Below, piece after piece: positions 1-64,000 of a stretch of DNA of 64,000 nucleotides. The translations under genes were made by a program, and so were the position numbers. The stretch spans positions 1 through 64,000 of the IMG/VR virus record IMGVR_UViG_3300020411_000935; one strand, 5' to 3'. The number at the start of each line of letters is the position of its first letter. Positions within the stretch are counted from its first letter, which is position 1. The notes under the pieces are model-generated. The model was given only the letters and a program-made list of their open reading frames with translations, was not told the origin of the DNA and did not search any database. The DNA is from a virus.

Positions 1-1
1 A

Positions 2-394
2 AGTTCATCTATAACACCAGCATCAAAAAGTGAAATAGTAAAGGCAGAACCTAAGGGTGAGATGACAAAATCTGAACCTAAGGGTGAGATAACAAAATCA
101 AATAAGGGTGAGATAGTCAAGTCCAAAGGTGGAGCAATAGAGAAGAGCAATACTAACAAGGCAGAACCTGGCAAACCAAAAGATGATAAGATTAAACTTA
201 CCAAAACCAAACAAAGTTTAGGAGTAGGAAAAGCATTGAAGAAAGCAGGACCTTATGTCAAGGCAGCAGCAAAAGTAGCACAAGTTGCATACAAAGGTAT
301 AAGAGCTGTAGGTGGTGCGACTAAAGCATTTGATCCTAAGAACAAAGGATGGGAGTCATATATACAGAGAACTACTGACCATATAGTTGACTGA
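2..394 (+). CDS. Lysine-rich repeat protein, 5' partial, directly upstream of gp17
   Basis: The frame is open from the left edge, so the ATG at 62 may be internal and the true start may lie outside the window. The N-terminal part consists of short lysine-rich repeats of the type KSEPKGEIT. It is followed by a basic, alanine-rich helical stretch (KKAGPYVKAAAKVAQVAYKG) and an ordinary C-terminus. The stop overlaps the gp17 start. In T4 the gene before 17 is the small terminase 16, so that is the positional candidate, but I see no terminase small-subunit signature. A basic internal or DNA-binding virion protein is an alternative. I do not recognise the gene with confidence. Confidence 0.6.
   Translation, partial: SSSITPASKSEIVKAEPKGEMTKSEPKGEITKSNKGEIVKSKGGAIEKSNTNKAEPGKPKDDKIKLTKTKQSLGVGKALKKAGPYVKAAAKVAQVAYKGIRAVGGATKAFDPKNKGWESYIQRTTDHIVD
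41..142 (+). repeat. Tandem in-frame repeat, 27/24-nt period
   Basis: The string aagggtgag recurs at 53, 80 and 104, giving periods of 27 and 24 nt. The repeats encode KAEPKGEMT, KSEPKGEIT, KSNKGEIV and KSKGGAIE in succession. The first two copies are nearly identical in DNA, suggesting recent slippage; the later ones have diverged. The repeat lies wholly inside the gene before gp17 and keeps frame. Confidence 0.8.
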
Positions 395-2052
395 TGCCAC
401 AAGCAAGTGACATATATCTTGGTAATCCCAATCTAAAAAAGGCGAATACCAAGCAACAATTTACTGAAGAACAAATTGTTGAATTTATTAGATGTAAGGA
501 TGATCCAATATATTTTACAGAGAAATACATTCAAATCGTCAACGTTGACGAGGGACTTGTACCATTTAAGATGTACAAGTTTCAAGAGAAATTACTAAGA
601 AGATTCCATAAGAACCGTTTCAATATATGTAAGATGCCACGTCAGACTGGTAAGTCTACGACTGTGGTTTCATATCTACTACACTATGCGATCTTCAATG
701 ATCAGGTAAACATTGGTATCCTTGCTAACAAGGCAGCAACTGCAAGAGACTTGCTTGGTAGATTACAACTAGCATATGAGAACCTACCTAAGTGGATGCA
801 ACAGGGTATCATTGCTTGGAACAAAGGATCTATGGAACTAGAGAATGGTTCTAAGATCATTGCAGCATCTACATCTGCATCTGCTGTTCGAGGTATGTCA
901 TTCAACATTATATTCTTGGACGAATTTGCTTTCGTTCAAAACCATCTGGCAGATGACTTCTTTGCGTCTGTGTATCCTACTATATCTTCTGGTAAATCTA
1001 CGAAGGTTATAATAGTATCCACTCCACATGGTATGAATCACTTCTATCGAATGTGGCATGATGCAGAGCGTGGTCAGAACGAGTATATTGCAACAGAGGT
1101 GCACTGGTCTGAGGTGCCAGGTAGAGATAAGAAATGGAAAGAACAAACTATAAAGAACACCAGTAAGCAACAGTTTGCTATTGAGTTTGAGTGTGAGTTC
1201 TTAGGATCTGTTGACACTCTTATCAATGCAGCGAAACTCAAATCACTGGTATATGAACAACCAATAGAGCAGAATGGTAAACTACTTGTATATGAAAGAC
1301 CATTCAAGAAAAGAGATTATATTGTAACAGTTGACGTAGCAAGAGGAGTTGGTAAAGACTACAGTGCTTTCATAGTTGCTGATATTACAGAGTTCCCATA
1401 CAAGGTTGTGGCAACATATAGAGACAATGAAATCAAACCTATGCTCTTCCCTTCTGTAATTGCAGATGTGGCAAAGGGATATAACAATGCGTATGTCCTA
1501 TGCGAAGTAAATGATATTGGTGATCAAGTAGCATCTATACTATTCTATGATCTTGAATATGAGAATTTACTCATGGTTGCTATGAGAGGACGTGCAGGAC
1601 AGATAGTTGGATCAGGATTCTCTGGTGTGAAGACGCAGTTGGGTGTCAAGATGAGTCAGGTAACTAAGAAGTTAGGTTGTTCTAACCTGAAGACACTGAT
1701 AGAAGAAGATAAACTTACATTCTGTGATTATAATATCATAAGTGAGTTGACTACCTTCATACAAAAGAGACAGTCATTTGAGGCAGAAGAGGGTTGTAAT
1801 GATGATCTAGCAATGTGTTTGGTTATCTTTGCGTGGTTGGTTGCACAGGATTATTTCAAGGAGATGACTGACTCTGACGTAAGAAAACGAATATACGATG
1901 AGCAGAAGAATGCAATAGAACAAGACATGGCACCCTTTGGTTTTATATGTGACGGTTTTGAGGAAATGGGAGGCGAAACTGTAGAATCAGATGGGACAGT
2001 TTGGAAGACAGATGAGTACGGGGATCGTGCCTATATGTGGGAATATCGCTAG
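394..2052 (+). CDS. gp17: Terminase large subunit gp17 (DNA packaging ATPase/nuclease)
   Basis: This is the motor subunit that pumps DNA into the prohead and cuts the concatemer. At 552 aa it is close to T4 gp17 (610 aa). The N-terminal ATPase has a Walker A variant RQTGKST at about residues 83-89, Walker B IIFLDE at about 172-177, and a motif-III-type VSTPHG near 209. The C-terminal RNase-H-like nuclease has an acidic residue in VTVDVARG (about 314), another near CEVND (about 371) and DDLAMCL near 470. The start overlaps the stop of the upstream gene, and gp18 follows after a short gap carrying a late-promoter-like box. Confidence 0.97.
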   Translation: MPQASDIYLGNPNLKKANTKQQFTEEQIVEFIRCKDDPIYFTEKYIQIVNVDEGLVPFKMYKFQEKLLRRFHKNRFNICKMPRQTGKSTTVVSYLLHYAIFNDQVNIGILANKAATARDLLGRLQLAYENLPKWMQQGIIAWNKGSMELENGSKIIAASTSASAVRGMSFNIIFLDEFAFVQNHLADDFFASVYPTISSGKSTKVIIVSTPHGMNHFYRMWHDAERGQNEYIATEVHWSEVPGRDKKWKEQTIKNTSKQQFAIEFECEFLGSVDTLINAAKLKSLVYEQPIEQNGKLLVYERPFKKRDYIVTVDVARGVGKDYSAFIVADITEFPYKVVATYRDNEIKPMLFPSVIADVAKGYNNAYVLCEVNDIGDQVASILFYDLEYENLLMVAMRGRAGQIVGSGFSGVKTQLGVKMSQVTKKLGCSNLKTLIEEDKLTFCDYNIISELTTFIQKRQSFEAEEGCNDDLAMCLVIFAWLVAQDYFKEMTDSDVRKRIYDEQKNAIEQDMAPFGFICDGFEEMGGETVESDGTVWKTDEYGDRAYMWEYR

Positions 2053-2066
2053 TAAGGACGCATTTT

Positions 2067-2075
2067 CATAAATAT
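2067..2075 (+). promoter_or_regulatory. T4-type late promoter box before gp18
   Basis: CATAAATAT lies in the gp17-gp18 gap, about 35 nt before the likely gp18 ATG. It matches the TATAAATA core recognised by gp55-type sigma factors, and gp55 is encoded in this window. There is no -35 element, as expected for this class. Confidence 0.55.
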
Positions 2076-2108
2076 CAGTAGTCATTGTATGTGGAGAAAG
2101 AAGTTAGA

Positions 2109-4298
2109 ATGGCACTTCGATTAGCATCTCCGGGAATTTCGATAAGAGAAGTCGACCTAACTCGTGGTGGCGTAGATTTTAGTATCAACGTTGTCGGTGG
2201 TTTTGTTGGACCTTTTAGAAAAGGACCGGTAAACGAAATTACTAGGATCAATAACGAGAAGGAGCTTGTAGATGTCTTCGGTTTACCAGGTGTTGGTACA
2301 ACCGATTATCATTATGAGACTTTCATGGCAGCATCCAATTACTTATCCTATGGTGGTAAGTTGGACGTTGTTCGTTGTAAAGGCGGTGACTTAAACAACG
2401 CTAACGCAGCAGTTGGATATGCATCTTCATCTATTTTATTGGTAGAAGGCAAAGAAGATTACTATAACAACAATGCGGACGATCTAAACTGGTATTGGTC
2501 ATCCAAGAATCCCGGATCTTGGGCGAACGAACTAAGAGTTGCAGTAATAGATAACGCTGTTGACCAAATACTTACCCCAACATTTACTGGTGGTAATATT
2601 GGTTCAGTTACAGTCGGTATGGGAGTTACACAACACCTCACTGGTCAAACAATCGGTGTTGGTACTGTAACAGCAGCAACTGGAATACTAAAAGGTATTG
2701 TTACTGGTAAGACAGCAACAACCGTAGACGTAAGAGTTGTAAGTACAGTCATAGACGGTACAGAAACATTACAGTCTTACACACAAAACTCACAGTTTGA
2801 GTTCAAGAACGGTACATCGCTTTACTTTGTAAACTCTAGTGGTAGTAACGTTGCATCAGCATCTGGTGGAACACCAACTATCGTAACTCAAGATTGGTAC
2901 AGCACACAGAATATACTAACAAGTGTTGCTGACGGTGGAACTGATTTAGTTACACTGCCATGGAGAGCAGTACTAAACAAACCTAGAACAAACAATTACG
3001 TATCTACAAGAGACGGTGCCAACGATGCATTGCACGTTGTCGTTGTTGACGCAAACGGTGCGGTAACTGGTGAGATAGGTTCTGTCATGGAGAAGCATGC
3101 AAACCTTTCTAAGGCAAAGGATTGCGAACAGTCTGGTGGTAGAGCGATATACTATAAAGACTACATTGCAGAAAACTCTGGATTATTATTTGCTGGTGTA
3201 TCACTGGTAAATGGAACTGATGCGTTTAGAGGAACAGCACCTCTAGCATCTGGATTCAGTTCAGGAACTACAGCAGTCACAGCTGGTGCAGGAGCATGGG
3301 GTCAAAACGCTAAGAACATCAAGTTCAACTCTGTTGGTAATGTAAATTACGAACTAGGAGGAGGATTAGACTACACTGGTATTGGAGTATTCAATGCACC
3401 TCTAGGTGATCTACTCACAGCATACGACAAGTTTGCAGATCCAGTAGATAGCGACATTAGATTCTTACTACAAGGTAGTGCATACAGAACAAAAGAAGAA
3501 GAGCAAGCAAAAGCAAATAAACTGATACAGATATGTGAAGGTAGAAAGGACTGCATCACATTCATATCACCAAACAGAGCATCACTTGTAAATGTAGCGA
3601 GTGCTGCGGATCAACTACAAAATGTACTTGAGTTCTTCTCACCACTCACATCATCTTCTTATGCAATCTTCGATGCTGGTTACCAGTATGTTTACGATAG
3701 ATTCAATAAGAAGTTTGTCTACATGCCTACATCAAACGATGTTGCAGGACTATGTGTAAGAACAGATAGGGACAACTTCCCTTGGTTCTCTCCTGCTGGT
3801 CAGGCAAGAGGTGGACTCAATTTTGCTATCAAACTAGCATTCAATCCTAGTTTGGACGCAAGGGATCAACTCTACTCAAATAGAGTCAACCCAATAACTA
3901 ACAAACCAGGTGCAGGAATCATCCTATTCGGAGACAAGACTGCATTATCTTACGAGAGTGCGTTTGACAGAATCAACGTTCGTAGATTGTTCATCACTAT
4001 TGAGCAAGCAATCGAGAACGCTGCACAAGCACAACTCTTTGAACTCAACGATGCAGGGACACGAAGCAACTTCGTAAATATCGTTGAACCATTCCTAAGG
4101 GATGTACAAGCTAAGAGAGGTATCACAGACTTCTTACTTGTTTGTGATGAGACCAATAACACACCTGACGTTATTGACCGCAATGAATTCATTGCTGACA
4201 TTTATGTCAAACCAGCAAGGTCAATTAACTTTATCGGTTTGACCTTTGTTGCTACACGTACTGGAGTTTCCTTCAGTGAAGTTGTAGGAACTGTATAA
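2109..4298 (+). CDS. gp18: Tail sheath protein gp18
   Basis: The contractile sheath subunit surrounds the gp19 tube. It is 729 aa from the ATG at 2109. An in-frame TTG at 2085 would add eight residues, but the ATG is preceded by GGAG at 2093-2096 and gives the standard sheath N-terminus MALRLASPGISIREVDLT. The early part has the sheath signature VGGFVGPFRKGPVNEITRI. The C-terminal part (ERINVRRLFI-like region, then FVGLTF-like ending) matches the conserved sheath core. A variable, glycine/threonine-rich insertion occupies about residues 160-300, the usual place for lineage-specific sheath domains. It lies between gp17 and gp19, as in T4. Confidence 0.95.
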   Translation: MALRLASPGISIREVDLTRGGVDFSINVVGGFVGPFRKGPVNEITRINNEKELVDVFGLPGVGTTDYHYETFMAASNYLSYGGKLDVVRCKGGDLNNANAAVGYASSSILLVEGKEDYYNNNADDLNWYWSSKNPGSWANELRVAVIDNAVDQILTPTFTGGNIGSVTVGMGVTQHLTGQTIGVGTVTAATGILKGIVTGKTATTVDVRVVSTVIDGTETLQSYTQNSQFEFKNGTSLYFVNSSGSNVASASGGTPTIVTQDWYSTQNILTSVADGGTDLVTLPWRAVLNKPRTNNYVSTRDGANDALHVVVVDANGAVTGEIGSVMEKHANLSKAKDCEQSGGRAIYYKDYIAENSGLLFAGVSLVNGTDAFRGTAPLASGFSSGTTAVTAGAGAWGQNAKNIKFNSVGNVNYELGGGLDYTGIGVFNAPLGDLLTAYDKFADPVDSDIRFLLQGSAYRTKEEEQAKANKLIQICEGRKDCITFISPNRASLVNVASAADQLQNVLEFFSPLTSSSYAIFDAGYQYVYDRFNKKFVYMPTSNDVAGLCVRTDRDNFPWFSPAGQARGGLNFAIKLAFNPSLDARDQLYSNRVNPITNKPGAGIILFGDKTALSYESAFDRINVRRLFITIEQAIENAAQAQLFELNDAGTRSNFVNIVEPFLRDVQAKRGITDFLLVCDETNNTPDVIDRNEFIADIYVKPARSINFIGLTFVATRTGVSFSEVVGTV

Positions 4299-4313
4299 TA
4301 GAGGAACCAAACA

Positions 4314-4949
4314 ATGGCACTAGATAGAAACATTTTTTCTATACCTAACAACGAGAGATCAATCGACTCTTTCAAATCAAGACTCATTGGTGGTGGTGCT
4401 CGTCCTAATCTATTTGAGGTTGAGCTAAACTTCCCTTCAGGTGTAGGTATATTCGACGATGAGATAGAGAACACTACTCATCGTATGATGATCAAAGGAG
4501 CACAGTTACCAGCGTCTAACATCGCTGAAGTCATTGTTCCCTTCAGAGGTCGTCAACTCAAGGTTGCAGGAGATCGTAGATTCGATCCTTGGACAATCAC
4601 AGTTATCAACGATAACGATTTCAAACTAAGAACAGCATTCGAGAGATGGGCAAACTACATCGTCAAAGTATCTGACGGTTCAGGAACCCTAAACCCTGCT
4701 GACTACTACACTGATTGGGTAGTAAACCAGTTGGGTCGTGCTAACACAGATCTAAATGTAAAAGGAAAGGACAACCCTGCTGCATTACCTGTACTAAGAC
4801 GCTACCAAATGGTTGGTTGCTGGCCAAGTGCAGTAAGCACAGTTGAACTATCTTATGATCAGGTAGACGCTGTAGAAGAGTTCCAAGTAACACTTCAAGT
4901 TCAGTACTGGACTGCTTATGATGGCAATAATGCCGATTCTGTAGTATAA
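4314..4949 (+). CDS. gp19: Tail tube protein gp19
   Basis: At 211 aa this is slightly longer than T4 gp19 (163 aa). The tube-fold pattern is visible: LIGGGARPNLFEVEL, then the loop KGAQLPASNIAEVIVPFRG, then DPWTITVINDNDF leading into an amphipathic helix. The subunit polymerises into the inner tail tube through which DNA passes. It starts 15 nt after gp18 with an AGAGG-type ribosome site, so it is probably co-transcribed from the late promoter before gp18. Confidence 0.95.
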   Translation: MALDRNIFSIPNNERSIDSFKSRLIGGGARPNLFEVELNFPSGVGIFDDEIENTTHRMMIKGAQLPASNIAEVIVPFRGRQLKVAGDRRFDPWTITVINDNDFKLRTAFERWANYIVKVSDGSGTLNPADYYTDWVVNQLGRANTDLNVKGKDNPAALPVLRRYQMVGCWPSAVSTVELSYDQVDAVEEFQVTLQVQYWTAYDGNNADSVV

Positions 4950-4974
4950 TAGATAGAATACAAGTAGGAATATT

Positions 4975-6645
4975 ATGGCCAAGCTTTTTGGTTTCTCAAT
5001 TGAAGACGACAATAAGAAGAAGAAAGGTATAATCAGCCCTGTTGCTCCTAATAACGAGGACGGTGCTGATTATTTTCTATCTTCGGGATTTTATGGTCAG
5101 TATGTAGATATTGAGGGAGTATTCAAAACAGAATTCGATATCGTAAAAAGGTATCGTGATATGTCATTGCATCCAGAATGTGATACAGCGATTGAGCATG
5201 TCGTAAATGAGGCAATCGTTTCTGATATGAACGATAGTCCTGTAGAGATAGACCTTGATAACCTAAACATAGGTCAACCATTAAAGAAAGTAATAAGAAC
5301 CGAGTTCAAGAAAGTAAAAGACTTACTAGAGTTTGATAAGAAGTCACACGAAATTTTTAGAAACTGGTATGTAGATGGTAGAATATTCTATCATAAGGTA
5401 ATTGACGTACAGAAACCAGACGAAGGAATACAAGAACTAAGATATATCGATGCTCTCAAGATCAAGTTGATGAGAGTCAAACCTACTGATAAGGAGAAGG
5501 GTGTAGTTGCTATCCCTACACAAGATCAGGGTACAGAGACAGTCAATAAAGACACAAAGGTAACAGAGTTCTACACATACTATCCACAAGGTGTAGCACA
5601 AAAGTATGGATCAGTTGCTGGTAAGGGTATAAGAATAGCAAAGGATGCTATATGCCATGTCCACTCTGGATTAGTAGACAGAAATAAGAAGATCACACTA
5701 TCATATCTACACAAAGCGATCAAAGGTCTAAACCAGTTACGTATGATCGAGGACTCTCTCGTCATCTACAGACTGTCTAGAGCACCTGAGAGACGTATAT
5801 TCTACATTGATGTAGGTAACTTACCTAAGGTCAAGGCAGAGCAGTATCTACGTGACGTTATGAGTAGGTACAGAAACAAGTTAGTATATGATGCAAACAC
5901 AGGAGAAATAAAAGATGACAAGAAATTCATGTCAATGCTCGAAGACTTCTGGTTACCCAGAAGAGAGGGCGGTAGAGGAACTGAGATCTCTACGCTACCA
6001 GGTGGACAAAATCTTGGAGAACTTACGGACATCGAGTACTTCCAAAAGAAATTATATCGCTCACTAAACGTACCTGAGTCAAGAATAGGTGCTGACAGTG
6101 GATTCAATCTAGGTAGATCATCAGAGATTCTAAGAGACGAACTTATGTTCAGTAAGTTTGTAGGTAGATTGCGTAAGAGATTCAGTGCACTATTCTTAGA
6201 TCTATTGAAGACACAACTTATCCTCAAGAACATAGTTACACCAGAGGATTGGGAGAAGATGGCAGAGCACATACAGTTTGATTACTTGTATGATAACCAC
6301 TTTGCTGAACTCAAAGAGACTGAGTTGATGAACGAAAGACTCAATCTTATGGTTGCTATTGAACCTTACATCGGCACATACTATTCAAGAGACTATGTGA
6401 AGCGTAAGATACTGCGTCAGACAGATGAAGAGATAGAAGAAATGGCAGAAGAAATGGAAGAGGAGAACGCAACTGGTGTAGGTGTACCGCTAGAAACGCA
6501 GAATGCTATCATGCAAGGACAGATAGAGAACGGACAGATTGGTACTAATCAGAAAACAAATATGGGTAAAAATGGTAAAGACCCTGAGGTCAACGGGAAA
6601 TCTACAGAAGCACCCGAATTAAACATCAAGAAAGCTAAGATATAA
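4975..6645 (+). CDS. gp20: Portal vertex protein gp20
   Basis: The dodecameric portal is the head-tail connector and initiator of prohead assembly. It has 556 aa (T4: 524). The conserved core includes FKTEFDIVKRYRDMSLHPE near the start, DSLVIYRLSRAPERRIFYID in the middle and SLNVPESRIGADSGFNLGRS further on, all typical of the T4-like portal used as a cyanomyovirus marker. The C-terminal tail is glutamine-, asparagine- and lysine-rich and probably disordered. It precedes the gp67-like and gp21-22-23 assembly genes. Confidence 0.96.
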   Translation: MAKLFGFSIEDDNKKKKGIISPVAPNNEDGADYFLSSGFYGQYVDIEGVFKTEFDIVKRYRDMSLHPECDTAIEHVVNEAIVSDMNDSPVEIDLDNLNIGQPLKKVIRTEFKKVKDLLEFDKKSHEIFRNWYVDGRIFYHKVIDVQKPDEGIQELRYIDALKIKLMRVKPTDKEKGVVAIPTQDQGTETVNKDTKVTEFYTYYPQGVAQKYGSVAGKGIRIAKDAICHVHSGLVDRNKKITLSYLHKAIKGLNQLRMIEDSLVIYRLSRAPERRIFYIDVGNLPKVKAEQYLRDVMSRYRNKLVYDANTGEIKDDKKFMSMLEDFWLPRREGGRGTEISTLPGGQNLGELTDIEYFQKKLYRSLNVPESRIGADSGFNLGRSSEILRDELMFSKFVGRLRKRFSALFLDLLKTQLILKNIVTPEDWEKMAEHIQFDYLYDNHFAELKETELMNERLNLMVAIEPYIGTYYSRDYVKRKILRQTDEEIEEMAEEMEEENATGVGVPLETQNAIMQGQIENGQIGTNQKTNMGKNGKDPEVNGKSTEAPELNIKKAKI

Positions 6646-6649
6646 ATAG
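6641..6649 (+). promoter_or_regulatory. Late promoter box before the gp67-like gene
   Basis: TATAAATAG spans the gp20 stop codon, 24 nt before the next ATG at 6673. It is a full match to the T4 late core and probably initiates the head-assembly transcript 67-21-22-23. Confidence 0.7.
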
Positions 6650-6672
6650 GGTTAGCGTTACTTTAAATTATA

Positions 6673-6873
6673 ATGGACACCAATGAATTGCTAGACATGA
6701 TGTCTTCAGATGAGGCTTCTTCATCCGAAGTTCATGATGCAATAAAAACCTTACTCTATCAGAAGAGTGCAGAGAGGGTGGATCAAATAACACCTACAGT
6801 CGCTGCTGCTCAGTTTGGTAAAGAAGAGGAACCAGCTGACGCTGTTGAATCAGAACCGCAAGAAGAGGAGTAA
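6673..6873 (+). CDS. Small acidic prohead core protein, gp67-like by position
   Basis: A 66-aa protein with a helical N-terminus and a strongly acidic C-terminus (EEEPADAVESEPQEEE). In T4 the gene after portal gp20 is 67, a small acidic prohead core component; position and composition fit, but there is too little sequence to prove homology. It is likely co-translated with the downstream gene, whose ATG begins 2 nt after this stop. Confidence 0.65.
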   Translation: MDTNELLDMMSSDEASSSEVHDAIKTLLYQKSAERVDQITPTVAAAQFGKEEEPADAVESEPQEEE

Positions 6874-6874
6874 A

Positions 6875-7435
6875 ATGCCACAGGTATTAAATTTAGTCTC
6901 TGATCATGGAGAACTGAGTAGTAACGATGCTACTACAGTTGCTTCTGGTGCAAAGGCTGTGAAAAGCGGTATTTTATACATTGCTTGTAGTTCCGAGAAA
7001 AAGTCAGGACACATCTCTGTATGTAATACCATCGCCCAAGCGGGTGTAGGATCTTTTCACGTAGAGAAAGGTGGAGACTTTTTATATCGTTACGGACACC
7101 CCGCACACGCAAAGGCAGTGTCTGTTTCAAAAGCAAATCCATGTGTAATTACACTGGATAGACAAGATACAAAGTTCAGAGTTGGTGATTATGTTACCAT
7201 GACTGGATCTTCCGTAGGTGGTTACAATACTACCATTGCTCATAAAGAGATAACTGCTATACAGATACCACAGAGATCTAACGAATACACATGTAAGATC
7301 ACTGTTGATGCGAATACATCATCTCTCGCTGACTTCACAGGTGAAGCAGAGTTGACTAAGACAGTTATTTTTAGACTGGCACCTGAAACATCAGACGGAA
7401 GTACAATGCATTTACACGAGGTAAATCTAGGATGA
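6875..7435 (+). CDS. Unnamed beta-rich protein between gp67-like gene and gp21
   Basis: The product is 186 aa from the ATG at 6875, which has GAGGAG just upstream (in the end of the previous gene). An upstream in-frame start at 6815 would lie inside the gp67-like frame and is rejected. The sequence alternates hydrophobic and polar residues with many Thr, Ser, Gly and Val, consistent with a beta-sandwich virion protein. No catalytic motif is visible. Its place in the head assembly operon suggests a head or vertex component; T4 gene 68 occupies this slot but is not obviously similar. The stop overlaps the gp21 start. Confidence 0.75.
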   Translation: MPQVLNLVSDHGELSSNDATTVASGAKAVKSGILYIACSSEKKSGHISVCNTIAQAGVGSFHVEKGGDFLYRYGHPAHAKAVSVSKANPCVITLDRQDTKFRVGDYVTMTGSSVGGYNTTIAHKEITAIQIPQRSNEYTCKITVDANTSSLADFTGEAELTKTVIFRLAPETSDGSTMHLHEVNLG

Positions 7436-8079
7436 AGCTAATCTCAGAAGAAATTGAATCAGTAGAAGTTATTACCGAAGAAAAAAACGGTAAGAAAACT
7501 CTCTATATTCAAGGACCTTTTTTACAAGCAGAAATAGTCAATCGTAATAAAAGATGCTACCCATTAGACACTATGGTCAATGAGGTGAAGCGTTATAACG
7601 AGGCACATGTAAATACAGGTCGTGCTCTAGGTGAATTAGGTCACCCAGACGGTCCTCAAATCAACCTTGATAGAGTATCACACAAAATAGTATCTTTACA
7701 ACAAGAAGGAAATAACTTTGTAGGTAAGGCACAGATATTGTCAACACCTATGGGTAAGATCGCTTCTTCTCTCATCGGTGAGGGAGTGAAGTTAGGAGTT
7801 TCATCTAGAGGAATGGGATCTATAGTCTCAAGAGACGGTGTAAACTATGTTGGAGAAGATTTTATGCTCGCAACTGCTGCTGATATAGTGGCAGATCCCA
7901 GTGCACCAGACGCTTTTGTCGATGGTATCATGGAAGGAAAGGAATGGGTTTGGGAAGGTGGCATGCTACGTGAAAAGGCATGCGAGGGCGCAAAGAGAGA
8001 AATCAATACTCTCGTAGATGACAAAATGTTGGAGGCAAATAAGCTAAGATTATTCGCTAACTTCTTGTCAGAACTATAA
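7432..8079 (+). CDS. gp21: Prohead protease gp21
   Basis: This serine protease of the prohead core cleaves gp23, gp22 and internal proteins after (I/L)-x-E. It has 215 aa (T4: 212). The conserved block GRALGELGHPDGPQINLD holds the candidate catalytic His, and GVKLGVSSRGMGSI holds the candidate Ser. The N-terminus has the FLQAEIVNRNKRCYP strand. It overlaps the upstream gene by an ATGA-type junction and is followed by a late promoter for gp22. Confidence 0.95.
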   Translation: MKLISEEIESVEVITEEKNGKKTLYIQGPFLQAEIVNRNKRCYPLDTMVNEVKRYNEAHVNTGRALGELGHPDGPQINLDRVSHKIVSLQQEGNNFVGKAQILSTPMGKIASSLIGEGVKLGVSSRGMGSIVSRDGVNYVGEDFMLATAADIVADPSAPDAFVDGIMEGKEWVWEGGMLREKACEGAKREINTLVDDKMLEANKLRLFANFLSEL

Positions 8080-8081
8080 TT

Positions 8082-8091
8082 CTATAAATAA
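8082..8091 (+). promoter_or_regulatory. Late promoter box before gp22
   Basis: CTATAAATAA lies immediately after the gp21 stop and about 38 nt before the gp22 ATG. It matches the T4 late core and continues into AATAACAG, an extension shared with other late boxes in the window (19251, 55172). Confidence 0.75.
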
Positions 8092-8128
8092 TAACAGTAT
8101 TCATACATACGAAACGGAAAGTTAACCA

Positions 8129-9232
8129 ATGGCTGCGAAAAAACAACTACATGAAATGGAGAACCAGGTTACCAAGGGCGCAAAAAAAGCAGACCCTATG
8201 CCTAAAGCTCCAAACTATGTGCCTGATAACAAGGCGATAGAAGATTTAGGAGGACCTACTCCTACAAACGGTAGACCAACTGATGATTCTCATAAGTTGA
8301 AGACTGCTACTGCTACTTTTGCTCAGAGTGGAGACCCTCATTTCAAGGGTAATCCTTCTAAGGTGCAATTACCCGGACCTGCTGCTATAAAGAGCACAGG
8401 ATATGGTAAAGGTGCTAACGAAGAAGCTGAGAAAGAAGAAGAAACAGTTGTAGCGGAGCAACCAGTAGAGGAAACTCCCGTAGTAGAAAATGAAGAACAG
8501 GAAGAAGTAGCAAAAGAAATCGTAATTGACGTTGCGGATGACGTTGCTGCACTCTTAGAAGGCGAAGAACTTTCTAAAGAGTTCCAAGAAAAAACTGCTA
8601 CAATTTTTGAGGCTGCTGTAAAGAGCAAGGTTGAGCAAGTTGCTAACCAACTCGAAGAGCAGTTCACAAAAGCATTTGATGAGGAGATTGCTTCTCACAA
8701 AGCAGAACTTACAGAGCGTGTTGACTCTTACTTAGAGTACGTCGCTAATGAGTGGATCAATGAGAATGCACTCGCTGTAGAAACTGGAATCAGAGGGGAA
8801 CTCTCTGAGTCCTTTATGAGTGGTCTTAAGACCCTCTTTGAAGAACATTATGTTGAAATCCCTGACGACAAATATGATGTCTTAGAAGCAATGACTTCTA
8901 AGTTAGATGAAATGGAAACAAAACTCAACGAGCAGATTGAGAGCAACGTCGAATTGACTAAGCGTCTCTCAGTATCTGTGTCAGACAACATCCTTGATGA
9001 AGTAAGTGAAGGTTTGGCGTTATCTCAAAAAGATAAACTCTCCGAACTATCTAAAGGTGTTGAGTTTGAAAGTGAAGAACAGTACAGAGAAAAACTATCT
9101 ACACTCAAGGAGTCGTATTTCAATGCGAAACCAATTGTAGAAAACTCTGAGACCAACCCTGAGGATGCGATTCCTGAGGATCATGGATCAGCAATGAACG
9201 CATACTTATCAGCGTTGACAAAGTTCCAATAG
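8129..9232 (+). CDS. gp22: Prohead core scaffold protein gp22
   Basis: The major scaffold fills the prohead and is then degraded by gp21. At 367 aa it is longer than T4 gp22 (269 aa). The protein is highly charged, with a Pro/Lys-rich N-terminus, an acidic middle (EEAEKEEETVVAEQPVEE) and long helices predicted to form coiled coil (about residues 150-330, including FEEHYVEIPDDKYDVLEAM, a conserved scaffold block). It sits between protease and capsid genes as in T4. Confidence 0.93.
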   Translation: MAAKKQLHEMENQVTKGAKKADPMPKAPNYVPDNKAIEDLGGPTPTNGRPTDDSHKLKTATATFAQSGDPHFKGNPSKVQLPGPAAIKSTGYGKGANEEAEKEEETVVAEQPVEETPVVENEEQEEVAKEIVIDVADDVAALLEGEELSKEFQEKTATIFEAAVKSKVEQVANQLEEQFTKAFDEEIASHKAELTERVDSYLEYVANEWINENALAVETGIRGELSESFMSGLKTLFEEHYVEIPDDKYDVLEAMTSKLDEMETKLNEQIESNVELTKRLSVSVSDNILDEVSEGLALSQKDKLSELSKGVEFESEEQYREKLSTLKESYFNAKPIVENSETNPEDAIPEDHGSAMNAYLSALTKFQ

Positions 9233-9266
9233 TCAATTTTTAAATTACACCCAAAGGTAAAGCCAA

Positions 9267-10673
9267 ATGTTTAATTCTGGACAACTCCAGAAGAAGTGGC
9301 AACCACTCTTAGAGGCAGAAGGATTAGATAAAATCCAAGACAACCACAGAAGAGCAGTTACCGCACAACTTCTAGAAAACCAAGAAAGATTTTTAAGAGA
9401 GGAGAGAGCATTCTTATCAGAAGCACCTCCTACAGTTAACACAGACCCATCAGGCACAGGAGCAGCTGGTTTCAGTGGCGGTGCTGCTGTTGGCGGTCCT
9501 GTTGCTGGTTTCGACCCAGTTCTAATATCTCTAATCAGGAGATCTATGCCTAACTTGGTGGCATATGACTTAGCTGGCGTCCAACCAATGAATGGTCCTA
9601 CTGGACTTATCTTCGCGATGAGATCTAAGTACGACAACCAGAACGGTACAGAAGCATTCTTCAACGAACCAGATTCTGCATTCTCTGCTCAAGACTCCGA
9701 TACATCATTCACACAGGGTGATTACACAGGAGCAACTGACGGAGATTCAGACGTTGGTTTCGGTACAACTGCACAAGGTGGTGGCAACCCATCAATCTTG
9801 AACGGTGGTGCAGAGAACGCTTACTCAGTTGGACAAGGTTTCAAGACTCAACAGTCTGAAGCTTTAGGCGATGCTGCTAACAACGACTTCAGAGAGATGG
9901 CGTTCAGCATCGAGAAGGTATCTGTGACTGCGAAGTCAAGAGCCCTCAAAGCTGAGTACAGTTTAGAACTAGCACAAGACCTCAAGGCGATCCATGGATT
10001 GGATGCAGAGGCTGAGTTAGCAAACATCCTTTCTACTGAGATCCTTGCTGAGATCAATAGAGAGATCATCCGTACAATCTACAAGGCTGCAAGACCTGGT
10101 GCTCAAATCAATACAGCAACAACTGGTGTATTTGACTTAGACACAGACTCAAACGGAAGATGGATGGTTGAGAAGTTCAAAGGTATGATCTTCCAACTTG
10201 AAAGAGATGCTAACGCAATCGCACAGGAAACTCGTCGCGGGAAGGGTAACATCATCCTTTGCTCTGCTGATGTTGCTTCCTCTCTAACAGCTGCTGGTCA
10301 ACTAGACTACACTCCTGCACTCAACAGCAATATGAATGTTGATGATACAGGTAACACATTCGCTGGTACACTCAACGGACGTTACAAGGTATACATCGAT
10401 CCATTCGCTGCTAACCTAAGTGCTGATCAGTACTACGTTATGGGATACAAGGGTTCTAACCCTTATGATGCTGGTCTATTCTATTGCCCTTACGTTCCAC
10501 TACAGATGGTAAGAGCAGTTGGACAAGACACATTCCAACCAAAAATTGGTTTCAAAACCAGATACGGAATGGTTGCTAACCCATTTGCTGAAGGTACTAC
10601 ACAAGGTCTTGGTAGAATTACTGGTAACAGTAACAGATACTACAGACGTGTTAAAGTTACAAACCTTATGTAA
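9267..10673 (+). CDS. gp23: Major capsid protein gp23
   Basis: HK97-fold capsid subunit of 468 aa. A gp21 cleavage site is visible as LSE|A after residue 52 in RAFLSEAPPTVN, which would remove the N-terminal propeptide as in T4. Downstream are the conserved capsid blocks DPVLISLIRRSMPNLVAYD and GVQPMNGPTGLIFAMRSKY, used in environmental g23 surveys. An AAAGG ribosome site precedes the ATG. I found no clear late box in the short gp22-gp23 gap, so expression probably comes from upstream promoters. A strong terminator follows. Confidence 0.98.
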   Translation: MFNSGQLQKKWQPLLEAEGLDKIQDNHRRAVTAQLLENQERFLREERAFLSEAPPTVNTDPSGTGAAGFSGGAAVGGPVAGFDPVLISLIRRSMPNLVAYDLAGVQPMNGPTGLIFAMRSKYDNQNGTEAFFNEPDSAFSAQDSDTSFTQGDYTGATDGDSDVGFGTTAQGGGNPSILNGGAENAYSVGQGFKTQQSEALGDAANNDFREMAFSIEKVSVTAKSRALKAEYSLELAQDLKAIHGLDAEAELANILSTEILAEINREIIRTIYKAARPGAQINTATTGVFDLDTDSNGRWMVEKFKGMIFQLERDANAIAQETRRGKGNIILCSADVASSLTAAGQLDYTPALNSNMNVDDTGNTFAGTLNGRYKVYIDPFAANLSADQYYVMGYKGSNPYDAGLFYCPYVPLQMVRAVGQDTFQPKIGFKTRYGMVANPFAEGTTQGLGRITGNSNRYYRRVKVTNLM

Positions 10674-10694
10674 GCGAGTTGCTTATATACTTAC

Positions 10695-10721
10695 AAGACC
10701 CCTTTACAGGGGTCTTTTTTT
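10695..10721 (+). terminator. Rho-independent terminator after gp23
   Basis: An 8-bp perfect stem AAGACCCC/GGGGTCTT with a 6-nt loop TTTACA runs into a tract of seven T. It lies 22 nt after the gp23 stop and closes the head gene block. Confidence 0.92.
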
Positions 10722-10724
10722 ATG

Positions 10725-10733
10725 CTATAAATA
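10725..10733 (+). promoter_or_regulatory. Late promoter box after the gp23 terminator
   Basis: CTATAAATA begins four bases after the terminator T-tract and 27 nt before the next ATG (10752). It would restart late transcription into the small ORFs and the tail-tube-fold gene. Confidence 0.7.
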
Positions 10734-10751
10734 TGGTAGTCAAATAATACT

Positions 10752-10946
10752 ATGAAAGATCAAGGATCTATTGCTACTGGTGAAACACCAGAGACAAAAT
10801 GGAATCGAGGACTTGACATTTTTATAGAGTCTGTTCATGCACCTGATCATAAACTCAGAGGTTGTGCACATAATCAGCATTGCTACACAGAGTTGATGGA
10901 TATTAGAGAACATGTGCTAGAATATCTGCAAAGTTTACGAAAATAA
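10752..10946 (+). CDS. Small hypothetical protein after gp23
   Basis: A 64-aa protein with several His and Cys residues (APDHKLRGCAHNQHCYTEL) in the middle, which could bind a metal, and a helical C-terminus. I do not recognise a family. It is led by the late promoter at 10725 and is separated by one base from the next small ORF. Confidence 0.6.
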   Translation: MKDQGSIATGETPETKWNRGLDIFIESVHAPDHKLRGCAHNQHCYTELMDIREHVLEYLQSLRK

Positions 10947-11111
10947 ATGAACGGTAGAATCAATAAAGTAATGATGGTTGCGAGAACCATGAGAATAAAA
11001 CAAGGTATAATGGAAAAGAATTGGTATCCTGAGTGGAGTGATAAAGAAAGATGGGCTGCTCAACAAGCCCTAAATAATGTTTTAGATGTTCTTGATGAAT
11101 ACTGGGAGTAA
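10947..11111 (+). CDS. Small hypothetical protein
   Basis: A 54-aa ORF with start ATG at 10947. It ends in TAATG, sharing a base with the start of the next gene. It begins MNGRINKVMMVART and carries a tryptophan-rich stretch (NWYPEWSDKERWAAQQA) and an acidic C-terminus. Tight coupling to both neighbours supports its being real. Function unknown. Confidence 0.6.
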   Translation: MNGRINKVMMVARTMRIKQGIMEKNWYPEWSDKERWAAQQALNNVLDVLDEYWE

Positions 11112-11698
11112 TGGCAGACACTAGGGTTAGAGGTGCTACACCTCCGTTCAAACTAAATGAACCTACTAATAGGAACTTCCTATCAATAGTTGGGTTCAAG
11201 TTCTTGCTGAACCGTTGCCCTAAAGTTAGTTTCTTTTGCAATCAAGCAAACATACCAACTGTAACTCTTGGTACTACAACGCAAGCATCTTACCTTCGTC
11301 AAATACCTATACCTGGCACAGAGTTATCTTACGAAGATCTGACTCTTAGTTTTATAGTTGACGAGAACTGCGAGAATTACTTGCAGATATATGATTGGAT
11401 TACTGGACTAGGATTTCCTGAGTCACTACAACAGTATGAAGATCTGAAGAAAGTAAATAGATTTTATCCTGACTCTGCTGAACGAGATCAGTTTGCAGAG
11501 AGGTCTGATGGAACATTGATGGTTTTGAATAGTGATTACAACCCAAGTATCTCTATCAAGTTCAAGGATTTATTTCCTGTCGCACTATCTGGTGTACCAT
11601 TTGACTCAACAGAAACAGAGCAAAGATATTTTACCGCAATGGTTACCTTTAAATATACTATTTTTGATGTGATTGACGTAAATGGAACCAAGGTCTAA
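11111..11698 (+). CDS. Tail-tube-fold structural protein (gp3/gp54 slot)
   Basis: A 195-aa virion protein. The stretch NQANIPTVTLGTTTQASYL followed by IPIPGTELSYEDLTLSFIVD and a helix mirrors the arrangement in gp19 of this window (QLPASNIAEV, then GDRRFDPWTITVIND, then a helix), so I infer the phage tail-tube fold. T4 proteins with that fold are gp19, gp54 and the gp48 N-terminus. In related cyanophages the gene between 23 and uvsY is often called gp3 (tail completion). I call only the fold, not the exact T4 homologue. It overlaps uvsY by 17 nt. Confidence 0.75.
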   Translation: MADTRVRGATPPFKLNEPTNRNFLSIVGFKFLLNRCPKVSFFCNQANIPTVTLGTTTQASYLRQIPIPGTELSYEDLTLSFIVDENCENYLQIYDWITGLGFPESLQQYEDLKKVNRFYPDSAERDQFAERSDGTLMVLNSDYNPSISIKFKDLFPVALSGVPFDSTETEQRYFTAMVTFKYTIFDVIDVNGTKV

Positions 11699-12134
11699 GA
11701 CTTTAAGTCTTGAGATGATTCAAGACATGTGGGAAAAAGACGCAAAGATGAATCAAGATGAACTCGATACTGAGTCTCTGCGAATCCCACAATTACACGC
11801 TACTTATTATGAACTATATAATACGATACTGCTCATGCGAAAACGTGAAGAGCAGACACATTGTAATGTTCTACTAGATCGGAGAAAGTATTACACAGGT
11901 AAGGCAACTGCATCTGTATATGAAGCAGAACCATTTCCTTACAAGGTCAGAGACAAGGATGACCTCAAGTTATATCTTGAAGCAGACGAGAAACTCAGAA
12001 AGACCAAACTAAAGATCGAGTACTATGACACCATGTTGAAGTATATCGAAGAAATACTAAGACAAATCTCCAATAGAACTTACCAGATAAAAAACGCTAT
12101 TGAATGGAGACGTTTCAACGCTGGTTATGGCTGA
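11682..12134 (+). CDS. uvsY: UvsY recombination mediator
   Basis: UvsY loads the UvsX recombinase onto gp32-coated single-stranded DNA. At 150 aa it is close to T4 UvsY (137 aa). It is a charged, all-helical protein with the conserved central region LRIPQLHATYYELYNTILL and the DRRKYYTGKA block typical of the family. It is followed by uvsW, whose ATG overlaps its last codons (ATGGCTGA). Confidence 0.9.
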   Translation: MEPRSKTLSLEMIQDMWEKDAKMNQDELDTESLRIPQLHATYYELYNTILLMRKREEQTHCNVLLDRRKYYTGKATASVYEAEPFPYKVRDKDDLKLYLEADEKLRKTKLKIEYYDTMLKYIEEILRQISNRTYQIKNAIEWRRFNAGYG

Positions 12135-13575
12135 TCTAACTATAAGAAAGAAGAACGAAGTCTTTCTAAGAATTGATTGCGACCCACACATACGACACGA
12201 GTTACAGGACGAGTTCACCTTTGATGTACCAGGTGCTAAGTTCATGCCTCAGTATCGTAGTAAGTACTGGGACGGTAAGATAAGATTATTTAATTTACAG
12301 AAGCAGGAAATATATGTCGGTCTGTTAGATAAGATCACGTCTTTTTGTAAGAGATATGATTACGAATTTGAATTTGAGAACTCCAAGTATTACGGACTGC
12401 CATACGAAGAGACGGAATCAATTTCGTATGAGGGGGTAAAGGACTATCTAACTCGAATCTCGAAATACAAACCTCGTGATTATCAGATTGATGGGGTGAC
12501 TGATGCATTACAGAAGAATCGTAGATTGATTATATCACCAACAGGGTCTGGTAAGTCCTTGATGATCTATGCAGTTACACGATACCACGTAGAACATAAA
12601 AGGTCAACCCTCATTATTGTCCCTACTACCTCTCTTGTAGAACAGATGTATAAGGACTTTGTAGATTATGGTTGGAATGTCGATGGAATTTGTCATAAGA
12701 TCTATGCTGGTAAGGACTTGATGAGTCAGAACCCAGTCATTATAAGCACATGGCAGTCAATATACAAGCTACCTAAAGACTGGTTCAATAGATTTGATGT
12801 TGTAATTGGTGACGAGGCACATCAGTTCAAGTCTAAATCATTAGTAAGTATCATGACTAAACTCTATGACACAAAATATAGGTATGGTTTCACAGGTACG
12901 CTCGATGGTACACAAACTCATAAGTGGGTACTTGAAGGTTTGTTCGGACCCTCTTATAAAATCGTCAATACTAAGGAGTTACAGGAGAAAGGCTATCTAG
13001 CAACACTCAACATCAAAGTTCTATTACTCAAGCATGATCCAAAAAGATTTGATACCTATCAAGATGAAATAGAATATATTATAGGTCATGAGAAAAGAAA
13101 TAAATTTATTAGAAACCTAGTACTGGACTTGAAGGGTAACACTTTAGTTCTCTATAGTAGGGTTGCCACCCATGGAGAGGTGCTATTCGACCTAATAAAT
13201 AAAGATGATAGAAAAGTCTTCTTCATACACGGTGGTGTAGATGTCGAAGAAAGGGAATCTGTCAGGAGTATAGCAGAGGTTGAATCCAATGCTATAATTA
13301 TTGCATCCTTTGGAACTTTCTCCACTGGTATCAATATCAAGAACCTCCATAACATTGTCTTTTCTTCTCCTTCTAAGTCCAGAATTAGAACTTTACAATC
13401 TATCGGTAGGGTCTTACGTAAAAGTAATTCCAAGTTGAGTGCCACATTATATGATATAGCGGATGATACTAAGAAAGGATCAGTCCAGAACTATACTTTG
13501 AATCACTTGATTGAACGAATCAAATACTACAACGAGGAAAAATTCAACTATGACATCATCCAAATCAAAATTTGA
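12127..13575 (+). CDS. uvsW: UvsW RNA-DNA/DNA helicase
   Basis: An SF2 helicase that unwinds branched DNA and R-loops and drives the switch to recombination-dependent replication. It is 482 aa from the ATG at 12127; the upstream ATG at 12100 lies deeper in uvsY and is less likely. Motif I is SPTGSGKSLM, motif II GDEAHQF, motif III TGTLDG, and motif VI QSIGRVLRKS. The N-terminal double-stranded-DNA-binding region (PQYRSKYWDGKIRLFN) is present. Confidence 0.96.
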   Translation: MADLTIRKKNEVFLRIDCDPHIRHELQDEFTFDVPGAKFMPQYRSKYWDGKIRLFNLQKQEIYVGLLDKITSFCKRYDYEFEFENSKYYGLPYEETESISYEGVKDYLTRISKYKPRDYQIDGVTDALQKNRRLIISPTGSGKSLMIYAVTRYHVEHKRSTLIIVPTTSLVEQMYKDFVDYGWNVDGICHKIYAGKDLMSQNPVIISTWQSIYKLPKDWFNRFDVVIGDEAHQFKSKSLVSIMTKLYDTKYRYGFTGTLDGTQTHKWVLEGLFGPSYKIVNTKELQEKGYLATLNIKVLLLKHDPKRFDTYQDEIEYIIGHEKRNKFIRNLVLDLKGNTLVLYSRVATHGEVLFDLINKDDRKVFFIHGGVDVEERESVRSIAEVESNAIIIASFGTFSTGINIKNLHNIVFSSPSKSRIRTLQSIGRVLRKSNSKLSATLYDIADDTKKGSVQNYTLNHLIERIKYYNEEKFNYDIIQIKI

Positions 13576-13987
13576 AGAACCGTATGAGGACTTTCTTGCG
13601 GCTATCAAACTTGTAAGTGGTGAAGAGATACTGTCAAAGGTTGTTGTGTGTAGTGATGATGACGATAGAATTATCCTAGAGAATCCAGTTGTATGTCAGG
13701 AGGTTCGCACCCCTGGTGCGAATATCCCGTTGGGATATAAATTTGAACCTTGGATGAAATTGACTGATGAAGAAGTTTTCATAGTTGATATGAATAGAAT
13801 TATTACAATGTCTGAGATAAAAGATAAGGAAGTAAACAAAACATATTCCACGATCATCAAGCAAGGGTTCACTCGCTCACACCCTGATATAACTAAAGAA
13901 ATGGGATATATAAACTCTGTAGATAAGGCACGTCAACAGTTTGAACAACTGTACAAGAAAGACTCTAAGGATACAAAAGAAACTTAA
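13550..13987 (+). CDS. Sm/Hfq-like domain protein, candidate
   Basis: The product is 145 aa from the ATG at 13550, overlapping uvsW by 26 nt; the earlier ATG at 13511 would overlap further. The pattern AAIKLVSGEEILSKV, then DDRIILENPVV, then EEVFIVDMNRIITM resembles an LSm-type beta barrel (xxLxxGxxIxxxV, Ixxxx-NP, then strands). This is inferred from pattern only. A second protein with the same pattern is at 30351. The C-terminal 40 residues are charged and helical. Expressed with uvsY-uvsW. Confidence 0.7.
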   Translation: MTSSKSKFEEPYEDFLAAIKLVSGEEILSKVVVCSDDDDRIILENPVVCQEVRTPGANIPLGYKFEPWMKLTDEEVFIVDMNRIITMSEIKDKEVNKTYSTIIKQGFTRSHPDITKEMGYINSVDKARQQFEQLYKKDSKDTKET

Positions 13988-14000
13988 TACCTGTCCTTTC

Positions 14001-14015
14001 AACCCCCACAGGGTT
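14001..14015 (+). terminator. Weak hairpin before the gp55 promoter
   Basis: AACCC/GGGTT with loop CCACA lies 13 nt after the upstream stop. It is followed by ATTGT rather than a T-run, so it would be a weak or factor-dependent terminator at most. Confidence 0.25.
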
Positions 14016-14028
14016 ATTGTACACACTT

Positions 14029-14056
14029 TTGACAACCATGTCAAGTATGCTATAAT
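14029..14056 (+). promoter_or_regulatory. Sigma-70-type promoter for gp55
   Basis: TTGACA (14029-14034), a 16-nt spacer and TATAAT (14051-14056), both consensus, lie 24 nt before the gp55 ATG. The host vegetative polymerase would make the late sigma factor before late transcription begins. Confidence 0.85.
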
Positions 14057-14079
14057 TAAGTACAGAAACACGCACAGTA

Positions 14080-14547
14080 ATGCCACGTAAAAGATCAGAG
14101 CACTACGTCAATAACAAGGAGTTTCTTGCTGCAATTATTGATTATAAAGACCAGATTATCATTGCCGAGAAAAGAGGTTTACCTAAACCTGTAATTCCCA
14201 GATACATTGGCGAATGCTTTCTAAAGATAGCAACTCACCTATCATTCAAACCAAACTTTGTAAACTATATGTTCAAGGATGATATGGTATGTGATGGCAT
14301 AGAGAACTGTGTTCAATACATTGATAACTTCAATCCAGATAAGTCTAAGAATCCTTTTGCATACTTCACACAGATAATACACTATGCATTTCTAAGAAGA
14401 ATACAGAAAGAGAAACGTCAGTTAGATATAAAACAAAAGATAATAGAAAAGTCTGGGTATGACGAAGTCTTCGTCGCAGACGAAGCGGATAAGTCCTCTG
14501 AGTACAACTCTATCAAAGATGCTGTACAATACAGAACTAACAGATGA
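14080..14547 (+). CDS. gp55: Late transcription sigma factor gp55
   Basis: This divergent sigma factor directs host RNA polymerase to TATAAATA late promoters, with gp45 as coactivator. It has 155 aa (T4: 185). The conserved region-2-like block is FNPDKSKNPFAYFTQIIHYAFLRRIQKEKRQL, with YFTQIIHYAFLRRI as the core -10-recognition segment. It has its own consensus early promoter. The T4-type late boxes scattered through the window are its expected targets. Confidence 0.95.
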   Translation: MPRKRSEHYVNNKEFLAAIIDYKDQIIIAEKRGLPKPVIPRYIGECFLKIATHLSFKPNFVNYMFKDDMVCDGIENCVQYIDNFNPDKSKNPFAYFTQIIHYAFLRRIQKEKRQLDIKQKIIEKSGYDEVFVADEADKSSEYNSIKDAVQYRTNR

Positions 14548-14741
14548 CTTACGATCTCACAGAGGAAGAGTGGGAGTGTGTTCGTGTCTGTGTATCTAAT
14601 GCACCGATACCCTACGATATCACTAAGAAAAAAATACCTGCTGATATCCTAGAAAAAATAGGAAAACCCATCGAACATCGAGAAGAGGGTCTATCCATAG
14701 CAAAATACGATCTATCAAAGTACGGAATCCATGAGAGTTGA
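14544..14741 (+). CDS. Small hypothetical protein
   Basis: A 65-aa protein overlapping gp55 by 4 nt (ATGA). It begins MTYDLTEEEWECVRVCV and is helical at both ends with a KKKIPADILEKIGKP middle. No family recognised. Its start is coupled to gp55 and its end overlaps the following small ORF. Confidence 0.65.
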   Translation: MTYDLTEEEWECVRVCVSNAPIPYDITKKKIPADILEKIGKPIEHREEGLSIAKYDLSKYGIHES

Positions 14742-14901
14742 CAGACACAGAGACATCGCTGATGACCTTGAAGCAGAGTTATTATCTGAACTAGAGGGCA
14801 TCACCACACAATTACGTGGCACTATGAAAAGAATGACTAGAGTAAACTCCATGGGGAGATCAGCAAAAGTCATTGAAATTGAGTATGATGTAAACGAATG
14901 A
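14731..14901 (+). CDS. Small hypothetical protein before gp47
   Basis: A 56-aa ORF starting at ATG 14731 inside the end of the preceding gene and ending in ATGA with gp47. The sequence MRVDRHRDIADDLEAELLSE is a charged helix, followed by a basic stretch (RGTMKRMTRVNSM). Unknown function; kept because both junctions are translationally coupled. Confidence 0.6.
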   Translation: MRVDRHRDIADDLEAELLSELEGITTQLRGTMKRMTRVNSMGRSAKVIEIEYDVNE

Positions 14902-15938
14902 AAGTTGCTATTATCACAGACCAACACTTTGGATTCAAGAAAGGTTCTAAACTATGGTTAGATTACTTTCAGAAATTTTATGATGACATATTCTTTCCTA
15001 CATTAGAGAAGCATGGTATAGATACTATACTTGATCTAGGAGATACCTTTGATAACAGGAAGGGTGTGGATCTATGCTCTCTCAATTGGGCAAAGTCCAA
15101 TTACTTTGATCCTATTCGAGATAAAGGAATGTCAATGATCAGTATCGTTGGCAACCATACTGCTTTCTATAAGAATACTAATGACATCAACACTATAGAT
15201 CTGATGCTCAGAGAGTATGATAATATACGTATCGTTGAAGAGTGTGAAGAGATAACTGTAGGTGGGTTACCAATACTGTTTATACCTTGGATCAACCCAG
15301 AGAATGAGGCAACAACATATAAAATGGTGAAGGATAGTAAGTGTAAGGTTGCTATGGGTCATCTAGAACTAAATGGGTTCGTTGCCACACACGGGCACGT
15401 AATGGACGTAGGAGCAGACTTTGAGTGTTATGACCACTTTACCCATGTATTCTCAGGACACTATCACACAAGGTCAAATAACGGTAGGATATATTACCTA
15501 GGCAATCCATATCAGATGTTCTGGAATGATTGTGATGATCCAAGAGGATTCCACATATACGACACAGAGAAACTAACACTCAAGACAATCAATAATCCAT
15601 ATCAGATGTTTAAGATTATCAATTATGCTGATACACCTAGACAACTGACTAAGTTTGAGGAGTATAGGAATAAGATAGTCAAGGTTGTAGTTAGACAAAA
15701 GACTGATGATAAAGAGTATGAAAGATTCATGCAATCATTAGCAAAAGTACATCCATATGATATCAAGGTGGTAGAGAGATCTGTAAATATGCTTGCACCT
15801 GAGGAGAACGTAGCACAGACAGAAGATACGATGACTCTACTCAACACATATGTCGATGATCTAAGCACAGATCTAAATAAATCTAAGATCAAAGACATTT
15901 TGAGAGTCACTTATCAAGAGGCATGTGAGGTCATCTGA
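14898..15938 (+). CDS. gp47: Recombination endonuclease subunit gp47 (SbcD/Mre11-like)
   Basis: The nuclease partner of gp46, processing DNA ends for recombination-dependent replication. It has 346 aa (T4: 339). Metallophosphatase motifs are visible in order: ITDQHFG (DxH), LDLGDTFDNR, GNHTAF, GHLELNG and SGHYHTR. It belongs to the 47-(DUF)-46 operon with 1-4 nt overlaps. Confidence 0.96.
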   Translation: MKVAIITDQHFGFKKGSKLWLDYFQKFYDDIFFPTLEKHGIDTILDLGDTFDNRKGVDLCSLNWAKSNYFDPIRDKGMSMISIVGNHTAFYKNTNDINTIDLMLREYDNIRIVEECEEITVGGLPILFIPWINPENEATTYKMVKDSKCKVAMGHLELNGFVATHGHVMDVGADFECYDHFTHVFSGHYHTRSNNGRIYYLGNPYQMFWNDCDDPRGFHIYDTEKLTLKTINNPYQMFKIINYADTPRQLTKFEEYRNKIVKVVVRQKTDDKEYERFMQSLAKVHPYDIKVVERSVNMLAPEENVAQTEDTMTLLNTYVDDLSTDLNKSKIKDILRVTYQEACEVI

Positions 15939-16198
15939 TGCATATTATTACACCAAAGCATAGTCAAGACGAGGGAGCATATGCAGTCGTCAACGAATAT
16001 GGTGAGAAGGTTGTATTCTTTTTTGTAGAGAAAGATGATGCCGATAGATATGCTATGATGTTAGAAGGTTCGGGTGAACCTATTATGAAAGTAATACATG
16101 TTGCTGACCGTGTAGCAATTGCAGCTTGCGAAAAAACAGGAACAAGGTATACTATAATAGGTAAAGATGATTTTGTTATTCCAGTTGATCCTAAGTGA
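15938..16198 (+). CDS. DUF3110-like protein between gp47 and gp46
   Basis: An 86-aa protein with the pattern EKVVFFFVEKDDADRYAMML, which resembles the DUF3110 family of cyanobacterial proteins (strand, then D-D-A-x-R-Y-A helix). If right, it is a cyanobacterial acquisition held inside the recombination operon. It overlaps gp47 by 1 nt and gp46 by 4 nt. Function of the family is unknown. Confidence 0.7.
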   Translation: MHIITPKHSQDEGAYAVVNEYGEKVVFFFVEKDDADRYAMMLEGSGEPIMKVIHVADRVAIAACEKTGTRYTIIGKDDFVIPVDPK

Positions 16199-17907
16199 TT
16201 CGATTCAAAGAAATTCGTTATAAAAACTTTTTGTCCTCAGGGAATCAATTCACATCTATAAAGTTAGATGCGAATAAAGATACTCTGATTGTTGGTGCAA
16301 ATGGTTCGGGTAAGAGTACGGTTCTAGATGCTCTTACATTTTCTTTGTTCGGTAAACCGTTCCGAAAAGTTACGAAGGGTCAGTTAGTCAACAGCACAAA
16401 CGAAAGAGATGCTGTTGTGGATATAAGATTTGATATTGGAGATGTACCTTATAGGGTTGTAAGAGGTATCAAACCAAATATTTTTGAGATCTATAAAAAT
16501 GGAAAAAAATTCAATGAGGACTGCTCTGCTAACGATCAACAAAAGTCTTTGGAAGGACAAATACTCAAACTCAACTACAAATCTTTCACTCAAATTGTTA
16601 TACTTGGCAGTGCTTCTTTCGTTCCCTTTATGCAACTATCTGCTCCACATCGCAGGGAAGTTATAGAAGACTTACTTGACATCAAAGTTTTTTCTATGAT
16701 GTCAGATATCTTGAAGACTCAGATCAAACAGTCAAAAGATAACTTGAGAGTCATGGAACTGAAGAAAGAATCAGTTGCAGATAAAATAATAATGCAGAAA
16801 AGATTTATCAAACAAATAGAGGAAGAAGGTTATGACAGCATCAACACCAAACAACAAGAGATCGAGAATTGTGATACCGAAACAGAAGAGTATCAAAGGA
16901 GTGTTGAAGATCTCATCTCCAAAGTCAATAAAAAGGAGAAGGATATACAACAATATACTAAATCAAGTAGTACTATAAAAAAGTTAGAAAAGTTAAAATC
17001 AAAAATACAAACTAAAGAATCAAACTCTAGTCATGAACTAGATTTTTTTGAAGCACATTCGGTTTGTCCTACATGTACACAGAATATAGAAGAGTCATTC
17101 AGAGTAAATAGAATTGAACACCTCCAAGGAGTTCTTGCCAAACATCAAAGTAGTTTGGATGAAATCACCACTGCTATAGAAGCAGAGGAAGAACGAGAAC
17201 AACAGTTTCTCAAACTCCAGAAGGAGATTACTACACTATCTAATGAAGTTTCTCAATTCAATATTAGAATTGCTAACAACAACAAACGAAGAGGAAATCT
17301 TGAAACAGAAATTCAAAACATTACCGATAGACTTGAGAATAAAAATTCTGAGGATGAGAAACTAACAGAGTATAAGGATAAACTAAAAGACATACTAAAC
17401 AATTTACAAACAACTCAAGAGGAGTTCGATTATCTAGAACAGGGTAACGAACTACTCAAAGATGATGGTGTAAAGAAAAGTATTATAAGAAAGTATCTAC
17501 CTCTGATCAACCAACAGGTCAATGAGTATCTACAGAGGATGGATTTCTATGTCAACTTTATGTTAGATGAAGACTTCAATGAAACTGTGCAGACACCTGT
17601 GCATGAGAAGTTCTCTTATGCATCCTTCTCTGAAGGAGAGAAGATGAGGATTGACCTTGCACTTCTGTTTACATGGAGAGAGATAGCAAGGATGAAGAAC
17701 AGTGTCGTCACAAATTTGCTAATCATGGACGAGGTTTTTGACTCATCACTAGATGAGTTTGGTACAGACTACTTCCTCAAAATTGTACGGTATATCATCA
17801 AGGATGCTAACGTGTTTATAATCTCGCACAAACAGGATCTATACGATAAATTCAATCACTGTCTGGAGTTTACTAAGGACAAGGGGTTCTCCAAACTAAA
17901 AGTTTGA
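16195..17907 (+). CDS. gp46: Recombination endonuclease subunit gp46 (SbcC/Rad50-like)
   Basis: The ABC-type ATPase of the gp46/47 complex, 570 aa (T4: 560), starting with GTG. Walker A is VGANGSGKST at about residues 33-42. Two long coiled-coil arms flank a zinc hook CPTC near residue 290. The C-terminal lobe has the signature YASFSEGEKMRIDLAL and Walker B LLIMDEVFDSSLD, then ISHKQD. The consensus -35 of the next promoter begins inside its last codons. Confidence 0.97.
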   Translation: MIRFKEIRYKNFLSSGNQFTSIKLDANKDTLIVGANGSGKSTVLDALTFSLFGKPFRKVTKGQLVNSTNERDAVVDIRFDIGDVPYRVVRGIKPNIFEIYKNGKKFNEDCSANDQQKSLEGQILKLNYKSFTQIVILGSASFVPFMQLSAPHRREVIEDLLDIKVFSMMSDILKTQIKQSKDNLRVMELKKESVADKIIMQKRFIKQIEEEGYDSINTKQQEIENCDTETEEYQRSVEDLISKVNKKEKDIQQYTKSSSTIKKLEKLKSKIQTKESNSSHELDFFEAHSVCPTCTQNIEESFRVNRIEHLQGVLAKHQSSLDEITTAIEAEEEREQQFLKLQKEITTLSNEVSQFNIRIANNNKRRGNLETEIQNITDRLENKNSEDEKLTEYKDKLKDILNNLQTTQEEFDYLEQGNELLKDDGVKKSIIRKYLPLINQQVNEYLQRMDFYVNFMLDEDFNETVQTPVHEKFSYASFSEGEKMRIDLALLFTWREIARMKNSVVTNLLIMDEVFDSSLDEFGTDYFLKIVRYIIKDANVFIISHKQDLYDKFNHCLEFTKDKGFSKLKV

Positions 17908-17931
17908 CAAGTGCCAACTTTGTGGTATCAT
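17904..17931 (+). promoter_or_regulatory. Sigma-70-type promoter at the end of gp46
   Basis: TTGACA (17904-17909) with a 16-nt spacer and TATCAT (17926-17931). The -35 overlaps the gp46 stop. A second AT-rich -10 candidate TATAAT at 17933 is too far (23 nt). The first thing downstream is a structured, T-terminated stretch rather than a gene. Confidence 0.65.
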
Positions 17932-17937
17932 ATATAA

Positions 17938-18024
17938 TCATACAAAGGAATCGAAAGATCGTACCCCTGCGTAGATAAAAAAGACACCCATGTCGGGGTC
18001 GTCTAACATCCGCAGGATTTTTTT
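17938..18024 (+). ncRNA. Candidate small structured RNA between gp46 and the barrel gene
   Basis: About 87 nt from the predicted start site of the promoter at 17904 to a T-run. An outer stem CCTGCG (17966-17971)/CGCAGG (18011-18016) encloses an inner hairpin GACaCCC (17983-17989)/GGGGTC (17995-18000), and the outer stem is followed by A and seven T. Promoter plus structure plus T-tract is what a free-standing sRNA would show. It could equally be a 5' leader or attenuator of the gene at 18053. No known RNA family recognised. Confidence 0.35.
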
Positions 18025-18052
18025 ATGTCTTGCGAGATACTTTAAAACAATA

Positions 18053-18421
18053 ATGAACATTAAATCAATCTTAGCAGTCGCTGCTGTAACTGCTTTCTCT
18101 TCTCCTGTATTAGCAGGACCTTACGTTGGTGTAGACACCAAGTCAAAATTCACTGGTAACAACTACAGTGCAACAGAATTCACTGGTAAGATCGGTTATG
18201 CTGGTGCTTTAGGCGAAGGTGGTACTAAGTACTTCGTAGAAGGTGGTCCTATTATAACTGTTGCTGACGGTGGTACAGAAACAACTGAATTAAGAATCAA
18301 CTCTGGTTTAGCATTTGCTCTAACAGACTCAGTTGGTGCTAAAATCGGTGGTAAGTTCACATCTAACGATGGTGGAGACAACAAGTACGAATTCCTAACT
18401 GGAATCAAGTACAGTTTCTAA
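18053..18421 (+). CDS. Small secreted beta-barrel/porin-like protein
   Basis: The product is 122 aa from ATG 18053; an upstream in-frame start at 17990 would run through the RNA hairpin and is rejected. The N-terminus MNIKSILAVAAVTAFSSPVLA is a signal peptide with an A-x-A-type end. The rest alternates polar and hydrophobic residues in Gly/Thr-rich strands and ends in YEFLTGIKYSF, with a C-terminal Phe typical of outer-membrane barrels. It is probably exported by the host into the outer membrane. It is monocistronic, bounded by a hairpin upstream and a strong terminator downstream. Family identity unknown. Confidence 0.75.
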   Translation: MNIKSILAVAAVTAFSSPVLAGPYVGVDTKSKFTGNNYSATEFTGKIGYAGALGEGGTKYFVEGGPIITVADGGTETTELRINSGLAFALTDSVGAKIGGKFTSNDGGDNKYEFLTGIKYSF

Positions 18422-18441
18422 GAAACAACTTACATAATACA

Positions 18442-18466
18442 AGGGGTGCTTGACACCCCTTTTTTT
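18442..18466 (+). terminator. Rho-independent terminator after the barrel gene
   Basis: A 7-bp stem AGGGGTG/CACCCCT with loop CTTGA, then seven T. The loop and 3' arm contain TTGACA, the -35 of the following promoter. Confidence 0.92.
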
Positions 18467-18478
18467 ATGCTATATAAT
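18450..18478 (+). promoter_or_regulatory. Consensus promoter embedded in the terminator
   Basis: TTGACA (18450-18455), a 17-nt spacer made of the hairpin 3' arm and T-tract, and TATAAT (18473-18478): a perfect sigma-70 arrangement 21 nt before the ATG at 18499. It ends one transcript and starts the next within 37 bp. Confidence 0.85.
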
Positions 18479-18498
18479 AGATGAACCTAGGTTAGATT

Positions 18499-19161
18499 AT
18501 GGATCAAGAAGAGGCGATGTTTGGTGCCGAACCCAAACCTAAGAAGAAACCATCTAATGATGGTAAGTATAAGTGGATATCAATTGGTGTGGTAGGCAGT
18601 CTATTCGCTGTGTCACATCTTGGTATGATAGGACATATTGTAAGTAGAAAAGATACACCGAAGTTACCTAACTTGAATATACCTGTAGGACCATACACTT
18701 CATATAAGGCAAGTGTATCAGAGGATGGTTACGCTATAACATATAAAGCAAACGATCCTAAGACAATGCACATCACTACAAGTATAAAAGAGAAAGCAGG
18801 TTTCTTAGGGTTAGCAAACAACACCAAAGAAGTTACTGAAGAGTATGTCATGGATGGCATAACCAATCAGGGAGGACCTGTATCTAATCATAGATCATGG
18901 CAAGATCCTGCAACTCTAGGGAGTCAAACGAACACACAGGGAGATGCGGTTGCTAGATCAGAAGCATGTATCAAAGCAATCGGAAGTGCAGAAGGAACAG
19001 GAAGACTCGTGGGTACCTCGGTTGGTGCTTCTGCTGCTCCTGCTCTGTCTAACATCCCCTTTATTGGTTGGGTCGCTGCTGGTTGGGTGGCAATGTTTAG
19101 TGGCAATCAGGGTGCTGACATAGGTGGCAGCATGGCAGAAGGTCTAAACGAAAACTGCTAA
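18499..19161 (+). CDS. Single-pass membrane protein of unknown function
   Basis: A 220-aa protein. The Lys/Pro-rich cytoplasmic N-terminus (residues 1-24) is followed by a membrane segment WISIGVVGSLFAVSHLGMIG and then an extracytoplasmic region. A second hydrophobic, glycine/alanine-rich stretch occurs near the C-terminus (LSNIPFIGWVAAGWVAMFSG), resembling a glycine-zipper segment. No catalytic motif seen. It is driven by the promoter at 18450 and its stop overlaps the next small ORF (TAATG). Confidence 0.75.
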   Translation: MDQEEAMFGAEPKPKKKPSNDGKYKWISIGVVGSLFAVSHLGMIGHIVSRKDTPKLPNLNIPVGPYTSYKASVSEDGYAITYKANDPKTMHITTSIKEKAGFLGLANNTKEVTEEYVMDGITNQGGPVSNHRSWQDPATLGSQTNTQGDAVARSEACIKAIGSAEGTGRLVGTSVGASAAPALSNIPFIGWVAAGWVAMFSGNQGADIGGSMAEGLNENC

Positions 19162-19250
19162 TGTGGGAAGGTATACTTATTATTGCAGTCGGGTCTGTTG
19201 TCTTCATTCTTGTTGACATATGGATCAGGGAGAAATTCGGAAAGAAATAG
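19161..19250 (+). CDS. 29-residue membrane peptide
   Basis: The ORF is MWEGILIIAVGSVVFILVDI followed by a short basic tail. It is essentially one transmembrane helix. It begins by TAATG overlap with the preceding membrane protein, which is the main evidence that it is translated. Function unknown. Confidence 0.5.
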   Translation: MWEGILIIAVGSVVFILVDIWIREKFGKK

Positions 19251-19259
19251 CATAAATAG
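19251..19259 (+). promoter_or_regulatory. Late promoter box
   Basis: CATAAATAG directly after the 29-residue ORF, continuing into TAACAG as at 8082. It lies about 20 nt before the ATG at 19280. Confidence 0.6.
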
Positions 19260-19279
19260 TAACAGTTCTTTACAATTGA

Positions 19280-19408
19280 ATGTCAGAAGTTCAGCACATG
19301 TTGATCAAGGTGATAATGTTGATATTTGTCACCACTGTTCCTACAGCGTTAGTGCTGTCAATCTTTTTGCGGGTTTGGGGTAGAAATATAAGCAAGGATG
19401 ATGCGTGA
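19280..19408 (+). CDS. 42-residue membrane peptide
   Basis: Starts MSEVQHMLIKVIMLIFVTTV and continues hydrophobic to about residue 30, then a basic/acidic tail ending KDDA. Single-helix topology. A late box lies just upstream and a 7-bp hairpin begins at its stop. I prefer this frame to the overlapping 19183-19383 frame, which has no start signal and lower hydrophobic organisation. Confidence 0.5.
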   Translation: MSEVQHMLIKVIMLIFVTTVPTALVLSIFLRVWGRNISKDDA

Positions 19409-19426
19409 CATAAGTGTGTCTTATGT
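19408..19426 (+). other. 7-bp AT-rich hairpin before the hli promoter
   Basis: ACATAAG/CTTATGT with loop TGTGT. There is no T-run, so it is at best a weak terminator. It ends 8 nt before the -35 of the hli promoter. Confidence 0.4.
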
Positions 19427-19434
19427 AAAGTTTC

Positions 19435-19463
19435 TTGACAAAATTTTATTTTTTATATATAAT
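19435..19463 (+). promoter_or_regulatory. Consensus promoter for the hli cluster
   Basis: TTGACA (19435-19440), a 17-nt T-rich spacer and TATAAT (19458-19463), 26 nt before the first hli ATG. The perfect hexamers and spacing suggest strong early expression of the hli genes. Confidence 0.88.
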
Positions 19464-19489
19464 TATGTAACAAAAGTTCACAATTACTA

Positions 19490-19687
19490 ATGACTGTAAC
19501 TACTGAATCAGGCGGACGTCAAAATGCGTTTCCAACTGAAACAAAACCCTACGTTGATGAAAGCGTAGTATATGAAGGGTATCCTCAAAATGCTGAGAAA
19601 GTAAATGGTCGTTGGGCAATGGTTGGTTTCATTGCACTGATTGGTGCTTATGTTACAACAGGACAAATCATTCCTGGTATCTTCTAA
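19490..19687 (+). CDS. hli: High-light-inducible protein 1
   Basis: A 65-aa single-helix chlorophyll-binding protein of the LHC superfamily. The motif AEKVNGRWAMVGF (E-x-x-N-x-R chlorophyll/ion-pair signature) starts near residue 35, and the helix ends TTGQIIPGIF. Hli proteins dissipate excess light energy and protect photosystem II, sustaining host photosynthesis during infection. The N-terminal 30 residues are a polar extension. First of four hli genes; the stop overlaps the next start. Confidence 0.95.
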   Translation: MTVTTESGGRQNAFPTETKPYVDESVVYEGYPQNAEKVNGRWAMVGFIALIGAYVTTGQIIPGIF

Positions 19688-19812
19688 TGGATTTTTCACA
19701 TTCCTACTGGAGATATGCTGAGAAAGTCAATGGACGTCTCGCCATGCTCGGTCTAGTGATCGGCACTATCAACTATGGTCTATTCGGATGGATAGCACCA
19801 GGTTTATTCTAA
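19687..19812 (+). CDS. hli: High-light-inducible protein 2
   Basis: 41 aa, starting at ATG 19687 by TAATG overlap with hli 1. AEKVNGRLAMLGLVIGTINY carries the intact E-x-x-N-x-R motif, and the protein ends GWIAPGLF. Short Hli proteins of this size act as membrane homo- or heterodimers. Confidence 0.9.
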   Translation: MDFSHSYWRYAEKVNGRLAMLGLVIGTINYGLFGWIAPGLF

Positions 19813-19837
19813 GCAAACAATTACAAGGTACAAACAA

Positions 19838-19945
19838 ATGACACCAGAAGCAGAAAAGTTTAACGGTTGGATGGCAATGATTGGATTCGTTGCAGCAGTT
19901 GGAGCATACGCAACAACAGGTAACATCATTCCAGGTATATTCTAA
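19838..19945 (+). CDS. hli: High-light-inducible protein 3, Arg-less variant
   Basis: 35 aa: MTPEAEKFNGWMAMIGFVAA and then a helix ending GNIIPGIF. The motif reads E-K-F-N-G-W-M-A-M, so the Arg that normally pairs with Glu across the dimer is replaced by Trp, while Glu and Asn remain. Its C-terminus matches that of hli 1, pointing to duplication. The stop overlaps the next start (TAATG). Confidence 0.85.
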   Translation: MTPEAEKFNGWMAMIGFVAAVGAYATTGNIIPGIF

Positions 19946-20073
19946 TGAAAGACAATATCGAACCACAAAAGAAAATTGCAGAAAGATGGAACGGTAGACT
20001 TGCTATGTTAGGTTTGATTGCAGCAGCAACTTCAGACTTATTGACAGGTCACATGTTCTTCGGTCAGTTCTAA
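19945..20073 (+). CDS. hli: High-light-inducible protein 4
   Basis: 42 aa with IAERWNGRLAMLGLIAAATS, an intact E-x-x-N-x-R motif, then a divergent C-terminus GHMFFGQF. It starts inside the stop of hli 3, and the next ORF begins immediately after its stop. All four hli genes appear to be one transcript. Confidence 0.9.
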   Translation: MKDNIEPQKKIAERWNGRLAMLGLIAAATSDLLTGHMFFGQF

Positions 20074-20247
20074 ATGACAGATCTCTCTGTAGTAAATGAT
20101 ATATCACCCTTTCAAGCAATACTATGGTGCTTCTATCCCATAGGAGCACTTGTATTTCTTGAACTATTCATCCGTGCCATCAATGATGACGACGATGATG
20201 ATTTTGATGGTGGTAAAGCAGTCCCAGTTTATCAAGGAGCAACCTAA
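20074..20247 (+). CDS. 57-residue membrane protein with acidic tail
   Basis: One predicted membrane helix (FQAILWCFYPIGALVFLELF) followed by a run of six aspartates and a polar tail. It is directly downstream of hli 4 without a gap, and its stop overlaps the next ORF, so it belongs to the hli transcript. Not a recognised photosystem subunit. Confidence 0.6.
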   Translation: MTDLSVVNDISPFQAILWCFYPIGALVFLELFIRAINDDDDDDFDGGKAVPVYQGAT

Positions 20248-20321
20248 TGCAACACTTACTATTCACAACATTAGTAACAGCATACATCATATCAGGTGTA
20301 GGCAACATCGCTTTCGCATGA
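20247..20321 (+). CDS. 24-residue hydrophobic peptide
   Basis: MQHLLFTTLVTAYIISGVGN ending IAFA. It has the look of a single membrane helix or a bare signal peptide. TAATG at its start and ATGA at its end link it to both neighbours. Very short, so translation is uncertain. Confidence 0.4.
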   Translation: MQHLLFTTLVTAYIISGVGNIAFA

Positions 20322-20413
20322 AGAAAGTATTTTACAATCCATACTATCCATTGATAGAATTCGGATTCTTTGTTATTGTAGGCACAGTAGCAGGATTCGC
20401 AGGAGTAGTATGA
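20318..20413 (+). CDS. 31-residue membrane peptide
   Basis: MKKVFYNPYYPLIEFGFFVI followed by a Gly/Val-rich helix. Overlaps the preceding and following ORFs by ATGA junctions. Size and topology are like those of small photosystem or cytochrome b6f subunits, but I cannot match it to any. Confidence 0.45.
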   Translation: MKKVFYNPYYPLIEFGFFVIVGTVAGFAGVV

Positions 20414-20730
20414 AAGGTTACACACCACTAAAACAAGTTCCCAGAATATTTTGTTGGGCAGTCGTCTTTGCAATATTGTTTGGTATAACTACCACAGCAT
20501 ATGCAGACGTACCAGTATTATATGTTCAAGTTCCTCAGTGGACTGACGATTGGGCGGTGTGTGCAGTAGACATACCTGACGCAAAATGTCATTGGTATGT
20601 ACAACAGGCAGACAACACATTTGGTGAAGGTTTCGATTGGGAAACTGCTCCATGGTTTGATGCCAACGGTTTATACGATGTCCCCGCAATGCAAGCATCG
20701 ACAGCAGTGGAGAAGTTGCAAGATAGATAG
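20410..20730 (+). CDS. Secreted protein of unknown function
   Basis: A 106-aa protein with a signal peptide: KQVPRIFCWAVVFAILFG then TTTAYA|DVP. The mature part is Trp- and Asp-rich with two Cys (VCAVDIPDAKCHWYV) that could form a disulfide. It would be exported to the periplasm or thylakoid lumen. Last gene of the hli transcript; an extended -10 element follows. Confidence 0.7.
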   Translation: MKGYTPLKQVPRIFCWAVVFAILFGITTTAYADVPVLYVQVPQWTDDWAVCAVDIPDAKCHWYVQQADNTFGEGFDWETAPWFDANGLYDVPAMQASTAVEKLQDR

Positions 20731-20732
20731 TA

Positions 20733-20741
20733 TGCTATCAT
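20733..20741 (+). promoter_or_regulatory. Extended -10 promoter candidate
   Basis: TGCTATCAT, matching TGN plus a -10 hexamer with one mismatch, 7 nt before the ATG at 20748. Such closeness would give a nearly leaderless transcript, so confidence is low. Confidence 0.3.
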
Positions 20742-20747
20742 GGCAAC

Positions 20748-21329
20748 ATGGAAAAGATAGAGATCGGTAATAACTTCCACAACTTCTTAGAGGTTGTAGA
20801 AAAAAGATTTATAAAAAATGAAAGATGGGATAGGTCGTATGATTATCATGCGGATCCCATCTTTTTTACTAGCATCACATTCTTAAAAATGTTGCTAGAA
20901 AATAATCAAAGACTTGACTTGCCAAGTAAGTATCTGGTATTCAATGATCAGGAGGATGTGACACCAAGAAAGAAGTTTGATCACGACCTACTGAAAAGAA
21001 AATTTCCTAAGTGTATTGACACACCTGTTGTAGGATACTATCCTCCTACAGGATTTGTAGGTTGGCATACTAACTACAAGGTGCCAGGTCATATAATATT
21101 GTTCAATTGGTCAGAAGATGGAGAAGGGTTCTTCAGATTTGCCAAAGGAAATAAAATGGATACTATAAAGGATGGTAAGGGTTGGAGTTGTAAGGTGGGA
21201 TACTTCGGAGAGAATGTAGAAGATCAACTCTGGCACTGTGCTAGGACAGAGTGTCGTAGGTTTTCTTTTTCGTATCGGTTTGCAAACAAACAAGATTGGC
21301 AGGATGCAGTTGACTTGATACTGGGTTAG
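20748..21329 (+). CDS. Possible 2OG-Fe(II) oxygenase-fold protein, HxN variant
   Basis: 193 aa. The stretch VGYYPPTGFVGWHTN, then HIILFNWSEDGEGFFRF and finally LWHCARTECRRFSFSYRF has the order of a double-stranded beta-helix oxygenase (HxD, strand, distal H, then R for 2-oxoglutarate). Here the first motif is HTN rather than HxD, so metal binding may be altered or lost. Assignment is by pattern only. It lies just before the sliding clamp gene. Confidence 0.6.
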   Translation: MEKIEIGNNFHNFLEVVEKRFIKNERWDRSYDYHADPIFFTSITFLKMLLENNQRLDLPSKYLVFNDQEDVTPRKKFDHDLLKRKFPKCIDTPVVGYYPPTGFVGWHTNYKVPGHIILFNWSEDGEGFFRFAKGNKMDTIKDGKGWSCKVGYFGENVEDQLWHCARTECRRFSFSYRFANKQDWQDAVDLILG

Positions 21330-21338
21330 TGTTATTGT
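21310..21338 (+). promoter_or_regulatory. Promoter candidate for gp45
   Basis: TTGACT (21310-21315), a 17-nt spacer and TATTGT (21333-21338), 20 nt before the gp45 ATG. Each box has one or two mismatches to consensus. Confidence 0.4.
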
Positions 21339-21358
21339 ATAGATGTTAGACATTTATC

Positions 21359-22051
21359 ATGAAACTCAGGGAACCTATGAGACTATCTGAAAAGACAACT
21401 AAAATTCTTCAGAACTTCACGTCTATCAATCAGTCATTGCATTTCAAAGAAGGAAATACATTGAGAACTATGTCAGTCATGAAAAATGTTCTGGCAGAGG
21501 CAGAGATTGAAGAGTACATACCACGTGAATTTGCAATCTATGATTTGCCACAGTTCTTGAACACATTGTCATTGACTGCTACACCATCTATTGATGTGTC
21601 TAGTAACCAGTCACATGCAACAATCAAAGGAACAACAAATCATCAGACAAAATTCTTCTTCTGCGATCCTAGTGTCATTGTGGCACCACCAGAAAAGAAG
21701 ATGGAACTTCCTAGTATAGATGTGGAGTTCAATTTGTCAGAGCAAGACCTAAAGAGTTTGCTCAAAGCATCATCTATCATGCAACTACCAGACCTATCTG
21801 TTGTAGGTAATGGTAATAGTGTAGAAGTGATAGTATCTGATCGTAAGAATGATACATCAAATGTTTATAGTCTTACTGTAGGAAAAACTGAACACACATT
21901 CTCATTCAACTTCAAGATAGAGAATATCAAAACACTTATTGGTGGATATACTGTTCAGATTTCTAAGAAGAATCTTGCTAAGTTCTACAGTAGTTCATAT
22001 AAACTTACATACTTTATTGCATTAGAACCTGATTCTAAATTCGATGAATAA
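21359..22051 (+). CDS. gp45: Sliding clamp gp45
   Basis: Trimeric DNA clamp, 230 aa (T4: 228), giving processivity to gp43 and activating late transcription with gp55. The family start MRLSEKTTKILQNFTSINQS is at residues 7-26; an in-frame ATG at 21377 gives exactly that shorter T4-like N-terminus and is an alternative start. The C-terminal strand YFIALEPDSKFDE fits the clamp family. Confidence 0.94.
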   Translation: MKLREPMRLSEKTTKILQNFTSINQSLHFKEGNTLRTMSVMKNVLAEAEIEEYIPREFAIYDLPQFLNTLSLTATPSIDVSSNQSHATIKGTTNHQTKFFFCDPSVIVAPPEKKMELPSIDVEFNLSEQDLKSLLKASSIMQLPDLSVVGNGNSVEVIVSDRKNDTSNVYSLTVGKTEHTFSFNFKIENIKTLIGGYTVQISKKNLAKFYSSSYKLTYFIALEPDSKFDE

Positions 22052-22124
22052 TTACGGACTAGAGATAGCGTTCTGGGTTATACTAGGACTCTATCTCGTA
22101 TATCTCTGGGAGGAGAAAAAGTGA
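22044..22124 (+). CDS. 26-residue membrane peptide
   Basis: MNNYGLEIAFWVILGLYLVY followed by LWEEKK: a single helix with a charged tail. It starts inside the last codons of gp45 and ends overlapping a GTG start. Function unknown. Confidence 0.45.
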   Translation: MNNYGLEIAFWVILGLYLVYLWEEKK

Positions 22125-22258
22125 ATAGTGAAGGTAACGAAGACAAGGGTACACCTAGAGTAAACAAAGACGCTGTCAAAAAGTTAGTCAAACAATACAA
22201 GAAAATCAAGAAGTACCACAAGTCAAACATCTTTCAAATCAGACAACTAGATGACTAA
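22121..22258 (+). CDS. 45-residue basic peptide before gp44
   Basis: GTG start overlapping the preceding stop (GTGA), with GGAGGAG about 8 nt upstream as a good ribosome site. The product is lysine-rich (AVKKLVKQYKKIKKYHKS) and ends by overlapping gp44 by 8 nt. The strong ribosome site and coupling support translation. Confidence 0.5.
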   Translation: MNSEGNEDKGTPRVNKDAVKKLVKQYKKIKKYHKSNIFQIRQLDD

Positions 22259-23195
22259 TGAATTTCTATGGGTCGAGAAGTATCGTCCCAAGACAATCGA
22301 AGAGTGTATTTTACCAGACTCAACAAAGAAAACCTTTGCTGAGTTTGTACAGTCTGGTGAATTACCTAACTTATTACTTGCAGGTCCACCAGGTGTAGGT
22401 AAAACTACAGTTGCAAAGGCATTATGTAATGAGTTAGGTGTTGATTATTATGTAATCAATGGTTCTGACGAAGGAAGATTTCTAGATACTGTAAGAAACC
22501 AAGCAAAGAGTTTTGCTTCTACTGTCTCGTTGACGAGCAGTGGCAACCATAAAGTAATCATAATAGATGAAGCAGACAACACGACCCACGATGTACAACT
22601 CCTCCTTAGGGCAAATATTGAAGCGTTTTATAACAACTGTCGTTTCATCTTCACCTGTAATTACAAGAACAAAATTATTGAACCTCTCCACAGCAGATGC
22701 TCGGTGGTCGAGTTCGGAATTAGAGGGAAAGAAAGACAAGAACTAGCAGCAAAATTCTTCAAAAGATTACAGACAATACTGGCAGAAGAAAAAGTAAAGG
22801 CAGAACCTAAAGTTTTAGTAGGACTCATCAACAAACATTTTCCTGACTGGAGAAGAGTTCTAAACGAATGCCAGAGATATTCTACAAGTGGTGAGATTGG
22901 TAGTGAAGTTCTTACCGCACTATCTCCAACGAATACAAGTGAGTTGATAGGTTTTCTATCTAAGAAAGAGTTTCAAAATGTAAGGAAATGGGTAGTACAA
23001 AATCTTGACAATGATCCCAACTCTATACTAAGATCAGTATACGATTCAATATACGAAAACTTGAAACCGTCCTCTATTCCAGAAGCGGTTCTCATCATTG
23101 CAAAGTATCAATACCAATCAGCATTTGCTGCTGATCAGGAAATCAACATGCTTGCAGCAATGACTGAACTCATGGTGCAATGTGAGTTCAAATAA
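22251..23195 (+). CDS. gp44: Clamp loader large subunit gp44
   Basis: AAA+ ATPase that opens and loads gp45 with gp62; 314 aa (T4: 319). Starts EFLWVEKYRPKTIEE, with Walker A LLAGPPGVGKTT at about residues 42-53, Walker B VIIIDEAD at about 102-109 and the SRC arginine-finger motif LHSRCSVVEF near 147. The C-terminal collar region completes the protein. Confidence 0.97.
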   Translation: MTNEFLWVEKYRPKTIEECILPDSTKKTFAEFVQSGELPNLLLAGPPGVGKTTVAKALCNELGVDYYVINGSDEGRFLDTVRNQAKSFASTVSLTSSGNHKVIIIDEADNTTHDVQLLLRANIEAFYNNCRFIFTCNYKNKIIEPLHSRCSVVEFGIRGKERQELAAKFFKRLQTILAEEKVKAEPKVLVGLINKHFPDWRRVLNECQRYSTSGEIGSEVLTALSPTNTSELIGFLSKKEFQNVRKWVVQNLDNDPNSILRSVYDSIYENLKPSSIPEAVLIIAKYQYQSAFAADQEINMLAAMTELMVQCEFK

Positions 23196-23224
23196 TGTAT
23201 AATTAGTATGTACGAAGTTTTATT

Positions 23225-23497
23225 ATGGACGTGACTCCCCAACAACCAGTCGGAATTATCCAAGAGATACCTGTTTGTCTCCCAGAACCACCACCAGAAG
23301 GTAGAACAATGATTCAGCATGTTGGAGTTGCTGGCATTGTTATCTTCCTAGTATCAGCAATCGTTGCATCATTCTGGTTGATTGGTAAAGGATTGACTAA
23401 AGAACAACTAGCAGATCTAAAGAAAAAAGAAGAGGCACCAAAGCGAAAAACTAGAAAGAGAACAAGTGCCAAAAGTAAAAATACTAAGTCAGAGTAG
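23225..23497 (+). CDS. Single-pass membrane protein with basic tail
   Basis: A 90-aa protein: Pro-rich N-terminus (PVCLPEPPPEGRT), one membrane helix (GVAGIVIFLVSAIVASFWLIG) and a strongly basic C-terminus (KRKTRKRTSAKSKNTK). The basic tail would be cytoplasmic. It is directly followed by the epimerase gene. Function unknown. Confidence 0.7.
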   Translation: MDVTPQQPVGIIQEIPVCLPEPPPEGRTMIQHVGVAGIVIFLVSAIVASFWLIGKGLTKEQLADLKKKEEAPKRKTRKRTSAKSKNTKSE

Positions 23498-23498
23498 T

Positions 23499-24404
23499 AT
23501 GAAGTGTTTAGTTACAGGCGGTGCGGGATTCATAGGATCTCACATCGTCGAAAGACTACTGGAAGATGGTAGTGAAGTTGTCGTTGTGGACAATGAATCA
23601 GCAGTTAGTAATGATGAATTCCACTGGTATGCATCAGCAAGTAATCATAAGGTAGACATAAGAGATTATGATAAGATAAGACCATTGTTTGATGGTGTAG
23701 ATTGTGTTTTTCATTTAGCAGCATTCAGTAGAATACAAATTGCTATGAAAAATCCAGATGCTTGTATAGATGTCAATTACGTTGGCACTAACAATCTTCT
23801 GAAATGTGCTGTGGAAGCAGGAGTAAAAAGATTTGTAAACTCTTCCACATCATCCTCATATGGTTTAGCAAACACACCTCCTCTAAGAGAGGACATGCCT
23901 ACAGATTGTCTAAACCCATACTCAGCATCTAAAGTTGGAGCAGAAATTTTATGTCAGATGTATTCAAAATTGCACGGACTCTCAACCGTGACCTTGAGGT
24001 ACTTCAATGTTTACGGTCCTCGTCAACCACTAAAGGGAACATATGCTCCCGTGATTGGTTTGTTCGAGGAGCAAAAGAAAGCAAGAAAACCATGCACCAT
24101 AGTTGGTGATGGTGAGCAGAGAAGAGATTTCACACACGTGTCAGATGTAGTAGAAGCAAATATGTGTGCAATGCAAACAAGTTGTGATGGAGTATTTAAT
24201 ATTGGTACTGGTAAAAATCATTCTGTAAATGATATTGCAAAATTAGTCAATAACCCTTATAATACAATACAAATACCATCAAGACCTGGTGAAGCAAGAG
24301 TTACTCTTGCAGACAATACAAAGGCAAAAACATTATTGGGTTGGGAACCTAAGAAAGAACTTCATGAATACTTTGAAAACTCCTCTAAGATATCCTGGCG
24401 GTAA
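23499..24404 (+). CDS. NAD-dependent nucleotide-sugar epimerase/dehydratase
   Basis: Extended short-chain dehydrogenase, 301 aa from ATG 23499. The Rossmann motif GGAGFIGSH is at residues 7-15, and the catalytic Ser region SSTSSSYG and YSASK (Y-x3-K) are present. The substrate is probably a UDP- or GDP-sugar, by similarity to GalE/WbpP-type enzymes. It probably makes an activated sugar for DNA, virion or host-surface glycosylation. The gene extends 41 nt past the Dam start, so the last residues are encoded in a second frame. Confidence 0.9.
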   Translation: MKCLVTGGAGFIGSHIVERLLEDGSEVVVVDNESAVSNDEFHWYASASNHKVDIRDYDKIRPLFDGVDCVFHLAAFSRIQIAMKNPDACIDVNYVGTNNLLKCAVEAGVKRFVNSSTSSSYGLANTPPLREDMPTDCLNPYSASKVGAEILCQMYSKLHGLSTVTLRYFNVYGPRQPLKGTYAPVIGLFEEQKKARKPCTIVGDGEQRRDFTHVSDVVEANMCAMQTSCDGVFNIGTGKNHSVNDIAKLVNNPYNTIQIPSRPGEARVTLADNTKAKTLLGWEPKKELHEYFENSSKISWR

Positions 24405-25176
24405 GTCTAGAGCAGTAGAGAAGATATATTCAAGATTCCCTAATGGTATAAAAGAATATCGTGAACCTTTTTTGGGTGGTGGTAGTGTTGCATGCTACAT
24501 CACACAGAAACATCACAACCTCCCTGTATGGGTAAACGATTTGTACTTCCCTTTATATAATTTTTGGGTACAACTTCGTGATAATAATGATTATGTTTAC
24601 AAAGAACTACAACAACTCAAGAAGAGTCACCCTGATCCCTTATCAGCAAAAGATTTGTTCCTTGATGCAAAGGAGAAGTTGAACGATGAGACCACCGATC
24701 TCCCCGACAAGGCTGTTTATTTCTATATTGTTAATAAGTGTAGCTTCAGTGGGCTTACTGAATCGTCTTCGTTCTCCCCGCAAGCCTCAGATTCCAACTT
24801 TTCTATGCGAGGTATCGAAAAGATGCCCTATTACGGATTACTTATAAAGAAGTGGAAAATAACAAACTTATCTTACCAAGAGTTACTAGATGGTGATGAT
24901 GCATTCTGTTATCTTGATCCACCATACGAGATAGGTTCTAATCTGTATGGTAAAAAGGGTGCGATGCACAAAGGATTTGATCACGATCTGTTTTTTACTA
25001 CATGTGATCTATCAAAACAAGATTGTTTAGTCAGTTATAATACTACACAAGTTATAAAGAGTAGATTTCTAAATTGGACAGCATCAGAATTTGATCTGAC
25101 ATACACTATGAGATCAGTTGGTGATTATATGAACGAACAGAAACAAAGAAAGGAATTGCTATTGTCAAACTACTAG
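24364..25176 (+). CDS. dam: Dam-like N6-adenine DNA methyltransferase (D12 class)
   Basis: 270 aa from ATG 24364 (MNTLKTPLRYPGGKSRAVEK). AdoMet-binding motif FLGGGSVACY follows a family-typical YPGGK N-terminus, and catalytic motif IV is DPPYEIG near residue 190. It probably methylates adenine in a short site such as GATC, for protection or timing. It overlaps the epimerase 3' end. Confidence 0.92.
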   Translation: MNTLKTPLRYPGGKSRAVEKIYSRFPNGIKEYREPFLGGGSVACYITQKHHNLPVWVNDLYFPLYNFWVQLRDNNDYVYKELQQLKKSHPDPLSAKDLFLDAKEKLNDETTDLPDKAVYFYIVNKCSFSGLTESSSFSPQASDSNFSMRGIEKMPYYGLLIKKWKITNLSYQELLDGDDAFCYLDPPYEIGSNLYGKKGAMHKGFDHDLFFTTCDLSKQDCLVSYNTTQVIKSRFLNWTASEFDLTYTMRSVGDYMNEQKQRKELLLSNY

Positions 25177-25198
25177 ATAATATAGCAATATACAAAAT

Positions 25199-25498
25199 AT
25201 GTTATCTACACAATACCGACTGCGACTTGAAGGTATTTGCAAGTCGATTGCTGCCGGTCAAGAAGTCTCAATAGCAGACATGATCTGGGCAGAAAAACTT
25301 TCAAAAGCAAATACGAGTGCAAGAGGTATGTTGAAAACTGCAAGACGTATGGTAACAAATCCAAACGATTCTTTTCTGAATAGCTTGAACATAGGAGACC
25401 CCGATTCAAGTAATCATCGAAGGGGTTTCACATCACCTGATGAGGTGGTAGACTGGTTTCATCAAGAGAGATCAGATGACTGGAGACAACGTGACTGA
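25199..25498 (+). CDS. Small hypothetical protein
   Basis: A 99-aa helical, Lys/Arg-rich protein (IADMIWAEKLSKANTSARGM). C-terminal WFHQERSDDWRQRD is Trp/Arg-rich. No family motif recognised; similar-sized proteins are widespread in cyanomyoviruses. Overlaps the following ORF by 23 nt. Confidence 0.65.
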   Translation: MLSTQYRLRLEGICKSIAAGQEVSIADMIWAEKLSKANTSARGMLKTARRMVTNPNDSFLNSLNIGDPDSSNHRRGFTSPDEVVDWFHQERSDDWRQRD

Positions 25499-25736
25499 GT
25501 ATGAAAAGAGAGCACTCAATCCATGTTGGCAACATAAACAAAAGTGTATTGCCATGTTCACCCTTGATTCACACAACACTTCGTACTTATATCGAAGAGA
25601 AGATAGATCATATTACTGGCAGCATTGTAGAAAGGAAGCGGAAGACGACGTCTTCGTAGACGCTGATGGTTTACAACTTGATTTGTTAGGTGATCCTGTT
25701 CTATCTAAAGAATTTATTATGAATGCTATAATGTAG
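25476..25736 (+). CDS. Small hypothetical protein
   Basis: An 86-aa protein with an aromatic, charged middle (TSYLYRREDRSYYWQHCRKE) followed by an acidic region. A GTG at 25491 could be the true start, reducing the overlap. Function unknown. An extended -10 for PTOX is embedded in its last codons. Confidence 0.6.
   Translation: MTGDNVTEYEKRALNPCWQHKQKCIAMFTLDSHNTSYLYRREDRSYYWQHCRKEAEDDVFVDADGLQLDLLGDPVLSKEFIMNAIM
25724..25732 (+). promoter_or_regulatory. Extended -10 promoter for PTOX
   Basis: TGCTATAAT, a perfect extended -10, 18 nt before the PTOX ATG. No -35 hexamer at the right distance. Confidence 0.55.
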
Positions 25737-25750
25737 GTATATATACTCAC

Positions 25751-26251
25751 ATGAAGCAAATCAACACATTCGTCTTAGATATTACAATCTATATCTTAGA
25801 CTTCCTCTACAGAGGTAGAGACTTTCAAAGGTTCTGGGTTCTTGAAGTGATTGCCAGAGCACCTTACTTTTCTTTTATAAGTGTGTTACACTTTAGAGAA
25901 TCACTGGGACTGAGAGGAGAAGATCATGTACACTTGATGAAGGAACATTTTTATCAGGCACTCAATGAAACAGAACATCTTGAAGAAATGGAGCTTAGAG
26001 AAGGTAACAGGTATTGGATTGACCGCTTCTTTGCCAAACATCTTGTTTTACTTTATTATTGGATTATGGTTGGGTACTATCTTCTTAGTCCTAAGAACGC
26101 TTATGACATCAACTTGAAGATAGAGAAGCATGCTTTTGAGACATATACAAAGTATCTTCTATATCATCCAGAAGATAAAAAGATAGCAGAGATAGCACAG
26201 GATGAATTAGAACATGCAAAAGAACTACAACATGCTATGATGATGATATGA
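25751..26251 (+). CDS. ptox: Plastoquinol terminal oxidase (PTOX)
   Basis: A membrane-bound di-iron oxidase of the alternative oxidase family, 166 aa. It oxidises plastoquinol with oxygen, bypassing photosystem I. Ligand motifs in order: LEVIARAPYFSF, NETEHLEEME (E-x-x-H), FETYTKYL and DELEHAKEL (E-x-x-H). A hydrophobic stretch HLVLLYYWIMVGYYLL follows the second motif. Known cyanophage auxiliary gene, which may maintain electron flow and ATP when carbon fixation is blocked. Overlaps the amidinotransferase gene by 4 nt. Confidence 0.92.
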   Translation: MKQINTFVLDITIYILDFLYRGRDFQRFWVLEVIARAPYFSFISVLHFRESLGLRGEDHVHLMKEHFYQALNETEHLEEMELREGNRYWIDRFFAKHLVLLYYWIMVGYYLLSPKNAYDINLKIEKHAFETYTKYLLYHPEDKKIAEIAQDELEHAKELQHAMMMI

Positions 26252-27582
26252 TATCAGTACATCAACATTGGGATCCATTGAAAGTATGTGCGGTTGGTAG
26301 ATGCTACCCACCGCATTTCTTTTCTAGGATAAAAAATAGTAAAGTTCGTAATGCAATGGAGAAGATTGCATTCGAGACTGAAGAAGATTATCAGAAACTA
26401 ATAAGCAAATTAGAAGAGTTTGGTGTCACTGTTTTGAGAACAGATATAAGTGAAGACCCAGAGGTATATGTAAAGGATCAGAAACAACAACCTAAAGGTC
26501 AAGGACATGTGACAAAGTATCCTCCCATGTTTCCAAGAGATTATACTGCTATGATAGGTGGCACATTCTTCATGCCATCAAGAAACTATGGGCAGAACAT
26601 TGACGTAGCAAAAATATTTGAAAGATTATGTAACTCAGAGATGTCAGACTTGACTCATCGTGAGAGACTTATGGCAAAAATGCTAGAGCAAATGCTAGAA
26701 CCTCAGAAAAATTTGTCTACATCTATGTCATTATTCAAGTTTCGCACTCAAAAGAAATATCACCATAAAGTAAAAATTTTAACAGGTCTAGATTTTGATT
26801 ATATGATAGATGAGATAGTCAAAGCAGAGACCATGCAGATAGGTGCACCTAATAAGTGTCCTAACCACAGTGAATTTTATCCCTATACTACTATAGAGCA
26901 GTGGTTGAAGGATAATAATGTGCCAATCGTATATGATCAGTACATAAACTCTGCTACTATGTTCAGAATCGGTAAAGATTTGTATTTTAGTTTCTGTCAT
27001 GTCATCAATAAACTCAATCAAAAGAGTTTTGACAGGAAACTAAGAAGATTATTCCCTGATTATCGTATAAATTACCTCGCTAACACAGGACATAGTGATG
27101 GTAGTACATGTGTAGTCAAACCAGGTCTTGTAGTTTCACTAAAAGACACCGAAAATTGCAGTAAATTATTCCCTGACTGGGACATTTGTAGTATAACAGG
27201 GGAGTCTTGGGACAAAGTAGATGGTTTTCTTAAGATGAAGGAGAAAACTAGAGGAAAATACTTCGTTGCGGGCGAAGAAGACAACGATGACTTGATAGAA
27301 TACATGGATAGTTGGTTATCACACTGGCAAGTATACGTTGAGGAGTCAGTTTTTGATGTAAATATGCTAGTTATTGATGAAAAAAACATCATATGCAATG
27401 GTTATAACGAGAAAGTGTTCAAATATTTTGAAAAACATGGTGTCACTCCACACATTGTAAATATGAGACATAGATACTTCTGGGATGGAGGTCTACATTG
27501 TGTAACCTCAGACTTACACCGTGAAGGAGAGCGAAAAGACTACTTCCCTGACAGAAATTATGTTTCAGATCTTATAGCATGA
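26248..27582 (+). CDS. Amidinotransferase-family (ADI/GAT fold) protein
   Basis: 444 aa. The N-terminus HQHWDPLKVCAVGRCYPP matches the amidinotransferase WDPL-x-x-V-x-V-G start. TGHSDGS supplies a candidate catalytic His, and FWDGGLHCVTSDLHRE is the family's C-terminal Cys motif GG-x-H-C-x-T. FPRDYTAMIGGTFF gives the conserved guanidino-binding region. The substrate cannot be read: arginine-glycine amidino transfer and guanidine hydrolysis are both possible. It is the second gene after PTOX, overlapping on both sides. Confidence 0.82.
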   Translation: MISVHQHWDPLKVCAVGRCYPPHFFSRIKNSKVRNAMEKIAFETEEDYQKLISKLEEFGVTVLRTDISEDPEVYVKDQKQQPKGQGHVTKYPPMFPRDYTAMIGGTFFMPSRNYGQNIDVAKIFERLCNSEMSDLTHRERLMAKMLEQMLEPQKNLSTSMSLFKFRTQKKYHHKVKILTGLDFDYMIDEIVKAETMQIGAPNKCPNHSEFYPYTTIEQWLKDNNVPIVYDQYINSATMFRIGKDLYFSFCHVINKLNQKSFDRKLRRLFPDYRINYLANTGHSDGSTCVVKPGLVVSLKDTENCSKLFPDWDICSITGESWDKVDGFLKMKEKTRGKYFVAGEEDNDDLIEYMDSWLSHWQVYVEESVFDVNMLVIDEKNIICNGYNEKVFKYFEKHGVTPHIVNMRHRYFWDGGLHCVTSDLHREGERKDYFPDRNYVSDLIA

Positions 27583-28022
27583 AGGATTTACTCCAAGATT
27601 GGTTTGATTTTTTACAAAAACCGAACAAATCATTTGATAATATGCCACCTTGTCCCTTTGCTAAGTCGGCATTCCAAAGAAAGAAGATAGAGATAGTAGA
27701 ATACAAGAATATGCTCACAGTTATAGAGTATATGATGAAACCATGGGAGAAAGAGGTGGTTATATTTGTACTACAGGACTATGGTGCAGCATATTTACAG
27801 TGGTTAGCAATCAAATTGGGTATCATGTACCCTGATTTCATATTTTTAGAGGATCATCCTGACCTAGAAGAGAACATTGACGGTCAAATAATGAATAGTG
27901 GTAAAGTATTGCTGCTAGTACAGGAAAGAAAGGAGTTAGAGGACGCAAGAAGGGACTTGATGAAGACAAAATATTACGATAAGTGGACGTTGGAACTAAA
28001 ACAAAGGATATTCAATCGGTAA
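27579..28022 (+). CDS. Hypothetical protein paired with the amidinotransferase
   Basis: A 147-aa protein starting by ATGA overlap with the amidinotransferase. It has a CPFAKSAF segment near residue 26 and the stretch EVVIFVLQDYGAAYLQWLAI, suggesting an alpha/beta fold. I do not recognise it. The coupling suggests a joint role with the upstream enzyme. Confidence 0.65.
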   Translation: MKDLLQDWFDFLQKPNKSFDNMPPCPFAKSAFQRKKIEIVEYKNMLTVIEYMMKPWEKEVVIFVLQDYGAAYLQWLAIKLGIMYPDFIFLEDHPDLEENIDGQIMNSGKVLLLVQERKELEDARRDLMKTKYYDKWTLELKQRIFNR

Positions 28023-28027
28023 ATATA

Positions 28028-28036
28028 TGTTATACT
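28028..28036 (+). promoter_or_regulatory. Extended -10 promoter candidate
   Basis: TGTTATACT, an extended -10 with one mismatch, 22 nt before the GTG at 28058. It could supply the gp62-regA transcript. Confidence 0.4.
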
Positions 28037-28057
28037 AAGTTTTTATGGAGGGAACTG

Positions 28058-28207
28058 GTGTCTGAAGACGTATCTGATCTGTGGGATGATATGGGCACAC
28101 TAAACTCATTGTATAGTGAAATGTGTTGGAAAAATGATGAACCTATTGAGTTTATCCCTGATTACAAAAACGATTGCATCATTATTAGGCGAAAGAAATG
28201 GAACTAA
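28058..28207 (+). CDS. Small hypothetical protein before gp62
   Basis: 49 aa from a GTG at 28058. The start is chosen because GGAGGG lies at 28047-28052, an ideal distance away; a frame-compatible upstream start at 27983 would overlap the previous gene and bypass it. The sequence VSEDVSDLWDDMGTLNSLYS is acidic and helical. Overlaps gp62 by 10 nt. Confidence 0.6.
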   Translation: MSEDVSDLWDDMGTLNSLYSEMCWKNDEPIEFIPDYKNDCIIIRRKKWN

Positions 28208-28578
28208 AAGACTGGTTGAAGTCTATCAACGAGACTAAAACCAATCTTATTGATAATGACTCTACACTTGAACCAAAATACTTACCCTATATCGTGAACA
28301 GATGTATGTCTGGTCAGATAGACACTTTGATGTTTGCAAATGAGATGAACATCAGTAATCATCTAGATAACAAGTTACAATACGACTTTTTACTATATAC
28401 TTTGAGGAAAAAGAAGAGATTTTCTCCTTGGATGAGAAAAGATGAACTGTCTAACCTTAGTATTGTGAAGGAATACTACGGGTACAGTGATGAAAAAGCA
28501 AGACAAGTTCTACCTCTACTTACCGAAGACCAACTCAACATTATTACACGACGGTTGAATACCGGAGGATTGAAATGA
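28198..28578 (+). CDS. gp62: Clamp loader small subunit gp62
   Basis: Partner of gp44 in loading the gp45 clamp. 126 aa, shorter than T4 gp62 (187 aa) as is usual in cyanophages. Recognisable by YIVNRCMSGQIDTLMFANEM and LRKKKRFSPWMRKDE. It lies between gp44 and regA in the same order as in T4 and overlaps regA. Confidence 0.9.
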   Translation: MELKDWLKSINETKTNLIDNDSTLEPKYLPYIVNRCMSGQIDTLMFANEMNISNHLDNKLQYDFLLYTLRKKKRFSPWMRKDELSNLSIVKEYYGYSDEKARQVLPLLTEDQLNIITRRLNTGGLK

Positions 28579-29006
28579 CTTTTGAAAACGAATTTGCTTG
28601 GTCTCCTGATAAAATGGTTGAGATAATACTCAAAGAACCTGATGATTTTCTGAAGGTTCGAGAGACTCTCACCAGAATTGGAGTGGCATCAAGAAAAGAG
28701 AAGAAACTATACCAGTCATGCCACATATTGCATAAGCAAGGTAGGTATTACATAGTACACTTCAAGGAATTGTTTGCTTTGGATGGCAAACATGCTAACT
28801 TGACAGAGAATGACGTACAAAGACGTAATAGAATAATCAAATTACTTGTCGATTGGGGTCTAGTAGGTATATCTGACTCTGGATTAGAGACAATATCTAA
28901 TATGTCATCACTAAATCAAATCAAAGTCATCTCATTCAAGAACAAAAAGGATTGGGTGTTAGAAACCAAATATAACATAGGTAAAACTAAAACAACTACT
29001 AAATAA
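28575..29006 (+). CDS. regA: RegA translational repressor
   Basis: RNA-binding protein that represses early phage mRNAs at their initiation regions. 143 aa (T4: 122). Conserved RegA blocks: FLKVRETLTRIGVAS, HILHKQGRYYIVHFKELFAL and RRNRIIKLLVDWGL. A strong terminator follows. Confidence 0.93.
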   Translation: MTFENEFAWSPDKMVEIILKEPDDFLKVRETLTRIGVASRKEKKLYQSCHILHKQGRYYIVHFKELFALDGKHANLTENDVQRRNRIIKLLVDWGLVGISDSGLETISNMSSLNQIKVISFKNKKDWVLETKYNIGKTKTTTK

Positions 29007-29022
29007 AAACGTCACCATTCGT

Positions 29023-29033
29023 GCGTGACACGC
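29023..29033 (+). repeat. 11-bp near-perfect palindrome GCGTGACACGC
   Basis: Five base pairs around a single central A, in the regA-hsp20 intergenic region. Too tight for an RNA hairpin; it could be a DNA operator. Isolated single copy. Confidence 0.35.
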
Positions 29034-29055
29034 TACATACGGATATACGCTACCG

Positions 29056-29083
29056 AAAAGGGGGTTTCCACGACCCCCTTTTT
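29056..29083 (+). terminator. Rho-independent terminator after regA
   Basis: A 9-bp stem AAAAGGGGG/CCCCCTTTT with a 9-nt loop TTTCCACGA and a run of five T. It ends the gp62-regA transcript. Confidence 0.9.
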
Positions 29084-29095
29084 CATGTCTGATTA

Positions 29096-29101
29096 TATAA
29101 T
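29096..29101 (+). promoter_or_regulatory. -10 candidate before hsp20
   Basis: TATAAT 52 nt before the hsp20 ATG; no -35. The leader between contains GTC/GAC and ATTGT/ACAAT inverted repeats around 29106-29131 and a perfect AGGAGGT ribosome site at 29142-29149. Confidence 0.4.
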
Positions 29102-29152
29102 TAGTATTGTCGCCTACGGGGACATTACAATTAGACGCTTTAGGAGGTCACC

Positions 29153-29587
29153 ATGTTCGGAAACGGATCTATAACTTTGTCTGTGCCTGATACACAGAAG
29201 TATCTTGAAAAGATACAAAGAAACATGATTGGATTTGATGATTGGTTCAATGAGTTCGATCAACACTTCGTAAACACAAACTACCCACCTTATAATAGTA
29301 TAAAGGTATCAGAAAACCAGTATAGGTTAGAGGTAGCACTAGCAGGATTCAAGAAAGACAACATCAAAGTCTTCACACAGGAAGGAAAACTTACAATAGA
29401 AGGTAAGAAAGAGGATGGTGTTGCACATGACTATGTTCATAAGGGATTAGCACAAAGAGCATTCACTCGTACTTGGGCATTACCTGAGGAACTTAAGATT
29501 GATAGTGTAAAATTTGAAGATGGTCTACTATTAGTAGAGATCAAGAAGGTTTTACCAGAATCACAACAACGTAAAGACTGGCTCTAA
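29153..29587 (+). CDS. hsp20: Small heat shock protein Hsp20
   Basis: An ATP-independent holdase chaperone of the alpha-crystallin family; 144 aa. The alpha-crystallin domain spans about residues 45-135: IKVSENQYRLEVALAGFKKD, then GKLTIEGKKEDG, ending FEDGLLLVEIKK (G-x-L-x-V variant). It is preceded by a perfect AGGAGGT ribosome site. Common core gene of cyanomyoviruses, probably stabilising virion proteins. Confidence 0.94.
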   Translation: MFGNGSITLSVPDTQKYLEKIQRNMIGFDDWFNEFDQHFVNTNYPPYNSIKVSENQYRLEVALAGFKKDNIKVFTQEGKLTIEGKKEDGVAHDYVHKGLAQRAFTRTWALPEELKIDSVKFEDGLLLVEIKKVLPESQQRKDWL

Positions 29588-29592
29588 ATAAT
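29584..29592 (+). promoter_or_regulatory. Late promoter box at hsp20 stop
   Basis: CTAAATAAT overlaps the hsp20 stop, 22 nt before the next GTG start. It matches the short CTAAATA form of the late core. Confidence 0.45.
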
Positions 29593-29613
29593 ACTACAAC
29601 ACGGTAGTATTGA

Positions 29614-30354
29614 GTGTACAAGAAAGTCTTACATCATATAAAAGCGTCAGATCTACGGGAAACCGCAGGTCTGACTTTGCGTTTTAGGGACGAATTGAAT
29701 GATAAGTTCTGGGTAAATGGTACTTTGAGACCTCAAGTTCGTAAATCTATTATGAACTTTGCCAAAGCATTTGCTGACTACGTAGATCTGAATGACAGAG
29801 CAGTAGTTGATGTGCTTATGTTAGGTGGTAATGCAGGATATAATTATACAAAATATTCTGATATAGATGTGCATCTGGTGGTAGATACAAACTATATTCC
29901 ACAGTGTGACCCATTATTTCTTGATGATTATTACATGGATAAGAAGACATTGTGGGAATTGACTCATGATGTAAAGATATATGGTGTCCCAGTAGAACCA
30001 TACATCGAAAGACCAGGTGTTACACGTAAGAAATGTCAGGGTGTGTATAGTGTATTGAAGGGATACTGGATACAGGAACCAACAAAGTTTGAAGATGACT
30101 TTGATGAGAATGAGTTGATGAAGAAGGTGAATAACATCAAGAATAAGTTAGACACACTAATAAAATCTGAGAAACCAGAGGCATTGAAAACAATTGTCAA
30201 TAAAATAAGGATGGCAAGAGCATCATCACTAGATCGATATGGTGAATATGGTTTTGAAAATCTTGTGTTCAAAGAATTACGTAACAGTGGGTACATAGAC
30301 AAAGTACGTAGTTCTATGCTATCATTGAAGAATAAAAGTCTATCCTTATTATGA
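29614..30354 (+). CDS. Nucleotidyltransferase-superfamily protein
   Basis: 246 aa, GTG start. The motif LGGNAGYNYTKYSDIDVHLV matches the DNA polymerase beta-like NTase pattern (G-G/S, then D-x-D). A helical region follows (ELMKKVNNIKNKLDTL). The substrate (tRNA, nucleotide or protein) is unknown. It is next to a Sm-like gene with a 4-nt overlap. Confidence 0.8.
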   Translation: MYKKVLHHIKASDLRETAGLTLRFRDELNDKFWVNGTLRPQVRKSIMNFAKAFADYVDLNDRAVVDVLMLGGNAGYNYTKYSDIDVHLVVDTNYIPQCDPLFLDDYYMDKKTLWELTHDVKIYGVPVEPYIERPGVTRKKCQGVYSVLKGYWIQEPTKFEDDFDENELMKKVNNIKNKLDTLIKSEKPEALKTIVNKIRMARASSLDRYGEYGFENLVFKELRNSGYIDKVRSSMLSLKNKSLSLL

Positions 30355-30614
30355 TAAAGGTTATATTATTCAAGAACAATCTCGTTCTTATCTCTAGATT
30401 AGAAGAGGTAGGGTCTGAGATGGGTGAACCAGACTGTAAACTTATAGATCCTTTTGAACTCAAAGGTGAGTTCTTAGAATCATGGCCATCATTCAGTATG
30501 CAAAGAGAAATGATGGTACATTCAGATAGTTTTCTTACCATATTAGAACCTGACAAGAAGCAGCTAGACAAATATCAATCGTTGACTGCCAAGAATGTCA
30601 CAGAAAAAGCTTAG
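30351..30614 (+). CDS. Sm/Hfq-like domain protein, second candidate
   Basis: 87 aa. KVILFKNNLVLISRLEEVGS, then DCKLIDPFEL, then MMVHSDSFLTILEPDKKQLD reproduces the LSm-type strand pattern seen in the 13550 gene. Assignment is by pattern. It overlaps the NTase and the radical SAM genes. Confidence 0.6.
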   Translation: MIKVILFKNNLVLISRLEEVGSEMGEPDCKLIDPFELKGEFLESWPSFSMQREMMVHSDSFLTILEPDKKQLDKYQSLTAKNVTEKA

Positions 30615-32019
30615 AATACTTTGGTTATATCCTAATCAGCATATGAGAGTCACACCACCAGGTGGTGTTGCTATTATATCTGCTTGTTTAAAACGTGCTG
30701 GTTATAATAACATGGAACTGTTTGATGCCACATGGTATCCTATTGATAAGGAAGATGTGCATGCTAGACCTGATAGAGATAGGGAAAGAAGTAAGAGGGG
30801 AATGTTTCCTGAGTATAAGTGGGAGAGAGATGATATAAAATTAGAACTAGAAGAGATCGACATGTACACAGCATGGAGAAATAAGGTCTTGGAGTTCAAA
30901 CCAGATGTAATTATCTCATCTATTGTGGAGGATACTTATTACCTTTGGAAAAATTTTATGTCTAAGATTGAGGACGTGAATTTTATCAATGTTGTTGGTG
31001 GTGTCTTTGCCACATATGCTCCTCAAGTATTTGAAGGACAAGTAGATTACATATGTCGTGGAGAAGGAGATGAAGCAATACCTGAGTTGATGGATCTTAT
31101 TAGTGAAGGTAAGACAGGACATCATATTGCAAATATACATCCTAATCCAATGAGACCGGCAATGGATGTCGATAAATTACCACCAACAGACCATCAAATA
31201 TTTGATGAGAGATCATTATACAGACCATTTCAAGGTAAGATAATCAAGATTGCTACTGTAGAAACACAGCGTGGGTGTCCATACAAATGTAAGTTCTGTA
31301 ACTCACCATCCAATGCTGGAATATACAAAGAAGAAACTAACAGTGCATTCTTTAGAAAGAGATCTGTTGAGAGTCAGGAAAGAGAACTTGTAGACCTCAT
31401 TGAGAAACATAATATAGAAGTTCTCTGGATAGTTACTGATACATTTCTCACTATGTCAAAGAGGGAGTTTGATAAGTGGGCAACGATGTATAGTAAATAC
31501 AAACTACCATTTTTTACACAGACAAGACCAGAGTTATTGACACCTTACCAAGCAAGAACACTGAAAGAATTAGGATGTATCAAAATGAATCTAGGTGTAG
31601 AGCATGGTGACCCACAGTTCCGTAAAGATGTTGTAGGCAGGATATATCATAATGATGTAGCGATAGAAGCGTTTAGGATTGCAAGAGAAGCAGGACTATC
31701 TACTACATGTAATTTTATTATTGGGTATCCATATGAGACTATGGAACTTTGTATGAAGTCAGTTGAATTAGCATCACAATTACATTGTGATGATACGAAT
31801 GCCTTCATGTACACACCATATCATGGTACACCACTAAGGGATATGTGTGTAGATGCAGGATTTATAGACAAAGATTTGATAGTTGAGATGAGAAGTGATG
31901 ATCAAGGTTCGTATCTAAACATGCCACCACCATACATGAGTAAAGAGGAAATACAATACATGTTCAATAATTTTGTGAGGTTGTTTAGAGAACGGGAACG
32001 TGCTATAGTGTCGTCATGA
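30595..32019 (+). CDS. B12-binding-domain radical SAM enzyme
   Basis: 474 aa. The N-terminal cobalamin-binding-like domain has PGGVAIISACLKRAGY and later VGGVFATYAPQVFEGQ with CRGEGDEAIPELM. The radical SAM core carries the cluster motif QRGCPYKCKFCNSPS near residue 225. Substrate unknown; methyltransferases and sulfur-inserting enzymes share this architecture. It lies just upstream of gp43, overlapping by 4 nt. Confidence 0.9.
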   Translation: MSQKKLRILWLYPNQHMRVTPPGGVAIISACLKRAGYNNMELFDATWYPIDKEDVHARPDRDRERSKRGMFPEYKWERDDIKLELEEIDMYTAWRNKVLEFKPDVIISSIVEDTYYLWKNFMSKIEDVNFINVVGGVFATYAPQVFEGQVDYICRGEGDEAIPELMDLISEGKTGHHIANIHPNPMRPAMDVDKLPPTDHQIFDERSLYRPFQGKIIKIATVETQRGCPYKCKFCNSPSNAGIYKEETNSAFFRKRSVESQERELVDLIEKHNIEVLWIVTDTFLTMSKREFDKWATMYSKYKLPFFTQTRPELLTPYQARTLKELGCIKMNLGVEHGDPQFRKDVVGRIYHNDVAIEAFRIAREAGLSTTCNFIIGYPYETMELCMKSVELASQLHCDDTNAFMYTPYHGTPLRDMCVDAGFIDKDLIVEMRSDDQGSYLNMPPPYMSKEEIQYMFNNFVRLFRERERAIVSS

Positions 32020-34511
32020 GATATTACACTAACGTCCAGATGGTTGGGAATGATTTTCTCGTCCGTGGATATGAGGATGGCAAATCGTTTACTACCAGAG
32101 AGAAATATAACCCTACACTTTTTGTGCCAAGCAAGAAGAGGACAAAATATAAAACATTAGATGGCAAATATGTACAGAGTGTCAAACCTGGTTCTGTAAG
32201 AGACTGTAGAGAATTTTATAGGACACATGGTGAGGTAAAAGGATTTGAAATATTTGGAAACAACAGATACATCTATCAATATATCTCTGACAAATACCCA
32301 GAGAAGGAAATAGTATTTGATATCAACAAGATCAAACTTGTAACGATTGATATTGAGGTCAAATCAGAGAAGGGATTCCCTACAGTACAGGCATGTGATG
32401 AGGAGATGCTTTGCATCACACTACAGGACTATGCTACTAAAAGGATATTGACATTCGGTGTAGGTCCTTACCATCACAATGACAAGATGGTCAAGTATGT
32501 ACAGTGTAATGATGAGTATGATATGCTCCAGCATTTTATAACATACTGGTCAGCAAATCCACCAGAAGTTGTGACAGGATGGAACTGTCAGTTATATGAT
32601 ATAGCATATCTTGCTAAGAGAATTACCAGAGTTCTAGGTGAGAAGTCATGTAAAAAATTATCACCATGGGGTCTAGTAACTCATGAAGAAATTTATCTAC
32701 AGGGTAGAGCACATACTGTATATGATATTGGTGGTGTCACAGTCCTAGATTACCTTGACTTATACCGTAAGTTTACATACAAAGCACAGGAGTCATACAA
32801 ACTAGACTACATTGGTGAAGTAGAACTGGGTAAGAAGAAGTTAGATCACTCAGAGTTTGATACCTTCAAAGATTTTTATACTAAAGCATGGAATAAATTT
32901 GTAGACTACAACATCCAAGACGTTAGACTTGTTGACGCTCTGGAAGAGAAGATGAAGTTGATTGAACTTGCTGTGACTATGGCATTTGACGCAAAAGTTA
33001 ACTTTACAGACGTGTTTTATCAGGTTAGAATGTGGGATATGATAATATATAATGACCTTAAACGTAAGGGCATTGTAATACCACCTAAGAAAGATGAATC
33101 TAAAAGCGAAAAGTATGCAGGAGCGTATGTCAAAGAACCTATACCTGGTATCTACGACTGGGTTGTTTCTTTTGACCTCAATAGTCTATATCCTCATCTT
33201 ATTATGCAGTACAATATATCTCCAGAAACTCTTCTGGATGAGAGATATCCTAATGTAAGTGTTGATAAGTTATTGAATGAAGAGGTAGACCTATCTGGTT
33301 TAGATGGTGTGACTGTGTGTCCTAATGGTGCCATGTTTACTACAGAGAAACAGGGGTTCCTACCTAAGTTGATGGACAAGATATACAGTGAACGTGTTGT
33401 CTTCAAGAAGAAGATGATCAAAGCAAAGAAAGCATACGAGAAGAACCCTAGTAAAGAATTAGAAAGAGAAATATCTAGATGTAATAATATACAGATGGCA
33501 AAGAAGATACAACTAAACAGTGCTTATGGTGCTATCGGTAACAACTATTTTAGGTATTATAAATTAGAGAACGCTGAAGCTATAACGCTAGGCGGTCAGT
33601 TCTCTATTCGCTGGATTGAGAATAGAATGAACAAATACATGAACAAAATTTTGAAAACTAACGAGGTTGATTATGTCATTGCTTCTGATACCGATTCCAT
33701 TTATCTCAATATGGGTCCTCTGGTCAAAGTTATATACGAGAAACGAGAGAAGACTACTGAGGGCATTGTTGGGTTCCTTGATAAGATCTGTGAAGTGGAA
33801 CTTGAAAGGTATATTTCGAGTTCTTACCAAGCGTTGGCCACGTACGTCAATGCCTTTGAGCAAAAAATGTTTATGAAGCGTGAGACAATAGCAGAGAGAG
33901 GTATATGGACAGCGAAGAAAAGATACATTCTAAATGCATGGGACATAGAAGGTGTGAGGTTTGCAGAACCTAAGTTGAAGATCATGGGAATAGAAGCAGT
34001 CAAGTCTTCTACCCCTGCTCCATGCAGAGAAATGATTAAAGAAGCATTAAGAATTATCATGAGTGGTACAGAGGATAATGTGATAGATTATATTGATGAC
34101 AGTCGTAAGAAATTTAGGCAGATGGATCCCAGTCTCGTTGCCTTCCCTAGGTCTTGCAACAATGTAGACAAATATCATAGTAATTTTTCAATCTATACAA
34201 AGGGAACTCCCATACATGTTAGAGGATCTTTACTGCATAATCACTACGTCAAAAAGTATAAATTAGAAAACAAATACTCATACATACAAAATGGGGATAA
34301 GATTAAATTTTGTTATCTGACAAAACCTAACCCGATTCAAGAGAACGTAATATCTTTCAATGGTGATTTTCCTACAGAACTAGGACTAAACAAATACATC
34401 GATTATACTTTGATGTTTGAGAAGAGTTTCGTGGAACCTCTCAAGGCAGTCTTAGATGCAATAGGATGGTCAGTAGAAAGGCAAGCAACACTTGAAAGTT
34501 TTTTCATGTGA
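32016..34511 (+). CDS. gp43: DNA polymerase gp43 (family B)
   Basis: Replicative polymerase with 3'-5' exonuclease; 831 aa (T4: 898). Exo I IDIEVKSEKGFP near residue 111, polymerase motif A FDLNSLYPHLI, motif B QLNSAYGAIGNNYFRY and motif C ASDTDSIYLN. The N-terminus MRYYTNVQMVGNDFLVRGYE is the family form. An extended -10 directly follows. Confidence 0.98.
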   Translation: MRYYTNVQMVGNDFLVRGYEDGKSFTTREKYNPTLFVPSKKRTKYKTLDGKYVQSVKPGSVRDCREFYRTHGEVKGFEIFGNNRYIYQYISDKYPEKEIVFDINKIKLVTIDIEVKSEKGFPTVQACDEEMLCITLQDYATKRILTFGVGPYHHNDKMVKYVQCNDEYDMLQHFITYWSANPPEVVTGWNCQLYDIAYLAKRITRVLGEKSCKKLSPWGLVTHEEIYLQGRAHTVYDIGGVTVLDYLDLYRKFTYKAQESYKLDYIGEVELGKKKLDHSEFDTFKDFYTKAWNKFVDYNIQDVRLVDALEEKMKLIELAVTMAFDAKVNFTDVFYQVRMWDMIIYNDLKRKGIVIPPKKDESKSEKYAGAYVKEPIPGIYDWVVSFDLNSLYPHLIMQYNISPETLLDERYPNVSVDKLLNEEVDLSGLDGVTVCPNGAMFTTEKQGFLPKLMDKIYSERVVFKKKMIKAKKAYEKNPSKELEREISRCNNIQMAKKIQLNSAYGAIGNNYFRYYKLENAEAITLGGQFSIRWIENRMNKYMNKILKTNEVDYVIASDTDSIYLNMGPLVKVIYEKREKTTEGIVGFLDKICEVELERYISSSYQALATYVNAFEQKMFMKRETIAERGIWTAKKRYILNAWDIEGVRFAEPKLKIMGIEAVKSSTPAPCREMIKEALRIIMSGTEDNVIDYIDDSRKKFRQMDPSLVAFPRSCNNVDKYHSNFSIYTKGTPIHVRGSLLHNHYVKKYKLENKYSYIQNGDKIKFCYLTKPNPIQENVISFNGDFPTELGLNKYIDYTLMFEKSFVEPLKAVLDAIGWSVERQATLESFFM

Positions 34512-34520
34512 TGCTATAAT
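34512..34520 (+). promoter_or_regulatory. Extended -10 promoter after gp43
   Basis: TGCTATAAT overlapping the end of gp43, with TTGAAA 15 nt further upstream (34494-34499). Drives the small gene cluster up to uvsX. Confidence 0.55.
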
Positions 34521-34538
34521 ATAATTTTACATCATGTT

Positions 34539-34718
34539 ATGGACTTACCTATAGACGACAAAGAGTTTGACTATATTGTGCTTGCTCTCTGGAAGTGCAG
34601 GAAATCTGAAAATATGTGTGGTGATTTGTACGAGAAATTGAAGTTGGTAAAGGAATACAAAGATCAAGGTTTACCTTACAAGAAAATACTCAGAGAAAAA
34701 CACGGTATCGTAGCATGA
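34539..34718 (+). CDS. Small hypothetical protein
   Basis: A 59-aa ORF, MDLPIDDKEFDYIVLALWKC then a Lys-rich helix ending KKILREKHGIVA. Ends overlapping the next start (ATGA). Unknown function. Confidence 0.6.
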   Translation: MDLPIDDKEFDYIVLALWKCRKSENMCGDLYEKLKLVKEYKDQGLPYKKILREKHGIVA

Positions 34719-34921
34719 GAATGAAATTGTATGGAGCAACAGGCAAGGGTAGACTTCCTACGTTAGGATCTCTATTCGATATAAACAATTACCCAAAGTT
34801 TAATGTAGCACTACACCAGAGTAGGTGGCCAGTGGTATGGTGGGATGAGAAGGTCGAAGCAAGAAGAAATAAAAAACGCATTCAACAAGAGAAGATAGAT
34901 AGATTATATCCTAAGGTATAA
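34715..34921 (+). CDS. Small hypothetical protein
   Basis: 68 aa; Gly-rich start (MRMKLYGATGKGRLPTLGSL) then HQSRWPVVWWDEKVEARRNK, basic at the end. Overlaps by one nucleotide with the cytidylyltransferase-like gene. No family recognised. Confidence 0.6.
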   Translation: MRMKLYGATGKGRLPTLGSLFDINNYPKFNVALHQSRWPVVWWDEKVEARRNKKRIQQEKIDRLYPKV

Positions 34922-35379
34922 TGTTTTTTGAAAAAGTGAGTTTGGTCACGGGTGGGTTTGATCCTATCCACAGTGGTCACATACAATATTTTGCTAGAGC
35001 AAAAGATCTATCAAACTACCTAGTGGTTGGTTTGAATGGTGATCCATGGTTGACTAGAAAGAAGGGTCAGTATTTTCAGAGTTGGACAGAGCGAGCAGAT
35101 ATAATAAGACATTTGGATATGGTTGACGCTGTGATATCATGGGATGATGCTGATGATTCTGCCTGTGGTGCAATAGATAAGTGTCTTGATATAGCACAGG
35201 AAGTTATCTTTTGCAATGGTGGAGACAGAGGCAAGGGGAACACCCCAGAACTTGACAAATTCCAAAAGAATGATAGAGTTAAGTTTGAATGGGGTATCGG
35301 TGGTACAGATAAAATGAACAGCAGTTCATGGATTCTCCACGGATACTTTGAAAGACAACGTAAACTTCTTGGCATATGA
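34921..35379 (+). CDS. Cytidylyltransferase-like nucleotidyltransferase
   Basis: 152 aa with the Rossmann-type nucleotidyltransferase motif GGFDPIHSGHIQYF (H-x-G-H) at about residues 11-24 and WTERADIIRHL, corresponding to the second nucleotide-binding motif. Enzymes of this kind activate glycerol-3-phosphate, heptose-phosphate or similar with CTP/ATP. Substrate cannot be determined. Confidence 0.85.
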   Translation: MFFEKVSLVTGGFDPIHSGHIQYFARAKDLSNYLVVGLNGDPWLTRKKGQYFQSWTERADIIRHLDMVDAVISWDDADDSACGAIDKCLDIAQEVIFCNGGDRGKGNTPELDKFQKNDRVKFEWGIGGTDKMNSSSWILHGYFERQRKLLGI

Positions 35380-35528
35380 ATTGTTGGCACTGTCAAACTG
35401 AACTCATCTGGGGTGCGGACTTCGATGGTGCAGACTATGGATGTGAGGAAGACTATTCTATAGTCTCTACATTTACATGTCCTAAATGTGAATCATATGT
35501 AGAAGTTTATTACCCAAATAAAAACTAA
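35376..35528 (+). CDS. 50-residue zinc-ribbon protein
   Basis: Two Cys pairs, CWHC at residues 3-6 and CPKC at about 35-38, form a four-Cys zinc ribbon. The region between is acidic and aromatic. ATGA overlap with the preceding gene and TAATG with uvsX. Perhaps a nucleic-acid or protein adaptor. Confidence 0.65.
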   Translation: MNCWHCQTELIWGADFDGADYGCEEDYSIVSTFTCPKCESYVEVYYPNKN

Positions 35529-36535
35529 TGGATTTTTTGAAAGACGTTATCAAGGAGATTGGAGATGATTACGCCACGGTTGCGAACAAAATCGATGATA
35601 CGGAGAGAACGGTTGACACAGGTTCTTACATACTCAACGCTCTTGTTAGTGGCAGTGTCTTCGGTGGCGTTAGTGGCAATAAGATTACAGCCATTGCTGG
35701 AGAAACCTCAACAGGAAAGACTTATTTCTCCCTCGCAATCGTCAAGAACTTCTTAGACAAGCACCCTGATGGTGGTGTCATGTATTTTGACACAGAGTCT
35801 GCAATCACAAAAGGATTGTTAGAGTCTCGTGGTATAGACTTAGAACGTGTAGGTATTATAAATGTAGTTACAATAGAACAGTTTCGTAACAGAGCACTAA
35901 CCGTCGTAGACAAATATCTTGGTTTGGAAGAATCAGATAGAAAACCTATGATGTTTGTATTAGACTCTTTGGGTATGCTCTCCACAGAGAAAGAGATCAA
36001 AGATGCACTGGATGATAAGCAAGTCCGTGACATGACTAAATCTCAACTTGTGAAGGGTGCATTTAGAATGTTAACTCTCAAATTAGGTCAAGCAAATGTC
36101 CCACTCATTGTCACAAATCACACGTATGATGTCATCGGAGCTTATGTTCCAACTAAAGAAATGGGAGGAGGTAGTGGACTCAAGTACGCAGCAAGTACAA
36201 TCATATATCTCAGCAAGGGAAAAGAAAAGGATGGCACGGAAGTCGTCGGAAATATTATCAAAGCGAAGACTGTCAAGTCTCGTCTAAGTAGAGAGAATAG
36301 GCAAGTAGAGATACGTTTATTCTATGATGAACGTGGTCTGGACAGATACTATGGACTGCTAGATCTTGCAGAGAAGCATGGTGTTATAAAGAAGGTTGCT
36401 AATAGGTATGAAATTGATGGTAAGAAAGTATATGCTAAAGAGGTATACAAAAATCCTGAGAAGTATTTTACACCAGAACTAATGCAAGCATTAGATGAAG
36501 TATCACTCAAAGAGTTTACATATGGAGGTGAATAA
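35528..36535 (+). CDS. uvsX: UvsX recombinase (RecA-like)
   Basis: Strand-exchange protein of recombination-dependent replication; 335 aa (T4: 391, shorter C-terminus here). Walker A AGETSTGKTYFS at about residues 57-68, Walker B MMFVLDSLGML, and the L2-type region GGGSGLKYAASTIIYLS. It works with UvsY, gp46/47 and gp41 in this window. Confidence 0.97.
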   Translation: MDFLKDVIKEIGDDYATVANKIDDTERTVDTGSYILNALVSGSVFGGVSGNKITAIAGETSTGKTYFSLAIVKNFLDKHPDGGVMYFDTESAITKGLLESRGIDLERVGIINVVTIEQFRNRALTVVDKYLGLEESDRKPMMFVLDSLGMLSTEKEIKDALDDKQVRDMTKSQLVKGAFRMLTLKLGQANVPLIVTNHTYDVIGAYVPTKEMGGGSGLKYAASTIIYLSKGKEKDGTEVVGNIIKAKTVKSRLSRENRQVEIRLFYDERGLDRYYGLLDLAEKHGVIKKVANRYEIDGKKVYAKEVYKNPEKYFTPELMQALDEVSLKEFTYGGE

Positions 36536-37918
36536 GTGACGGAAAGAGTTCCTCTTACCATCCTCAAAAATCTTATTCACAACGAAACATATACACGACA
36601 GGTCATACCTTTCATCGAACCTGATTATTTTGAAGAAAGGACAGATCGTATTGTTTTTGAAGAGGTTGCAAAGTTTTTGAATGAATATGATAAGACTCCT
36701 ACTAAAGAGGTCTTACATATTGAGGTAGAAAAACGAGTCGATGTTACTGAGGATGAGTATAAAACTATAGAACAACTGATATCTGCACTTGATACAGAGG
36801 TGTCAGAGTCAAAGTGGTTGCTTGATACTACAGAGGATTGGTGTAAACAGAGAGCGATATACTTAGCACTTATCAAAAGTATACAGATTGCTGATGGACA
36901 AGATGAACACAAGAAACCAGAAGCAATCCCTGCTATACTGTCAGATGCACTGGCAGTTGGATTCGACCAACATGTTGGTCATGATTACATAGATGATTCG
37001 GAGGATCGTTATGCTTACTACCACAGAGTCGAGAACAAAATACCATTTGATCTCGAATACTTCAACAAAATTACCTCAGGTGGGATCTCTGATAAGACTC
37101 TCAATATCGCTCTCGCTGGTACTGGCGTTGGTAAGTCTTTATTCATGTGCCATGTTGCTAGTTCATGTCTTGTACAGGGTAAAAATGTCCTGTACATCAC
37201 TCTTGAGATGGCAGAGGAGAAGATTGCAGAGAGGATAGATGCAAATCTACTTGACACAAATATAAAAGACATTGCAGAATTACCTGAGAAAATATTCAAC
37301 AAAAAGATAACAAATCTATCTAAGAAGACAGAGGGTAAGTTGATTGTCAAGGAATATCCTACTGCATCAGCACATTGTGGACACTTCAAGTCACTATTGC
37401 AGGAGTTGAAGTTGAAAAAATCCTTCTCTCCTGATATAATATTTGTAGATTACCTAAACATTTGTGCTTCTTCTAGGTATAGAACAGCAGTAAATGTAAA
37501 TTCCTATTCATATGTCAAAGCAATCGCAGAAGAACTACGAGGACTTGCTGTTGAATTTAGTCTACCAATTGTCTCAGCTACGCAAACTACTAGGTCTGGT
37601 TTTGCTAGTTCTGACCCTAATCTTACTGACACAAGTGAATCTTTTGGTCTCCCTGCCACTGCTGATCTTATGTTTGCTCTTATTAGCACAGAAGAGTTGG
37701 AGGGACTTAATCAAATAATGGTCAAACAGTTGAAGAATAGATACAATGATCCGACAATCAACAAAAGATTTGTCGTAGGCATTGACAGAGCAAAGATGCG
37801 ACTGTATGATGTAGAACAGGGAGCACAGCAAGATATTGTTGAAGACATAGAAGTTGTGCAACACAATAAAAAAGAACAATCACAATCCAAATCTAAATTC
37901 GATGACTTCAAATTTTGA
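36536..37918 (+). CDS. gp41: Replicative DNA helicase gp41
   Basis: Hexameric DnaB-like helicase; 460 aa (T4: 475), GTG start 3 nt from the uvsX stop. Walker A ALAGTGVGKSLF at about residues 192-203, ITLEMAEEKIAERI (H1a/H2-type region), and Walker B DIIFVDYLN. The N-terminal domain recruits primase gp61. Overlaps mazG. Confidence 0.96.
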   Translation: MTERVPLTILKNLIHNETYTRQVIPFIEPDYFEERTDRIVFEEVAKFLNEYDKTPTKEVLHIEVEKRVDVTEDEYKTIEQLISALDTEVSESKWLLDTTEDWCKQRAIYLALIKSIQIADGQDEHKKPEAIPAILSDALAVGFDQHVGHDYIDDSEDRYAYYHRVENKIPFDLEYFNKITSGGISDKTLNIALAGTGVGKSLFMCHVASSCLVQGKNVLYITLEMAEEKIAERIDANLLDTNIKDIAELPEKIFNKKITNLSKKTEGKLIVKEYPTASAHCGHFKSLLQELKLKKSFSPDIIFVDYLNICASSRYRTAVNVNSYSYVKAIAEELRGLAVEFSLPIVSATQTTRSGFASSDPNLTDTSESFGLPATADLMFALISTEELEGLNQIMVKQLKNRYNDPTINKRFVVGIDRAKMRLYDVEQGAQQDIVEDIEVVQHNKKEQSQSKSKFDDFKF

Positions 37919-38306
37919 TAAGTATGTTCGCTTCGTAAATCAAGTTACGAGTGACGAATCTAAAGATGCTGTAGCATTCATGAACCGTATACAAGACCTG
38001 AAGGAGCAGAAGACTGAAATGCATCGTCTTTTGACAGGAGCAGTAGGTGTATGTTCTGAAGGTGGAGAGTTTTTAGAGATAGTAAAGAAGATGATATTCC
38101 AAGGCAAACCATGGGATGAGGCAAATATACGTCATCTCAAGATAGAACTAGGAGATATCATGTGGTATGTTGCACAGTGCTGCATGGCATTAGATGTACC
38201 TCTTGAGGAGATAACTGACATGAATATTGATAAGTTATCTAAGAGATACCCTAACGGTATGTTCCAAGAGTACTATTCGGAGAACAGAAAGGAAGGTGAC
38301 CTCTAG
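37902..38306 (+). CDS. mazG: MazG nucleotide pyrophosphohydrolase
   Basis: 134 aa from ATG 37902 (MTSNFDKYVRFVNQVTSDES). The MazG signature is present: GVCSEGGEFLEIVKKMI (E-x-x-E) and ELGDIMWYVAQCCM (E-x-x-D). It hydrolyses (d)NTPs, and possibly ppGpp, modulating host nucleotide pools or starvation signals. An upstream in-frame start at 37854 would lie inside gp41. Confidence 0.94.
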   Translation: MTSNFDKYVRFVNQVTSDESKDAVAFMNRIQDLKEQKTEMHRLLTGAVGVCSEGGEFLEIVKKMIFQGKPWDEANIRHLKIELGDIMWYVAQCCMALDVPLEEITDMNIDKLSKRYPNGMFQEYYSENRKEGDL

Positions 38307-38991
38307 TTATTGTATAACTTGTCTTAAGATAGGCGACAAATTTGACCATTCATATGTGAATAATCTTTATGGTATGATAAGTCGCCAGTCTGATGCAGAT
38401 TTTTATTGCTTTACGGATGATCCTGAGGGGATTGATCCTAAGGTAAATGTTGTAGAGATAGACGCTAGTGAGTATCAATCATGGGATAACTGGTGGGCAG
38501 CGTGGTGGAAGATAGTACTCTTCGTTCGTCCTGAGTTAGAACAGTATAGCAGAAAGATCTTTTTTGACCTAGATGTTATCATTCACGGAAATATCTCACA
38601 AGTACTTGACTTTGATAGTAACTTTGCATTAGTATACAGTACATGGAAGGGAGTTCCCTTCAAAATGAAGTACCCACACAAGAGTTTATTCAACTCAAGT
38701 GTTATAGTTTGGAAAGACGCTACGTCAATCTATGAGTATTTTATGCAAAACGCAAAACATTATGTGTCTAAATATGCAGGAACGGATGATTTCTACCACA
38801 ACGAAGGAATCAAGAGAGAACAACTACCGCACTGCATATATTCCTACAGGGATGGAGAGAAACCAAATCAATTGAACAGTTTTATTTTGAGACAGAACAA
38901 AGCAATAGCACTCCTACATCAGAGACCAAAGAATCATGAATTGAGTGAATCAGAACATCCAATAGTGAAACACTGGAACGTTTATATATAA
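38296..38991 (+). CDS. GT-A-type glycosyltransferase-like protein
   Basis: 231 aa from GTG 38296; the ATG at 38227 lies deep in mazG. The DxD-type motif FFDLDVIIHGNISQ is at about residue 97, preceded by a nucleotide-binding-like DFYCFTDDPEG. NSSVIVWKDA and DDFYHNEG resemble acceptor-side motifs of family 8-like transferases. It may glycosylate DNA, host lipopolysaccharide or virion proteins. Sugar and acceptor unknown. Confidence 0.8.
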   Translation: MTSSYCITCLKIGDKFDHSYVNNLYGMISRQSDADFYCFTDDPEGIDPKVNVVEIDASEYQSWDNWWAAWWKIVLFVRPELEQYSRKIFFDLDVIIHGNISQVLDFDSNFALVYSTWKGVPFKMKYPHKSLFNSSVIVWKDATSIYEYFMQNAKHYVSKYAGTDDFYHNEGIKREQLPHCIYSYRDGEKPNQLNSFILRQNKAIALLHQRPKNHELSESEHPIVKHWNVYI

Positions 38992-39043
38992 ACGTACGAG
39001 GAGTGATGCTGCCTGTCCAAAAAAGATCGTCGTTCAACAACTT

Positions 39044-39049
39044 TATAAT
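39044..39049 (+). promoter_or_regulatory. -10 candidate before the DUF2061 gene
   Basis: TATAAT 12 nt before ATG 39061; no clear -35. The region 38992-39060 holds nothing else. Confidence 0.35.
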
Positions 39050-39060
39050 CAAAAAACATT

Positions 39061-39315
39061 ATGTCTTTTGTTAATCCTAAGTGGTTCGAGCGTTTTCCTC
39101 GCACCATTACTAAAGCAGTTACATGGCGTAGCTGGATGATGGTTACTAACAGTGTAATCGGTTGGATCGTTTCGGGTGATCCTTGGAAAGGTCTTACAAT
39201 CGGACTTATGGCACTCGTCATAAACTCCACACTTTATATTCTACATGAGCGTCTCTGGAACAGAAACGACTGGCAGCGTAGAACAACTTCTGCTACAGAG
39301 AAAGTTTACATCTAA
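39061..39315 (+). CDS. DUF2061 membrane protein
   Basis: 84 aa with the family pattern ITKAVTWRSWMMVTNSVIGW, ending LYILHERLWNRNDW. Two predicted membrane helices. Function of the family is unknown. Confidence 0.88.
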   Translation: MSFVNPKWFERFPRTITKAVTWRSWMMVTNSVIGWIVSGDPWKGLTIGLMALVINSTLYILHERLWNRNDWQRRTTSATEKVYI

Positions 39316-39322
39316 TAAATAC
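39313..39322 (+). promoter_or_regulatory. Late promoter box before dctP-like gene
   Basis: TAATAAATAC overlapping the DUF2061 stop, 32 nt before ATG 39354. Confidence 0.55.
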
Positions 39323-39353
39323 TATTAGTAAAACTATTCCTAAGGGGTAATTT

Positions 39354-40313
39354 ATGAAAACAATTAGATGGGTTCTAGCACACGAACCAATTGAATTGTT
39401 TCTAAGAGCTGCGAGAAAGTTCAAGGCATCTATGGAAGCAATCGCACCAGGTGCTCTGAACATCGAAATTCTTACACTCTCTGAGTACGCTGAGAAGTAT
39501 AATAACGGTGAGTCAATTACTAAGCACGACTTACTAGATCTAATGGCAGAAGGGAAGATTGAGGTTTCCCAGATGTACACCTCAACATTAGGTCGTAAGC
39601 ACAACAAAGATTTCTGGGCATTAGATATGCCATTCTTGTTCCGTGATCATGATCACGCAAGTCATGTCTTTGAAGGTCCTATTGGTAAGTCACTACTTGA
39701 TGGTTTAGCAGATCCTGCTAAAGGTGAAAAGGGCGGAGTAAAAGGTTTAGCGTTCACATACTCAGGTGGATACAGAAACATCCCTGCAAACGCAGAAATA
39801 CATAAGATCGAAGACTTTGAAGGACTTGAGTTACGTTGTAACAAATCTCCTATCGCTATTGAAACTCTAGAATGCGTTGGTGCTAAGACAGTTCCAATCG
39901 AATTAGAGCAAATCAACGAAGGAGTTCAGTCTGGAATTATCGTTGGTGGAGAGTCAACATACCCTCGCTTCTTTGGATTGAAGCAGAATGAGTGTATGAA
40001 TACAATCAACGACACATCACACAGTCTATTCCTTACATCAATCATTGTAAGTGAAGAGTTCTGGAACTCTCTAGACAAAGATCTTCAAGATAAGATCCAA
40101 GACGCATCATTCGATGCTGCTAGAGCAGAAAGAGTTTGGTCTGTGGAAGACATTGACTTAGTCAAGTCTGCATGTGCCGATGAGAACATCAACGTTGTCA
40201 CTATGAGCGACGAAGAGAAGTCTAGATTCAAAGAAAAGACAGCATACATCTATGACAAGTATGCACACTTGTTCCCAGAGGGACTTGTGGATTCTATAAA
40301 AGAAACAAAATAA
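39354..40313 (+). CDS. TRAP-type (DctP-like) solute-binding protein
   Basis: 319 aa. MYTSTLGRKHNKDFWALDMP and the FLFRDHDHASHVFEG, GYRNIPANAEIHKIEDFEGL and SLFLTSIIVSEEFWNSL blocks match the periplasmic DctP family. No signal peptide is visible: the N-terminus MKTIRWVLAHEPIELFLRAA is not hydrophobic enough. No TRAP membrane subunits lie nearby. It either uses host membrane subunits after an unseen export route or works in the cytoplasm. A late promoter precedes it and a strong terminator follows: a monocistronic late gene. Confidence 0.88.
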   Translation: MKTIRWVLAHEPIELFLRAARKFKASMEAIAPGALNIEILTLSEYAEKYNNGESITKHDLLDLMAEGKIEVSQMYTSTLGRKHNKDFWALDMPFLFRDHDHASHVFEGPIGKSLLDGLADPAKGEKGGVKGLAFTYSGGYRNIPANAEIHKIEDFEGLELRCNKSPIAIETLECVGAKTVPIELEQINEGVQSGIIVGGESTYPRFFGLKQNECMNTINDTSHSLFLTSIIVSEEFWNSLDKDLQDKIQDASFDAARAERVWSVEDIDLVKSACADENINVVTMSDEEKSRFKEKTAYIYDKYAHLFPEGLVDSIKETK

Positions 40314-40335
40314 ATTCCACAGTGCATGGAATCCT

Positions 40336-40361
40336 AGGGAGTCTTCGGACTCCCTTTTTTT
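40336..40361 (+). terminator. Rho-independent terminator with UUCG tetraloop
   Basis: Perfect 8-bp stem AGGGAGTC/GACTCCCT closed by TTCG (extra-stable C-UUCG-G), then seven T. Confidence 0.95.
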
Positions 40362-40392
40362 GTGTCTATATACTACATGGGATCCTTTTATA

Positions 40393-41463
40393 ATGCAATT
40401 TCTTGAGTGGCCATCTCAATATCTCTCTAGTGCAAAGTATTTTGATACTCCTAGGTATCAAATGTTCTTTCTGAAAGAAGAGAATGAATTGAACAGATGG
40501 ATGGGCATGAGATGTATATGTAGAGCAGGATTATTACCAACAAAAAGAAATTACACAGTTATATCACCACTACCAGATTTTGTAGACAATAATTTTCACA
40601 CTGATATGACTATAGATGATTGCTGTAGAGATGCAGCAGATCTATGTGTCGAATATGCTGACGGTAGAACGATAAATCTCTTGTGGTCTGGTGGTATTGA
40701 TAGTACTACTGTATTCTATGCCTTACACAACACAGGTCTTACCATAAATGTACACTGTGACCCTCAGGTAGAGAAGGAAGCACCATTCATATTCAGTAAA
40801 CTAGATGAGTATGTCAATATGAATGTTATCATGCACCACCATGACAATACTCAAGACTGTGCACCCTATGAAGCAGGGATGAGTGTAAGGAAGGGAGTAC
40901 AACCTTACATAAACGAGGACAATATATTTGTAACAGGTGAGATTGGTGATCAAATATTTGGTACAGGTAAGATATTTGCTTTTCCACCAGACAAATGGGA
41001 CAGAGATTACAGGGAGAGTATACCTGAGAGGATAGATGAACTGACTTATGACACTATGCACTATGCCTTGAACAAAGAAGGTGCTAGTCTAAAGCAATGG
41101 ATGTGGGCAGGAAGTTATATGTTCAAATATCAAACAGCAGCAGTCCGTAGCATCAGATACTATGGTGCTGTAGCACCGTTTGCTCCATATAATAATTGCT
41201 TCCACTTCTTTGATACACCTAACTGGAATAGATATGGACATACTAATCAAGATGAGAACAGTTCTTGGCAGAAACCAAAGGAGTATAAGATGCCACTCAA
41301 ACAGTGGATATATGAACAGAATGGTGATGAATATTATAGAGATAACAAACTAAAGTTTCCATCATCTAATAGAAAGAGATTATATAACAATGATCTTGAT
41401 GGTTTGCATGACAATGAGGAGTGGTTTGCACTTCAGAAGTCTGTCTTTGGGGGTAATATGTAG
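40393..41463 (+). CDS. Asparagine-synthetase-like PP-loop ATPase 1
   Basis: 356 aa from ATG 40393; an in-frame start at 40360 would sit in the terminator. The PP-loop NLLWSGGIDSTTVFY near residue 97 (S-G-G-x-D-S) and FVTGEIGDQIFGTG (cf. asparagine synthetase G-E-x-x-D-E-x-x-G-G) define the AsnB C-terminal-type synthetase. The N-terminal region is not a glutaminase: no Cys2 and no NTN fold motif. It would adenylate an acid and transfer an amine. Substrate unknown. Its paralogue follows immediately. Confidence 0.82.
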   Translation: MQFLEWPSQYLSSAKYFDTPRYQMFFLKEENELNRWMGMRCICRAGLLPTKRNYTVISPLPDFVDNNFHTDMTIDDCCRDAADLCVEYADGRTINLLWSGGIDSTTVFYALHNTGLTINVHCDPQVEKEAPFIFSKLDEYVNMNVIMHHHDNTQDCAPYEAGMSVRKGVQPYINEDNIFVTGEIGDQIFGTGKIFAFPPDKWDRDYRESIPERIDELTYDTMHYALNKEGASLKQWMWAGSYMFKYQTAAVRSIRYYGAVAPFAPYNNCFHFFDTPNWNRYGHTNQDENSSWQKPKEYKMPLKQWIYEQNGDEYYRDNKLKFPSSNRKRLYNNDLDGLHDNEEWFALQKSVFGGNM

Positions 41464-42665
41464 TGGGATATCAAGAACTAGATGAAAATATATTAGAGTC
41501 TATGCATCCAGACCGTAACGCTCATTCATGGTCTGAAGATGGTAGTCTTGAACCTCCTTATGATTATAAATGGAGCACTGAATATATGCCTAGGGGTTTG
41601 AAAAACAAGGAGGGGAAGGGATGGTATTATAAAGGTAATTTTACTAACAAAGAGAACGCACTCAACAGATATTTTAGGACTAGATGTGTATGTAGGAGAG
41701 GTAAAATTGTACCCAAACACCCATACAAAATAATATCACCACTACCTACCAACCTTCACACTGATATGTCATTTGATAATGTGTGTGAGGATGCTGTCAA
41801 CGTTATCAATGATAATTCTAATGGAAGAAAGATAAACTTATTATGGTCAGGTGGTATTGATAGCACCACTGCACTATATGCTTTTGCTAGAACAAATATA
41901 CCAATCAATGTACACTACGATGTCTCAGCAAAGAATGAGTGTACAACAGGGTGGAATGATCTAGAGACAGGTAAGTTTAGTAACATAACTGCTATCAATC
42001 ATGGATACGTCAACGAAAGATTTGCTCTTAGAACTCCTCTGATTCCATACGTAAAAGATACTAACAATTTATTTGTCACAGGTGAGATAGGAGACAATAT
42101 AATGGGTTCAGCAAGAGTATTTTTATACCCACAAGAAGTTAGAAATGATCATTTCAATAAGGTAATTCCTGATTGGGTGGCAGAAATATGCCATCAGTCA
42201 TTGATGTGTGTTCTGAACAAGAAAGATGTTAGTCTAAAGCAATGGACTTGGGCATGGTGTTTCATGATCAAGTATCAGTACTGTCAGGTCAGATGTCATG
42301 AACAATATAATATAGCACCTTATCCACCACTCAATAATGCGTTTCACTTCTTTGATACACCTAACTTTCAGAGGTGGGCGGTCACAAATCAGGACTATAT
42401 AAACAGTTGGCAAGAAATACCTGAGTATAAGATGCCATTGAAACAGTTTATATACGAGCAGAATGGTGATAAGTTTTATAGAGATCATAAACTAAAGACC
42501 CCATCATCTAATAGACGTAGGGTACAAGGAGGATTCAATTTTGAAGATCAGGTCACTGGACTTGAATTGAACGACGAATATATAAGAGTGATAAAGAAAA
42601 CCTTTGGAGCAAATACTCCAGATGTAAAGGGGTTCTCTAGAGAAGAAAGAAAAAACATGTACTAA
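41463..42665 (+). CDS. Asparagine-synthetase-like PP-loop ATPase 2
   Basis: 400 aa, GTG start overlapping the paralogue's stop. Same organisation: NLLWSGGIDSTTALYAFART, FVTGEIGDNIMGSAR, and the shared C-terminal block EYKMPLK-x-x-IYEQNGD and KLKTPSSNRRR. The two are clear tandem duplicates with conserved core and different middle segments. Its stop overlaps the next gene. Confidence 0.82.
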   Translation: MGYQELDENILESMHPDRNAHSWSEDGSLEPPYDYKWSTEYMPRGLKNKEGKGWYYKGNFTNKENALNRYFRTRCVCRRGKIVPKHPYKIISPLPTNLHTDMSFDNVCEDAVNVINDNSNGRKINLLWSGGIDSTTALYAFARTNIPINVHYDVSAKNECTTGWNDLETGKFSNITAINHGYVNERFALRTPLIPYVKDTNNLFVTGEIGDNIMGSARVFLYPQEVRNDHFNKVIPDWVAEICHQSLMCVLNKKDVSLKQWTWAWCFMIKYQYCQVRCHEQYNIAPYPPLNNAFHFFDTPNFQRWAVTNQDYINSWQEIPEYKMPLKQFIYEQNGDKFYRDHKLKTPSSNRRRVQGGFNFEDQVTGLELNDEYIRVIKKTFGANTPDVKGFSREERKNMY

Positions 42666-43486
42666 TGATAGACAGAGGTAAACAATTTGAATTTGCTGTC
42701 ATGAAGTCTGCTTATAGTAGGATAAGAAACCCTAGTCTTACTAAGCAATCCATGCTGGCATTTTTTAATGGTCAACCTATAGAAGCTAATGTACAAAATG
42801 CAGCAGATAAAATGGTGGATAGGATAGGTGGGAGTAGAAATACTATTAGAGGTAATGATCCATTCTATGACTCTTTTATATTGATGGGTGGACAAAGACC
42901 TGAACCAAAAACAGATATCATATTCAGAAAAAATGGTGTCAAACATAGATGTTCTCTGAAATATGGTGGTAGGTTTCAATTATCTTCTGCTGGTATAGAG
43001 AGTACTGTAAAGGTAATGAATGATGTGCTAACAAAAGTATCCTTTAGTGGGGGTCTTGGTGGGTTGCAAGTAAAGAAAGTTGCCTCAGTGCTATCAGAAC
43101 TATCAGAAGTATTTGAAGGACCTAAAAGACAAGAGAAACCTATAATGGATAGACTTATGAGAGAAGCAAAGAAGGAGGGTGGTATAAATGAAACGTTGCA
43201 AGATATACTAGGGTCAAGAAAAATGCCAGATGGATCAAAAGTATTTCAAACATTCAAGGAAGAGTTAGTCAGGGAAGCATTGACAGGTAGAATTATGTTT
43301 GGTGTCAACAATGATAAGACTGCTAACTTTATATTGACTGATAGCTATCTACGTAGGATAGATGCTACACTTGTAAGAGAGGTCACATCAAAGACCTATG
43401 TGGATATTCGACCCAAAGGTCGAGGACTAACTAAGGAGGGTATTAAATTAAATGAAGCAGTCGTCCGAATTGAATCAATTGATTGA
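42665..43486 (+). CDS. Hypothetical protein, possible PD-(D/E)XK nuclease
   Basis: 273 aa. The segment PKTDIIFRKNGVKHRCSLKY fits a PD-(D/E)XK core (T-D-I-I, then S-L-K), with a possible helix Glu in RGKQFEFAVMKSAY. Without profile search this is suggestive only. Gly-rich loop VSFSGGLGGLQVKK. Overlaps neighbours on both sides. Confidence 0.6.
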   Translation: MIDRGKQFEFAVMKSAYSRIRNPSLTKQSMLAFFNGQPIEANVQNAADKMVDRIGGSRNTIRGNDPFYDSFILMGGQRPEPKTDIIFRKNGVKHRCSLKYGGRFQLSSAGIESTVKVMNDVLTKVSFSGGLGGLQVKKVASVLSELSEVFEGPKRQEKPIMDRLMREAKKEGGINETLQDILGSRKMPDGSKVFQTFKEELVREALTGRIMFGVNNDKTANFILTDSYLRRIDATLVREVTSKTYVDIRPKGRGLTKEGIKLNEAVVRIESID

Positions 43487-43673
43487 TGAGTTGATCGAGG
43501 TCTATAAGGTACAGAAGACTCGTCGAAAACAAATCATGGTTAAAGAAGTTGAAGACTTCCAACGCTTTTTCTATGCTATAACTGGAGCCATAGATAAATA
43601 TAAGCAAATGCAATATGTTGGACTGCATTATATTGAATCCAACAAAAAATCAATCTACGAAAAATTGAAGTGA
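43452..43673 (+). CDS. Small helical protein
   Basis: 73 aa, all-helical and charged (LIDELIEVYKVQKTRRKQIM). Overlaps the upstream gene by 35 nt and the downstream GTG by 4 nt. No family recognised. Confidence 0.6.
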   Translation: MKQSSELNQLIDELIEVYKVQKTRRKQIMVKEVEDFQRFFYAITGAIDKYKQMQYVGLHYIESNKKSIYEKLK

Positions 43674-44569
43674 AACAGTTCACACAATTCATAACTGAAG
43701 CAAGAACCACTAAGGCATCGCAAGAAGCGAAGCGTTTAGGTCTCGTTGGTGATGGTCATGGAGACTGGTATGACAGACAAGGAAACCTGAAGGCAAAGAC
43801 TGTCAAGGGTGAACTTAAGATGTTCAGTGGTCAAGGCAGTGGTGAAGATGAGATGGGCACTCGTGGATCTAGTGCAGCAGCAACAGTTGCTAAACGTGGT
43901 TCGGGTGATGACGGACCTACACTTGCAAGTAAAGTTGCAGCAAGGTCAGTACAAACAGCACAACCCAATCCAAACTCTGCCAATGGACAGGCAAAGGCAG
44001 CACTACAAAATGTCAGTAGAGAGAACCCACTTACGATTGCGTTTGATAAATTTGACAAAGATGATGTCACCGATAACATACTTGCTACAGTAGAGGAAGT
44101 ATCAGGTGGAGAATACTTCTACATTTTTCCAAGTAGAGACACTGAAATTGAGGAACTAAAGAATGCATATCCTAAGATTAGCGAGTCCATCGTTGACGAT
44201 GCAAACGCAGAAACAATCTACGACGTCTTACAATCACTCTATGAAAATGGATTTGACGCAATTAATATCGTTGTACGACAGTCCAGAGCAAAAGAAATCT
44301 CAGAGCTAGCATTGAAAGCAAACGGTCAACTCTACAATTATATTATGATGAACGTCATACCTGTAGATGAACGTACTATAAGAGAGCAATATTTGGCAGG
44401 AGATATATTCAAGAATGGTTCAATGATTGAGTCACACAGTAGAGTAGGACAGATCTTTAGACGTGGTGCTAATCATCTGATTTGTGTTGATGAGAATAAA
44501 GAAATCTTCAGAGCATGGATATCAGAGGCAAAAGAAATAGATAAACTATTCCTGCCACTTGATTTTTGA
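43670..44569 (+). CDS. Candidate internal head protein with capsid-targeting N-terminus
   Basis: 299 aa, GTG start. The N-terminus MKQFTQFITEARTTKA resembles the T4 internal-protein capsid targeting sequence (MKTYQEFIAEA) with an I-T-E|A gp21 cleavage site at residue 10. After a low-complexity Ala/Gly/Gln middle (about residues 50-105) comes a folded domain beginning NPLTIAFDKFDKDD and VSGGEYFYIFPSRDTEIEEL. This part could be an enzyme or scaffold delivered with the DNA. Function not identified. Confidence 0.65.
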   Translation: MKQFTQFITEARTTKASQEAKRLGLVGDGHGDWYDRQGNLKAKTVKGELKMFSGQGSGEDEMGTRGSSAAATVAKRGSGDDGPTLASKVAARSVQTAQPNPNSANGQAKAALQNVSRENPLTIAFDKFDKDDVTDNILATVEEVSGGEYFYIFPSRDTEIEELKNAYPKISESIVDDANAETIYDVLQSLYENGFDAINIVVRQSRAKEISELALKANGQLYNYIMMNVIPVDERTIREQYLAGDIFKNGSMIESHSRVGQIFRRGANHLICVDENKEIFRAWISEAKEIDKLFLPLDF

Positions 44570-44577
44570 TAAATAAT
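44568..44577 (+). promoter_or_regulatory. Late promoter box before lysine-rich genes
   Basis: GATAAATAAT overlapping the preceding stop, 22 nt before ATG 44599. Confidence 0.6.
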
Positions 44578-44598
44578 ACGATAAGACTTAGGAAAGAA

Positions 44599-45390
44599 AT
44601 GAGTAATCCCTTTACACAAGTATACGATGATCTAAGATCACCTTATTTGCAAGAGAAAAAAGCAAAGAAAGATTATGATGGTGATGGTAAGATTGAAAGT
44701 GGTTCCAAAGAACATGCTGGTGTAGTACATAATGCTATACAGAAGAAGAAAGGTGGCAAACCTGATGGTCAGGACACTCGTACTGAGGGTAAAGCATATG
44801 GACTTTACAAAGGGGATGGTAAAGTAAGGATTGGTCAGAAGCAGGAAGAGAAGAAACCACCAAGAACTGCTAAAGGTGCTATGGCATATGATGGTCCTAA
44901 CAAGGCAGCATCTGAAGCAAGAGATAGAATCATTGCTAAGACTAAGGCAAAGAGAGCGAAGTTGAAGAAGGAAGACTGGAGAGCAGACTTAGGGTTTGAA
45001 ATAGTTGAGCATCATCAAAAGGATGAAAATGGTAATGTCATTGAGCATGAAGATGAAGCAGATGGAACACCTAGTTCTGTAGAGGAAGCAGTAAAGGGAG
45101 AGAAGTTAGACATCAAGACAACAGGTGTAAAGAACAAGGTCGAGATCAATCCTGAGATGAAGACCGAAGGATATGGTGGGATGGCGAAGAAGAAAAAGAA
45201 AAAATTTAGTGAGAGTCTAAAGCAAGCACGTAAGAACATTGGTATGGATCCTAATAAACCTTCCTGTTGGAAAGGTTACAAGGCAACTGGTACCAAGATG
45301 AAGGGCGGTAAGAAAGTTCCTGATTGTAAGAAGGAATCTCTAATGGATAAAGTAGAGACTGACGCACTCAAGCTGTTCAATGCTAAATGA
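44599..45390 (+). CDS. Lysine-rich virion or internal protein
   Basis: 263 aa from ATG 44599, which has AGGAAAG upstream; an earlier start at 44566 would include the promoter. Sequence starts MSNPFTQVYDDLRSPYLQEK. Highly Lys/Asp/Gly-rich, with DYDGDGKIESGSKEH near residue 24 resembling a calcium-binding EF-hand-like loop. PSCWKGYKATGTKMKGGKKV near the C-terminus is a Cys/Gly/Lys module. Basic, probably DNA-associated inside the head. Overlaps the next gene by 11 nt. Confidence 0.65.
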   Translation: MSNPFTQVYDDLRSPYLQEKKAKKDYDGDGKIESGSKEHAGVVHNAIQKKKGGKPDGQDTRTEGKAYGLYKGDGKVRIGQKQEEKKPPRTAKGAMAYDGPNKAASEARDRIIAKTKAKRAKLKKEDWRADLGFEIVEHHQKDENGNVIEHEDEADGTPSSVEEAVKGEKLDIKTTGVKNKVEINPEMKTEGYGGMAKKKKKKFSESLKQARKNIGMDPNKPSCWKGYKATGTKMKGGKKVPDCKKESLMDKVETDALKLFNAK

Positions 45391-47776
45391 AAAAGCAGTC
45401 TCCCGAAAACAACAAAGATTCTTCGGGATGGTTAGAGCGGCTCAAAAAGGTGAGGCGAAAACTACCTCACCTGAGGTTGCCAGAACTGCTGCCAGCATAA
45501 AGATGAAAGATGCAAAGAAGTTTGCATCAACTAAACATAAAGGACTACCTGAAAAGAAAATGAAAAAGGAATCTGTAAGTGAAGACGCTAAAATGAGGAG
45601 GCAGAGTGATGAGAAACTCGCTGCTGCTCATAAGAAGTTTAGTAGTATGGATCAGAGTCCTGCTAACTCTTTCATGAAGAAAAGAATAGAGAAGGAAATC
45701 AATAGAAGAAAGAAGAGTGTAAAGGAAGATAAGGAAGCGTATCATACCATGTCTACTAAAGAGTTCAACAAAACTCACAGAGATTTCAAGAGTGGTTCAA
45801 AGAAGAAGGGTAATGCAAGAGTAACAAAGGGAGTCACTAATCCATCAGGTACTACTACACCTGTGTCCAGACGTGTAAAGTTTTCTGACGAGTACATATA
45901 TGAATTAGACTTGAAGAAGATAGGTAAGAAGGTAATCAACAAAGCAAAAGAGGTCTGGAATAGACCTATTATGAAACCTAATATTACTAAGGATCAGCAC
46001 CTACAGAAGATAAGGAACTCAGGTGGAGACACATCACATTGGGAGTCAACACAACAAGAGGGTGTATTCACTACAGGTGCAGCATTGACTGCTGCTGGTC
46101 TTGCAGCATGGAAGTTTGCTCAAGGTATGAAGGCAAGAAACCAGATGAAGAAATCTATTGACACACCTGGTACTAATCTTAATAACATAAAAAGAGCAAC
46201 CGATCAGAAGAATAAACTTCTTCAGCAATTGAATCAATCACACGAACCAGAAGGTGAGATGACTGAAGGATTCTATCAAAAAAGATATACCACTGGTGGA
46301 TATAAGACTGTGGGTAAAAATAAGAGGATGGATAAGTCAAATAAAAGATCTGGTGATAGTAAAGCACAGTATAGAGAACTACATAAAGATCTAGCGAAAA
46401 TAAAAAAGGAAGAGACTATTGTAGAGAAGAAAAAGATGGTCAAGATCAAGGTCAATAGACCTATCAAGACTAAGGTAACTGACATTGGACCTGGTGGTAA
46501 GGAATATGTTAGAAAGGATTGGAGTGAAGAGACTCTAACTGAGATAAAGTTTAGTTTTAGAAGGACATCTAAACCTAAGGAGACAGAAAGGAAACCACAG
46601 AAAGCACAAGACGCTGGTGCTAGAGGTAGAAGAATGCTCAAGAGAAGAGAGTATGCTGCTAAGATATCAGGTAGTGAGGACAATGTGCCTGATGATCTAA
46701 GAGATAGTGTACAATATGAGCAATCATGTGGCGAAGGGATGTATTTCTGTAAGGAGAAAGGTAAGTGTATGCCTATACCAAAGGGTAGTAAGGTAGAGAA
46801 GGGTGGTAACCTTGTCAAAGAGACATCTGTAGCACTCAAGTTTGGAACAAGTGGAACAGATCTTAGTATTGGCGGTACATCTGTAAGAAATACAATCAAT
46901 AATGTAAAGACAGGAGTAAATGCCATCAAGAACATCAAAAAAGATGGTCTTGTAAAAGGTATTAAGAATACTTTCACCAAAACTAAGGTAGAAAAACCAT
47001 CTATAGCAACTAACATTGACAATGCAATCAAGAACTTCAAGAAGGAAGAGACTGAGTTGGATAGAATACGTAATGCAATCAAGACAAAGACTATGAATGG
47101 TAAACCACTAACTGATAAGCAGATAGAGGGTTTGAAAGCTGGTCTTACACAAGGTGGTAACAAGGTACAAGAGGGGGCTGCTTGGACAAAAAAGTCTGGA
47201 AAGTCTCCATCAGGGGGACTAAATGAGAAGGGTCGTAAGTCTTATGAACGTGAGAATCCTGGCTCAGATTTGAAAGCACCTAGTAAAAAGAAAGGTAATA
47301 AGAGAAGAGCATCATTCTGTGCAAGGATGAGTGGTATGAAGAAGAAGTTGACCTCTAAGAAGACTGCAAATGATCCTAATTCTAGAATCAACAAGTCTCT
47401 CAGAGCATGGAACTGTGAGTATGAACCTGAAACACCTATGCTACCTGAAGCAACTCGTCTAAAGAAAGAGAAGGGTTATGATAAAGGTGGTACCAAGAAA
47501 CCTACAGGTCCTAAGGTAAAGGACGCTGCTCTTGATGCTGTAAAGAAAAAGTATAAGGGTCAGATAATGAGGAGTGGTAGCAACCAACCTAAGAAGGTGA
47601 AGGGTGCGAAGACTACTGGTGTTGGTAAGTATCTTGCTAGACATAAGGAGAAGCAACAACTCAAGAAAGACACTAAGGAGATGGGTTATGGTAGTGATAC
47701 AAAGTCTTATGTAAATGCTAGAGCAAGATATGGTAGTAAGGAGAACATGAAATCTGGTAAGGGATTAGGAACATGA
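45380..47776 (+). CDS. Very large lysine-rich protein with DUF3008-like N-terminus
   Basis: 798 aa, extremely Lys/Gly/Ser-rich with low-complexity linkers. The N-terminus AVSRKQQRFFGMVRAAQKGE resembles DUF3008. There are Cys-containing modules CGEGMYFCKEKGKCMPIPKG and SFCARMSGMKKKLTSKKTAN followed by INKSLRAWNCE. It looks like a mosaic of short cassettes joined by basic linkers. A role in DNA condensation within the head is likely, by composition and neighbours. Long apparent minus-strand frames inside it are compositional shadows. Confidence 0.7.
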   Translation: MLNEKAVSRKQQRFFGMVRAAQKGEAKTTSPEVARTAASIKMKDAKKFASTKHKGLPEKKMKKESVSEDAKMRRQSDEKLAAAHKKFSSMDQSPANSFMKKRIEKEINRRKKSVKEDKEAYHTMSTKEFNKTHRDFKSGSKKKGNARVTKGVTNPSGTTTPVSRRVKFSDEYIYELDLKKIGKKVINKAKEVWNRPIMKPNITKDQHLQKIRNSGGDTSHWESTQQEGVFTTGAALTAAGLAAWKFAQGMKARNQMKKSIDTPGTNLNNIKRATDQKNKLLQQLNQSHEPEGEMTEGFYQKRYTTGGYKTVGKNKRMDKSNKRSGDSKAQYRELHKDLAKIKKEETIVEKKKMVKIKVNRPIKTKVTDIGPGGKEYVRKDWSEETLTEIKFSFRRTSKPKETERKPQKAQDAGARGRRMLKRREYAAKISGSEDNVPDDLRDSVQYEQSCGEGMYFCKEKGKCMPIPKGSKVEKGGNLVKETSVALKFGTSGTDLSIGGTSVRNTINNVKTGVNAIKNIKKDGLVKGIKNTFTKTKVEKPSIATNIDNAIKNFKKEETELDRIRNAIKTKTMNGKPLTDKQIEGLKAGLTQGGNKVQEGAAWTKKSGKSPSGGLNEKGRKSYERENPGSDLKAPSKKKGNKRRASFCARMSGMKKKLTSKKTANDPNSRINKSLRAWNCEYEPETPMLPEATRLKKEKGYDKGGTKKPTGPKVKDAALDAVKKKYKGQIMRSGSNQPKKVKGAKTTGVGKYLARHKEKQQLKKDTKEMGYGSDTKSYVNARARYGSKENMKSGKGLGT

Positions 47777-48084
47777 AGAGTTATAAACAATTTGTAACTG
47801 AAATGCCAGCACCTTATAATGATTACAAAGAACTGGCAAAGGATAAAGGTCTTGATCTCACTGATGCATTTCAAAGAAGAAAAGCAATTAGAATGTTCAG
47901 TTCTATGCAGAGAATGGGTGTGCCTAAGGGTGTAAAAGAGGGTAATGTCACTGGTATCAATGACGGTGGTATGAAGGATGCTCAGAATCAAGCGAACAAA
48001 GATATGAAGAACACTAAGTATGACCCTACAGAGGGTAAGAGACGTGGTAAGGGACTGTTAGATAGATTACTAAAAGGAGTGTAA
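47773..48084 (+). CDS. Candidate internal head protein
   Basis: 103 aa, ATGA overlap with the large lysine-rich gene. N-terminus MKSYKQFVTEMPAPYNDYKE matches the capsid targeting pattern, although the residue two before the Glu is Val rather than Ile or Leu. Basic C-terminus GKRRGKGLLDRLLKGV. Confidence 0.6.
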   Translation: MKSYKQFVTEMPAPYNDYKELAKDKGLDLTDAFQRRKAIRMFSSMQRMGVPKGVKEGNVTGINDGGMKDAQNQANKDMKNTKYDPTEGKRRGKGLLDRLLKGV

Positions 48085-48089
48085 ATAAT
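48081..48089 (+). promoter_or_regulatory. Late promoter box
   Basis: GTAAATAAT overlapping the preceding stop, 33 nt before ATG 48122. One mismatch to the core. Confidence 0.4.
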
Positions 48090-48121
48090 ATCCTATATAA
48101 TATGGAACTTTAGGGATTATT

Positions 48122-48319
48122 ATGTTTGGATTTCTACTACCATTTGCTACAAAAATCATTACTGATGCTGTAGACAAGATACCTGACAACGAAGAGTTGG
48201 GTGAAAAACTAATAGAAGTGTGTCTAATCATTCTAGGTAAAGCAGTAAAGCTTACAAAGACTGACATGGACGATAGACTACTTGAAACAGTAGCTAAGGC
48301 AATCAAAGCCAAAGGATAA
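48122..48319 (+). CDS. Small amphipathic helical protein
   Basis: 65 aa; FGFLLPFATKIITDAVDKIP, then an acidic/basic helix ending KAIKAKG. No recognised domain. Flanked by late boxes. Confidence 0.6.
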   Translation: MFGFLLPFATKIITDAVDKIPDNEELGEKLIEVCLIILGKAVKLTKTDMDDRLLETVAKAIKAKG

Positions 48320-48323
48320 ATAG
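48315..48323 (+). promoter_or_regulatory. Late promoter box before the Ig-like virion protein
   Basis: GATAAATAG overlaps the preceding stop, 29 nt before ATG 48352; a clear GAGGA ribosome site follows. Confidence 0.65.
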
Positions 48324-48351
48324 TAAAACGTAAAACGAGGAAAAGAACGAC

Positions 48352-48921
48352 ATGGCACTCTGGGGAGCATCAGATTCTGATGAATCTAAGCCAAAGAACT
48401 TGACAACTGCTGAGAAGAAAGAAGTCTTTGCTAACGCTAGTGGTTGGGTAAGAGAAGCTGGTTCAGCACTTAGTGGTAATAACAACACTAACGCTGACCC
48501 CGAACTCTTAGTCGCTATTAGTGGACTAGCGGTATCACTAGGTGCTGCTGACATTACTGAGATTGAATTTATATCTACAGCGTTTGACAAGTCTGCTGGT
48601 GGTGTACTACAAGTTAGAGTCAGATTCAATGAGGCAGTTGACGTAACTGGAACTCCTCAGTTGACTATCACTAACGATACAGTAGCAAGAAACGTTACCG
48701 CTTCATATGCTAGTGGTACAACAACTAATGAATTAGTCTTTAGTAAGACCATTGGTGCTGCTGCTAACGACACTAACGCTGGCGACGTACTATCAATTGG
48801 AGCAAATGCTCTGGCACTAAACGGTGGAACTATCAAGGATACAGGCACTAACACAGCGTCTACTATCACTAATTCTGCTGCTATCGGTACTGCTGCTGGA
48901 ACTTTAACAGTAGAAGCCTAA
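48352..48921 (+). CDS. Virion structural protein with Ig-like/SwmB-type repeat
   Basis: 189 aa. The C-terminal 120 residues show one bacterial Ig-like repeat: VRVRFNEAVDVTGTPQLTIT, ASYASGTTTNELVFSKTI and ALALNGGTIKDTGTNTAS, the pattern of SwmB-type cell-surface repeats. Thr/Ala/Asn-rich. It is probably displayed on the head or tail surface as a decoration, like T4 Hoc in style. Strong late promoter and ribosome site imply abundant expression. Confidence 0.78.
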   Translation: MALWGASDSDESKPKNLTTAEKKEVFANASGWVREAGSALSGNNNTNADPELLVAISGLAVSLGAADITEIEFISTAFDKSAGGVLQVRVRFNEAVDVTGTPQLTITNDTVARNVTASYASGTTTNELVFSKTIGAAANDTNAGDVLSIGANALALNGGTIKDTGTNTASTITNSAAIGTAAGTLTVEA

Positions 48922-48938
48922 AAAGGCAATGAATCTAA

Positions 48939-49310
48939 ATGAAATTTGATGAACTAAATGATGACAATTATGTGCTATTTGCTATAAAACATTATGAAAA
49001 TCCTCATGCTGCCACCATGGAAGACTTTGAGGAGGACTTAAAAAGATTCAAGTATATCAAAAGGTTGATGAAGAAATATGTAGTATCAGGGGAACTAAAG
49101 CATCACCTGATACTCAACCATATGATTATTTGTTTTAATGTATTTGGCGAAGGTGCAATACCGTTATTCTTCTACAAGATTGATAAAGAGTATTGGTCTC
49201 TTATCAAAACTTTCTTACAATTCCTGAATCGAATACCAGATTTTCCTAAGACTGGTCTCGATAGTATACCAACACACAAGGAAGCATACGTTATTCTAAA
49301 TTCTATCTAA
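48939..49310 (+). CDS. Hypothetical protein
   Basis: 123 aa, helical (DFEEDLKRFKYIKRLMKKYV, then LKHHLILNHMIICFNVFG). Small conserved-looking protein of cyanomyoviruses with unknown role. Its stop shares a base with the next start. Confidence 0.7.
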   Translation: MKFDELNDDNYVLFAIKHYENPHAATMEDFEEDLKRFKYIKRLMKKYVVSGELKHHLILNHMIICFNVFGEGAIPLFFYKIDKEYWSLIKTFLQFLNRIPDFPKTGLDSIPTHKEAYVILNSI

Positions 49311-49510
49311 TGAAGGATTGGAAAAGCATAAGAGAAGAGATGATGTCCACCGATCCTGGTAGTACTGGGAAGGCAGGTTTCTCCTCGCAAGCAGATGACG
49401 AAGGTCCTGTGGCAGGGTATGATAAAGGGATGAAACCTAAGAAAAAGAAGAAGTATGCAACTGCTGGTCATGGATCACGTAGAAGATGGATGAACAGTGG
49501 ACCCAAATAA
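49310..49510 (+). CDS. Small basic Gly/Lys-rich protein
   Basis: 66 aa with TDPGSTGKAGFSSQADDEGP in the N-terminal part and a basic KPKKKKKYATAGHGSRRRW C-terminus. Overlaps neighbours on both sides. Composition like a virion or DNA-binding protein. Confidence 0.6.
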   Translation: MKDWKSIREEMMSTDPGSTGKAGFSSQADDEGPVAGYDKGMKPKKKKKYATAGHGSRRRWMNSGPK

Positions 49511-49880
49511 TGCTGCCAATAACGCTATACTAGAAAGACTAGAGAGAATTGTAGAGTCCCTGCAAGAGAACTCAGTCAAGATGGGACAGTTGCTTGCTGT
49601 TCACAATGAGAAGTTAGATAAACAAGATAGAATAGATGCAGTACTGTTTGAGAAGATAGAACAGGTTGATGAGAAGTTAGATCGTCATGCAAGAGAAATA
49701 AAGAAAGGATGTGAGAGAGATATAATGCTAGTAGATAAGCGTCTTCGTACTATAGAGCAGAAGATGTGGACTATAGCAGGAGCGTTGACCATTATAAGTT
49801 TCGTGGTCTCACCTCTTGGACAAATCTTCATAAGAAACTTGACCACTAATACGACGTCTGCTATCATACAGAAAAACTAA
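49497..49880 (+). CDS. Coiled-coil membrane protein
   Basis: 127 aa: a coiled coil (about residues 10-85, ERIVESLQENSVKMGQLL onward) and then a C-terminal membrane segment (MWTIAGALTIISFVVSPLGQ). Topology is like membrane-anchored phage lysis accessory proteins such as spanin or holin regulators, but no specific match is possible. Confidence 0.65.
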   Translation: MDPNNAANNAILERLERIVESLQENSVKMGQLLAVHNEKLDKQDRIDAVLFEKIEQVDEKLDRHAREIKKGCERDIMLVDKRLRTIEQKMWTIAGALTIISFVVSPLGQIFIRNLTTNTTSAIIQKN

Positions 49881-49889
49881 ACCTTTGTA

Positions 49890-50870
49890 ATGATTCACAT
49901 TGATGCCAAGTATATAAGTTTGGTATCTGCTCGACTTGGTAAATTCAAAAGGACAAAGAACAATCTCTATACGTTCAGGTGTCCTTATTGTGGTGACTCG
50001 AAGAAGAATAAGAACAAAACTAGAGGATATCTGTACCAAGTCAAGACAGATTTCAATTTCAAATGTCATAACTGTGGTCTCTCCAGATCCTTCACAAACT
50101 TTCTAAAGGATCAAGACCCCCAACTGTATGATCAGTACGTTCTGGAGCGATATAAAGAAGGTCTGACAGGCAAGGCAACGACCACACCTGAACCAGACTT
50201 CAAGAAGATAATCAATAAACCTGTATTCAAAAAGAAAATTGATTTGCCTTTAGCATCTGAAAATGCTAGGGCATCTTCCTATTTAAAGAACCGTAAACTA
50301 AATCCAGACAAGTTCTATTACGCTGAGAGGTTCAAGCACTTCTGCAATACTATCAAACCGACATTTACTAATGTTCGTGATGAACATGCACGTATCGTAA
50401 TCCCAATGTACGACTCAAATAAGAGATTGATTGGTCTTCAAGGACGTGCTTTGGACGGGTTTGTACAACCTAAATATTTGACCCTGATGTTAGTGGAAGA
50501 TCACCCCAAAGTGTATGGGTTTGATACAATAGATGAAACGAAACAGGTTTATGTCACAGAAGGACCATTTGACTCAACGTTCATTGATAATTCCATTGCT
50601 ATGTGCGGTAGTGACGTGGATCTTAGCGGGTATGGTGATTTGGAATTTACCTACGTCTTCGACAACGAACCAAGGAACAGGGAAATCGTCTCTAAGATTA
50701 CTAAATCCATCGAGAAATCCCACAAGGTGGTGATATTTCCCACACAAATCAGAGAAAAAGACATCAATGACATGGTTTTAGCTGGACATGATGTCAATTC
50801 TCTGCTAGAATCCAACACATATACAGGATTAAAAGCCAAACTAAAACTACAAACTTGGAAAAAAGTATGA
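49890..50870 (+). CDS. gp61: DNA primase gp61
   Basis: 326 aa (T4: 342). N-terminal zinc ribbon FRCPYCGDSKKN and FKCHNCGLSRSF, then the TOPRIM-type region VYVTEGPFDSTFIDN and VFDNEPRNR (D-x-x). Primes lagging strand synthesis with gp41. Overlaps nrdA by 4 nt. Confidence 0.95.
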   Translation: MIHIDAKYISLVSARLGKFKRTKNNLYTFRCPYCGDSKKNKNKTRGYLYQVKTDFNFKCHNCGLSRSFTNFLKDQDPQLYDQYVLERYKEGLTGKATTTPEPDFKKIINKPVFKKKIDLPLASENARASSYLKNRKLNPDKFYYAERFKHFCNTIKPTFTNVRDEHARIVIPMYDSNKRLIGLQGRALDGFVQPKYLTLMLVEDHPKVYGFDTIDETKQVYVTEGPFDSTFIDNSIAMCGSDVDLSGYGDLEFTYVFDNEPRNREIVSKITKSIEKSHKVVIFPTQIREKDINDMVLAGHDVNSLLESNTYTGLKAKLKLQTWKKV

Positions 50871-53161
50871 GCAACGGTATAAAAGTTGTAAAGAGAAACG
50901 GTTCTACTGAACCATTGAATCTTGAAAAGATGCACATCATGGCAGAACGTGCATGTGAAAATTTAGCAGGAGTCTCTGCATCACAGGTAGAGATACAATC
51001 TGGTATACAATTCTATGATGGTATCACTACTGCTGAGATACAGAATATTCTAATCAAGTCTGCTAGTGATCTTATAACACTTGACAATCCTAACTATCAG
51101 TTCGTTGCTGCTAGACTTATGCTCTTTGCCCTCCGTAAGGGTCTGTATGGTAAGTTAGAAACAATTCCACACCTTCATGACCATATCAAGGAGTGCGTTG
51201 AGAGAGGTCTGTATGACACCACAGTGCTTGATAAATATTCTGATGAAGAGATCAATGAAATAGATGGTATAATAGATCATGATCGTGACTTCCTGTTTAC
51301 CTATGCAGGATTGAGACAAGTCTTTGACAAGTATCTTGTACAAGACAGAAGCAGTGGTGAAGTGTATGAGACACCACAGCAGATGTACATTATGATTGCT
51401 GCTACACTATTTGCAAACTACCCTAAGGAAACAAGAATCAGTTATGTTCAGAGATACTACAACAGCATCAGCAAACACAAGCTCAACATTCCCACACCTG
51501 TCATGGCGGGAGTTAGAACTCCACTTCGACAATTCGCTAGCTGTGTTCTTGTGGATATTGATGACACCCTCGATAGCATCTTTAGCAGTGATATGGCTAT
51601 CGGCAAGTATGTTGCACAGAGGGCGGGTATTGGCATCAATGCGGGCAAAATCCGTGGCATCAACAGTAAAATCAGAGGCGGAGAAGTTCAACACACAGGC
51701 GTTATACCTTTCCTCAAAAAGTTTGAAAGTACTGTCAGATGCTGCACTCAAAATGGCGTTAGAGGTGGATCAGCGACTGTCCACTTCCCCATCTGGCACC
51801 AAGAAATAGAAGATATAATTGTACTCAAGAATAACAAAGGAACAGAGGACAACCGTGTCAGAAAACTCGACTACTCAATCCAAATCTCAAAACTTTTTTA
51901 CGAAAGGTTTATCAAGAATCAAGACATCTCGCTTTTTTCCCCTCATAATTGTCCTGACTTGTTTGAGAGTTTTGGGACCGATAGGTTTGATGAGTTATAT
52001 TGCGGTTACGAGTTGGATGAATCAATCCCAAGAAAAACCATCGCTGCACAAGAACTCTTCCTCGCAATTCTAAAGGAGAGAGCAGAGACTGGTCGTATAT
52101 ACATCATGAATATCGACCACTGCAATAGTCATTCATCATTTATTGACAAGGTTTCTATGAGTAACCTCTGTCAGGAGATTACCCTACCTACTACACCCCT
52201 GCAACACATCGATAAGGAAGGTGAGATAGCACTGTGTATATTGTCTGCTGTAAACGTAGGAAAGGTACAGTCAGATAAAGAACTGGAGTCACTATGTGAC
52301 CTTGCAGTCAGAGCATTAGATGAGATTATAGATTATCAAGAGTATCCTGTTGCTGCTGCTGAGAAATCTACTAAGGCAAGAAGATCTCTTGGTATAGGTT
52401 ACATTGGACTAGCACATTACTTTGCAAAATTAGGGTTTGCTTATGATTCTCAGGAGGCATGGGACGCAGCACATACACTAACCGAGTCGTTCCAATACTT
52501 CTTACTAAAAGCATCAAATCAACTCGCAAAAGAGAAGGGTGCATGTGAATATTTTGACCGCACAAAATACTCTTTGGGACAACTTCCAATTGATACATAT
52601 AAGAAGGATGTAGATGAGATTACAACAGTAGCATACCAACATGATTGGGATTCTTTACGGAATGACATCAAGACCCACGGTCTTAGGCACTCAACATTGT
52701 CCGCACAGATGCCTTCGGAGAGCAGTTCCGTTGTGTCAAACGCTACCAATGGAATCGAACCACCTAGAGACTACTTGTCCATTAAGAAGTCCAAGAAAGG
52801 ACCTCTTAAGCAAGTTGTGCCACAGTATAGTAAACTAAAAAATAACTATACATTGTTATGGAATATGAAAGACAATCAGGGATACATAAATGTTGTCTCT
52901 GTGATGCAAAAATTCTTTGATCAAGCAATATCTGGTAATTGGTCATACAACCCAGAGAATTATCCAAATAATGAAGTGCCAGTTTCTGTTATGGCACAAG
53001 ATTTGTTGACCACATATAAGTATGGATGGAAAACTTCCTACTATCAGAACACTCATGACATGAAGAGTGATGAAATAGAGGAACCGGTAGCATCTACTAA
53101 AGATCTAATAGCAGAAATAGAAAACCTATCGGAAGAATCCTGTGATTCCTGTGCAATTTAG
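50867..53161 (+). CDS. nrdA: Ribonucleotide reductase class Ia large subunit NrdA
   Basis: 764 aa from ATG 50867 (ATGA overlap with gp61). N-terminal ATP-cone KVVKRNGSTEPLNLEKMHIM, active-site Cys in FASCVLVDIDDT, catalytic SNLCQEITLPT (N-x-C-x-E), and the C-terminal redox pair CDSCAI. Reduces NDPs to dNDPs for phage DNA synthesis. Overlap with an earlier nrdB start is possible. Confidence 0.97.
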   Translation: MSNGIKVVKRNGSTEPLNLEKMHIMAERACENLAGVSASQVEIQSGIQFYDGITTAEIQNILIKSASDLITLDNPNYQFVAARLMLFALRKGLYGKLETIPHLHDHIKECVERGLYDTTVLDKYSDEEINEIDGIIDHDRDFLFTYAGLRQVFDKYLVQDRSSGEVYETPQQMYIMIAATLFANYPKETRISYVQRYYNSISKHKLNIPTPVMAGVRTPLRQFASCVLVDIDDTLDSIFSSDMAIGKYVAQRAGIGINAGKIRGINSKIRGGEVQHTGVIPFLKKFESTVRCCTQNGVRGGSATVHFPIWHQEIEDIIVLKNNKGTEDNRVRKLDYSIQISKLFYERFIKNQDISLFSPHNCPDLFESFGTDRFDELYCGYELDESIPRKTIAAQELFLAILKERAETGRIYIMNIDHCNSHSSFIDKVSMSNLCQEITLPTTPLQHIDKEGEIALCILSAVNVGKVQSDKELESLCDLAVRALDEIIDYQEYPVAAAEKSTKARRSLGIGYIGLAHYFAKLGFAYDSQEAWDAAHTLTESFQYFLLKASNQLAKEKGACEYFDRTKYSLGQLPIDTYKKDVDEITTVAYQHDWDSLRNDIKTHGLRHSTLSAQMPSESSSVVSNATNGIEPPRDYLSIKKSKKGPLKQVVPQYSKLKNNYTLLWNMKDNQGYINVVSVMQKFFDQAISGNWSYNPENYPNNEVPVSVMAQDLLTTYKYGWKTSYYQNTHDMKSDEIEEPVASTKDLIAEIENLSEESCDSCAI

Positions 53162-53189
53162 AGTGACTGAGTCTACACCAGTCAATGGT

Positions 53190-54323
53190 ATGACTGTCTT
53201 CAATAAAGGACATGTCGATACAAAAGAACAACCTATGTTCTTTGGTGCACCCCTTGGTGTGCAGAGATATGATTCATATAAGTATCCTGTGTTTGAGAAA
53301 CTAACAAACCAGATGCTTGGATACTTTTGGAGACCAGAAGAGGTGTCTCTACAAAAGGATCGTGGTGACTACCAGTCTCTACGTCCAGAGCAGAAGCATA
53401 TCTTTACTTCTAATTTGAAATATCAAATACTCCTTGACTCTGTACAAGGTCGTGGTCCTGGTATGGCATTCTCACCCTACTGTGCACTGCCTGAGTTGGA
53501 AGGTGCTATGAATGTATGGCAGTTTATGGAGATGATTCATAGTAGATCATACACTTATATTATCAAGAATGTTTATCCAGATCCAGCAGAGGTTTTTGAT
53601 ACCATACTGGATGATGATAAGATATTGGCACGTGCTAAGTCAGTGACTGCTGCCTATGATGACTTCATCAACATGGCACATCAATATGATCAGAGTAACT
53701 GGTGGAGACCTGAGTGGAAGAATGCTAGTTACAATGCGTCTTATGAAGAAAGAGAACTAAAACGTAAACTTTATCTTGCTGTATCTAATGTCAATATACT
53801 CGAAGGTATTCGTTTTTATGTTAGTTTTGCTTGCAGTTTTGCATTTGGAGAACTCAAACTCATGGAAGGTTCGGCAAAAATCATCTCACTTATTGCAAGA
53901 GACGAGAACCAACATACAGTCCTCACTCAACAAATGATCAAGGCATGGCAGAAGGGAGATGACCCTGTCATGAGTGAGATAATGAAAGAAGAAGAGCAAA
54001 CTGTCATTGACATGTATAGAATGGCAGTGGAAGAAGAGAAAGAGTGGGCACAATACTTATTCAAAGATGGTAGCATGATAGGACTCAACGATAAGTTACT
54101 TGTTAAATATGTTGAGTGGATCTGCAATAAAAGAATGAGAGCGATTGGACTAGATCCTATATATGATGCACCCATAAAGAACAACCCACTACCTTGGACA
54201 GAACATTGGATTAGTTCTAAAGGTTTACAGGTTGCACCACAGGAGACAGAGGTAGAAAGTTATGTCGTCGGAGGAATCAAACAAGACGTCAAGAAGGACA
54301 CGTTCTCAGGATTCAAACTCTAG
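53190..54323 (+). CDS. nrdB: Ribonucleotide reductase class Ia small subunit NrdB
   Basis: 377 aa from ATG 53190 (MTVFNKGHVDTKEQPMFFG), which aligns with the T4 NrdB N-terminus; a GTG at 53142 overlapping nrdA would add 16 residues. Di-iron and radical-site motifs: WQFMEMIHSRSYTY (E, H, Tyr), ILEGIRFYVSFAC and ARDENQHTVL (E-x-x-H). No intein or intron seen. Confidence 0.96.
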   Translation: MTVFNKGHVDTKEQPMFFGAPLGVQRYDSYKYPVFEKLTNQMLGYFWRPEEVSLQKDRGDYQSLRPEQKHIFTSNLKYQILLDSVQGRGPGMAFSPYCALPELEGAMNVWQFMEMIHSRSYTYIIKNVYPDPAEVFDTILDDDKILARAKSVTAAYDDFINMAHQYDQSNWWRPEWKNASYNASYEERELKRKLYLAVSNVNILEGIRFYVSFACSFAFGELKLMEGSAKIISLIARDENQHTVLTQQMIKAWQKGDDPVMSEIMKEEEQTVIDMYRMAVEEEKEWAQYLFKDGSMIGLNDKLLVKYVEWICNKRMRAIGLDPIYDAPIKNNPLPWTEHWISSKGLQVAPQETEVESYVVGGIKQDVKKDTFSGFKL

Positions 54324-54552
54324 AGGAAGATTCGATCCACCTTTGAATAAAGATGGATCTCCTTGTTTGAAAGGTAGAATTATAAACCTAATACAAGTAG
54401 TAGTGGTAACACAGTTACTGATAGTTGCTGCTACTATCCATGGATGTCTTATGCCAGGTAGAGAGTGTAACTCAGAAACTAAACAACATATTGCTAACAT
54501 GATGACTGTTATAACTACCTCTACATTTGCTTTATATGCTGCTGAGAAGTGA
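54262..54552 (+). CDS. Small membrane protein downstream of NrdB
   Basis: 96 aa, ATG 54262 overlapping nrdB by 62 nt; a later non-ATG start near 54343 is possible. One membrane segment (IINLIQVVVVTQLLIVAATI) and a second hydrophobic end. The first 25 residues are Ser/Arg-rich. Unknown. Overlaps the first SGNH-like gene by 4 nt. Confidence 0.5.
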   Translation: MSSEESNKTSRRTRSQDSNSRGRFDPPLNKDGSPCLKGRIINLIQVVVVTQLLIVAATIHGCLMPGRECNSETKQHIANMMTVITTSTFALYAAEK

Positions 54553-55214
54553 AGTTTTATTTTGATGGTTGCTCTTTCACTGCTGGTGGAGGATTCAAAA
54601 AGTTTGGACACGAAAATTATAAAAATTTACTATGGACACACCATGTCTGTGACCATTTCAATGCAGAAGAACATAACTTTGCCATAGGTGGTGCTGCTAA
54701 TGACACCATACTCAGAAATTTTTTCGTCAAAAATTATGATGAGTTGGAAACCTATGACTGTTTCTTTATGCAGACTACCATTACTGCTAGGAGTGAGTGG
54801 TTTGATGATATAAAAAATATTTGGAGGAGATATAAGTTCAAGGCAAAGGTTTATAAAGATCAACTCAGGAAGGAAGACCCTGTGCTAGAGGAATGGATTG
54901 ACTACTATTTGAAGAGAATATACAGCGATAAAGCAGGACGAGTGAAGGAAGAGGTGACATATAGGAGCATAGATTCACACCTAAAAGCATTGAACAAACC
55001 TGTGTTCTGGTCTACAGTTATAAAAAATAAAGAATCTCGCATGGATTACCACTTGAACTTCAAGGATCCTAATCAAACTACTAATCTTCCTAAGACAAGG
55101 TACGACAGTTTCCCTGATGGACACCCAAGTGTTGAAGGACATAGGCAGATCGCCAAAGATGTTATAAAAGTAATAAATAGTAACACTATATTCAAAGGAA
55201 TAACATGTCCGTAG
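54549..55214 (+). CDS. SGNH-hydrolase-like protein 1
   Basis: 221 aa, GTG start. MKFYFDGCSFTAGGG replaces the GDSL block with DGCSF (Ser9 candidate nucleophile), GGAANDTIL is the G-x-N-D block, and PDGHPSVEGHRQIA gives the C-terminal D-x-x-H with catalytic His. SGNH enzymes are esterases or deacylases acting on glycans, lipids or peptidoglycan. First of four paralogues here. Confidence 0.78.
   Translation: MKFYFDGCSFTAGGGFKKFGHENYKNLLWTHHVCDHFNAEEHNFAIGGAANDTILRNFFVKNYDELETYDCFFMQTTITARSEWFDDIKNIWRRYKFKAKVYKDQLRKEDPVLEEWIDYYLKRIYSDKAGRVKEEVTYRSIDSHLKALNKPVFWSTVIKNKESRMDYHLNFKDPNQTTNLPKTRYDSFPDGHPSVEGHRQIAKDVIKVINSNTIFKGITCP
55172..55180 (+). promoter_or_regulatory. Late promoter box before fibre-type proteins
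   Basis: AATAAATAG in the end of the first SGNH gene, continuing TAACAC like other late boxes, 25 nt before ATG 55205. Confidence 0.6.
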
Positions 55215-55528
55215 ATTTAAATTCATCAGCTAAAACATATAACCTAGCAGTTAGAGCAAAAGGTAGACTATCTGCGGATGGTATTATAGAGTTCCCAAAA
55301 GCATGGGCGGGTAAAGTAAAGACTAATACTATCTCTATTATACTTACTCCTTACAAATCATATCAAGAATTATATGTTGAGTCTATATCATATGGAAGTA
55401 AAGCAATAGTAAAGAATGCAGCAGGATCTCATATTCAAGGATGGTATTTTCTAATCGCTAACCTACAGGACGGTGTAGAAATAGACACCAGCACAGGTAA
55501 CTACAGTAATACTCAAGCGTTTGAGTAA
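55205..55528 (+). CDS. Fibre-type beta-domain protein 1
   Basis: 107 aa. VRAKGRLSADGIIEFPKAWA, then SIILTPYKSYQELYVESI and IQGWYFLIANL follow the pattern of small beta domains at the C-terminus of phage tail fibres and other virion proteins. It has a near-copy immediately downstream. Late promoter upstream suggests a structural role; which appendage is unknown. Stop overlaps the next frame (TAATG). Confidence 0.7.
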   Translation: MSVDLNSSAKTYNLAVRAKGRLSADGIIEFPKAWAGKVKTNTISIILTPYKSYQELYVESISYGSKAIVKNAAGSHIQGWYFLIANLQDGVEIDTSTGNYSNTQAFE

Positions 55529-55632
55529 TGAATGGTAGAGGTGATGGCCGCAAACTAAAGATTTGGGGTGAGATATACCATAAGTACAGAACAGATTCAG
55601 GCAAAATTTACATCCAAGAGGAGGGACAACCA

Positions 55633-55911
55633 ATGGCAAAGAATCGAGGGGATCATGCACCAACATTTGGTGCAGTCAGAGTAAAGGGTGACATACCAGA
55701 CAATGGGGTTATAAATTTCCCTGCTGATTGGAAGGGTAAGATAGACATTGACAGTATTGTCATAATGGTTACACCACATGGTGCATTCCAAAGATTATAT
55801 GTTGACTCTATACAAGGAGAAGTCTCAGCAGTTGTAGCGAATGCTATTAGCGGACCTATCAAGGGTTCATATATGATAATCTGTAACCTTAAAGGTTATC
55901 CTAAAAATTGA
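55633..55911 (+). CDS. Fibre-type beta-domain protein 2
   Basis: 92 aa from ATG 55633, chosen because GAGGAGGG lies 8 nt upstream and the product then aligns with its paralogue (FGAVRVKGDIPDNGVINFPA, IVIMVTPHGAFQRLYVDSI, KGSYMIICNL). An in-frame ATG at 55528, overlapping the previous stop, would add 35 residues. Either start keeps the same domain. Confidence 0.68.
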   Translation: MAKNRGDHAPTFGAVRVKGDIPDNGVINFPADWKGKIDIDSIVIMVTPHGAFQRLYVDSIQGEVSAVVANAISGPIKGSYMIICNLKGYPKN

Positions 55912-56750
55912 TACCTTTATTATTAAATTTTGGAACTGCATACTCTGCGACCAGTCCATTGTGGCGAACTCTACAAGATGATACTAAGTATCTGCACACT
56001 GGACATCGTAAGAAGACTCATTGGTTATGGTTACTAAGGAATCAAGATACCAATGTGGAGAGGAAGTTTGTTCTCACACCAGAACCTTCTGCTCAAGCAC
56101 CATCAAGACAGCATATAAAATTTACTAAAGAGGAGGAGGACTATTTCTTTTCTCTTCCTACATCTATAGAGAAATATATTGAATATTATAAAAGGCATTG
56201 GGACTATCTTGATGGTGAGTTCAAGTCGGTGGGTGACTTCTGTAATAAGATGGCAGTGGCAGATGAGGAATATCTTTGTTTTCTACGTGACAAGTTGTCT
56301 GAACACTTTGATGTTAAGATAACTCTGATATTCAGAGACCCTGTTCGTAAGATATGGTCTGAAGCACGTACAGAATACAGTAGAATATACAACAAGAAGG
56401 GTGGTATAAGACGATCAGCTTTATATGGTGAGGTGTATGAGAAGTATGCTAGAGTTTTTGGTGAGGAGAGAGTGTTACCAATGGTTATGGAAAGGATATG
56501 GGAAGACCCTAGTGAACTGTCAGACTTCTTAGGACATCCTATTCCAAAAATGCATAGGAATGCATACTATCCAGAGAGAGGTACTAACATAAAAGAGTTC
56601 CCTGAGTTCTGGGATCAATGGAGAAATGAAAAGAATCCTATAGACTATGATAGGTTGAGAAAGGAGTTTGATTTATGCTATGTGGATTATAAAAGAGTCT
56701 TTGGAGATGTACCTGTAGAGTGGGGTAAAAAGGACATAGATATAGTATGA
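55908..56750 (+). CDS. Sulfotransferase-like protein
   Basis: 280 aa, TTG start overlapping the previous stop. The N-terminus LNFGTAYSATSPLWRTLQ resembles the PAPS 5'-phosphosulfate loop, and ITLIFRDPVRKIWSEARTEY is the 3'-phosphate motif (R-D-P-x-x-R-x-x-S). It would transfer sulfate from PAPS to a carbohydrate, lipid or protein. It sits within the SGNH cluster, where a glycan-modifying role is natural. Confidence 0.82.
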   Translation: MIPLLLNFGTAYSATSPLWRTLQDDTKYLHTGHRKKTHWLWLLRNQDTNVERKFVLTPEPSAQAPSRQHIKFTKEEEDYFFSLPTSIEKYIEYYKRHWDYLDGEFKSVGDFCNKMAVADEEYLCFLRDKLSEHFDVKITLIFRDPVRKIWSEARTEYSRIYNKKGGIRRSALYGEVYEKYARVFGEERVLPMVMERIWEDPSELSDFLGHPIPKMHRNAYYPERGTNIKEFPEFWDQWRNEKNPIDYDRLRKEFDLCYVDYKRVFGDVPVEWGKKDIDIV

Positions 56751-57433
56751 AATTTTATTTTGATGGATGCTCCTTCTCACATGGGTATGCCATGAGTGAG
56801 TATGGACATGATTTCCTAGCAAATCGTTGGACAAAATTAGTTTCTGATCACTACGGTGCAGAAGAATTCAACTTGTCATCAGGTGGTGCTGCTAATGACA
56901 CCATACTGAGACATTTTTTTATGGGAGAGAAGTTTAGAGAGCACAATGTGATGAAGAATCCTATACGATTCGATCTCAACGACTTTGATTTATTTTTTAT
57001 ACAGTCTACGTCACCTAGAAGAGGTGAGTATTGGAATAGAACTACTATGAAGTGGGAAAGATATAAGTTTAGAGGTGTCAAGAAAGAAGCAGAGAAGAGA
57101 AAGAAAAATCCTGAGTTGCAGAGGTGGATACAGTACTGGTTGACTGACATATATGACCCAAAACAGGGTGCAGTTTATGAGACTGTGATGATGAAAGCAA
57201 TTACATCACATCTTAAACTACTGAAGAAACCATACATAACTCTTACGTTTATGAATCCAGAGAGTGCTGTTATGGACTACGACATATATCTAAACGCTGC
57301 AAGTAAACACTATGTGACTGAAGAGATAACTACAAAGTATGATAAATTACCTGATGGACACCCATCACCACTGGGTAATAGACAAATTGCTGATGATATT
57401 ATAAAGTTGATAGATGAAAAAGTTTTACTTTGA
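56747..57433 (+). CDS. SGNH-hydrolase-like protein 2
   Basis: 228 aa, overlapping the sulfotransferase by 4 nt. MKFYFDGCSFSHGYA, GGAANDTILRHFF and PDGHPSPLGNRQIADDI repeat the three SGNH blocks. More divergent in the middle (residues 60-150, long basic insert VKKEAEKRKKNPELQRW). Overlaps the third paralogue by 20 nt. Confidence 0.78.
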   Translation: MKFYFDGCSFSHGYAMSEYGHDFLANRWTKLVSDHYGAEEFNLSSGGAANDTILRHFFMGEKFREHNVMKNPIRFDLNDFDLFFIQSTSPRRGEYWNRTTMKWERYKFRGVKKEAEKRKKNPELQRWIQYWLTDIYDPKQGAVYETVMMKAITSHLKLLKKPYITLTFMNPESAVMDYDIYLNAASKHYVTEEITTKYDKLPDGHPSPLGNRQIADDIIKLIDEKVLL

Positions 57434-57998
57434 TGGTGACTCATGGATGAATGGTGGAGGACTAGAGTTATGTGGTCTTCCTAGGAAATCACGTTGGTCT
57501 ACCTTAGTATGTGAACATTTTGGAGCAGAAGAAACTAATTTAGCAACTGGTGGTGCACCTATTGACACTGCTATGCGACATCTATTTACTGGTAAGTATA
57601 AAAAGAAAGAGATTCCTCTCCATGAGTTTGATATGTTCTTCATACAACTGTCTTACCCTCGTAGAAGAGAATACTTTTGTGATATTGAAAAGAGATGGAG
57701 GAGATATCATCCAGATAAAGATAAGTGGGCAGAGGACTATCTCAAATACAAATACAGTGAGGTACAGGGGAGAGTAATAGAACAGATTGCAGTCAAATCT
57801 ATAAGAGCATACTGTAAAGAACTTGGTAAACCATTGTTCCTGTGCACTCAATGGAAAAATGCAAATAAAGATTTAGATTATGACCTATTTCTCCATACAT
57901 ATGCTAGACTACCTGATGGAGGGCACCCTTCAGTCAAAGGTCATCGTCACATTGCTGATGATGTAATAAAATTTATGACAAATGAACTACATTTTTGA
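57414..57998 (+). CDS. SGNH-hydrolase-like protein 3
   Basis: 194 aa. FYFDGDSWMNGGG has the canonical GDS form of block I. Block III is altered to GGAPIDTAMRH, replacing Asn with Ile-Asp, so the oxyanion-hole Asn may be missing. PDGGHPSVKGHRHIADDVI is intact. Overlaps both neighbours. Confidence 0.75.
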   Translation: MKKFYFDGDSWMNGGGLELCGLPRKSRWSTLVCEHFGAEETNLATGGAPIDTAMRHLFTGKYKKKEIPLHEFDMFFIQLSYPRRREYFCDIEKRWRRYHPDKDKWAEDYLKYKYSEVQGRVIEQIAVKSIRAYCKELGKPLFLCTQWKNANKDLDYDLFLHTYARLPDGGHPSVKGHRHIADDVIKFMTNELHF

Positions 57999-58680
57999 TG
58001 TTGATGGCACACTGACTCCTGCTAGGAGACAAATGGACTTGTCTTTCATGGCATGGTTCATAATATTTGAATGCAAGCACCCTGTGTATCTGGTGACTGG
58101 TAGTGATAGACAGAAGACTATAGATCAGGTGGGTCTTGATGTGTATAACAGAGCACAGAGAGTATATAATTGTTCTGGTTCAGATGTGTGGGAGGGAGAT
58201 CGTAATGTTTATAGAGACGATTGGAAACTACCTCATGATGCCAATGCATGGTTGATGTTAGAACTCAAGCAAAGTAATTTTACTATCAGAACTGGTACAC
58301 ATATAGAAAGGAGACCTGGTTGTGTCAACTTTAGTATCTTAGGTAGAGGTGCTAACTTTGAGGAGAGAGAAGTATATAAGCAATGGGATAAAGATGAGAA
58401 TGAGAGACATCAAATTGCTAGGAGATTCAATAGAGAGTTTCCTGACCTCTATGCTACTGTTGGTGGTGAGACAGGACTAGACATAGCACCACAAGGTAGA
58501 GATAAGAGTCAGATACTTAGAGACTTTGATGGAGATATAAAATTCTTTGGTGATAAGATGGAGAAAGGAGGTAATGACTTCCTTCTTGCACAGACAATAA
58601 GAGAAAAAAAATTAGGTGCTACCTATTATGTGTTTGATTATAAGCATACTTGGGAGATATTACAGTACGAAAATAAATGA
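57982..58680 (+). CDS. Phosphomannomutase-like HAD-family enzyme
   Basis: 232 aa. HAD motif I FDVDGTLTPAR at residues 4-14 and VYLVTGSDRQKT. The cap and core IERRPGCVNFSILGRGANFE, GGETGLDIAPQGRDKSQIL and FFGDKMEKGGND strongly resemble eukaryotic-type alpha-phosphomannomutase (N-V-S-x-I-G-R, G-G-x-D-x-x-P-x-G-x-D-K, F-G-D-K-x-x-x-G-G-N-D). It would interconvert mannose-6-phosphate and mannose-1-phosphate, or dephosphorylate a sugar phosphate. It fits a GDP-mannose/fucose supply for glycan work together with the epimerase. Confidence 0.85.
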   Translation: MNYIFDVDGTLTPARRQMDLSFMAWFIIFECKHPVYLVTGSDRQKTIDQVGLDVYNRAQRVYNCSGSDVWEGDRNVYRDDWKLPHDANAWLMLELKQSNFTIRTGTHIERRPGCVNFSILGRGANFEEREVYKQWDKDENERHQIARRFNREFPDLYATVGGETGLDIAPQGRDKSQILRDFDGDIKFFGDKMEKGGNDFLLAQTIREKKLGATYYVFDYKHTWEILQYENK

Positions 58681-59276
58681 AATTTTATTTTGATGGTTGC
58701 TCCTTTACATTTGGTCAAGGAGTGCCAGCAGATAAAAGATGGAGTTACCTTGTAAGTAAACACTTTGGTGCTGAAGAATTTAATATAGCAAGTAGTGGTG
58801 CCACCAATGATACTATCATGAGGCACTTTTTTACAGGACAAACTATGAATGAGTATGTTCCTGATATGACATTTGATCTAAAAGATTTTGATTTATTCTT
58901 TATTCAATTTACTTTTCATATAAGAAGAGAGTACTATGATAGCAGTGCCAGTAGATGGAGAAGGTATAGGTACAATGATAATGGTGCACGATGGTCACAA
59001 AGACACATTCAATTCTTCCAACACTACAGTACAGAGATACACACCAAGTATCAGGAGAAAGTTTTTGAGGAAATAAATCATACTGCTATAACCTCACACT
59101 TGAAGTGTCTGGATAAACCATACTTCTTAGGACACTTGGGACAATCCTTTGGTATGACATATGATTATGATTTCCGTACACCAGTTGACCTACTGCCATG
59201 TCACCACCCATCAATAGAGGGTAATAAAGTGATAGCAAAAAAGGTTATAGATATAGTGGAGAAAAAATTATTATGA
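58677..59276 (+). CDS. SGNH-hydrolase-like protein 4
   Basis: 199 aa, ATGA overlap with the PMM-like gene. MKFYFDGCSFTFGQG, SSGATNDTIMRHFF and CHHPSIEGNKVIAKKV. Block V lacks the D-G before H-P found in the others (LPCHHPS instead of PDGHPS), a likely loss of the catalytic Asp. Overlaps the endonuclease gene by 4 nt. Confidence 0.75.
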   Translation: MKFYFDGCSFTFGQGVPADKRWSYLVSKHFGAEEFNIASSGATNDTIMRHFFTGQTMNEYVPDMTFDLKDFDLFFIQFTFHIRREYYDSSASRWRRYRYNDNGARWSQRHIQFFQHYSTEIHTKYQEKVFEEINHTAITSHLKCLDKPYFLGHLGQSFGMTYDYDFRTPVDLLPCHHPSIEGNKVIAKKVIDIVEKKLL

Positions 59277-59602
59277 AACCGCAATCAGCGAAGGCAAAGG
59301 GTAGGAAACTACAGCAGTGGGTGAGAGATAAACTTATTGAACATAGGGAAGTACATCCTGAGGACATCGAGTCTAGGTCTATGGGTGCTGGTGGTGAAGA
59401 TCTTATTATGGCACGAGATGCTAGACAAAAGTTCCCTTTTAGTATAGAATGTAAGAACCAAGAGAAGTTGAACGTTTGGGATGCTTATCAACAAGCAATT
59501 GATAACTCTGGTGACTACGAACCTATTCTTATAATGAAGAAAAATGGTAAAAAACCACTGGTTGTCATGGACGCGGAAAGCTTTATCAAGTCCAAAGGCT
59601 GA
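59273..59602 (+). CDS. Small PD-(D/E)XK endonuclease (Holliday-junction-resolvase-like)
   Basis: 109 aa. RSMGAGGEDLIMARDARQKF, then SIECKNQEKLNVWDAYQQA gives the D...E-x-K core (E-D-L-I, then E-C-K) of archaeal Hjc/VRR-NUC-type nucleases. It probably resolves or nicks branched phage DNA. Confidence 0.8.
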   Translation: MKPQSAKAKGRKLQQWVRDKLIEHREVHPEDIESRSMGAGGEDLIMARDARQKFPFSIECKNQEKLNVWDAYQQAIDNSGDYEPILIMKKNGKKPLVVMDAESFIKSKG

Positions 59603-59603
59603 T

Positions 59604-59816
59604 ATGGAAGACTGGCGTTACTCAGACGAGAGAATGTTACTGAGGGCAGAAGTCTTTCGTGCATTGCAACATCATTTAGCAGACCATACACGTGCAGTGT
59701 ATGAGTTCTGTACTCTATGGGTAGATCAAGGAAACCCCAATACTAATGGTATTGAACAGGCATTTCAAGACTACCTACGTAAACTAGCAGAGGATTCTTA
59801 TGCAAAAACTAATTAA
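59604..59816 (+). CDS. Small hypothetical protein
   Basis: 70 aa from ATG 59604 (MEDWRYSDERMLLRAEVFRA); an earlier in-frame start at 59544 would overlap the nuclease gene by 58 nt. Helical, with a His cluster (LQHHLADHTRAVYE). Overlaps the next gene by 17 nt. Confidence 0.6.
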   Translation: MEDWRYSDERMLLRAEVFRALQHHLADHTRAVYEFCTLWVDQGNPNTNGIEQAFQDYLRKLAEDSYAKTN

Positions 59817-60027
59817 TGCAGCAGCACTATTCGCTGGTGCAGTATCACTCGCTGTCGTTGGTACAGCAGGGTATGTATACATCAGAAAAGACGCTATCAT
59901 TGAGAGCGTCAAAGAGAAAGCACTTGAAGCAGTGATGGGAAGCGTTACTGAGTCACTACCTAGTGTTGATCTACCTGATGCTACAGGACCAGCAATACCT
60001 TCAATACCTACACCACCATCCCTATAA
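59800..60027 (+). CDS. Small membrane protein with Pro-rich tail
   Basis: 75 aa. An N-terminal membrane helix or signal anchor INAAALFAGAVSLAVVGTAG is followed by a charged helix and a Pro-rich end (TGPAIPSIPTPPSL). Unknown. Confidence 0.65.
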   Translation: MQKLINAAALFAGAVSLAVVGTAGYVYIRKDAIIESVKEKALEAVMGSVTESLPSVDLPDATGPAIPSIPTPPSL

Positions 60028-60030
60028 ATA
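60022..60030 (+). promoter_or_regulatory. Late promoter box
   Basis: CTATAAATA overlapping the preceding stop, 22 nt before ATG 60052. Confidence 0.7.
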
Positions 60031-60051
60031 AAACTGCCTAGCAGTTTCTAG

Positions 60052-60456
60052 ATGGAAGATAAGAAGGACAAACCTAAAGGTCCTATAGGTAAACTCCAAG
60101 AGTTTGCTGAAGATAAAGAAGAGCAGTTAGTAATTCTTAGTACATTTGTTCGCCTTGGTATTCTGGTGTGGTCTGGTGCAATATTAACATTGAACTACGT
60201 CACAATACCAGGTTGGGAACAAGACAAAATCGATCCGACCTTTATAGCTTCGGTGTTTACGGGAGTTACAGCTACGTTCGGAATCCAGACCGGTGGTAAG
60301 AAAAAGAACGGTGAAGCTGGTGGAGGTGTTAACATAACCAAGAAGGATATGGAGATGCTCATCGCCAAAGCAGCAGAAGCAGCACCCACTCAAACAATCA
60401 GGTTAGAACAGGGTCCCGTGACAATATCAGCGAGTCCAAATAAAAAGTCATCATAG
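60052..60456 (+). CDS. Two-helix membrane protein, holin candidate
   Basis: 134 aa. Lys-rich N-terminus, then two hydrophobic segments (LVILSTFVRLGILVWSGAIL and FIASVFTGVTATFGIQTG) and a charged polar C-terminus. Late promoter, two membrane helices and charged ends are compatible with a holin, but no family match can be made by eye. Confidence 0.6.
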   Translation: MEDKKDKPKGPIGKLQEFAEDKEEQLVILSTFVRLGILVWSGAILTLNYVTIPGWEQDKIDPTFIASVFTGVTATFGIQTGGKKKNGEAGGGVNITKKDMEMLIAKAAEAAPTQTIRLEQGPVTISASPNKKSS

Positions 60457-60474
60457 GATACCTGTGGTATAGTA

Positions 60475-60483
60475 CATAGTAAT
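60475..60483 (+). promoter_or_regulatory. Extended -10 promoter candidate
   Basis: TGGTATAGT, an extended -10 with one mismatch. A GTAAATAAT late-like box lies just downstream at 60487-60495, so the gene at 60504 may have two start regions. Confidence 0.35.
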
Positions 60484-60503
60484 GTAGTAAATAATACAGA
60501 ACT

Positions 60504-60674
60504 ATGAAACACTATATCGTAGGTTATCATGACATGATGAACAACGTTATAGAGATCTGTGAGTACGCAGAGGATGCTTTCCAAGCACTACAGCAAGCAA
60601 AGCATGACATCCCAGAACTCATAGGTCACCCAAATGCATGTGAGTATTGTTACCTAGAAGATGGAAGAACTTGA
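60504..60674 (+). CDS. Small hypothetical protein
   Basis: 56 aa: MKHYIVGYHDMMNNVIEICE, a helical segment, and HPNACEYCYLEDG with a C-x-x-C-like pair. It overlaps the next gene by 14 nt. Unknown. Confidence 0.55.
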   Translation: MKHYIVGYHDMMNNVIEICEYAEDAFQALQQAKHDIPELIGHPNACEYCYLEDGRT

Positions 60675-61461
60675 CTTCATACACTCTCCAAGTGTGAATA
60701 AGATAGAGGTAACTATACCTCCTATCAGAGTTCTCAACGTGCCAAATATAAAAGTATTCAATGCACCCTCTGTACCTAACGTAACAGTCCCAGTTACAGT
60801 GTACATTGGGAAACCAATAGTAGATTTACCAGGTTGTGTAGAAGCACACCCAGAAGACGAAGGAAAAAGTCCCTCACTTGTCACGGATGACAGTGATGGG
60901 ACTGTTGTTTTATGTGACGGTCAGTATCCATCCTTTGATGCGATGGACTATGTACCAGAAGATATAATAATAACGACAGAAGCACCACCACCCGAAGTGC
61001 AACCACCACCAGATCCACCAGGTGCACCAGAGGTTCCTGAGACTACTGATCTAGGTACAGAGGAACAACCATGTCCTGCACCAGGTCAACCAAGAGTGGG
61101 TGATCTATCTCAAAGTGGAGATGAGAAGGTTATAGGTCATGAACTCCAAGGCACGACCTGTGTAGTATTATATGAACCTACTACTGCTATTGAAAAATAT
61201 TTACCAACTACAAACGTGGTTACGACTACAGCAGTCATAGCAACTGTTGCTACTGCGTCTGCCCTATTTGCAAAACCCCTAGCGGATTTGATTCTGAGGG
61301 CTGTGAAACCTCTAATAAAGAAGGCAACTGATACTGTGAAGAAGAAACTGGGACGTCATCGGACTTTGTCTCCTCAGGAGGTGAGATCAAATAAGTATCG
61401 GGAGAAGAGGGGTCTACCTCCTTTGAAGGTTCCGAAAAAGAATAAGAAGTTGAAGGGATAG
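60661..61461 (+). CDS. Proline-rich membrane protein, probable virion component
   Basis: 266 aa. N-terminal tandem hydrophobic/Pro pattern (VPNIKVFNAPSVPNVTVPVT), an extremely Pro-rich centre (PPPEVQPPPDPPGAPEVPET), a hydrophobic stretch (VVTTTAVIATVATASALFA) and a basic C-terminus (RGLPPLKVPKKNKKLKG). No catalytic motif. Its last 212 nt overlap a minus-strand gene. Confidence 0.65.
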   Translation: MEELDFIHSPSVNKIEVTIPPIRVLNVPNIKVFNAPSVPNVTVPVTVYIGKPIVDLPGCVEAHPEDEGKSPSLVTDDSDGTVVLCDGQYPSFDAMDYVPEDIIITTEAPPPEVQPPPDPPGAPEVPETTDLGTEEQPCPAPGQPRVGDLSQSGDEKVIGHELQGTTCVVLYEPTTAIEKYLPTTNVVTTTAVIATVATASALFAKPLADLILRAVKPLIKKATDTVKKKLGRHRTLSPQEVRSNKYREKRGLPPLKVPKKNKKLKG

Positions 61462-62104
61462 AGTGGGTATGATTTGGTAATGTATTTGGTGGGTTCACTA
61501 ATACAACATCAGCACATACAGAGTAGTAAGGAGACTTTGGATGGAACATAATTCCCTCCTTCATTAGCTGACCACAATTTTTTAATCTAGCTATCTCAAA
61601 ATCTAATCTCTTGTTGGCATTTGTCTGCTCGATGAATGCTATCTGCTGTGTTGCTGCCTCTTTACATAACTGAGTCAATTTCCTATCAAGTGGCCAACTT
61701 ATAGTACCACTGATACCTATTGATATATTCTGGTTGTTTTTCTGACCTGTTCTTGTTGGTTTATAAAATAAAATTTCACCGGGATGATCGGGTACACCGT
61801 CATCATTGGCGTCTAGCATGTTGTACACTGGATCCATCCAGTAATCTTCGTAAGGATGCTGTTCGCTGAGACTCCCAGTGAAGAACGGAGTAAGGTTCAT
61901 GGTAGCACCTTGACACTGTATACCATTACTATAAGTGTTGGTAATATAAGGTCCTTGTAAAACCTGTATTGCCTGATTGGTTACTGAGCCTGAAGAGTTG
62001 GCGACTGGATTAGCGGTAGCAGAAACTCCCCCCACGTCTGTGTTTGCTAAGACTGGGGTAGTTATGGTAAAAAGACTAAGGACGGATAGTACTGATGTAC
62101 TTAT
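61250..62104 (-). CDS. Secreted protein, possible ATA start, minus strand
   Basis: About 284 aa. If initiated at the ATA at 62104 (which overlaps the upstream TAA as ATAA) it begins ISTSVLSVLSLFTITTPVLA, a clean signal peptide ending in A, with mature start NTDVGG. The only ATG in frame is at 62272, 56 codons upstream and inside the neighbouring gene. The mature part has paired Cys (GIQCQGATM, LCKEAATQ, LKNCGQL and YSVCADV) and ends Ser/Pro-rich. Its C-terminal region overlaps antisense to the + strand Pro-rich gene. Function unknown. Confidence 0.6.
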   Translation of the reverse strand: MSTSVLSVLSLFTITTPVLANTDVGGVSATANPVANSSGSVTNQAIQVLQGPYITNTYSNGIQCQGATMNLTPFFTGSLSEQHPYEDYWMDPVYNMLDANDDGVPDHPGEILFYKPTRTGQKNNQNISIGISGTISWPLDRKLTQLCKEAATQQIAFIEQTNANKRLDFEIARLKNCGQLMKEGIMFHPKSPYYSVCADVVLVNPPNTLPNHTHSIPSTSYSFSEPSKEVDPSSPDTYLISPPEETKSDDVPVSSSQYQLPSLLEVSQPSESNPLGVLQIGQTQ

Positions 62105-62544
62105 TGACTGAAGATTGAGGTTGTATCTGTGACGCTTTGTATTGTTGTTGTTCTTTGTATTATTGTCTGTGTCTGTAAGCCTGGGCCATTGTAGTGCTCC
62201 GTGAATTGGAACGCTTGTCCTACATTGTTCTGTGTCCAGTTTGGTTTTTGTTCTAAGTCTAAACCAGTCCATGATGAAGTCACTCCATTCAAAGTATTAG
62301 ATTGAGCACTCCCCACATCAGGAGATATGCTCGTGCCATCGTGTTGTACGTTTGTCCCCGTTACCGAGTATGTCCAGCCTGTCGAGTAATCCATAGAATT
62401 AATCGTCTCTGTCACGGTAGACGTCGTCTCCGTGTGGCTGGTCATCGAGCCCTGTGTGAAGTTAGGGACCACAGGGACTGCAATCGCAGTCGGTGCAGTC
62501 GCAAGGACAAGTGCACTGACAGTTATCGCACGATACAGTTTCAT
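62101..62544 (-). CDS. Secreted Thr/Ser-rich protein, minus strand
   Basis: 147 aa with signal peptide MKLYRAITVSALVLATAPTA followed by IA. The mature region is Thr/Ser/Gln/Asn-rich beta-like sequence (TETTSTVTETINSMDYSTGW). Second gene of the minus-strand unit. Possibly an appendage or adhesion-like protein exported by the host; no family recognised. Confidence 0.7.
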   Translation of the reverse strand: MKLYRAITVSALVLATAPTAIAVPVVPNFTQGSMTSHTETTSTVTETINSMDYSTGWTYSVTGTNVQHDGTSISPDVGSAQSNTLNGVTSSWTGLDLEQKPNWTQNNVGQAFQFTEHYNGPGLQTQTIIQRTTTIQSVTDTTSIFSQ

Positions 62545-62560
62545 TTGTTACCATAACTCC

Positions 62561-63052
62561 TTATTTTATAGTAAGTTCAGTGACATGCTGTCCTGTAGCT
62601 GAAGTACCTGCACCACCAGCAGTTATTGTCATAACCCCTGCACTGGTTATAGTTCCAGCGAGTGTGTCTTTTGTACCAGCAGCAGTTGAAGTTTGGTTAC
62701 TGAAGTTTCCTACAGCACCTACTGTTGGTGCTGATGTTGAAACAGCGTCTCCTTGGGTGTATGACTGGGTAAAGCTGAAAGCTGCACCAGGTACATCTTG
62801 AGTTGCTGCTATAGTACCAGGAGCATAAACACCTGAAGTTATAGTACCAACAGAAACAGTACCAGCTGTTGTACCATCTGTTGTATCGACACCGTTTCCA
62901 GTGATAGAGAATGAGGATCCAATCCTCTCAACCTGTGTTGCTGCTGCGTTCACTTGTAACTGAACACTTGATGACAGTCTGTGAGTAATGTCTGCACGAG
63001 CAGTCATCGGTGCAGCTAACGCTAACATAATAAAAGGAATAAGTTTTTTCAT
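62561..63052 (-). CDS. Secreted Thr/Gly-rich protein, minus strand
   Basis: 163 aa from ATG 63052. An upstream in-frame start at 63166 would overlap talC and skip the promoter. Signal peptide MKKLIPFIMLALAAPMTARA, then low-complexity Thr/Gly/Ala strands (TTDGTTAGTVSVGTITSG) resembling repetitive surface or adhesion proteins. First gene of the minus-strand unit. Confidence 0.72.
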   Translation of the reverse strand: MKKLIPFIMLALAAPMTARADITHRLSSSVQLQVNAAATQVERIGSSFSITGNGVDTTDGTTAGTVSVGTITSGVYAPGTIAATQDVPGAAFSFTQSYTQGDAVSTSAPTVGAVGNFSNQTSTAAGTKDTLAGTITSAGVMTITAGGAGTSATGQHVTELTIK

Positions 63053-63074
63053 TCTTATACGTAGCATTCTAGCC

Positions 63075-63083
63075 GTATTTATG
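63075..63083 (-). promoter_or_regulatory. Late promoter box, minus strand
   Basis: CATAAATAC on the minus strand, 23 nt before ATG 63052. It is the only late box facing left in the window and sits in the 66-bp divergent gap with talC. Confidence 0.6.
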
Positions 63084-63118
63084 ATAATATATATCCAACG
63101 ATAAAAATACCTAGAAAC

Positions 63119-63778
63119 ATGAGAATTTTTCTTGACACTGCTGACACAGAAGTGATCAACAAGCACTATGTCACTGGTCTTATAGACGGTGTCACAACAA
63201 ACCCAACACTTATACGTAAGAGTGGTAGAGATCCCATCAAAGTCTACGAAGAGTTAGCAGAGTTAGGACTCACTGACATCAGTATGGAGGTTGGTGGTAA
63301 TGCCATGGAGATGGTAGAAGAAGGCAAGAGACTTGCTACTTTGTTTGGAAATGTTGCAACCATCAAGGTTCCATGTACACCAGAGGGTCTATGGGTATGC
63401 AGAGAGTTGAAAAGAAATCTTATAAATGTAAATGTAACTTTGATATTCTCAGCAGCACAAGCAATCCTTGCAGCAAAGGCAGGAGCAAAGTATGTTTCTC
63501 CTTTCGTTGGTAGATTGAATGACAACTCTGTAAATGGATTAGACTTGATTGAAGAGATCAATGGTATATTCACAGTGCAGGGTGTGCATGAGACAGAGAT
63601 ACTATCTGCATCTATTAGAGATGTGTCTGGTGTGTCTGGTTCATTCGCTAGAGGTGCTGACATAGTTACAATGCCACCATCAGTATTTGAAAAGATGTAC
63701 AACCACATCTTGACTGATAAAGGGTTAGAACTATTCAATGCAGACCTAGAGAGCATAGCAAATGCGAATCATTCATAA
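63119..63778 (+). CDS. talC: Transaldolase TalC (fructose-6-phosphate aldolase type)
   Basis: 219 aa. MRIFLDTADTEVINKHYVTG, GVTTNPTLIRKSG, the Schiff-base Lys in NVATIKVPCTPEGL and KAGAKYVSPFVGRLND match short MipB/TalC transaldolases. It redirects the host pentose phosphate pathway towards NADPH and nucleotide precursors; a hallmark cyanophage auxiliary gene. Overlaps the next gene by 17 nt. Confidence 0.95.
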   Translation: MRIFLDTADTEVINKHYVTGLIDGVTTNPTLIRKSGRDPIKVYEELAELGLTDISMEVGGNAMEMVEEGKRLATLFGNVATIKVPCTPEGLWVCRELKRNLINVNVTLIFSAAQAILAAKAGAKYVSPFVGRLNDNSVNGLDLIEEINGIFTVQGVHETEILSASIRDVSGVSGSFARGADIVTMPPSVFEKMYNHILTDKGLELFNADLESIANANHS

Positions 63779-64000
63779 CGCAGTATCAGAAGAACTCATC
63801 GACAGATGCCTCGATGAGATGAATAGGAAGAGGAAGCAAGACGTATGGGGTATAAGTAAATGGAAGTGGGATGAGAAACTAACGAAAGGATTCAAACAGT
63901 ATTGTTTCTCATCCAGACCAGAGGTCTATCAGTTCAATGACCTCCGTAACCAGTTGACTCAATATTTTGATCAAGTTCCTACAAACATAAACTATCACTT
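63762..64000 (+). CDS. Possible 2OG-Fe(II) oxygenase-like protein, 3' partial
   Basis: 79 codons visible from ATG 63762 to the window edge, open throughout. MRIIHNAVSEELIDRCLDEM and later TQYFDQVPTNINYH resemble the N-terminal part of prolyl-hydroxylase-like oxygenases, in which N-Y then leads to the metal-binding HxD. The active site is outside the window, so the call is tentative. Confidence 0.45.
   Translation, partial: MRIIHNAVSEELIDRCLDEMNRKRKQDVWGISKWKWDEKLTKGFKQYCFSSRPEVYQFNDLRNQLTQYFDQVPTNINYH

Follow-up and report, generated by a model that had tools for sequence, protein, structure and literature searches.

A row of overlapping genes between nrdB and rusA of a T4-like cyanophage suggests that the virus edits a surface sugar

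A compact gene row in an uncultured marine T4-like cyanophage encodes enzymes that look capable of sulfating a sugar coat and of removing small groups from it, which suggests that the virus modifies a surface sugar. The row consists of nine overlapping genes between nrdB and a gene for a RusA-like resolvase, in a window of 64,000 nucleotides (the whole stretch of DNA analysed). Isolate phages show DNA similarity over at most 22% of positions 53142 to 59602, under nrdB and RusA. The row and its two borders are as follows.

53142 to 54323, + strand: nrdB, matching cyanophage nrdB by blastn; bounds the cargo slot upstream, here and in other contigs
54262 to 54552, + strand: 96-aa ORF, matching phrog_3189 over residues 38-96
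54549 to 55214, + strand: SGNH copy 1, starting with GTG; Ser9 present, as is the block V His; same-site orthologues in L028 and L029
55205 to 55528, + strand: putative beta-domain gene 1 (beta1), matching phrog_17490 (E 2.8e-14); putative short copy of the domain encoded near gp5
55528 to 55911, + strand: putative beta-domain gene 2 (beta2), 40% identical to beta1
55908 to 56750, + strand: predicted sulfotransferase, carbohydrate-type by fold (predicted structure and profile match to 3rnl)
56747 to 57433, + strand: SGNH copy 2, the one with a predicted structure
57414 to 57998, + strand: SGNH copy 3, with N50 replaced by I; Ser and His present; orthologue in L007
57982 to 58680, + strand: eukaryotic-type phosphomannomutase (PMM, HAD); Pfam PMM E 6.1e-22, PDB 5ue7 E 1.1e-25
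58677 to 59276, + strand: SGNH copy 4, block V His without a preceding Asp, a state shared by most family members; same-site orthologues in L015, L018, L019 and L007
59273 to 59602, + strand: RusA-like resolvase, phrog_244 (E 4.5e-22); downstream border of the cargo slot

The genes overlap by 4 nt (96-aa ORF/SGNH copy 1), 10 nt (SGNH copy 1/beta1), 1 nt (beta1/beta2) and 4 nt (beta2/sulfotransferase) in the first half of the row, and by 4 nt (sulfotransferase/SGNH copy 2), 20 nt (SGNH copies 2/3), 17 nt (SGNH copy 3/PMM), 4 nt (PMM/SGNH copy 4) and 4 nt (SGNH copy 4/RusA) in the second. A sequence-only reading of this DNA had described overlaps of 4-20 nt from the sulfotransferase gene onwards. 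This is borne out, and the overlapping row extends further upstream than was claimed. A re-check also confirmed the four SGNH-like genes of that reading, with their coordinates and motifs. The 5' part of the 96-aa ORF overlaps nrdB, and its true start may be later; the ORF is also found downstream of nrdB in contigs L016, L018, L028, L029 and L030.

For ten proteins, NCBIfam gave no useful name except HAD-IIB for the PMM, which was below cut-off. A role in anti-phage defence was rejected, because none of eight proteins matched the PADLOC anti-phage defence models at E 0.01. A crude hydropathy scan of the SGNH, sulfotransferase and beta proteins revealed neither a clear signal peptide nor a clear membrane segment, which fits a location in the cytoplasm.

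Folds and conserved residues

The four SGNH copies share the motifs FYFDG[CD]S, [GS]GAxxDTxxR and HPSxxG, and copies 2, 3 and 4 are 44%, 46% and 40% identical to copy 1, respectively. Their sequence matches to Pfam were below cut-off. The predicted structure of copy 2 (pLDDT 92.8) resembles both the CE2 carbohydrate esterase 2w9x (Z 14.8, rmsd 3.2, 176 aligned) and TesA 4jgg (Z 14.5, rmsd 2.5, 149 aligned). The FYFDG[CD]S proteins are thus predicted to have an SGNH fold, copy 2 by its model and copies 1, 3 and 4 by homology only; the fold that the sequence-only reading had presumed is present in the model of copy 2. The Z values of the TesA-type structures (13.2-14.5) are tied with that of CE2, and hence the SGNH fold does not say carbohydrate. 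This tie would also suit SGNH proteins that act as TesA-like thioesterases or lysophospholipases in lipid or acyl-CoA metabolism. However, the four copies adjoin a glycan-type sulfotransferase and a PMM, and no lipid gene was recognised in the row, which makes such a role very improbable.

Some matches point to tails. SGNH copy 3 matches the tail-fibre family phrog_5240 (E 1.9e-6), and the best PDB profile match of SGNH is the tail-associated lysin 6v8i (E 0.0022). Phage G7C gp63.1 is reportedly an SGNH esterase tail spike that deacetylates the O-antigen. The window proteins share with such spikes an SGNH fold in a phage, and the SGNH proteins and beta domains might therefore be structural parts of the virion that deacylate the outer glycan of the host on contact, like tail-fibre SGNH domains. 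We give this explanation little credence, because the SGNH genes stand alone, without a fused spike or fibre domain, and the company of a PAPS-type sulfotransferase and a PMM implies the cytoplasm.

Ser9 is present in 148 of 150 distinct SGNH relatives and His205 in 140, the other ten being three gapped rows, six Leu and one Arg. All four window copies have the block I Ser and the block V His. In these two residues, the block II Gly and the fold, the window proteins are similar to the SGNH/GDSL superfamily (CE2 esterases, TesA). They differ from it in a Q-x-[TS]-x3-R-x-E motif, the Arg92 of which is conserved in 148/150 relatives, and in the usual block III place, where sequence alignment of the family finds Q-x-[TS] instead of Asn.

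Subfunctionalisation or pseudoenzymes had been considered likely, on the grounds that copy 3 lost an Asn and copy 4 an Asp. The former loss stands: N50 of the GGAxND block, Asn in 131 of the 150 family members, is Ile in copy 3, and the replacement is apparently common to copy 3 orthologues. This Asn, however, belongs to what we take to be block II, not block III. The latter loss does not stand, since the Asp that lies two positions ahead of the block V His is no family constant. It occurs in only 31/150 members, and its absence from copy 4 therefore says little. With Ser and His intact, purifying selection (pairwise NG86 dN/dS of 0.21-0.37 for the SGNH copies, two to four times higher than the 0.09 of NrdB) and same-site orthologues for each copy, the argument from catalytic loss is unsupported. 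A pseudoenzyme was rejected for copy 4 on its intact Ser and His, its dN/dS below 0.4 and the rarity of the Asp. For copy 3, the N50 replacement is the sole remaining basis for a possible pseudoenzyme. Recent tandem duplication in this phage was also rejected, because every window SGNH copy clusters with copies of other phages. A single clade (100/99) contains 34 of the 35 SGNH rows from contigs with the nrdB-rusA site; the lone row outside it is the second L054 gene, located beyond rusA.

The predicted structure of the sulfotransferase (pLDDT 89.4) matches 3rnl, a bacterial sulfotransferase with no stated substrate, in both fold (Z 16.5, rmsd 3.2, 213 aligned) and sequence profile (E 1.3e-7). 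Heparan-sulfate 3-OST and NDST enzymes follow at Z 14.5-16.1, with NDST1 at Z 16.1 and 3-OST-3 (6xkg) at Z 16.0 (rmsd 3.4, 214 aligned). Lower scores were obtained for polyketide-synthase sulfotransferase domains (Z 13.3 and 12.9), tyrosylprotein sulfotransferases (11.1-11.6) and SULT enzymes (at most 10.3). By its modelled fold, the enzyme is a predicted carbohydrate-type sulfotransferase. It resembles the heparan-sulfate 3-O- and N-sulfotransferases in fold and in the R-D-P...S motif, but is only 11-16% identical to them in fold alignments and has Lys at position 36 in its clade. Within the motif, R143, P145 and S151 are found in 88, 91 and 87 of 92 sulfotransferases, respectively; this copy has R143 and S151, and we take the R...S of the family to be the 3'-phosphate motif of PAPS-dependent enzymes. 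The N-terminal loop has no Lys of the kind usual in PAPS loops. Position 36, beside the conserved Lys35, is Glu in 78/92 sequences and Lys in 12/92, a small clade that includes the window copy. In 3-OST enzymes, the Glu of such a K-E pair is the catalytic base. If it is the catalytic base here too, the window sulfotransferase could be altered. Its dN/dS is 0.12-0.13 (pairwise NG86).

The PMM contains FDVDGTLTPAR and FFGDKxxKGGND, and has both the HAD motif DxDGT and the PMM-specific conserved blocks. In motifs and length it is similar to the eukaryotic-type phosphomannomutases of PF03332 (residues 4-202), from which it differs in being phage-borne and a member of phrog_29277 (function unknown). 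Its dN/dS is 0.11-0.18 (pairwise NG86).

Homologues of the beta domain occur near the baseplate gene gp5 in S-CAM9, S-SM2 and record G002 (where gp5 was named by eye). In alignment A6, which includes genes near gp5, 7/7 members match phrog_17490 and phrog_28536, and the beta domain had no matches in a PDB profile search. Judged by these homologies, beta1 and beta2 are putative short versions of a domain that T4-like cyanophages encode near gp5, and they favour the virion over the host.

Pattern scans of cellular genome contigs, which reach fairly close relatives only, found no cellular relatives of the SGNH proteins among 36 stretches (alignment A1) or of the sulfotransferase among 349 stretches (alignment A5). 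Among 50,697 deposited phage records, SGNH copies 2 and 3 had no match, and the sole match of the sulfotransferase family, with two queries, was the single-cell-derived AG-345-D19.

The nrdB-rusA slot and other islands

The gap between nrdB and rusA is a variable cargo slot. Its length ranges from -3 to 4955 bases among the sampled contigs, the majority of which have neither SGNH nor PMM in it. In 64 RusA-sampled contigs (the best 80 of at least 598 loci, with 16 omitted that had no nrdB), the interval held SGNH in 12, PMM in 13 and both in 7, counting also genes that start up to 800 bases past the rusA start; one of three sulfotransferase interval counts (L164) is located after rusA. The 12 SGNH-positive contigs represent 10 clusters, one of which contains this phage. 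Among 57 SGNH-sampled loci (L005-L023, L028-L065), representing 23 clusters, SGNH lies beside nrdB or rusA in 15 clusters by inspection. Contig L018 matches the window on both flanks (95.7% along 5,572 bases on one side, 93.7% along 6,056 on the other) without the block at ~54572-57975, which indicates that this block was gained or lost as cargo.

The neighbourhood is conserved insofar as SGNH and PMM recur in the slot of other phages. The earlier idea that the row reads as one unit holds for this phage; elsewhere, the recurring cargo of the slot is SGNH and PMM only. Among the sampled contigs, sulfotransferase and beta genes lie inside the slot in this phage's records only, and hence the complete set is not conserved as a unit.

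SGNH and sulfotransferase genes also meet elsewhere. Newly sampled sulfotransferase loci (n = 28, L090-L117) contained SGNH in 25 cases and a carbamoyltransferase in 26, a call for which the Pfam check was made on one locus. Grouped into 16 clusters (95% over 1 kb), 15 had SGNH and 14 carbamoyltransferase. The SGNH-sulfotransferase loci mostly adjoin a carbamoyltransferase gene and the baseplate gene gp25, a place unrelated to the nrdB-rusA slot (gp25-sampled loci, n = 38; 5/17 close and 10/21 distant loci were omitted for having less than 4.3 kb of upstream sequence). Over all 35 sulfotransferase loci sampled, SGNH was present in 27. The seven outside the 28 are L066 and L072, which are this row, and L067-L071, the nearest relatives of the window copy, which have no SGNH within their available sequence. 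A cytidylyltransferase lies near the sulfotransferase in L026 (Pfam CTP_transf_3) and near an SGNH gene in L232; neighbouring ORFs judged by eye to be sugar-isomerase and HAD had no Pfam match.

Could the slot simply gather single genes with separate uses, so that the row has no joint function? Its variable length, the many slots without SGNH and PMM, and the placement of PMM outside the slot in P-TIM68 and S-SSM7 would agree with this. Yet SGNH and PMM occur together in the interval of 7/64 contigs, SGNH accompanies sulfotransferase mostly at an unrelated place, and every junction of the row overlaps. We therefore consider unlinked cargo improbable.

In this phage, three islands together carry at least six SGNH and five sulfotransferase genes, and two of the islands adjoin structural genes: gp25 (Pfam) in one case, fibre- and neck-like genes in the other. 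The closest sulfotransferase relatives within the same phage come after a fibre-like gene. The names fibre, neck, gp6 and isomerase were assigned by eye, as was gp5 in G002. The three fragments of the phage (a partial genome) contain no PF00483 nucleotidyltransferase or APS kinase; Glycos_transf_2 was found at one place in G000 (74963-75334, outside the window) and at one in G002.

Host surface or virion

We propose that the row is a cytoplasmic glycan-tailoring cassette acting on host surface polysaccharide, a proposal evenly poised between right and wrong, for which we infer the substrates, the single polymer, the target and the benefit. In this proposal, the nrdB-rusA slot gains and loses the row as cargo, and the overlapping genes are probably translated together. 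With PAPS from the host as donor, the sulfotransferase would sulfate a sugar of the surface polysaccharide or of a precursor to it; the four SGNH proteins would take off or relocate O-acyl groups, possibly at distinct sites of the same polymer; and the PMM would supply hexose 1-phosphate. The target would be the surface polysaccharide of the host itself (LPS O-chain), altered in the course of infection, and the benefit may be weaker binding by competing phages, or by the phage's own progeny on cell debris. Several results weigh against the proposal: SGNH dN/dS values above that of NrdB, the Lys variant of the sulfotransferase, the CE2/TesA tie, L067-L071 without SGNH, a sulfotransferase confined to the slot of this phage, no PF00483 or APS kinase in the three fragments, adjoining ORFs without a Pfam match, and beta genes that favour the virion. 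Trimming and decoration of a glycan or lipid, on the host surface or a virion appendage, had been suggested before; the glycan role gains support from the carbohydrate esterase and heparan-sulfate sulfotransferase folds and the recurring company of SGNH and sulfotransferase.

Alternatively, the same enzymes might modify glycans carried by tail fibres or the baseplate of the phage itself, with the beta genes encoding virion parts that receive or anchor them. The structural neighbours of two of the three islands, the fibre-like gene ahead of the closest same-phage sulfotransferases and the likeness of the beta genes to a domain encoded near gp5 all favour virion decoration. However, the cassette itself lies in a replication and nucleotide region, and pelagimyophage glycosyltransferases proposed to act on the host also sit in structural-region islands, according to the available part of PMC7029224. 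Virion decoration is therefore unlikely, though a serious contender; a host surface target seems about twice as likely.

Sulfotransferase genes have been reported from OM43-phage genomes and Synechococcus phage S-SRM01 (PMC10580990, available part), and those of marine phages were described as Sulfotransfer_3 or family-level hits of unclear function (PMC10580990, PMC12285232). Here the enzyme has an SGNH partner, whereas none is mentioned in the available parts of these two papers. For pelagimyophages, the accessible text of PMC7029224 proposes that glycosyltransferases change the host O-chain and avoid coinfection. Variable islands with surface-glycan genes are likewise described in T4-like cyanophages and pelagimyophages, as host recognition and LPS gene clusters (PMC7029224, PMC3037559, both in part). 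In contrast to these clusters, the window row lies between nrdB and rusA, with sulfotransferase and SGNH instead of glycosyltransferases, and the terms 'sulfotransferase' and 'carbamoyl' do not occur in the available portion of PMC7029224. Host recognition clusters are defined by a structural region with tail fibres, where the window row does not lie; other islands of the phage adjoin fibre-like or baseplate genes. In mainly open-access literature, we found no published description of a phage combination of SGNH, sulfotransferase and PMM.

On a wider scale, uncultured marine cyanophages might use their islands of heparan-sulfate-type sulfotransferase, SGNH and carbamoyltransferase, mixed and swapped between phages, to mark a host or virion polysaccharide with sulfate, acyl and carbamoyl groups in a strain-specific code, such that phages compete by receptor rewriting or self-cloaking. 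We regard this as rather unlikely. Still, the islands offer concrete, repeated gene partners and a fold pointing at polysaccharide substrates, and the near lack of matches to the SGNH and sulfotransferase queries among the deposited phage records makes it likely that cultured-phage work has missed them. If host LPS is the target, phage competition in the ocean would be tied to sulfated surface sugars; if it is the virion, phage tails would carry an unusual decoration.

Composition of the nrdB-rusA row

The virus record that contains the window measures 82,872 bases, and its last bases are the beginning of a PF00124 gene (photosystem reaction centre, psbA/psbD type). The major head protein shares 87% identity with its counterpart in Marine virus AG-345-D19 and 73–75% with those of the next-ranked cyanophages. 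Judged by these identities and the terminal PF00124 gene, the window phage is a T4-like cyanophage. The row under study lies between two genes:

53142–54323, + strand: nrdB, upstream border of the row
59273–59602, + strand: RusA-like resolvase gene, downstream border of the row

After nrdB, the + strand order is a 96-aa ORF, SGNH copy 1, two short beta-domain genes (beta1 and beta2), a sulfotransferase, SGNH copies 2 and 3, a PMM gene and SGNH copy 4. Adjacent genes overlap by 1 to 20 nt at every junction from the 96-aa ORF through RusA. The sequence-only reading, which saw one unit with four SGNH-like paralogues, was correct on the row but somewhat understated it. Near-identical rows occur in two longer virus records, G001 (118,972 bases; locus L005) and G002 (132,946 bases; locus L006).

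Identity to SGNH copy 1 is 44, 46 and 40% for copies 2, 3 and 4, respectively, and Pfam gave matches under the cut-off or none. Copy 2 gave a high-confidence structure model (mean pLDDT 92.8), whose best structural match is the CE2 carbohydrate esterase 2w9x (Z 14.8, rmsd 3.2, 176 residues), with which TesA-type enzymes tie. Ser9, Gly47, Arg92, Glu94 and His205 are intact in all four copies. In a set of 150 distinct relatives taken from phage contigs, 148 conserve Ser9, 148 Arg92 and 140 His205. Catalytic losses had been claimed for copies 3 and 4. N50 of copy 3 is truly changed, but belongs to block II, whereas the missing Asp of copy 4 is a non-event, because an Asp two residues ahead of the His occurs in only 31/150 relatives compared with 131/150 for N50. 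The dN/dS values of the SGNH copies against their orthologues (0.21–0.37) show purifying selection, though weaker than that on NrdB (0.09) or PMM (0.11–0.18).

The sulfotransferase gave a weak single-sequence Pfam match (E 0.026), and a 27-row profile matched the solved sulfotransferase 3rnl (E 1.3e-7). The top fold match of its model (pLDDT 89.4) was also 3rnl, whose substrate is not stated (Z 16.5, rmsd 3.2, 213 residues), followed by NDST1 (Z 16.1) and heparan-sulfate 3-OST-3 (Z 16.0). Sulfotransferase domains of polyketide synthases (Z 13.3 and 12.9), tyrosylprotein sulfotransferases (Z 11.1–11.6) and SULT enzymes (Z 10.3 and below) ranked lower. Because of this ranking, a polysaccharide appears the likeliest acceptor by fold, although fold proves no function.

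Position 36 is Glu in 78 and Lys in 12 of 92 distinct sulfotransferase relatives. The Lys36 clade includes the window sulfotransferase and the two that follow a fibre-like gene elsewhere in this phage; sulfotransferases of loci L067–L071, L005 and L006 belong to it. Glu36 may be the catalytic base, a role that a Glu has in 3-OST enzymes. If so, the Lys36 clade may be altered. Lys36, which lies outside the SGNH genes, is the row's best candidate for an altered active site.

The PMM protein matches PF03332 (E 6.1e-22) and solved eukaryotic-type PMMs (E 1.1e-25), and contains the motifs FDVDGTLTPAR and FFGDKxxKGGND. Its relatives among isolates are in P-TIM68 and S-SSM7/S-SSM6a; in P-TIM68 and S-SSM7 the gene is not near nrdB. 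A sugar-nucleotide epimerase/dehydratase family protein (window 23466–24404; PF16363, E 4.8e-65) is a possible partner. The ORF at 24289–25176 is a D12 DNA methyltransferase.

Beta1 and beta2 match phrog_17490 and phrog_28536. S-CAM9 has one longer relative and S-SM2 two neighbouring ones that overlap by 1 nt; in both phages they are located a few genes downstream of gp5 and ahead of a fibre gene. In G002 such a pair adjoins a gp5-like gene (named by eye). Beta1 and beta2 seem to be shortened second copies of that structural-region pair and may be virion parts.

A cargo slot between nrdB and rusA

The RusA-sampled loci numbered 80 (the best 80 of at least 598), and 64 also contained nrdB. Across these 64 contigs, the gap between the two genes ranged from -3 to 4955 bases. 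In cyanophages, this gap (window 53142–59602) generally serves as a slot for cargo genes. SGNH genes were found in 12/64 contigs, PMM in 13/64 and both in 7/64; sulfotransferase and beta genes occupied the slot in two, both representing the window phage.

In loci L016 and L018, PMM comes straight after the 96-aa ORF. Between L018 and the window, one match (95.7%) covers 5,572 bases ending at 54571 and a second (93.7%) covers 6,056 bases beginning at 57976; the stretch between 54571 and 57976 has no match. L016 shows the same broken match, at 95.0 and 91.9%. Since both flanks match with nothing between them, a block of ~3.4 kb that runs from SGNH copy 1 to copy 3 has been gained or lost as a whole.

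A 72-row SGNH tree contained 35 rows from nrdB-rusA contigs, and 34 of them formed one clade (100/99), the sole exception being a gene of locus L054 located beyond rusA. Every window copy clusters with other phages' copies from the same site. Between rusA and talC, three ORFs (61250–63166, - strand) run opposite to the surrounding genes and, judged by eye, encode signal-like hydrophobic segments close to the N-terminus; L054 contains similar ORFs.

Sulfotransferase and SGNH genes elsewhere

The window phage carries at least six SGNH and at least five sulfotransferase genes, distributed over three sites in G001:

10–13 kb: island adjoining a carbamoyltransferase, a 255-aa possible glycosyltransferase, gp25 and gp6 (gp6 by eye)
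43–45 kb: a fibre-like gene and a gene weakly resembling a methyltransferase, followed by two sulfotransferases
107–112 kb: the nrdB-rusA row

G002 has a further SGNH gene near fibre-like genes and a cytidylyltransferase-like gene, whose counterpart in L026 matches CTP_transf_3 (E 2.9e-26). ORFs beside the cytidylyltransferase that looked by eye like isomerase and HAD genes had no Pfam match. L026 is MH319720.1, an unannotated single-cell-derived marine virus record that has a PF00124 photosystem gene besides its sulfotransferase and cytidylyltransferase. PF00124 genes occurred in 6/12 tested records, with both kinds of island among them. The window also encodes a TRAP-type solute-binding protein (39354–40313; DctP, Pfam E 1.2e-40), odd for a phage, with no signal peptide obvious by eye.

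We located 35 sulfotransferase loci without regard to SGNH. The 28 new ones contained SGNH in 25, carbamoyltransferase in 26 and baseplate gp25 in 25 cases (by cluster, 15/16 for SGNH and 14/16 for carbamoyltransferase); the carbamoyltransferase and gp25 calls were verified with Pfam in one locus, L097. Two of the remaining seven are the window row, and five (L067–L071) are without SGNH. When the gp25-sampled loci were limited to those with 4.3 kb or more of upstream sequence, close relatives (gp25 71–99% identical; three clusters) had sulfotransferase in 12/12 and SGNH in 9/12, in contrast to 0/11 of the distant loci (up to 58% identical). Within this gp25 sample, the trait therefore marks one marine phage group.

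Loci L090–L092 each hold eight or nine sulfotransferase-positive ORFs within 11–16 kb, and L101 holds nine SGNH-positive ORFs. In L090 and L091, multiple sulfotransferase ORFs adjoin carbamoyltransferase and gp25. The 255-aa gene adjoining gp25 in L097 (10434–11201) is also retained in phage groups lacking sulfotransferase or SGNH; it had no Pfam match and only very weak glycosyltransferase matches. In L060 and L063, SGNH genes lie near two adjoining ORFs resembling carbamoyltransferase halves and near genes with radical-SAM-like cysteine text (both by eye).

Searching 50,697 deposited phage records with five SGNH and sulfotransferase queries returned either AG-345-D19 alone or no match, and pattern scans of 84,980 species (one genome each) found no relative of either family. 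With the queries tried, we found no cultured representative of these families among deposited phage records.

Proposed glycan tailoring in the infected cell

Sulfotransferases of this kind require PAPS, a cytoplasmic product. In a crude hydropathy scan, neither a signal peptide nor a membrane segment stood out clearly in the SGNH, sulfotransferase and beta proteins. Given both, the simplest reading is that the row enzymes would act inside infected cells, with a polysaccharide or its carrier-bound precursor as their substrate. The sulfotransferase would add sulfate, O-acyl groups would be taken off or shifted, and hexose 1-phosphate would be provided. The earlier proposal of glycan decoration was sound in kind, though its details were not.

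The enzymes might tailor virion rather than host glycans. This is a serious rival, since two of the three islands, like the beta genes, belong to the structural side, but we consider it rather improbable. We rank host surface polysaccharide first as the target, at about even probability, with substrate, target and benefit all inferred. It is placed first because, in PMC7029224, O-chain change against coinfection is proposed for pelagimyophage glycosyltransferases in comparable islands. The row reads as a phage surface-glycan island, a known kind, here made up of sulfotransferase and SGNH families.
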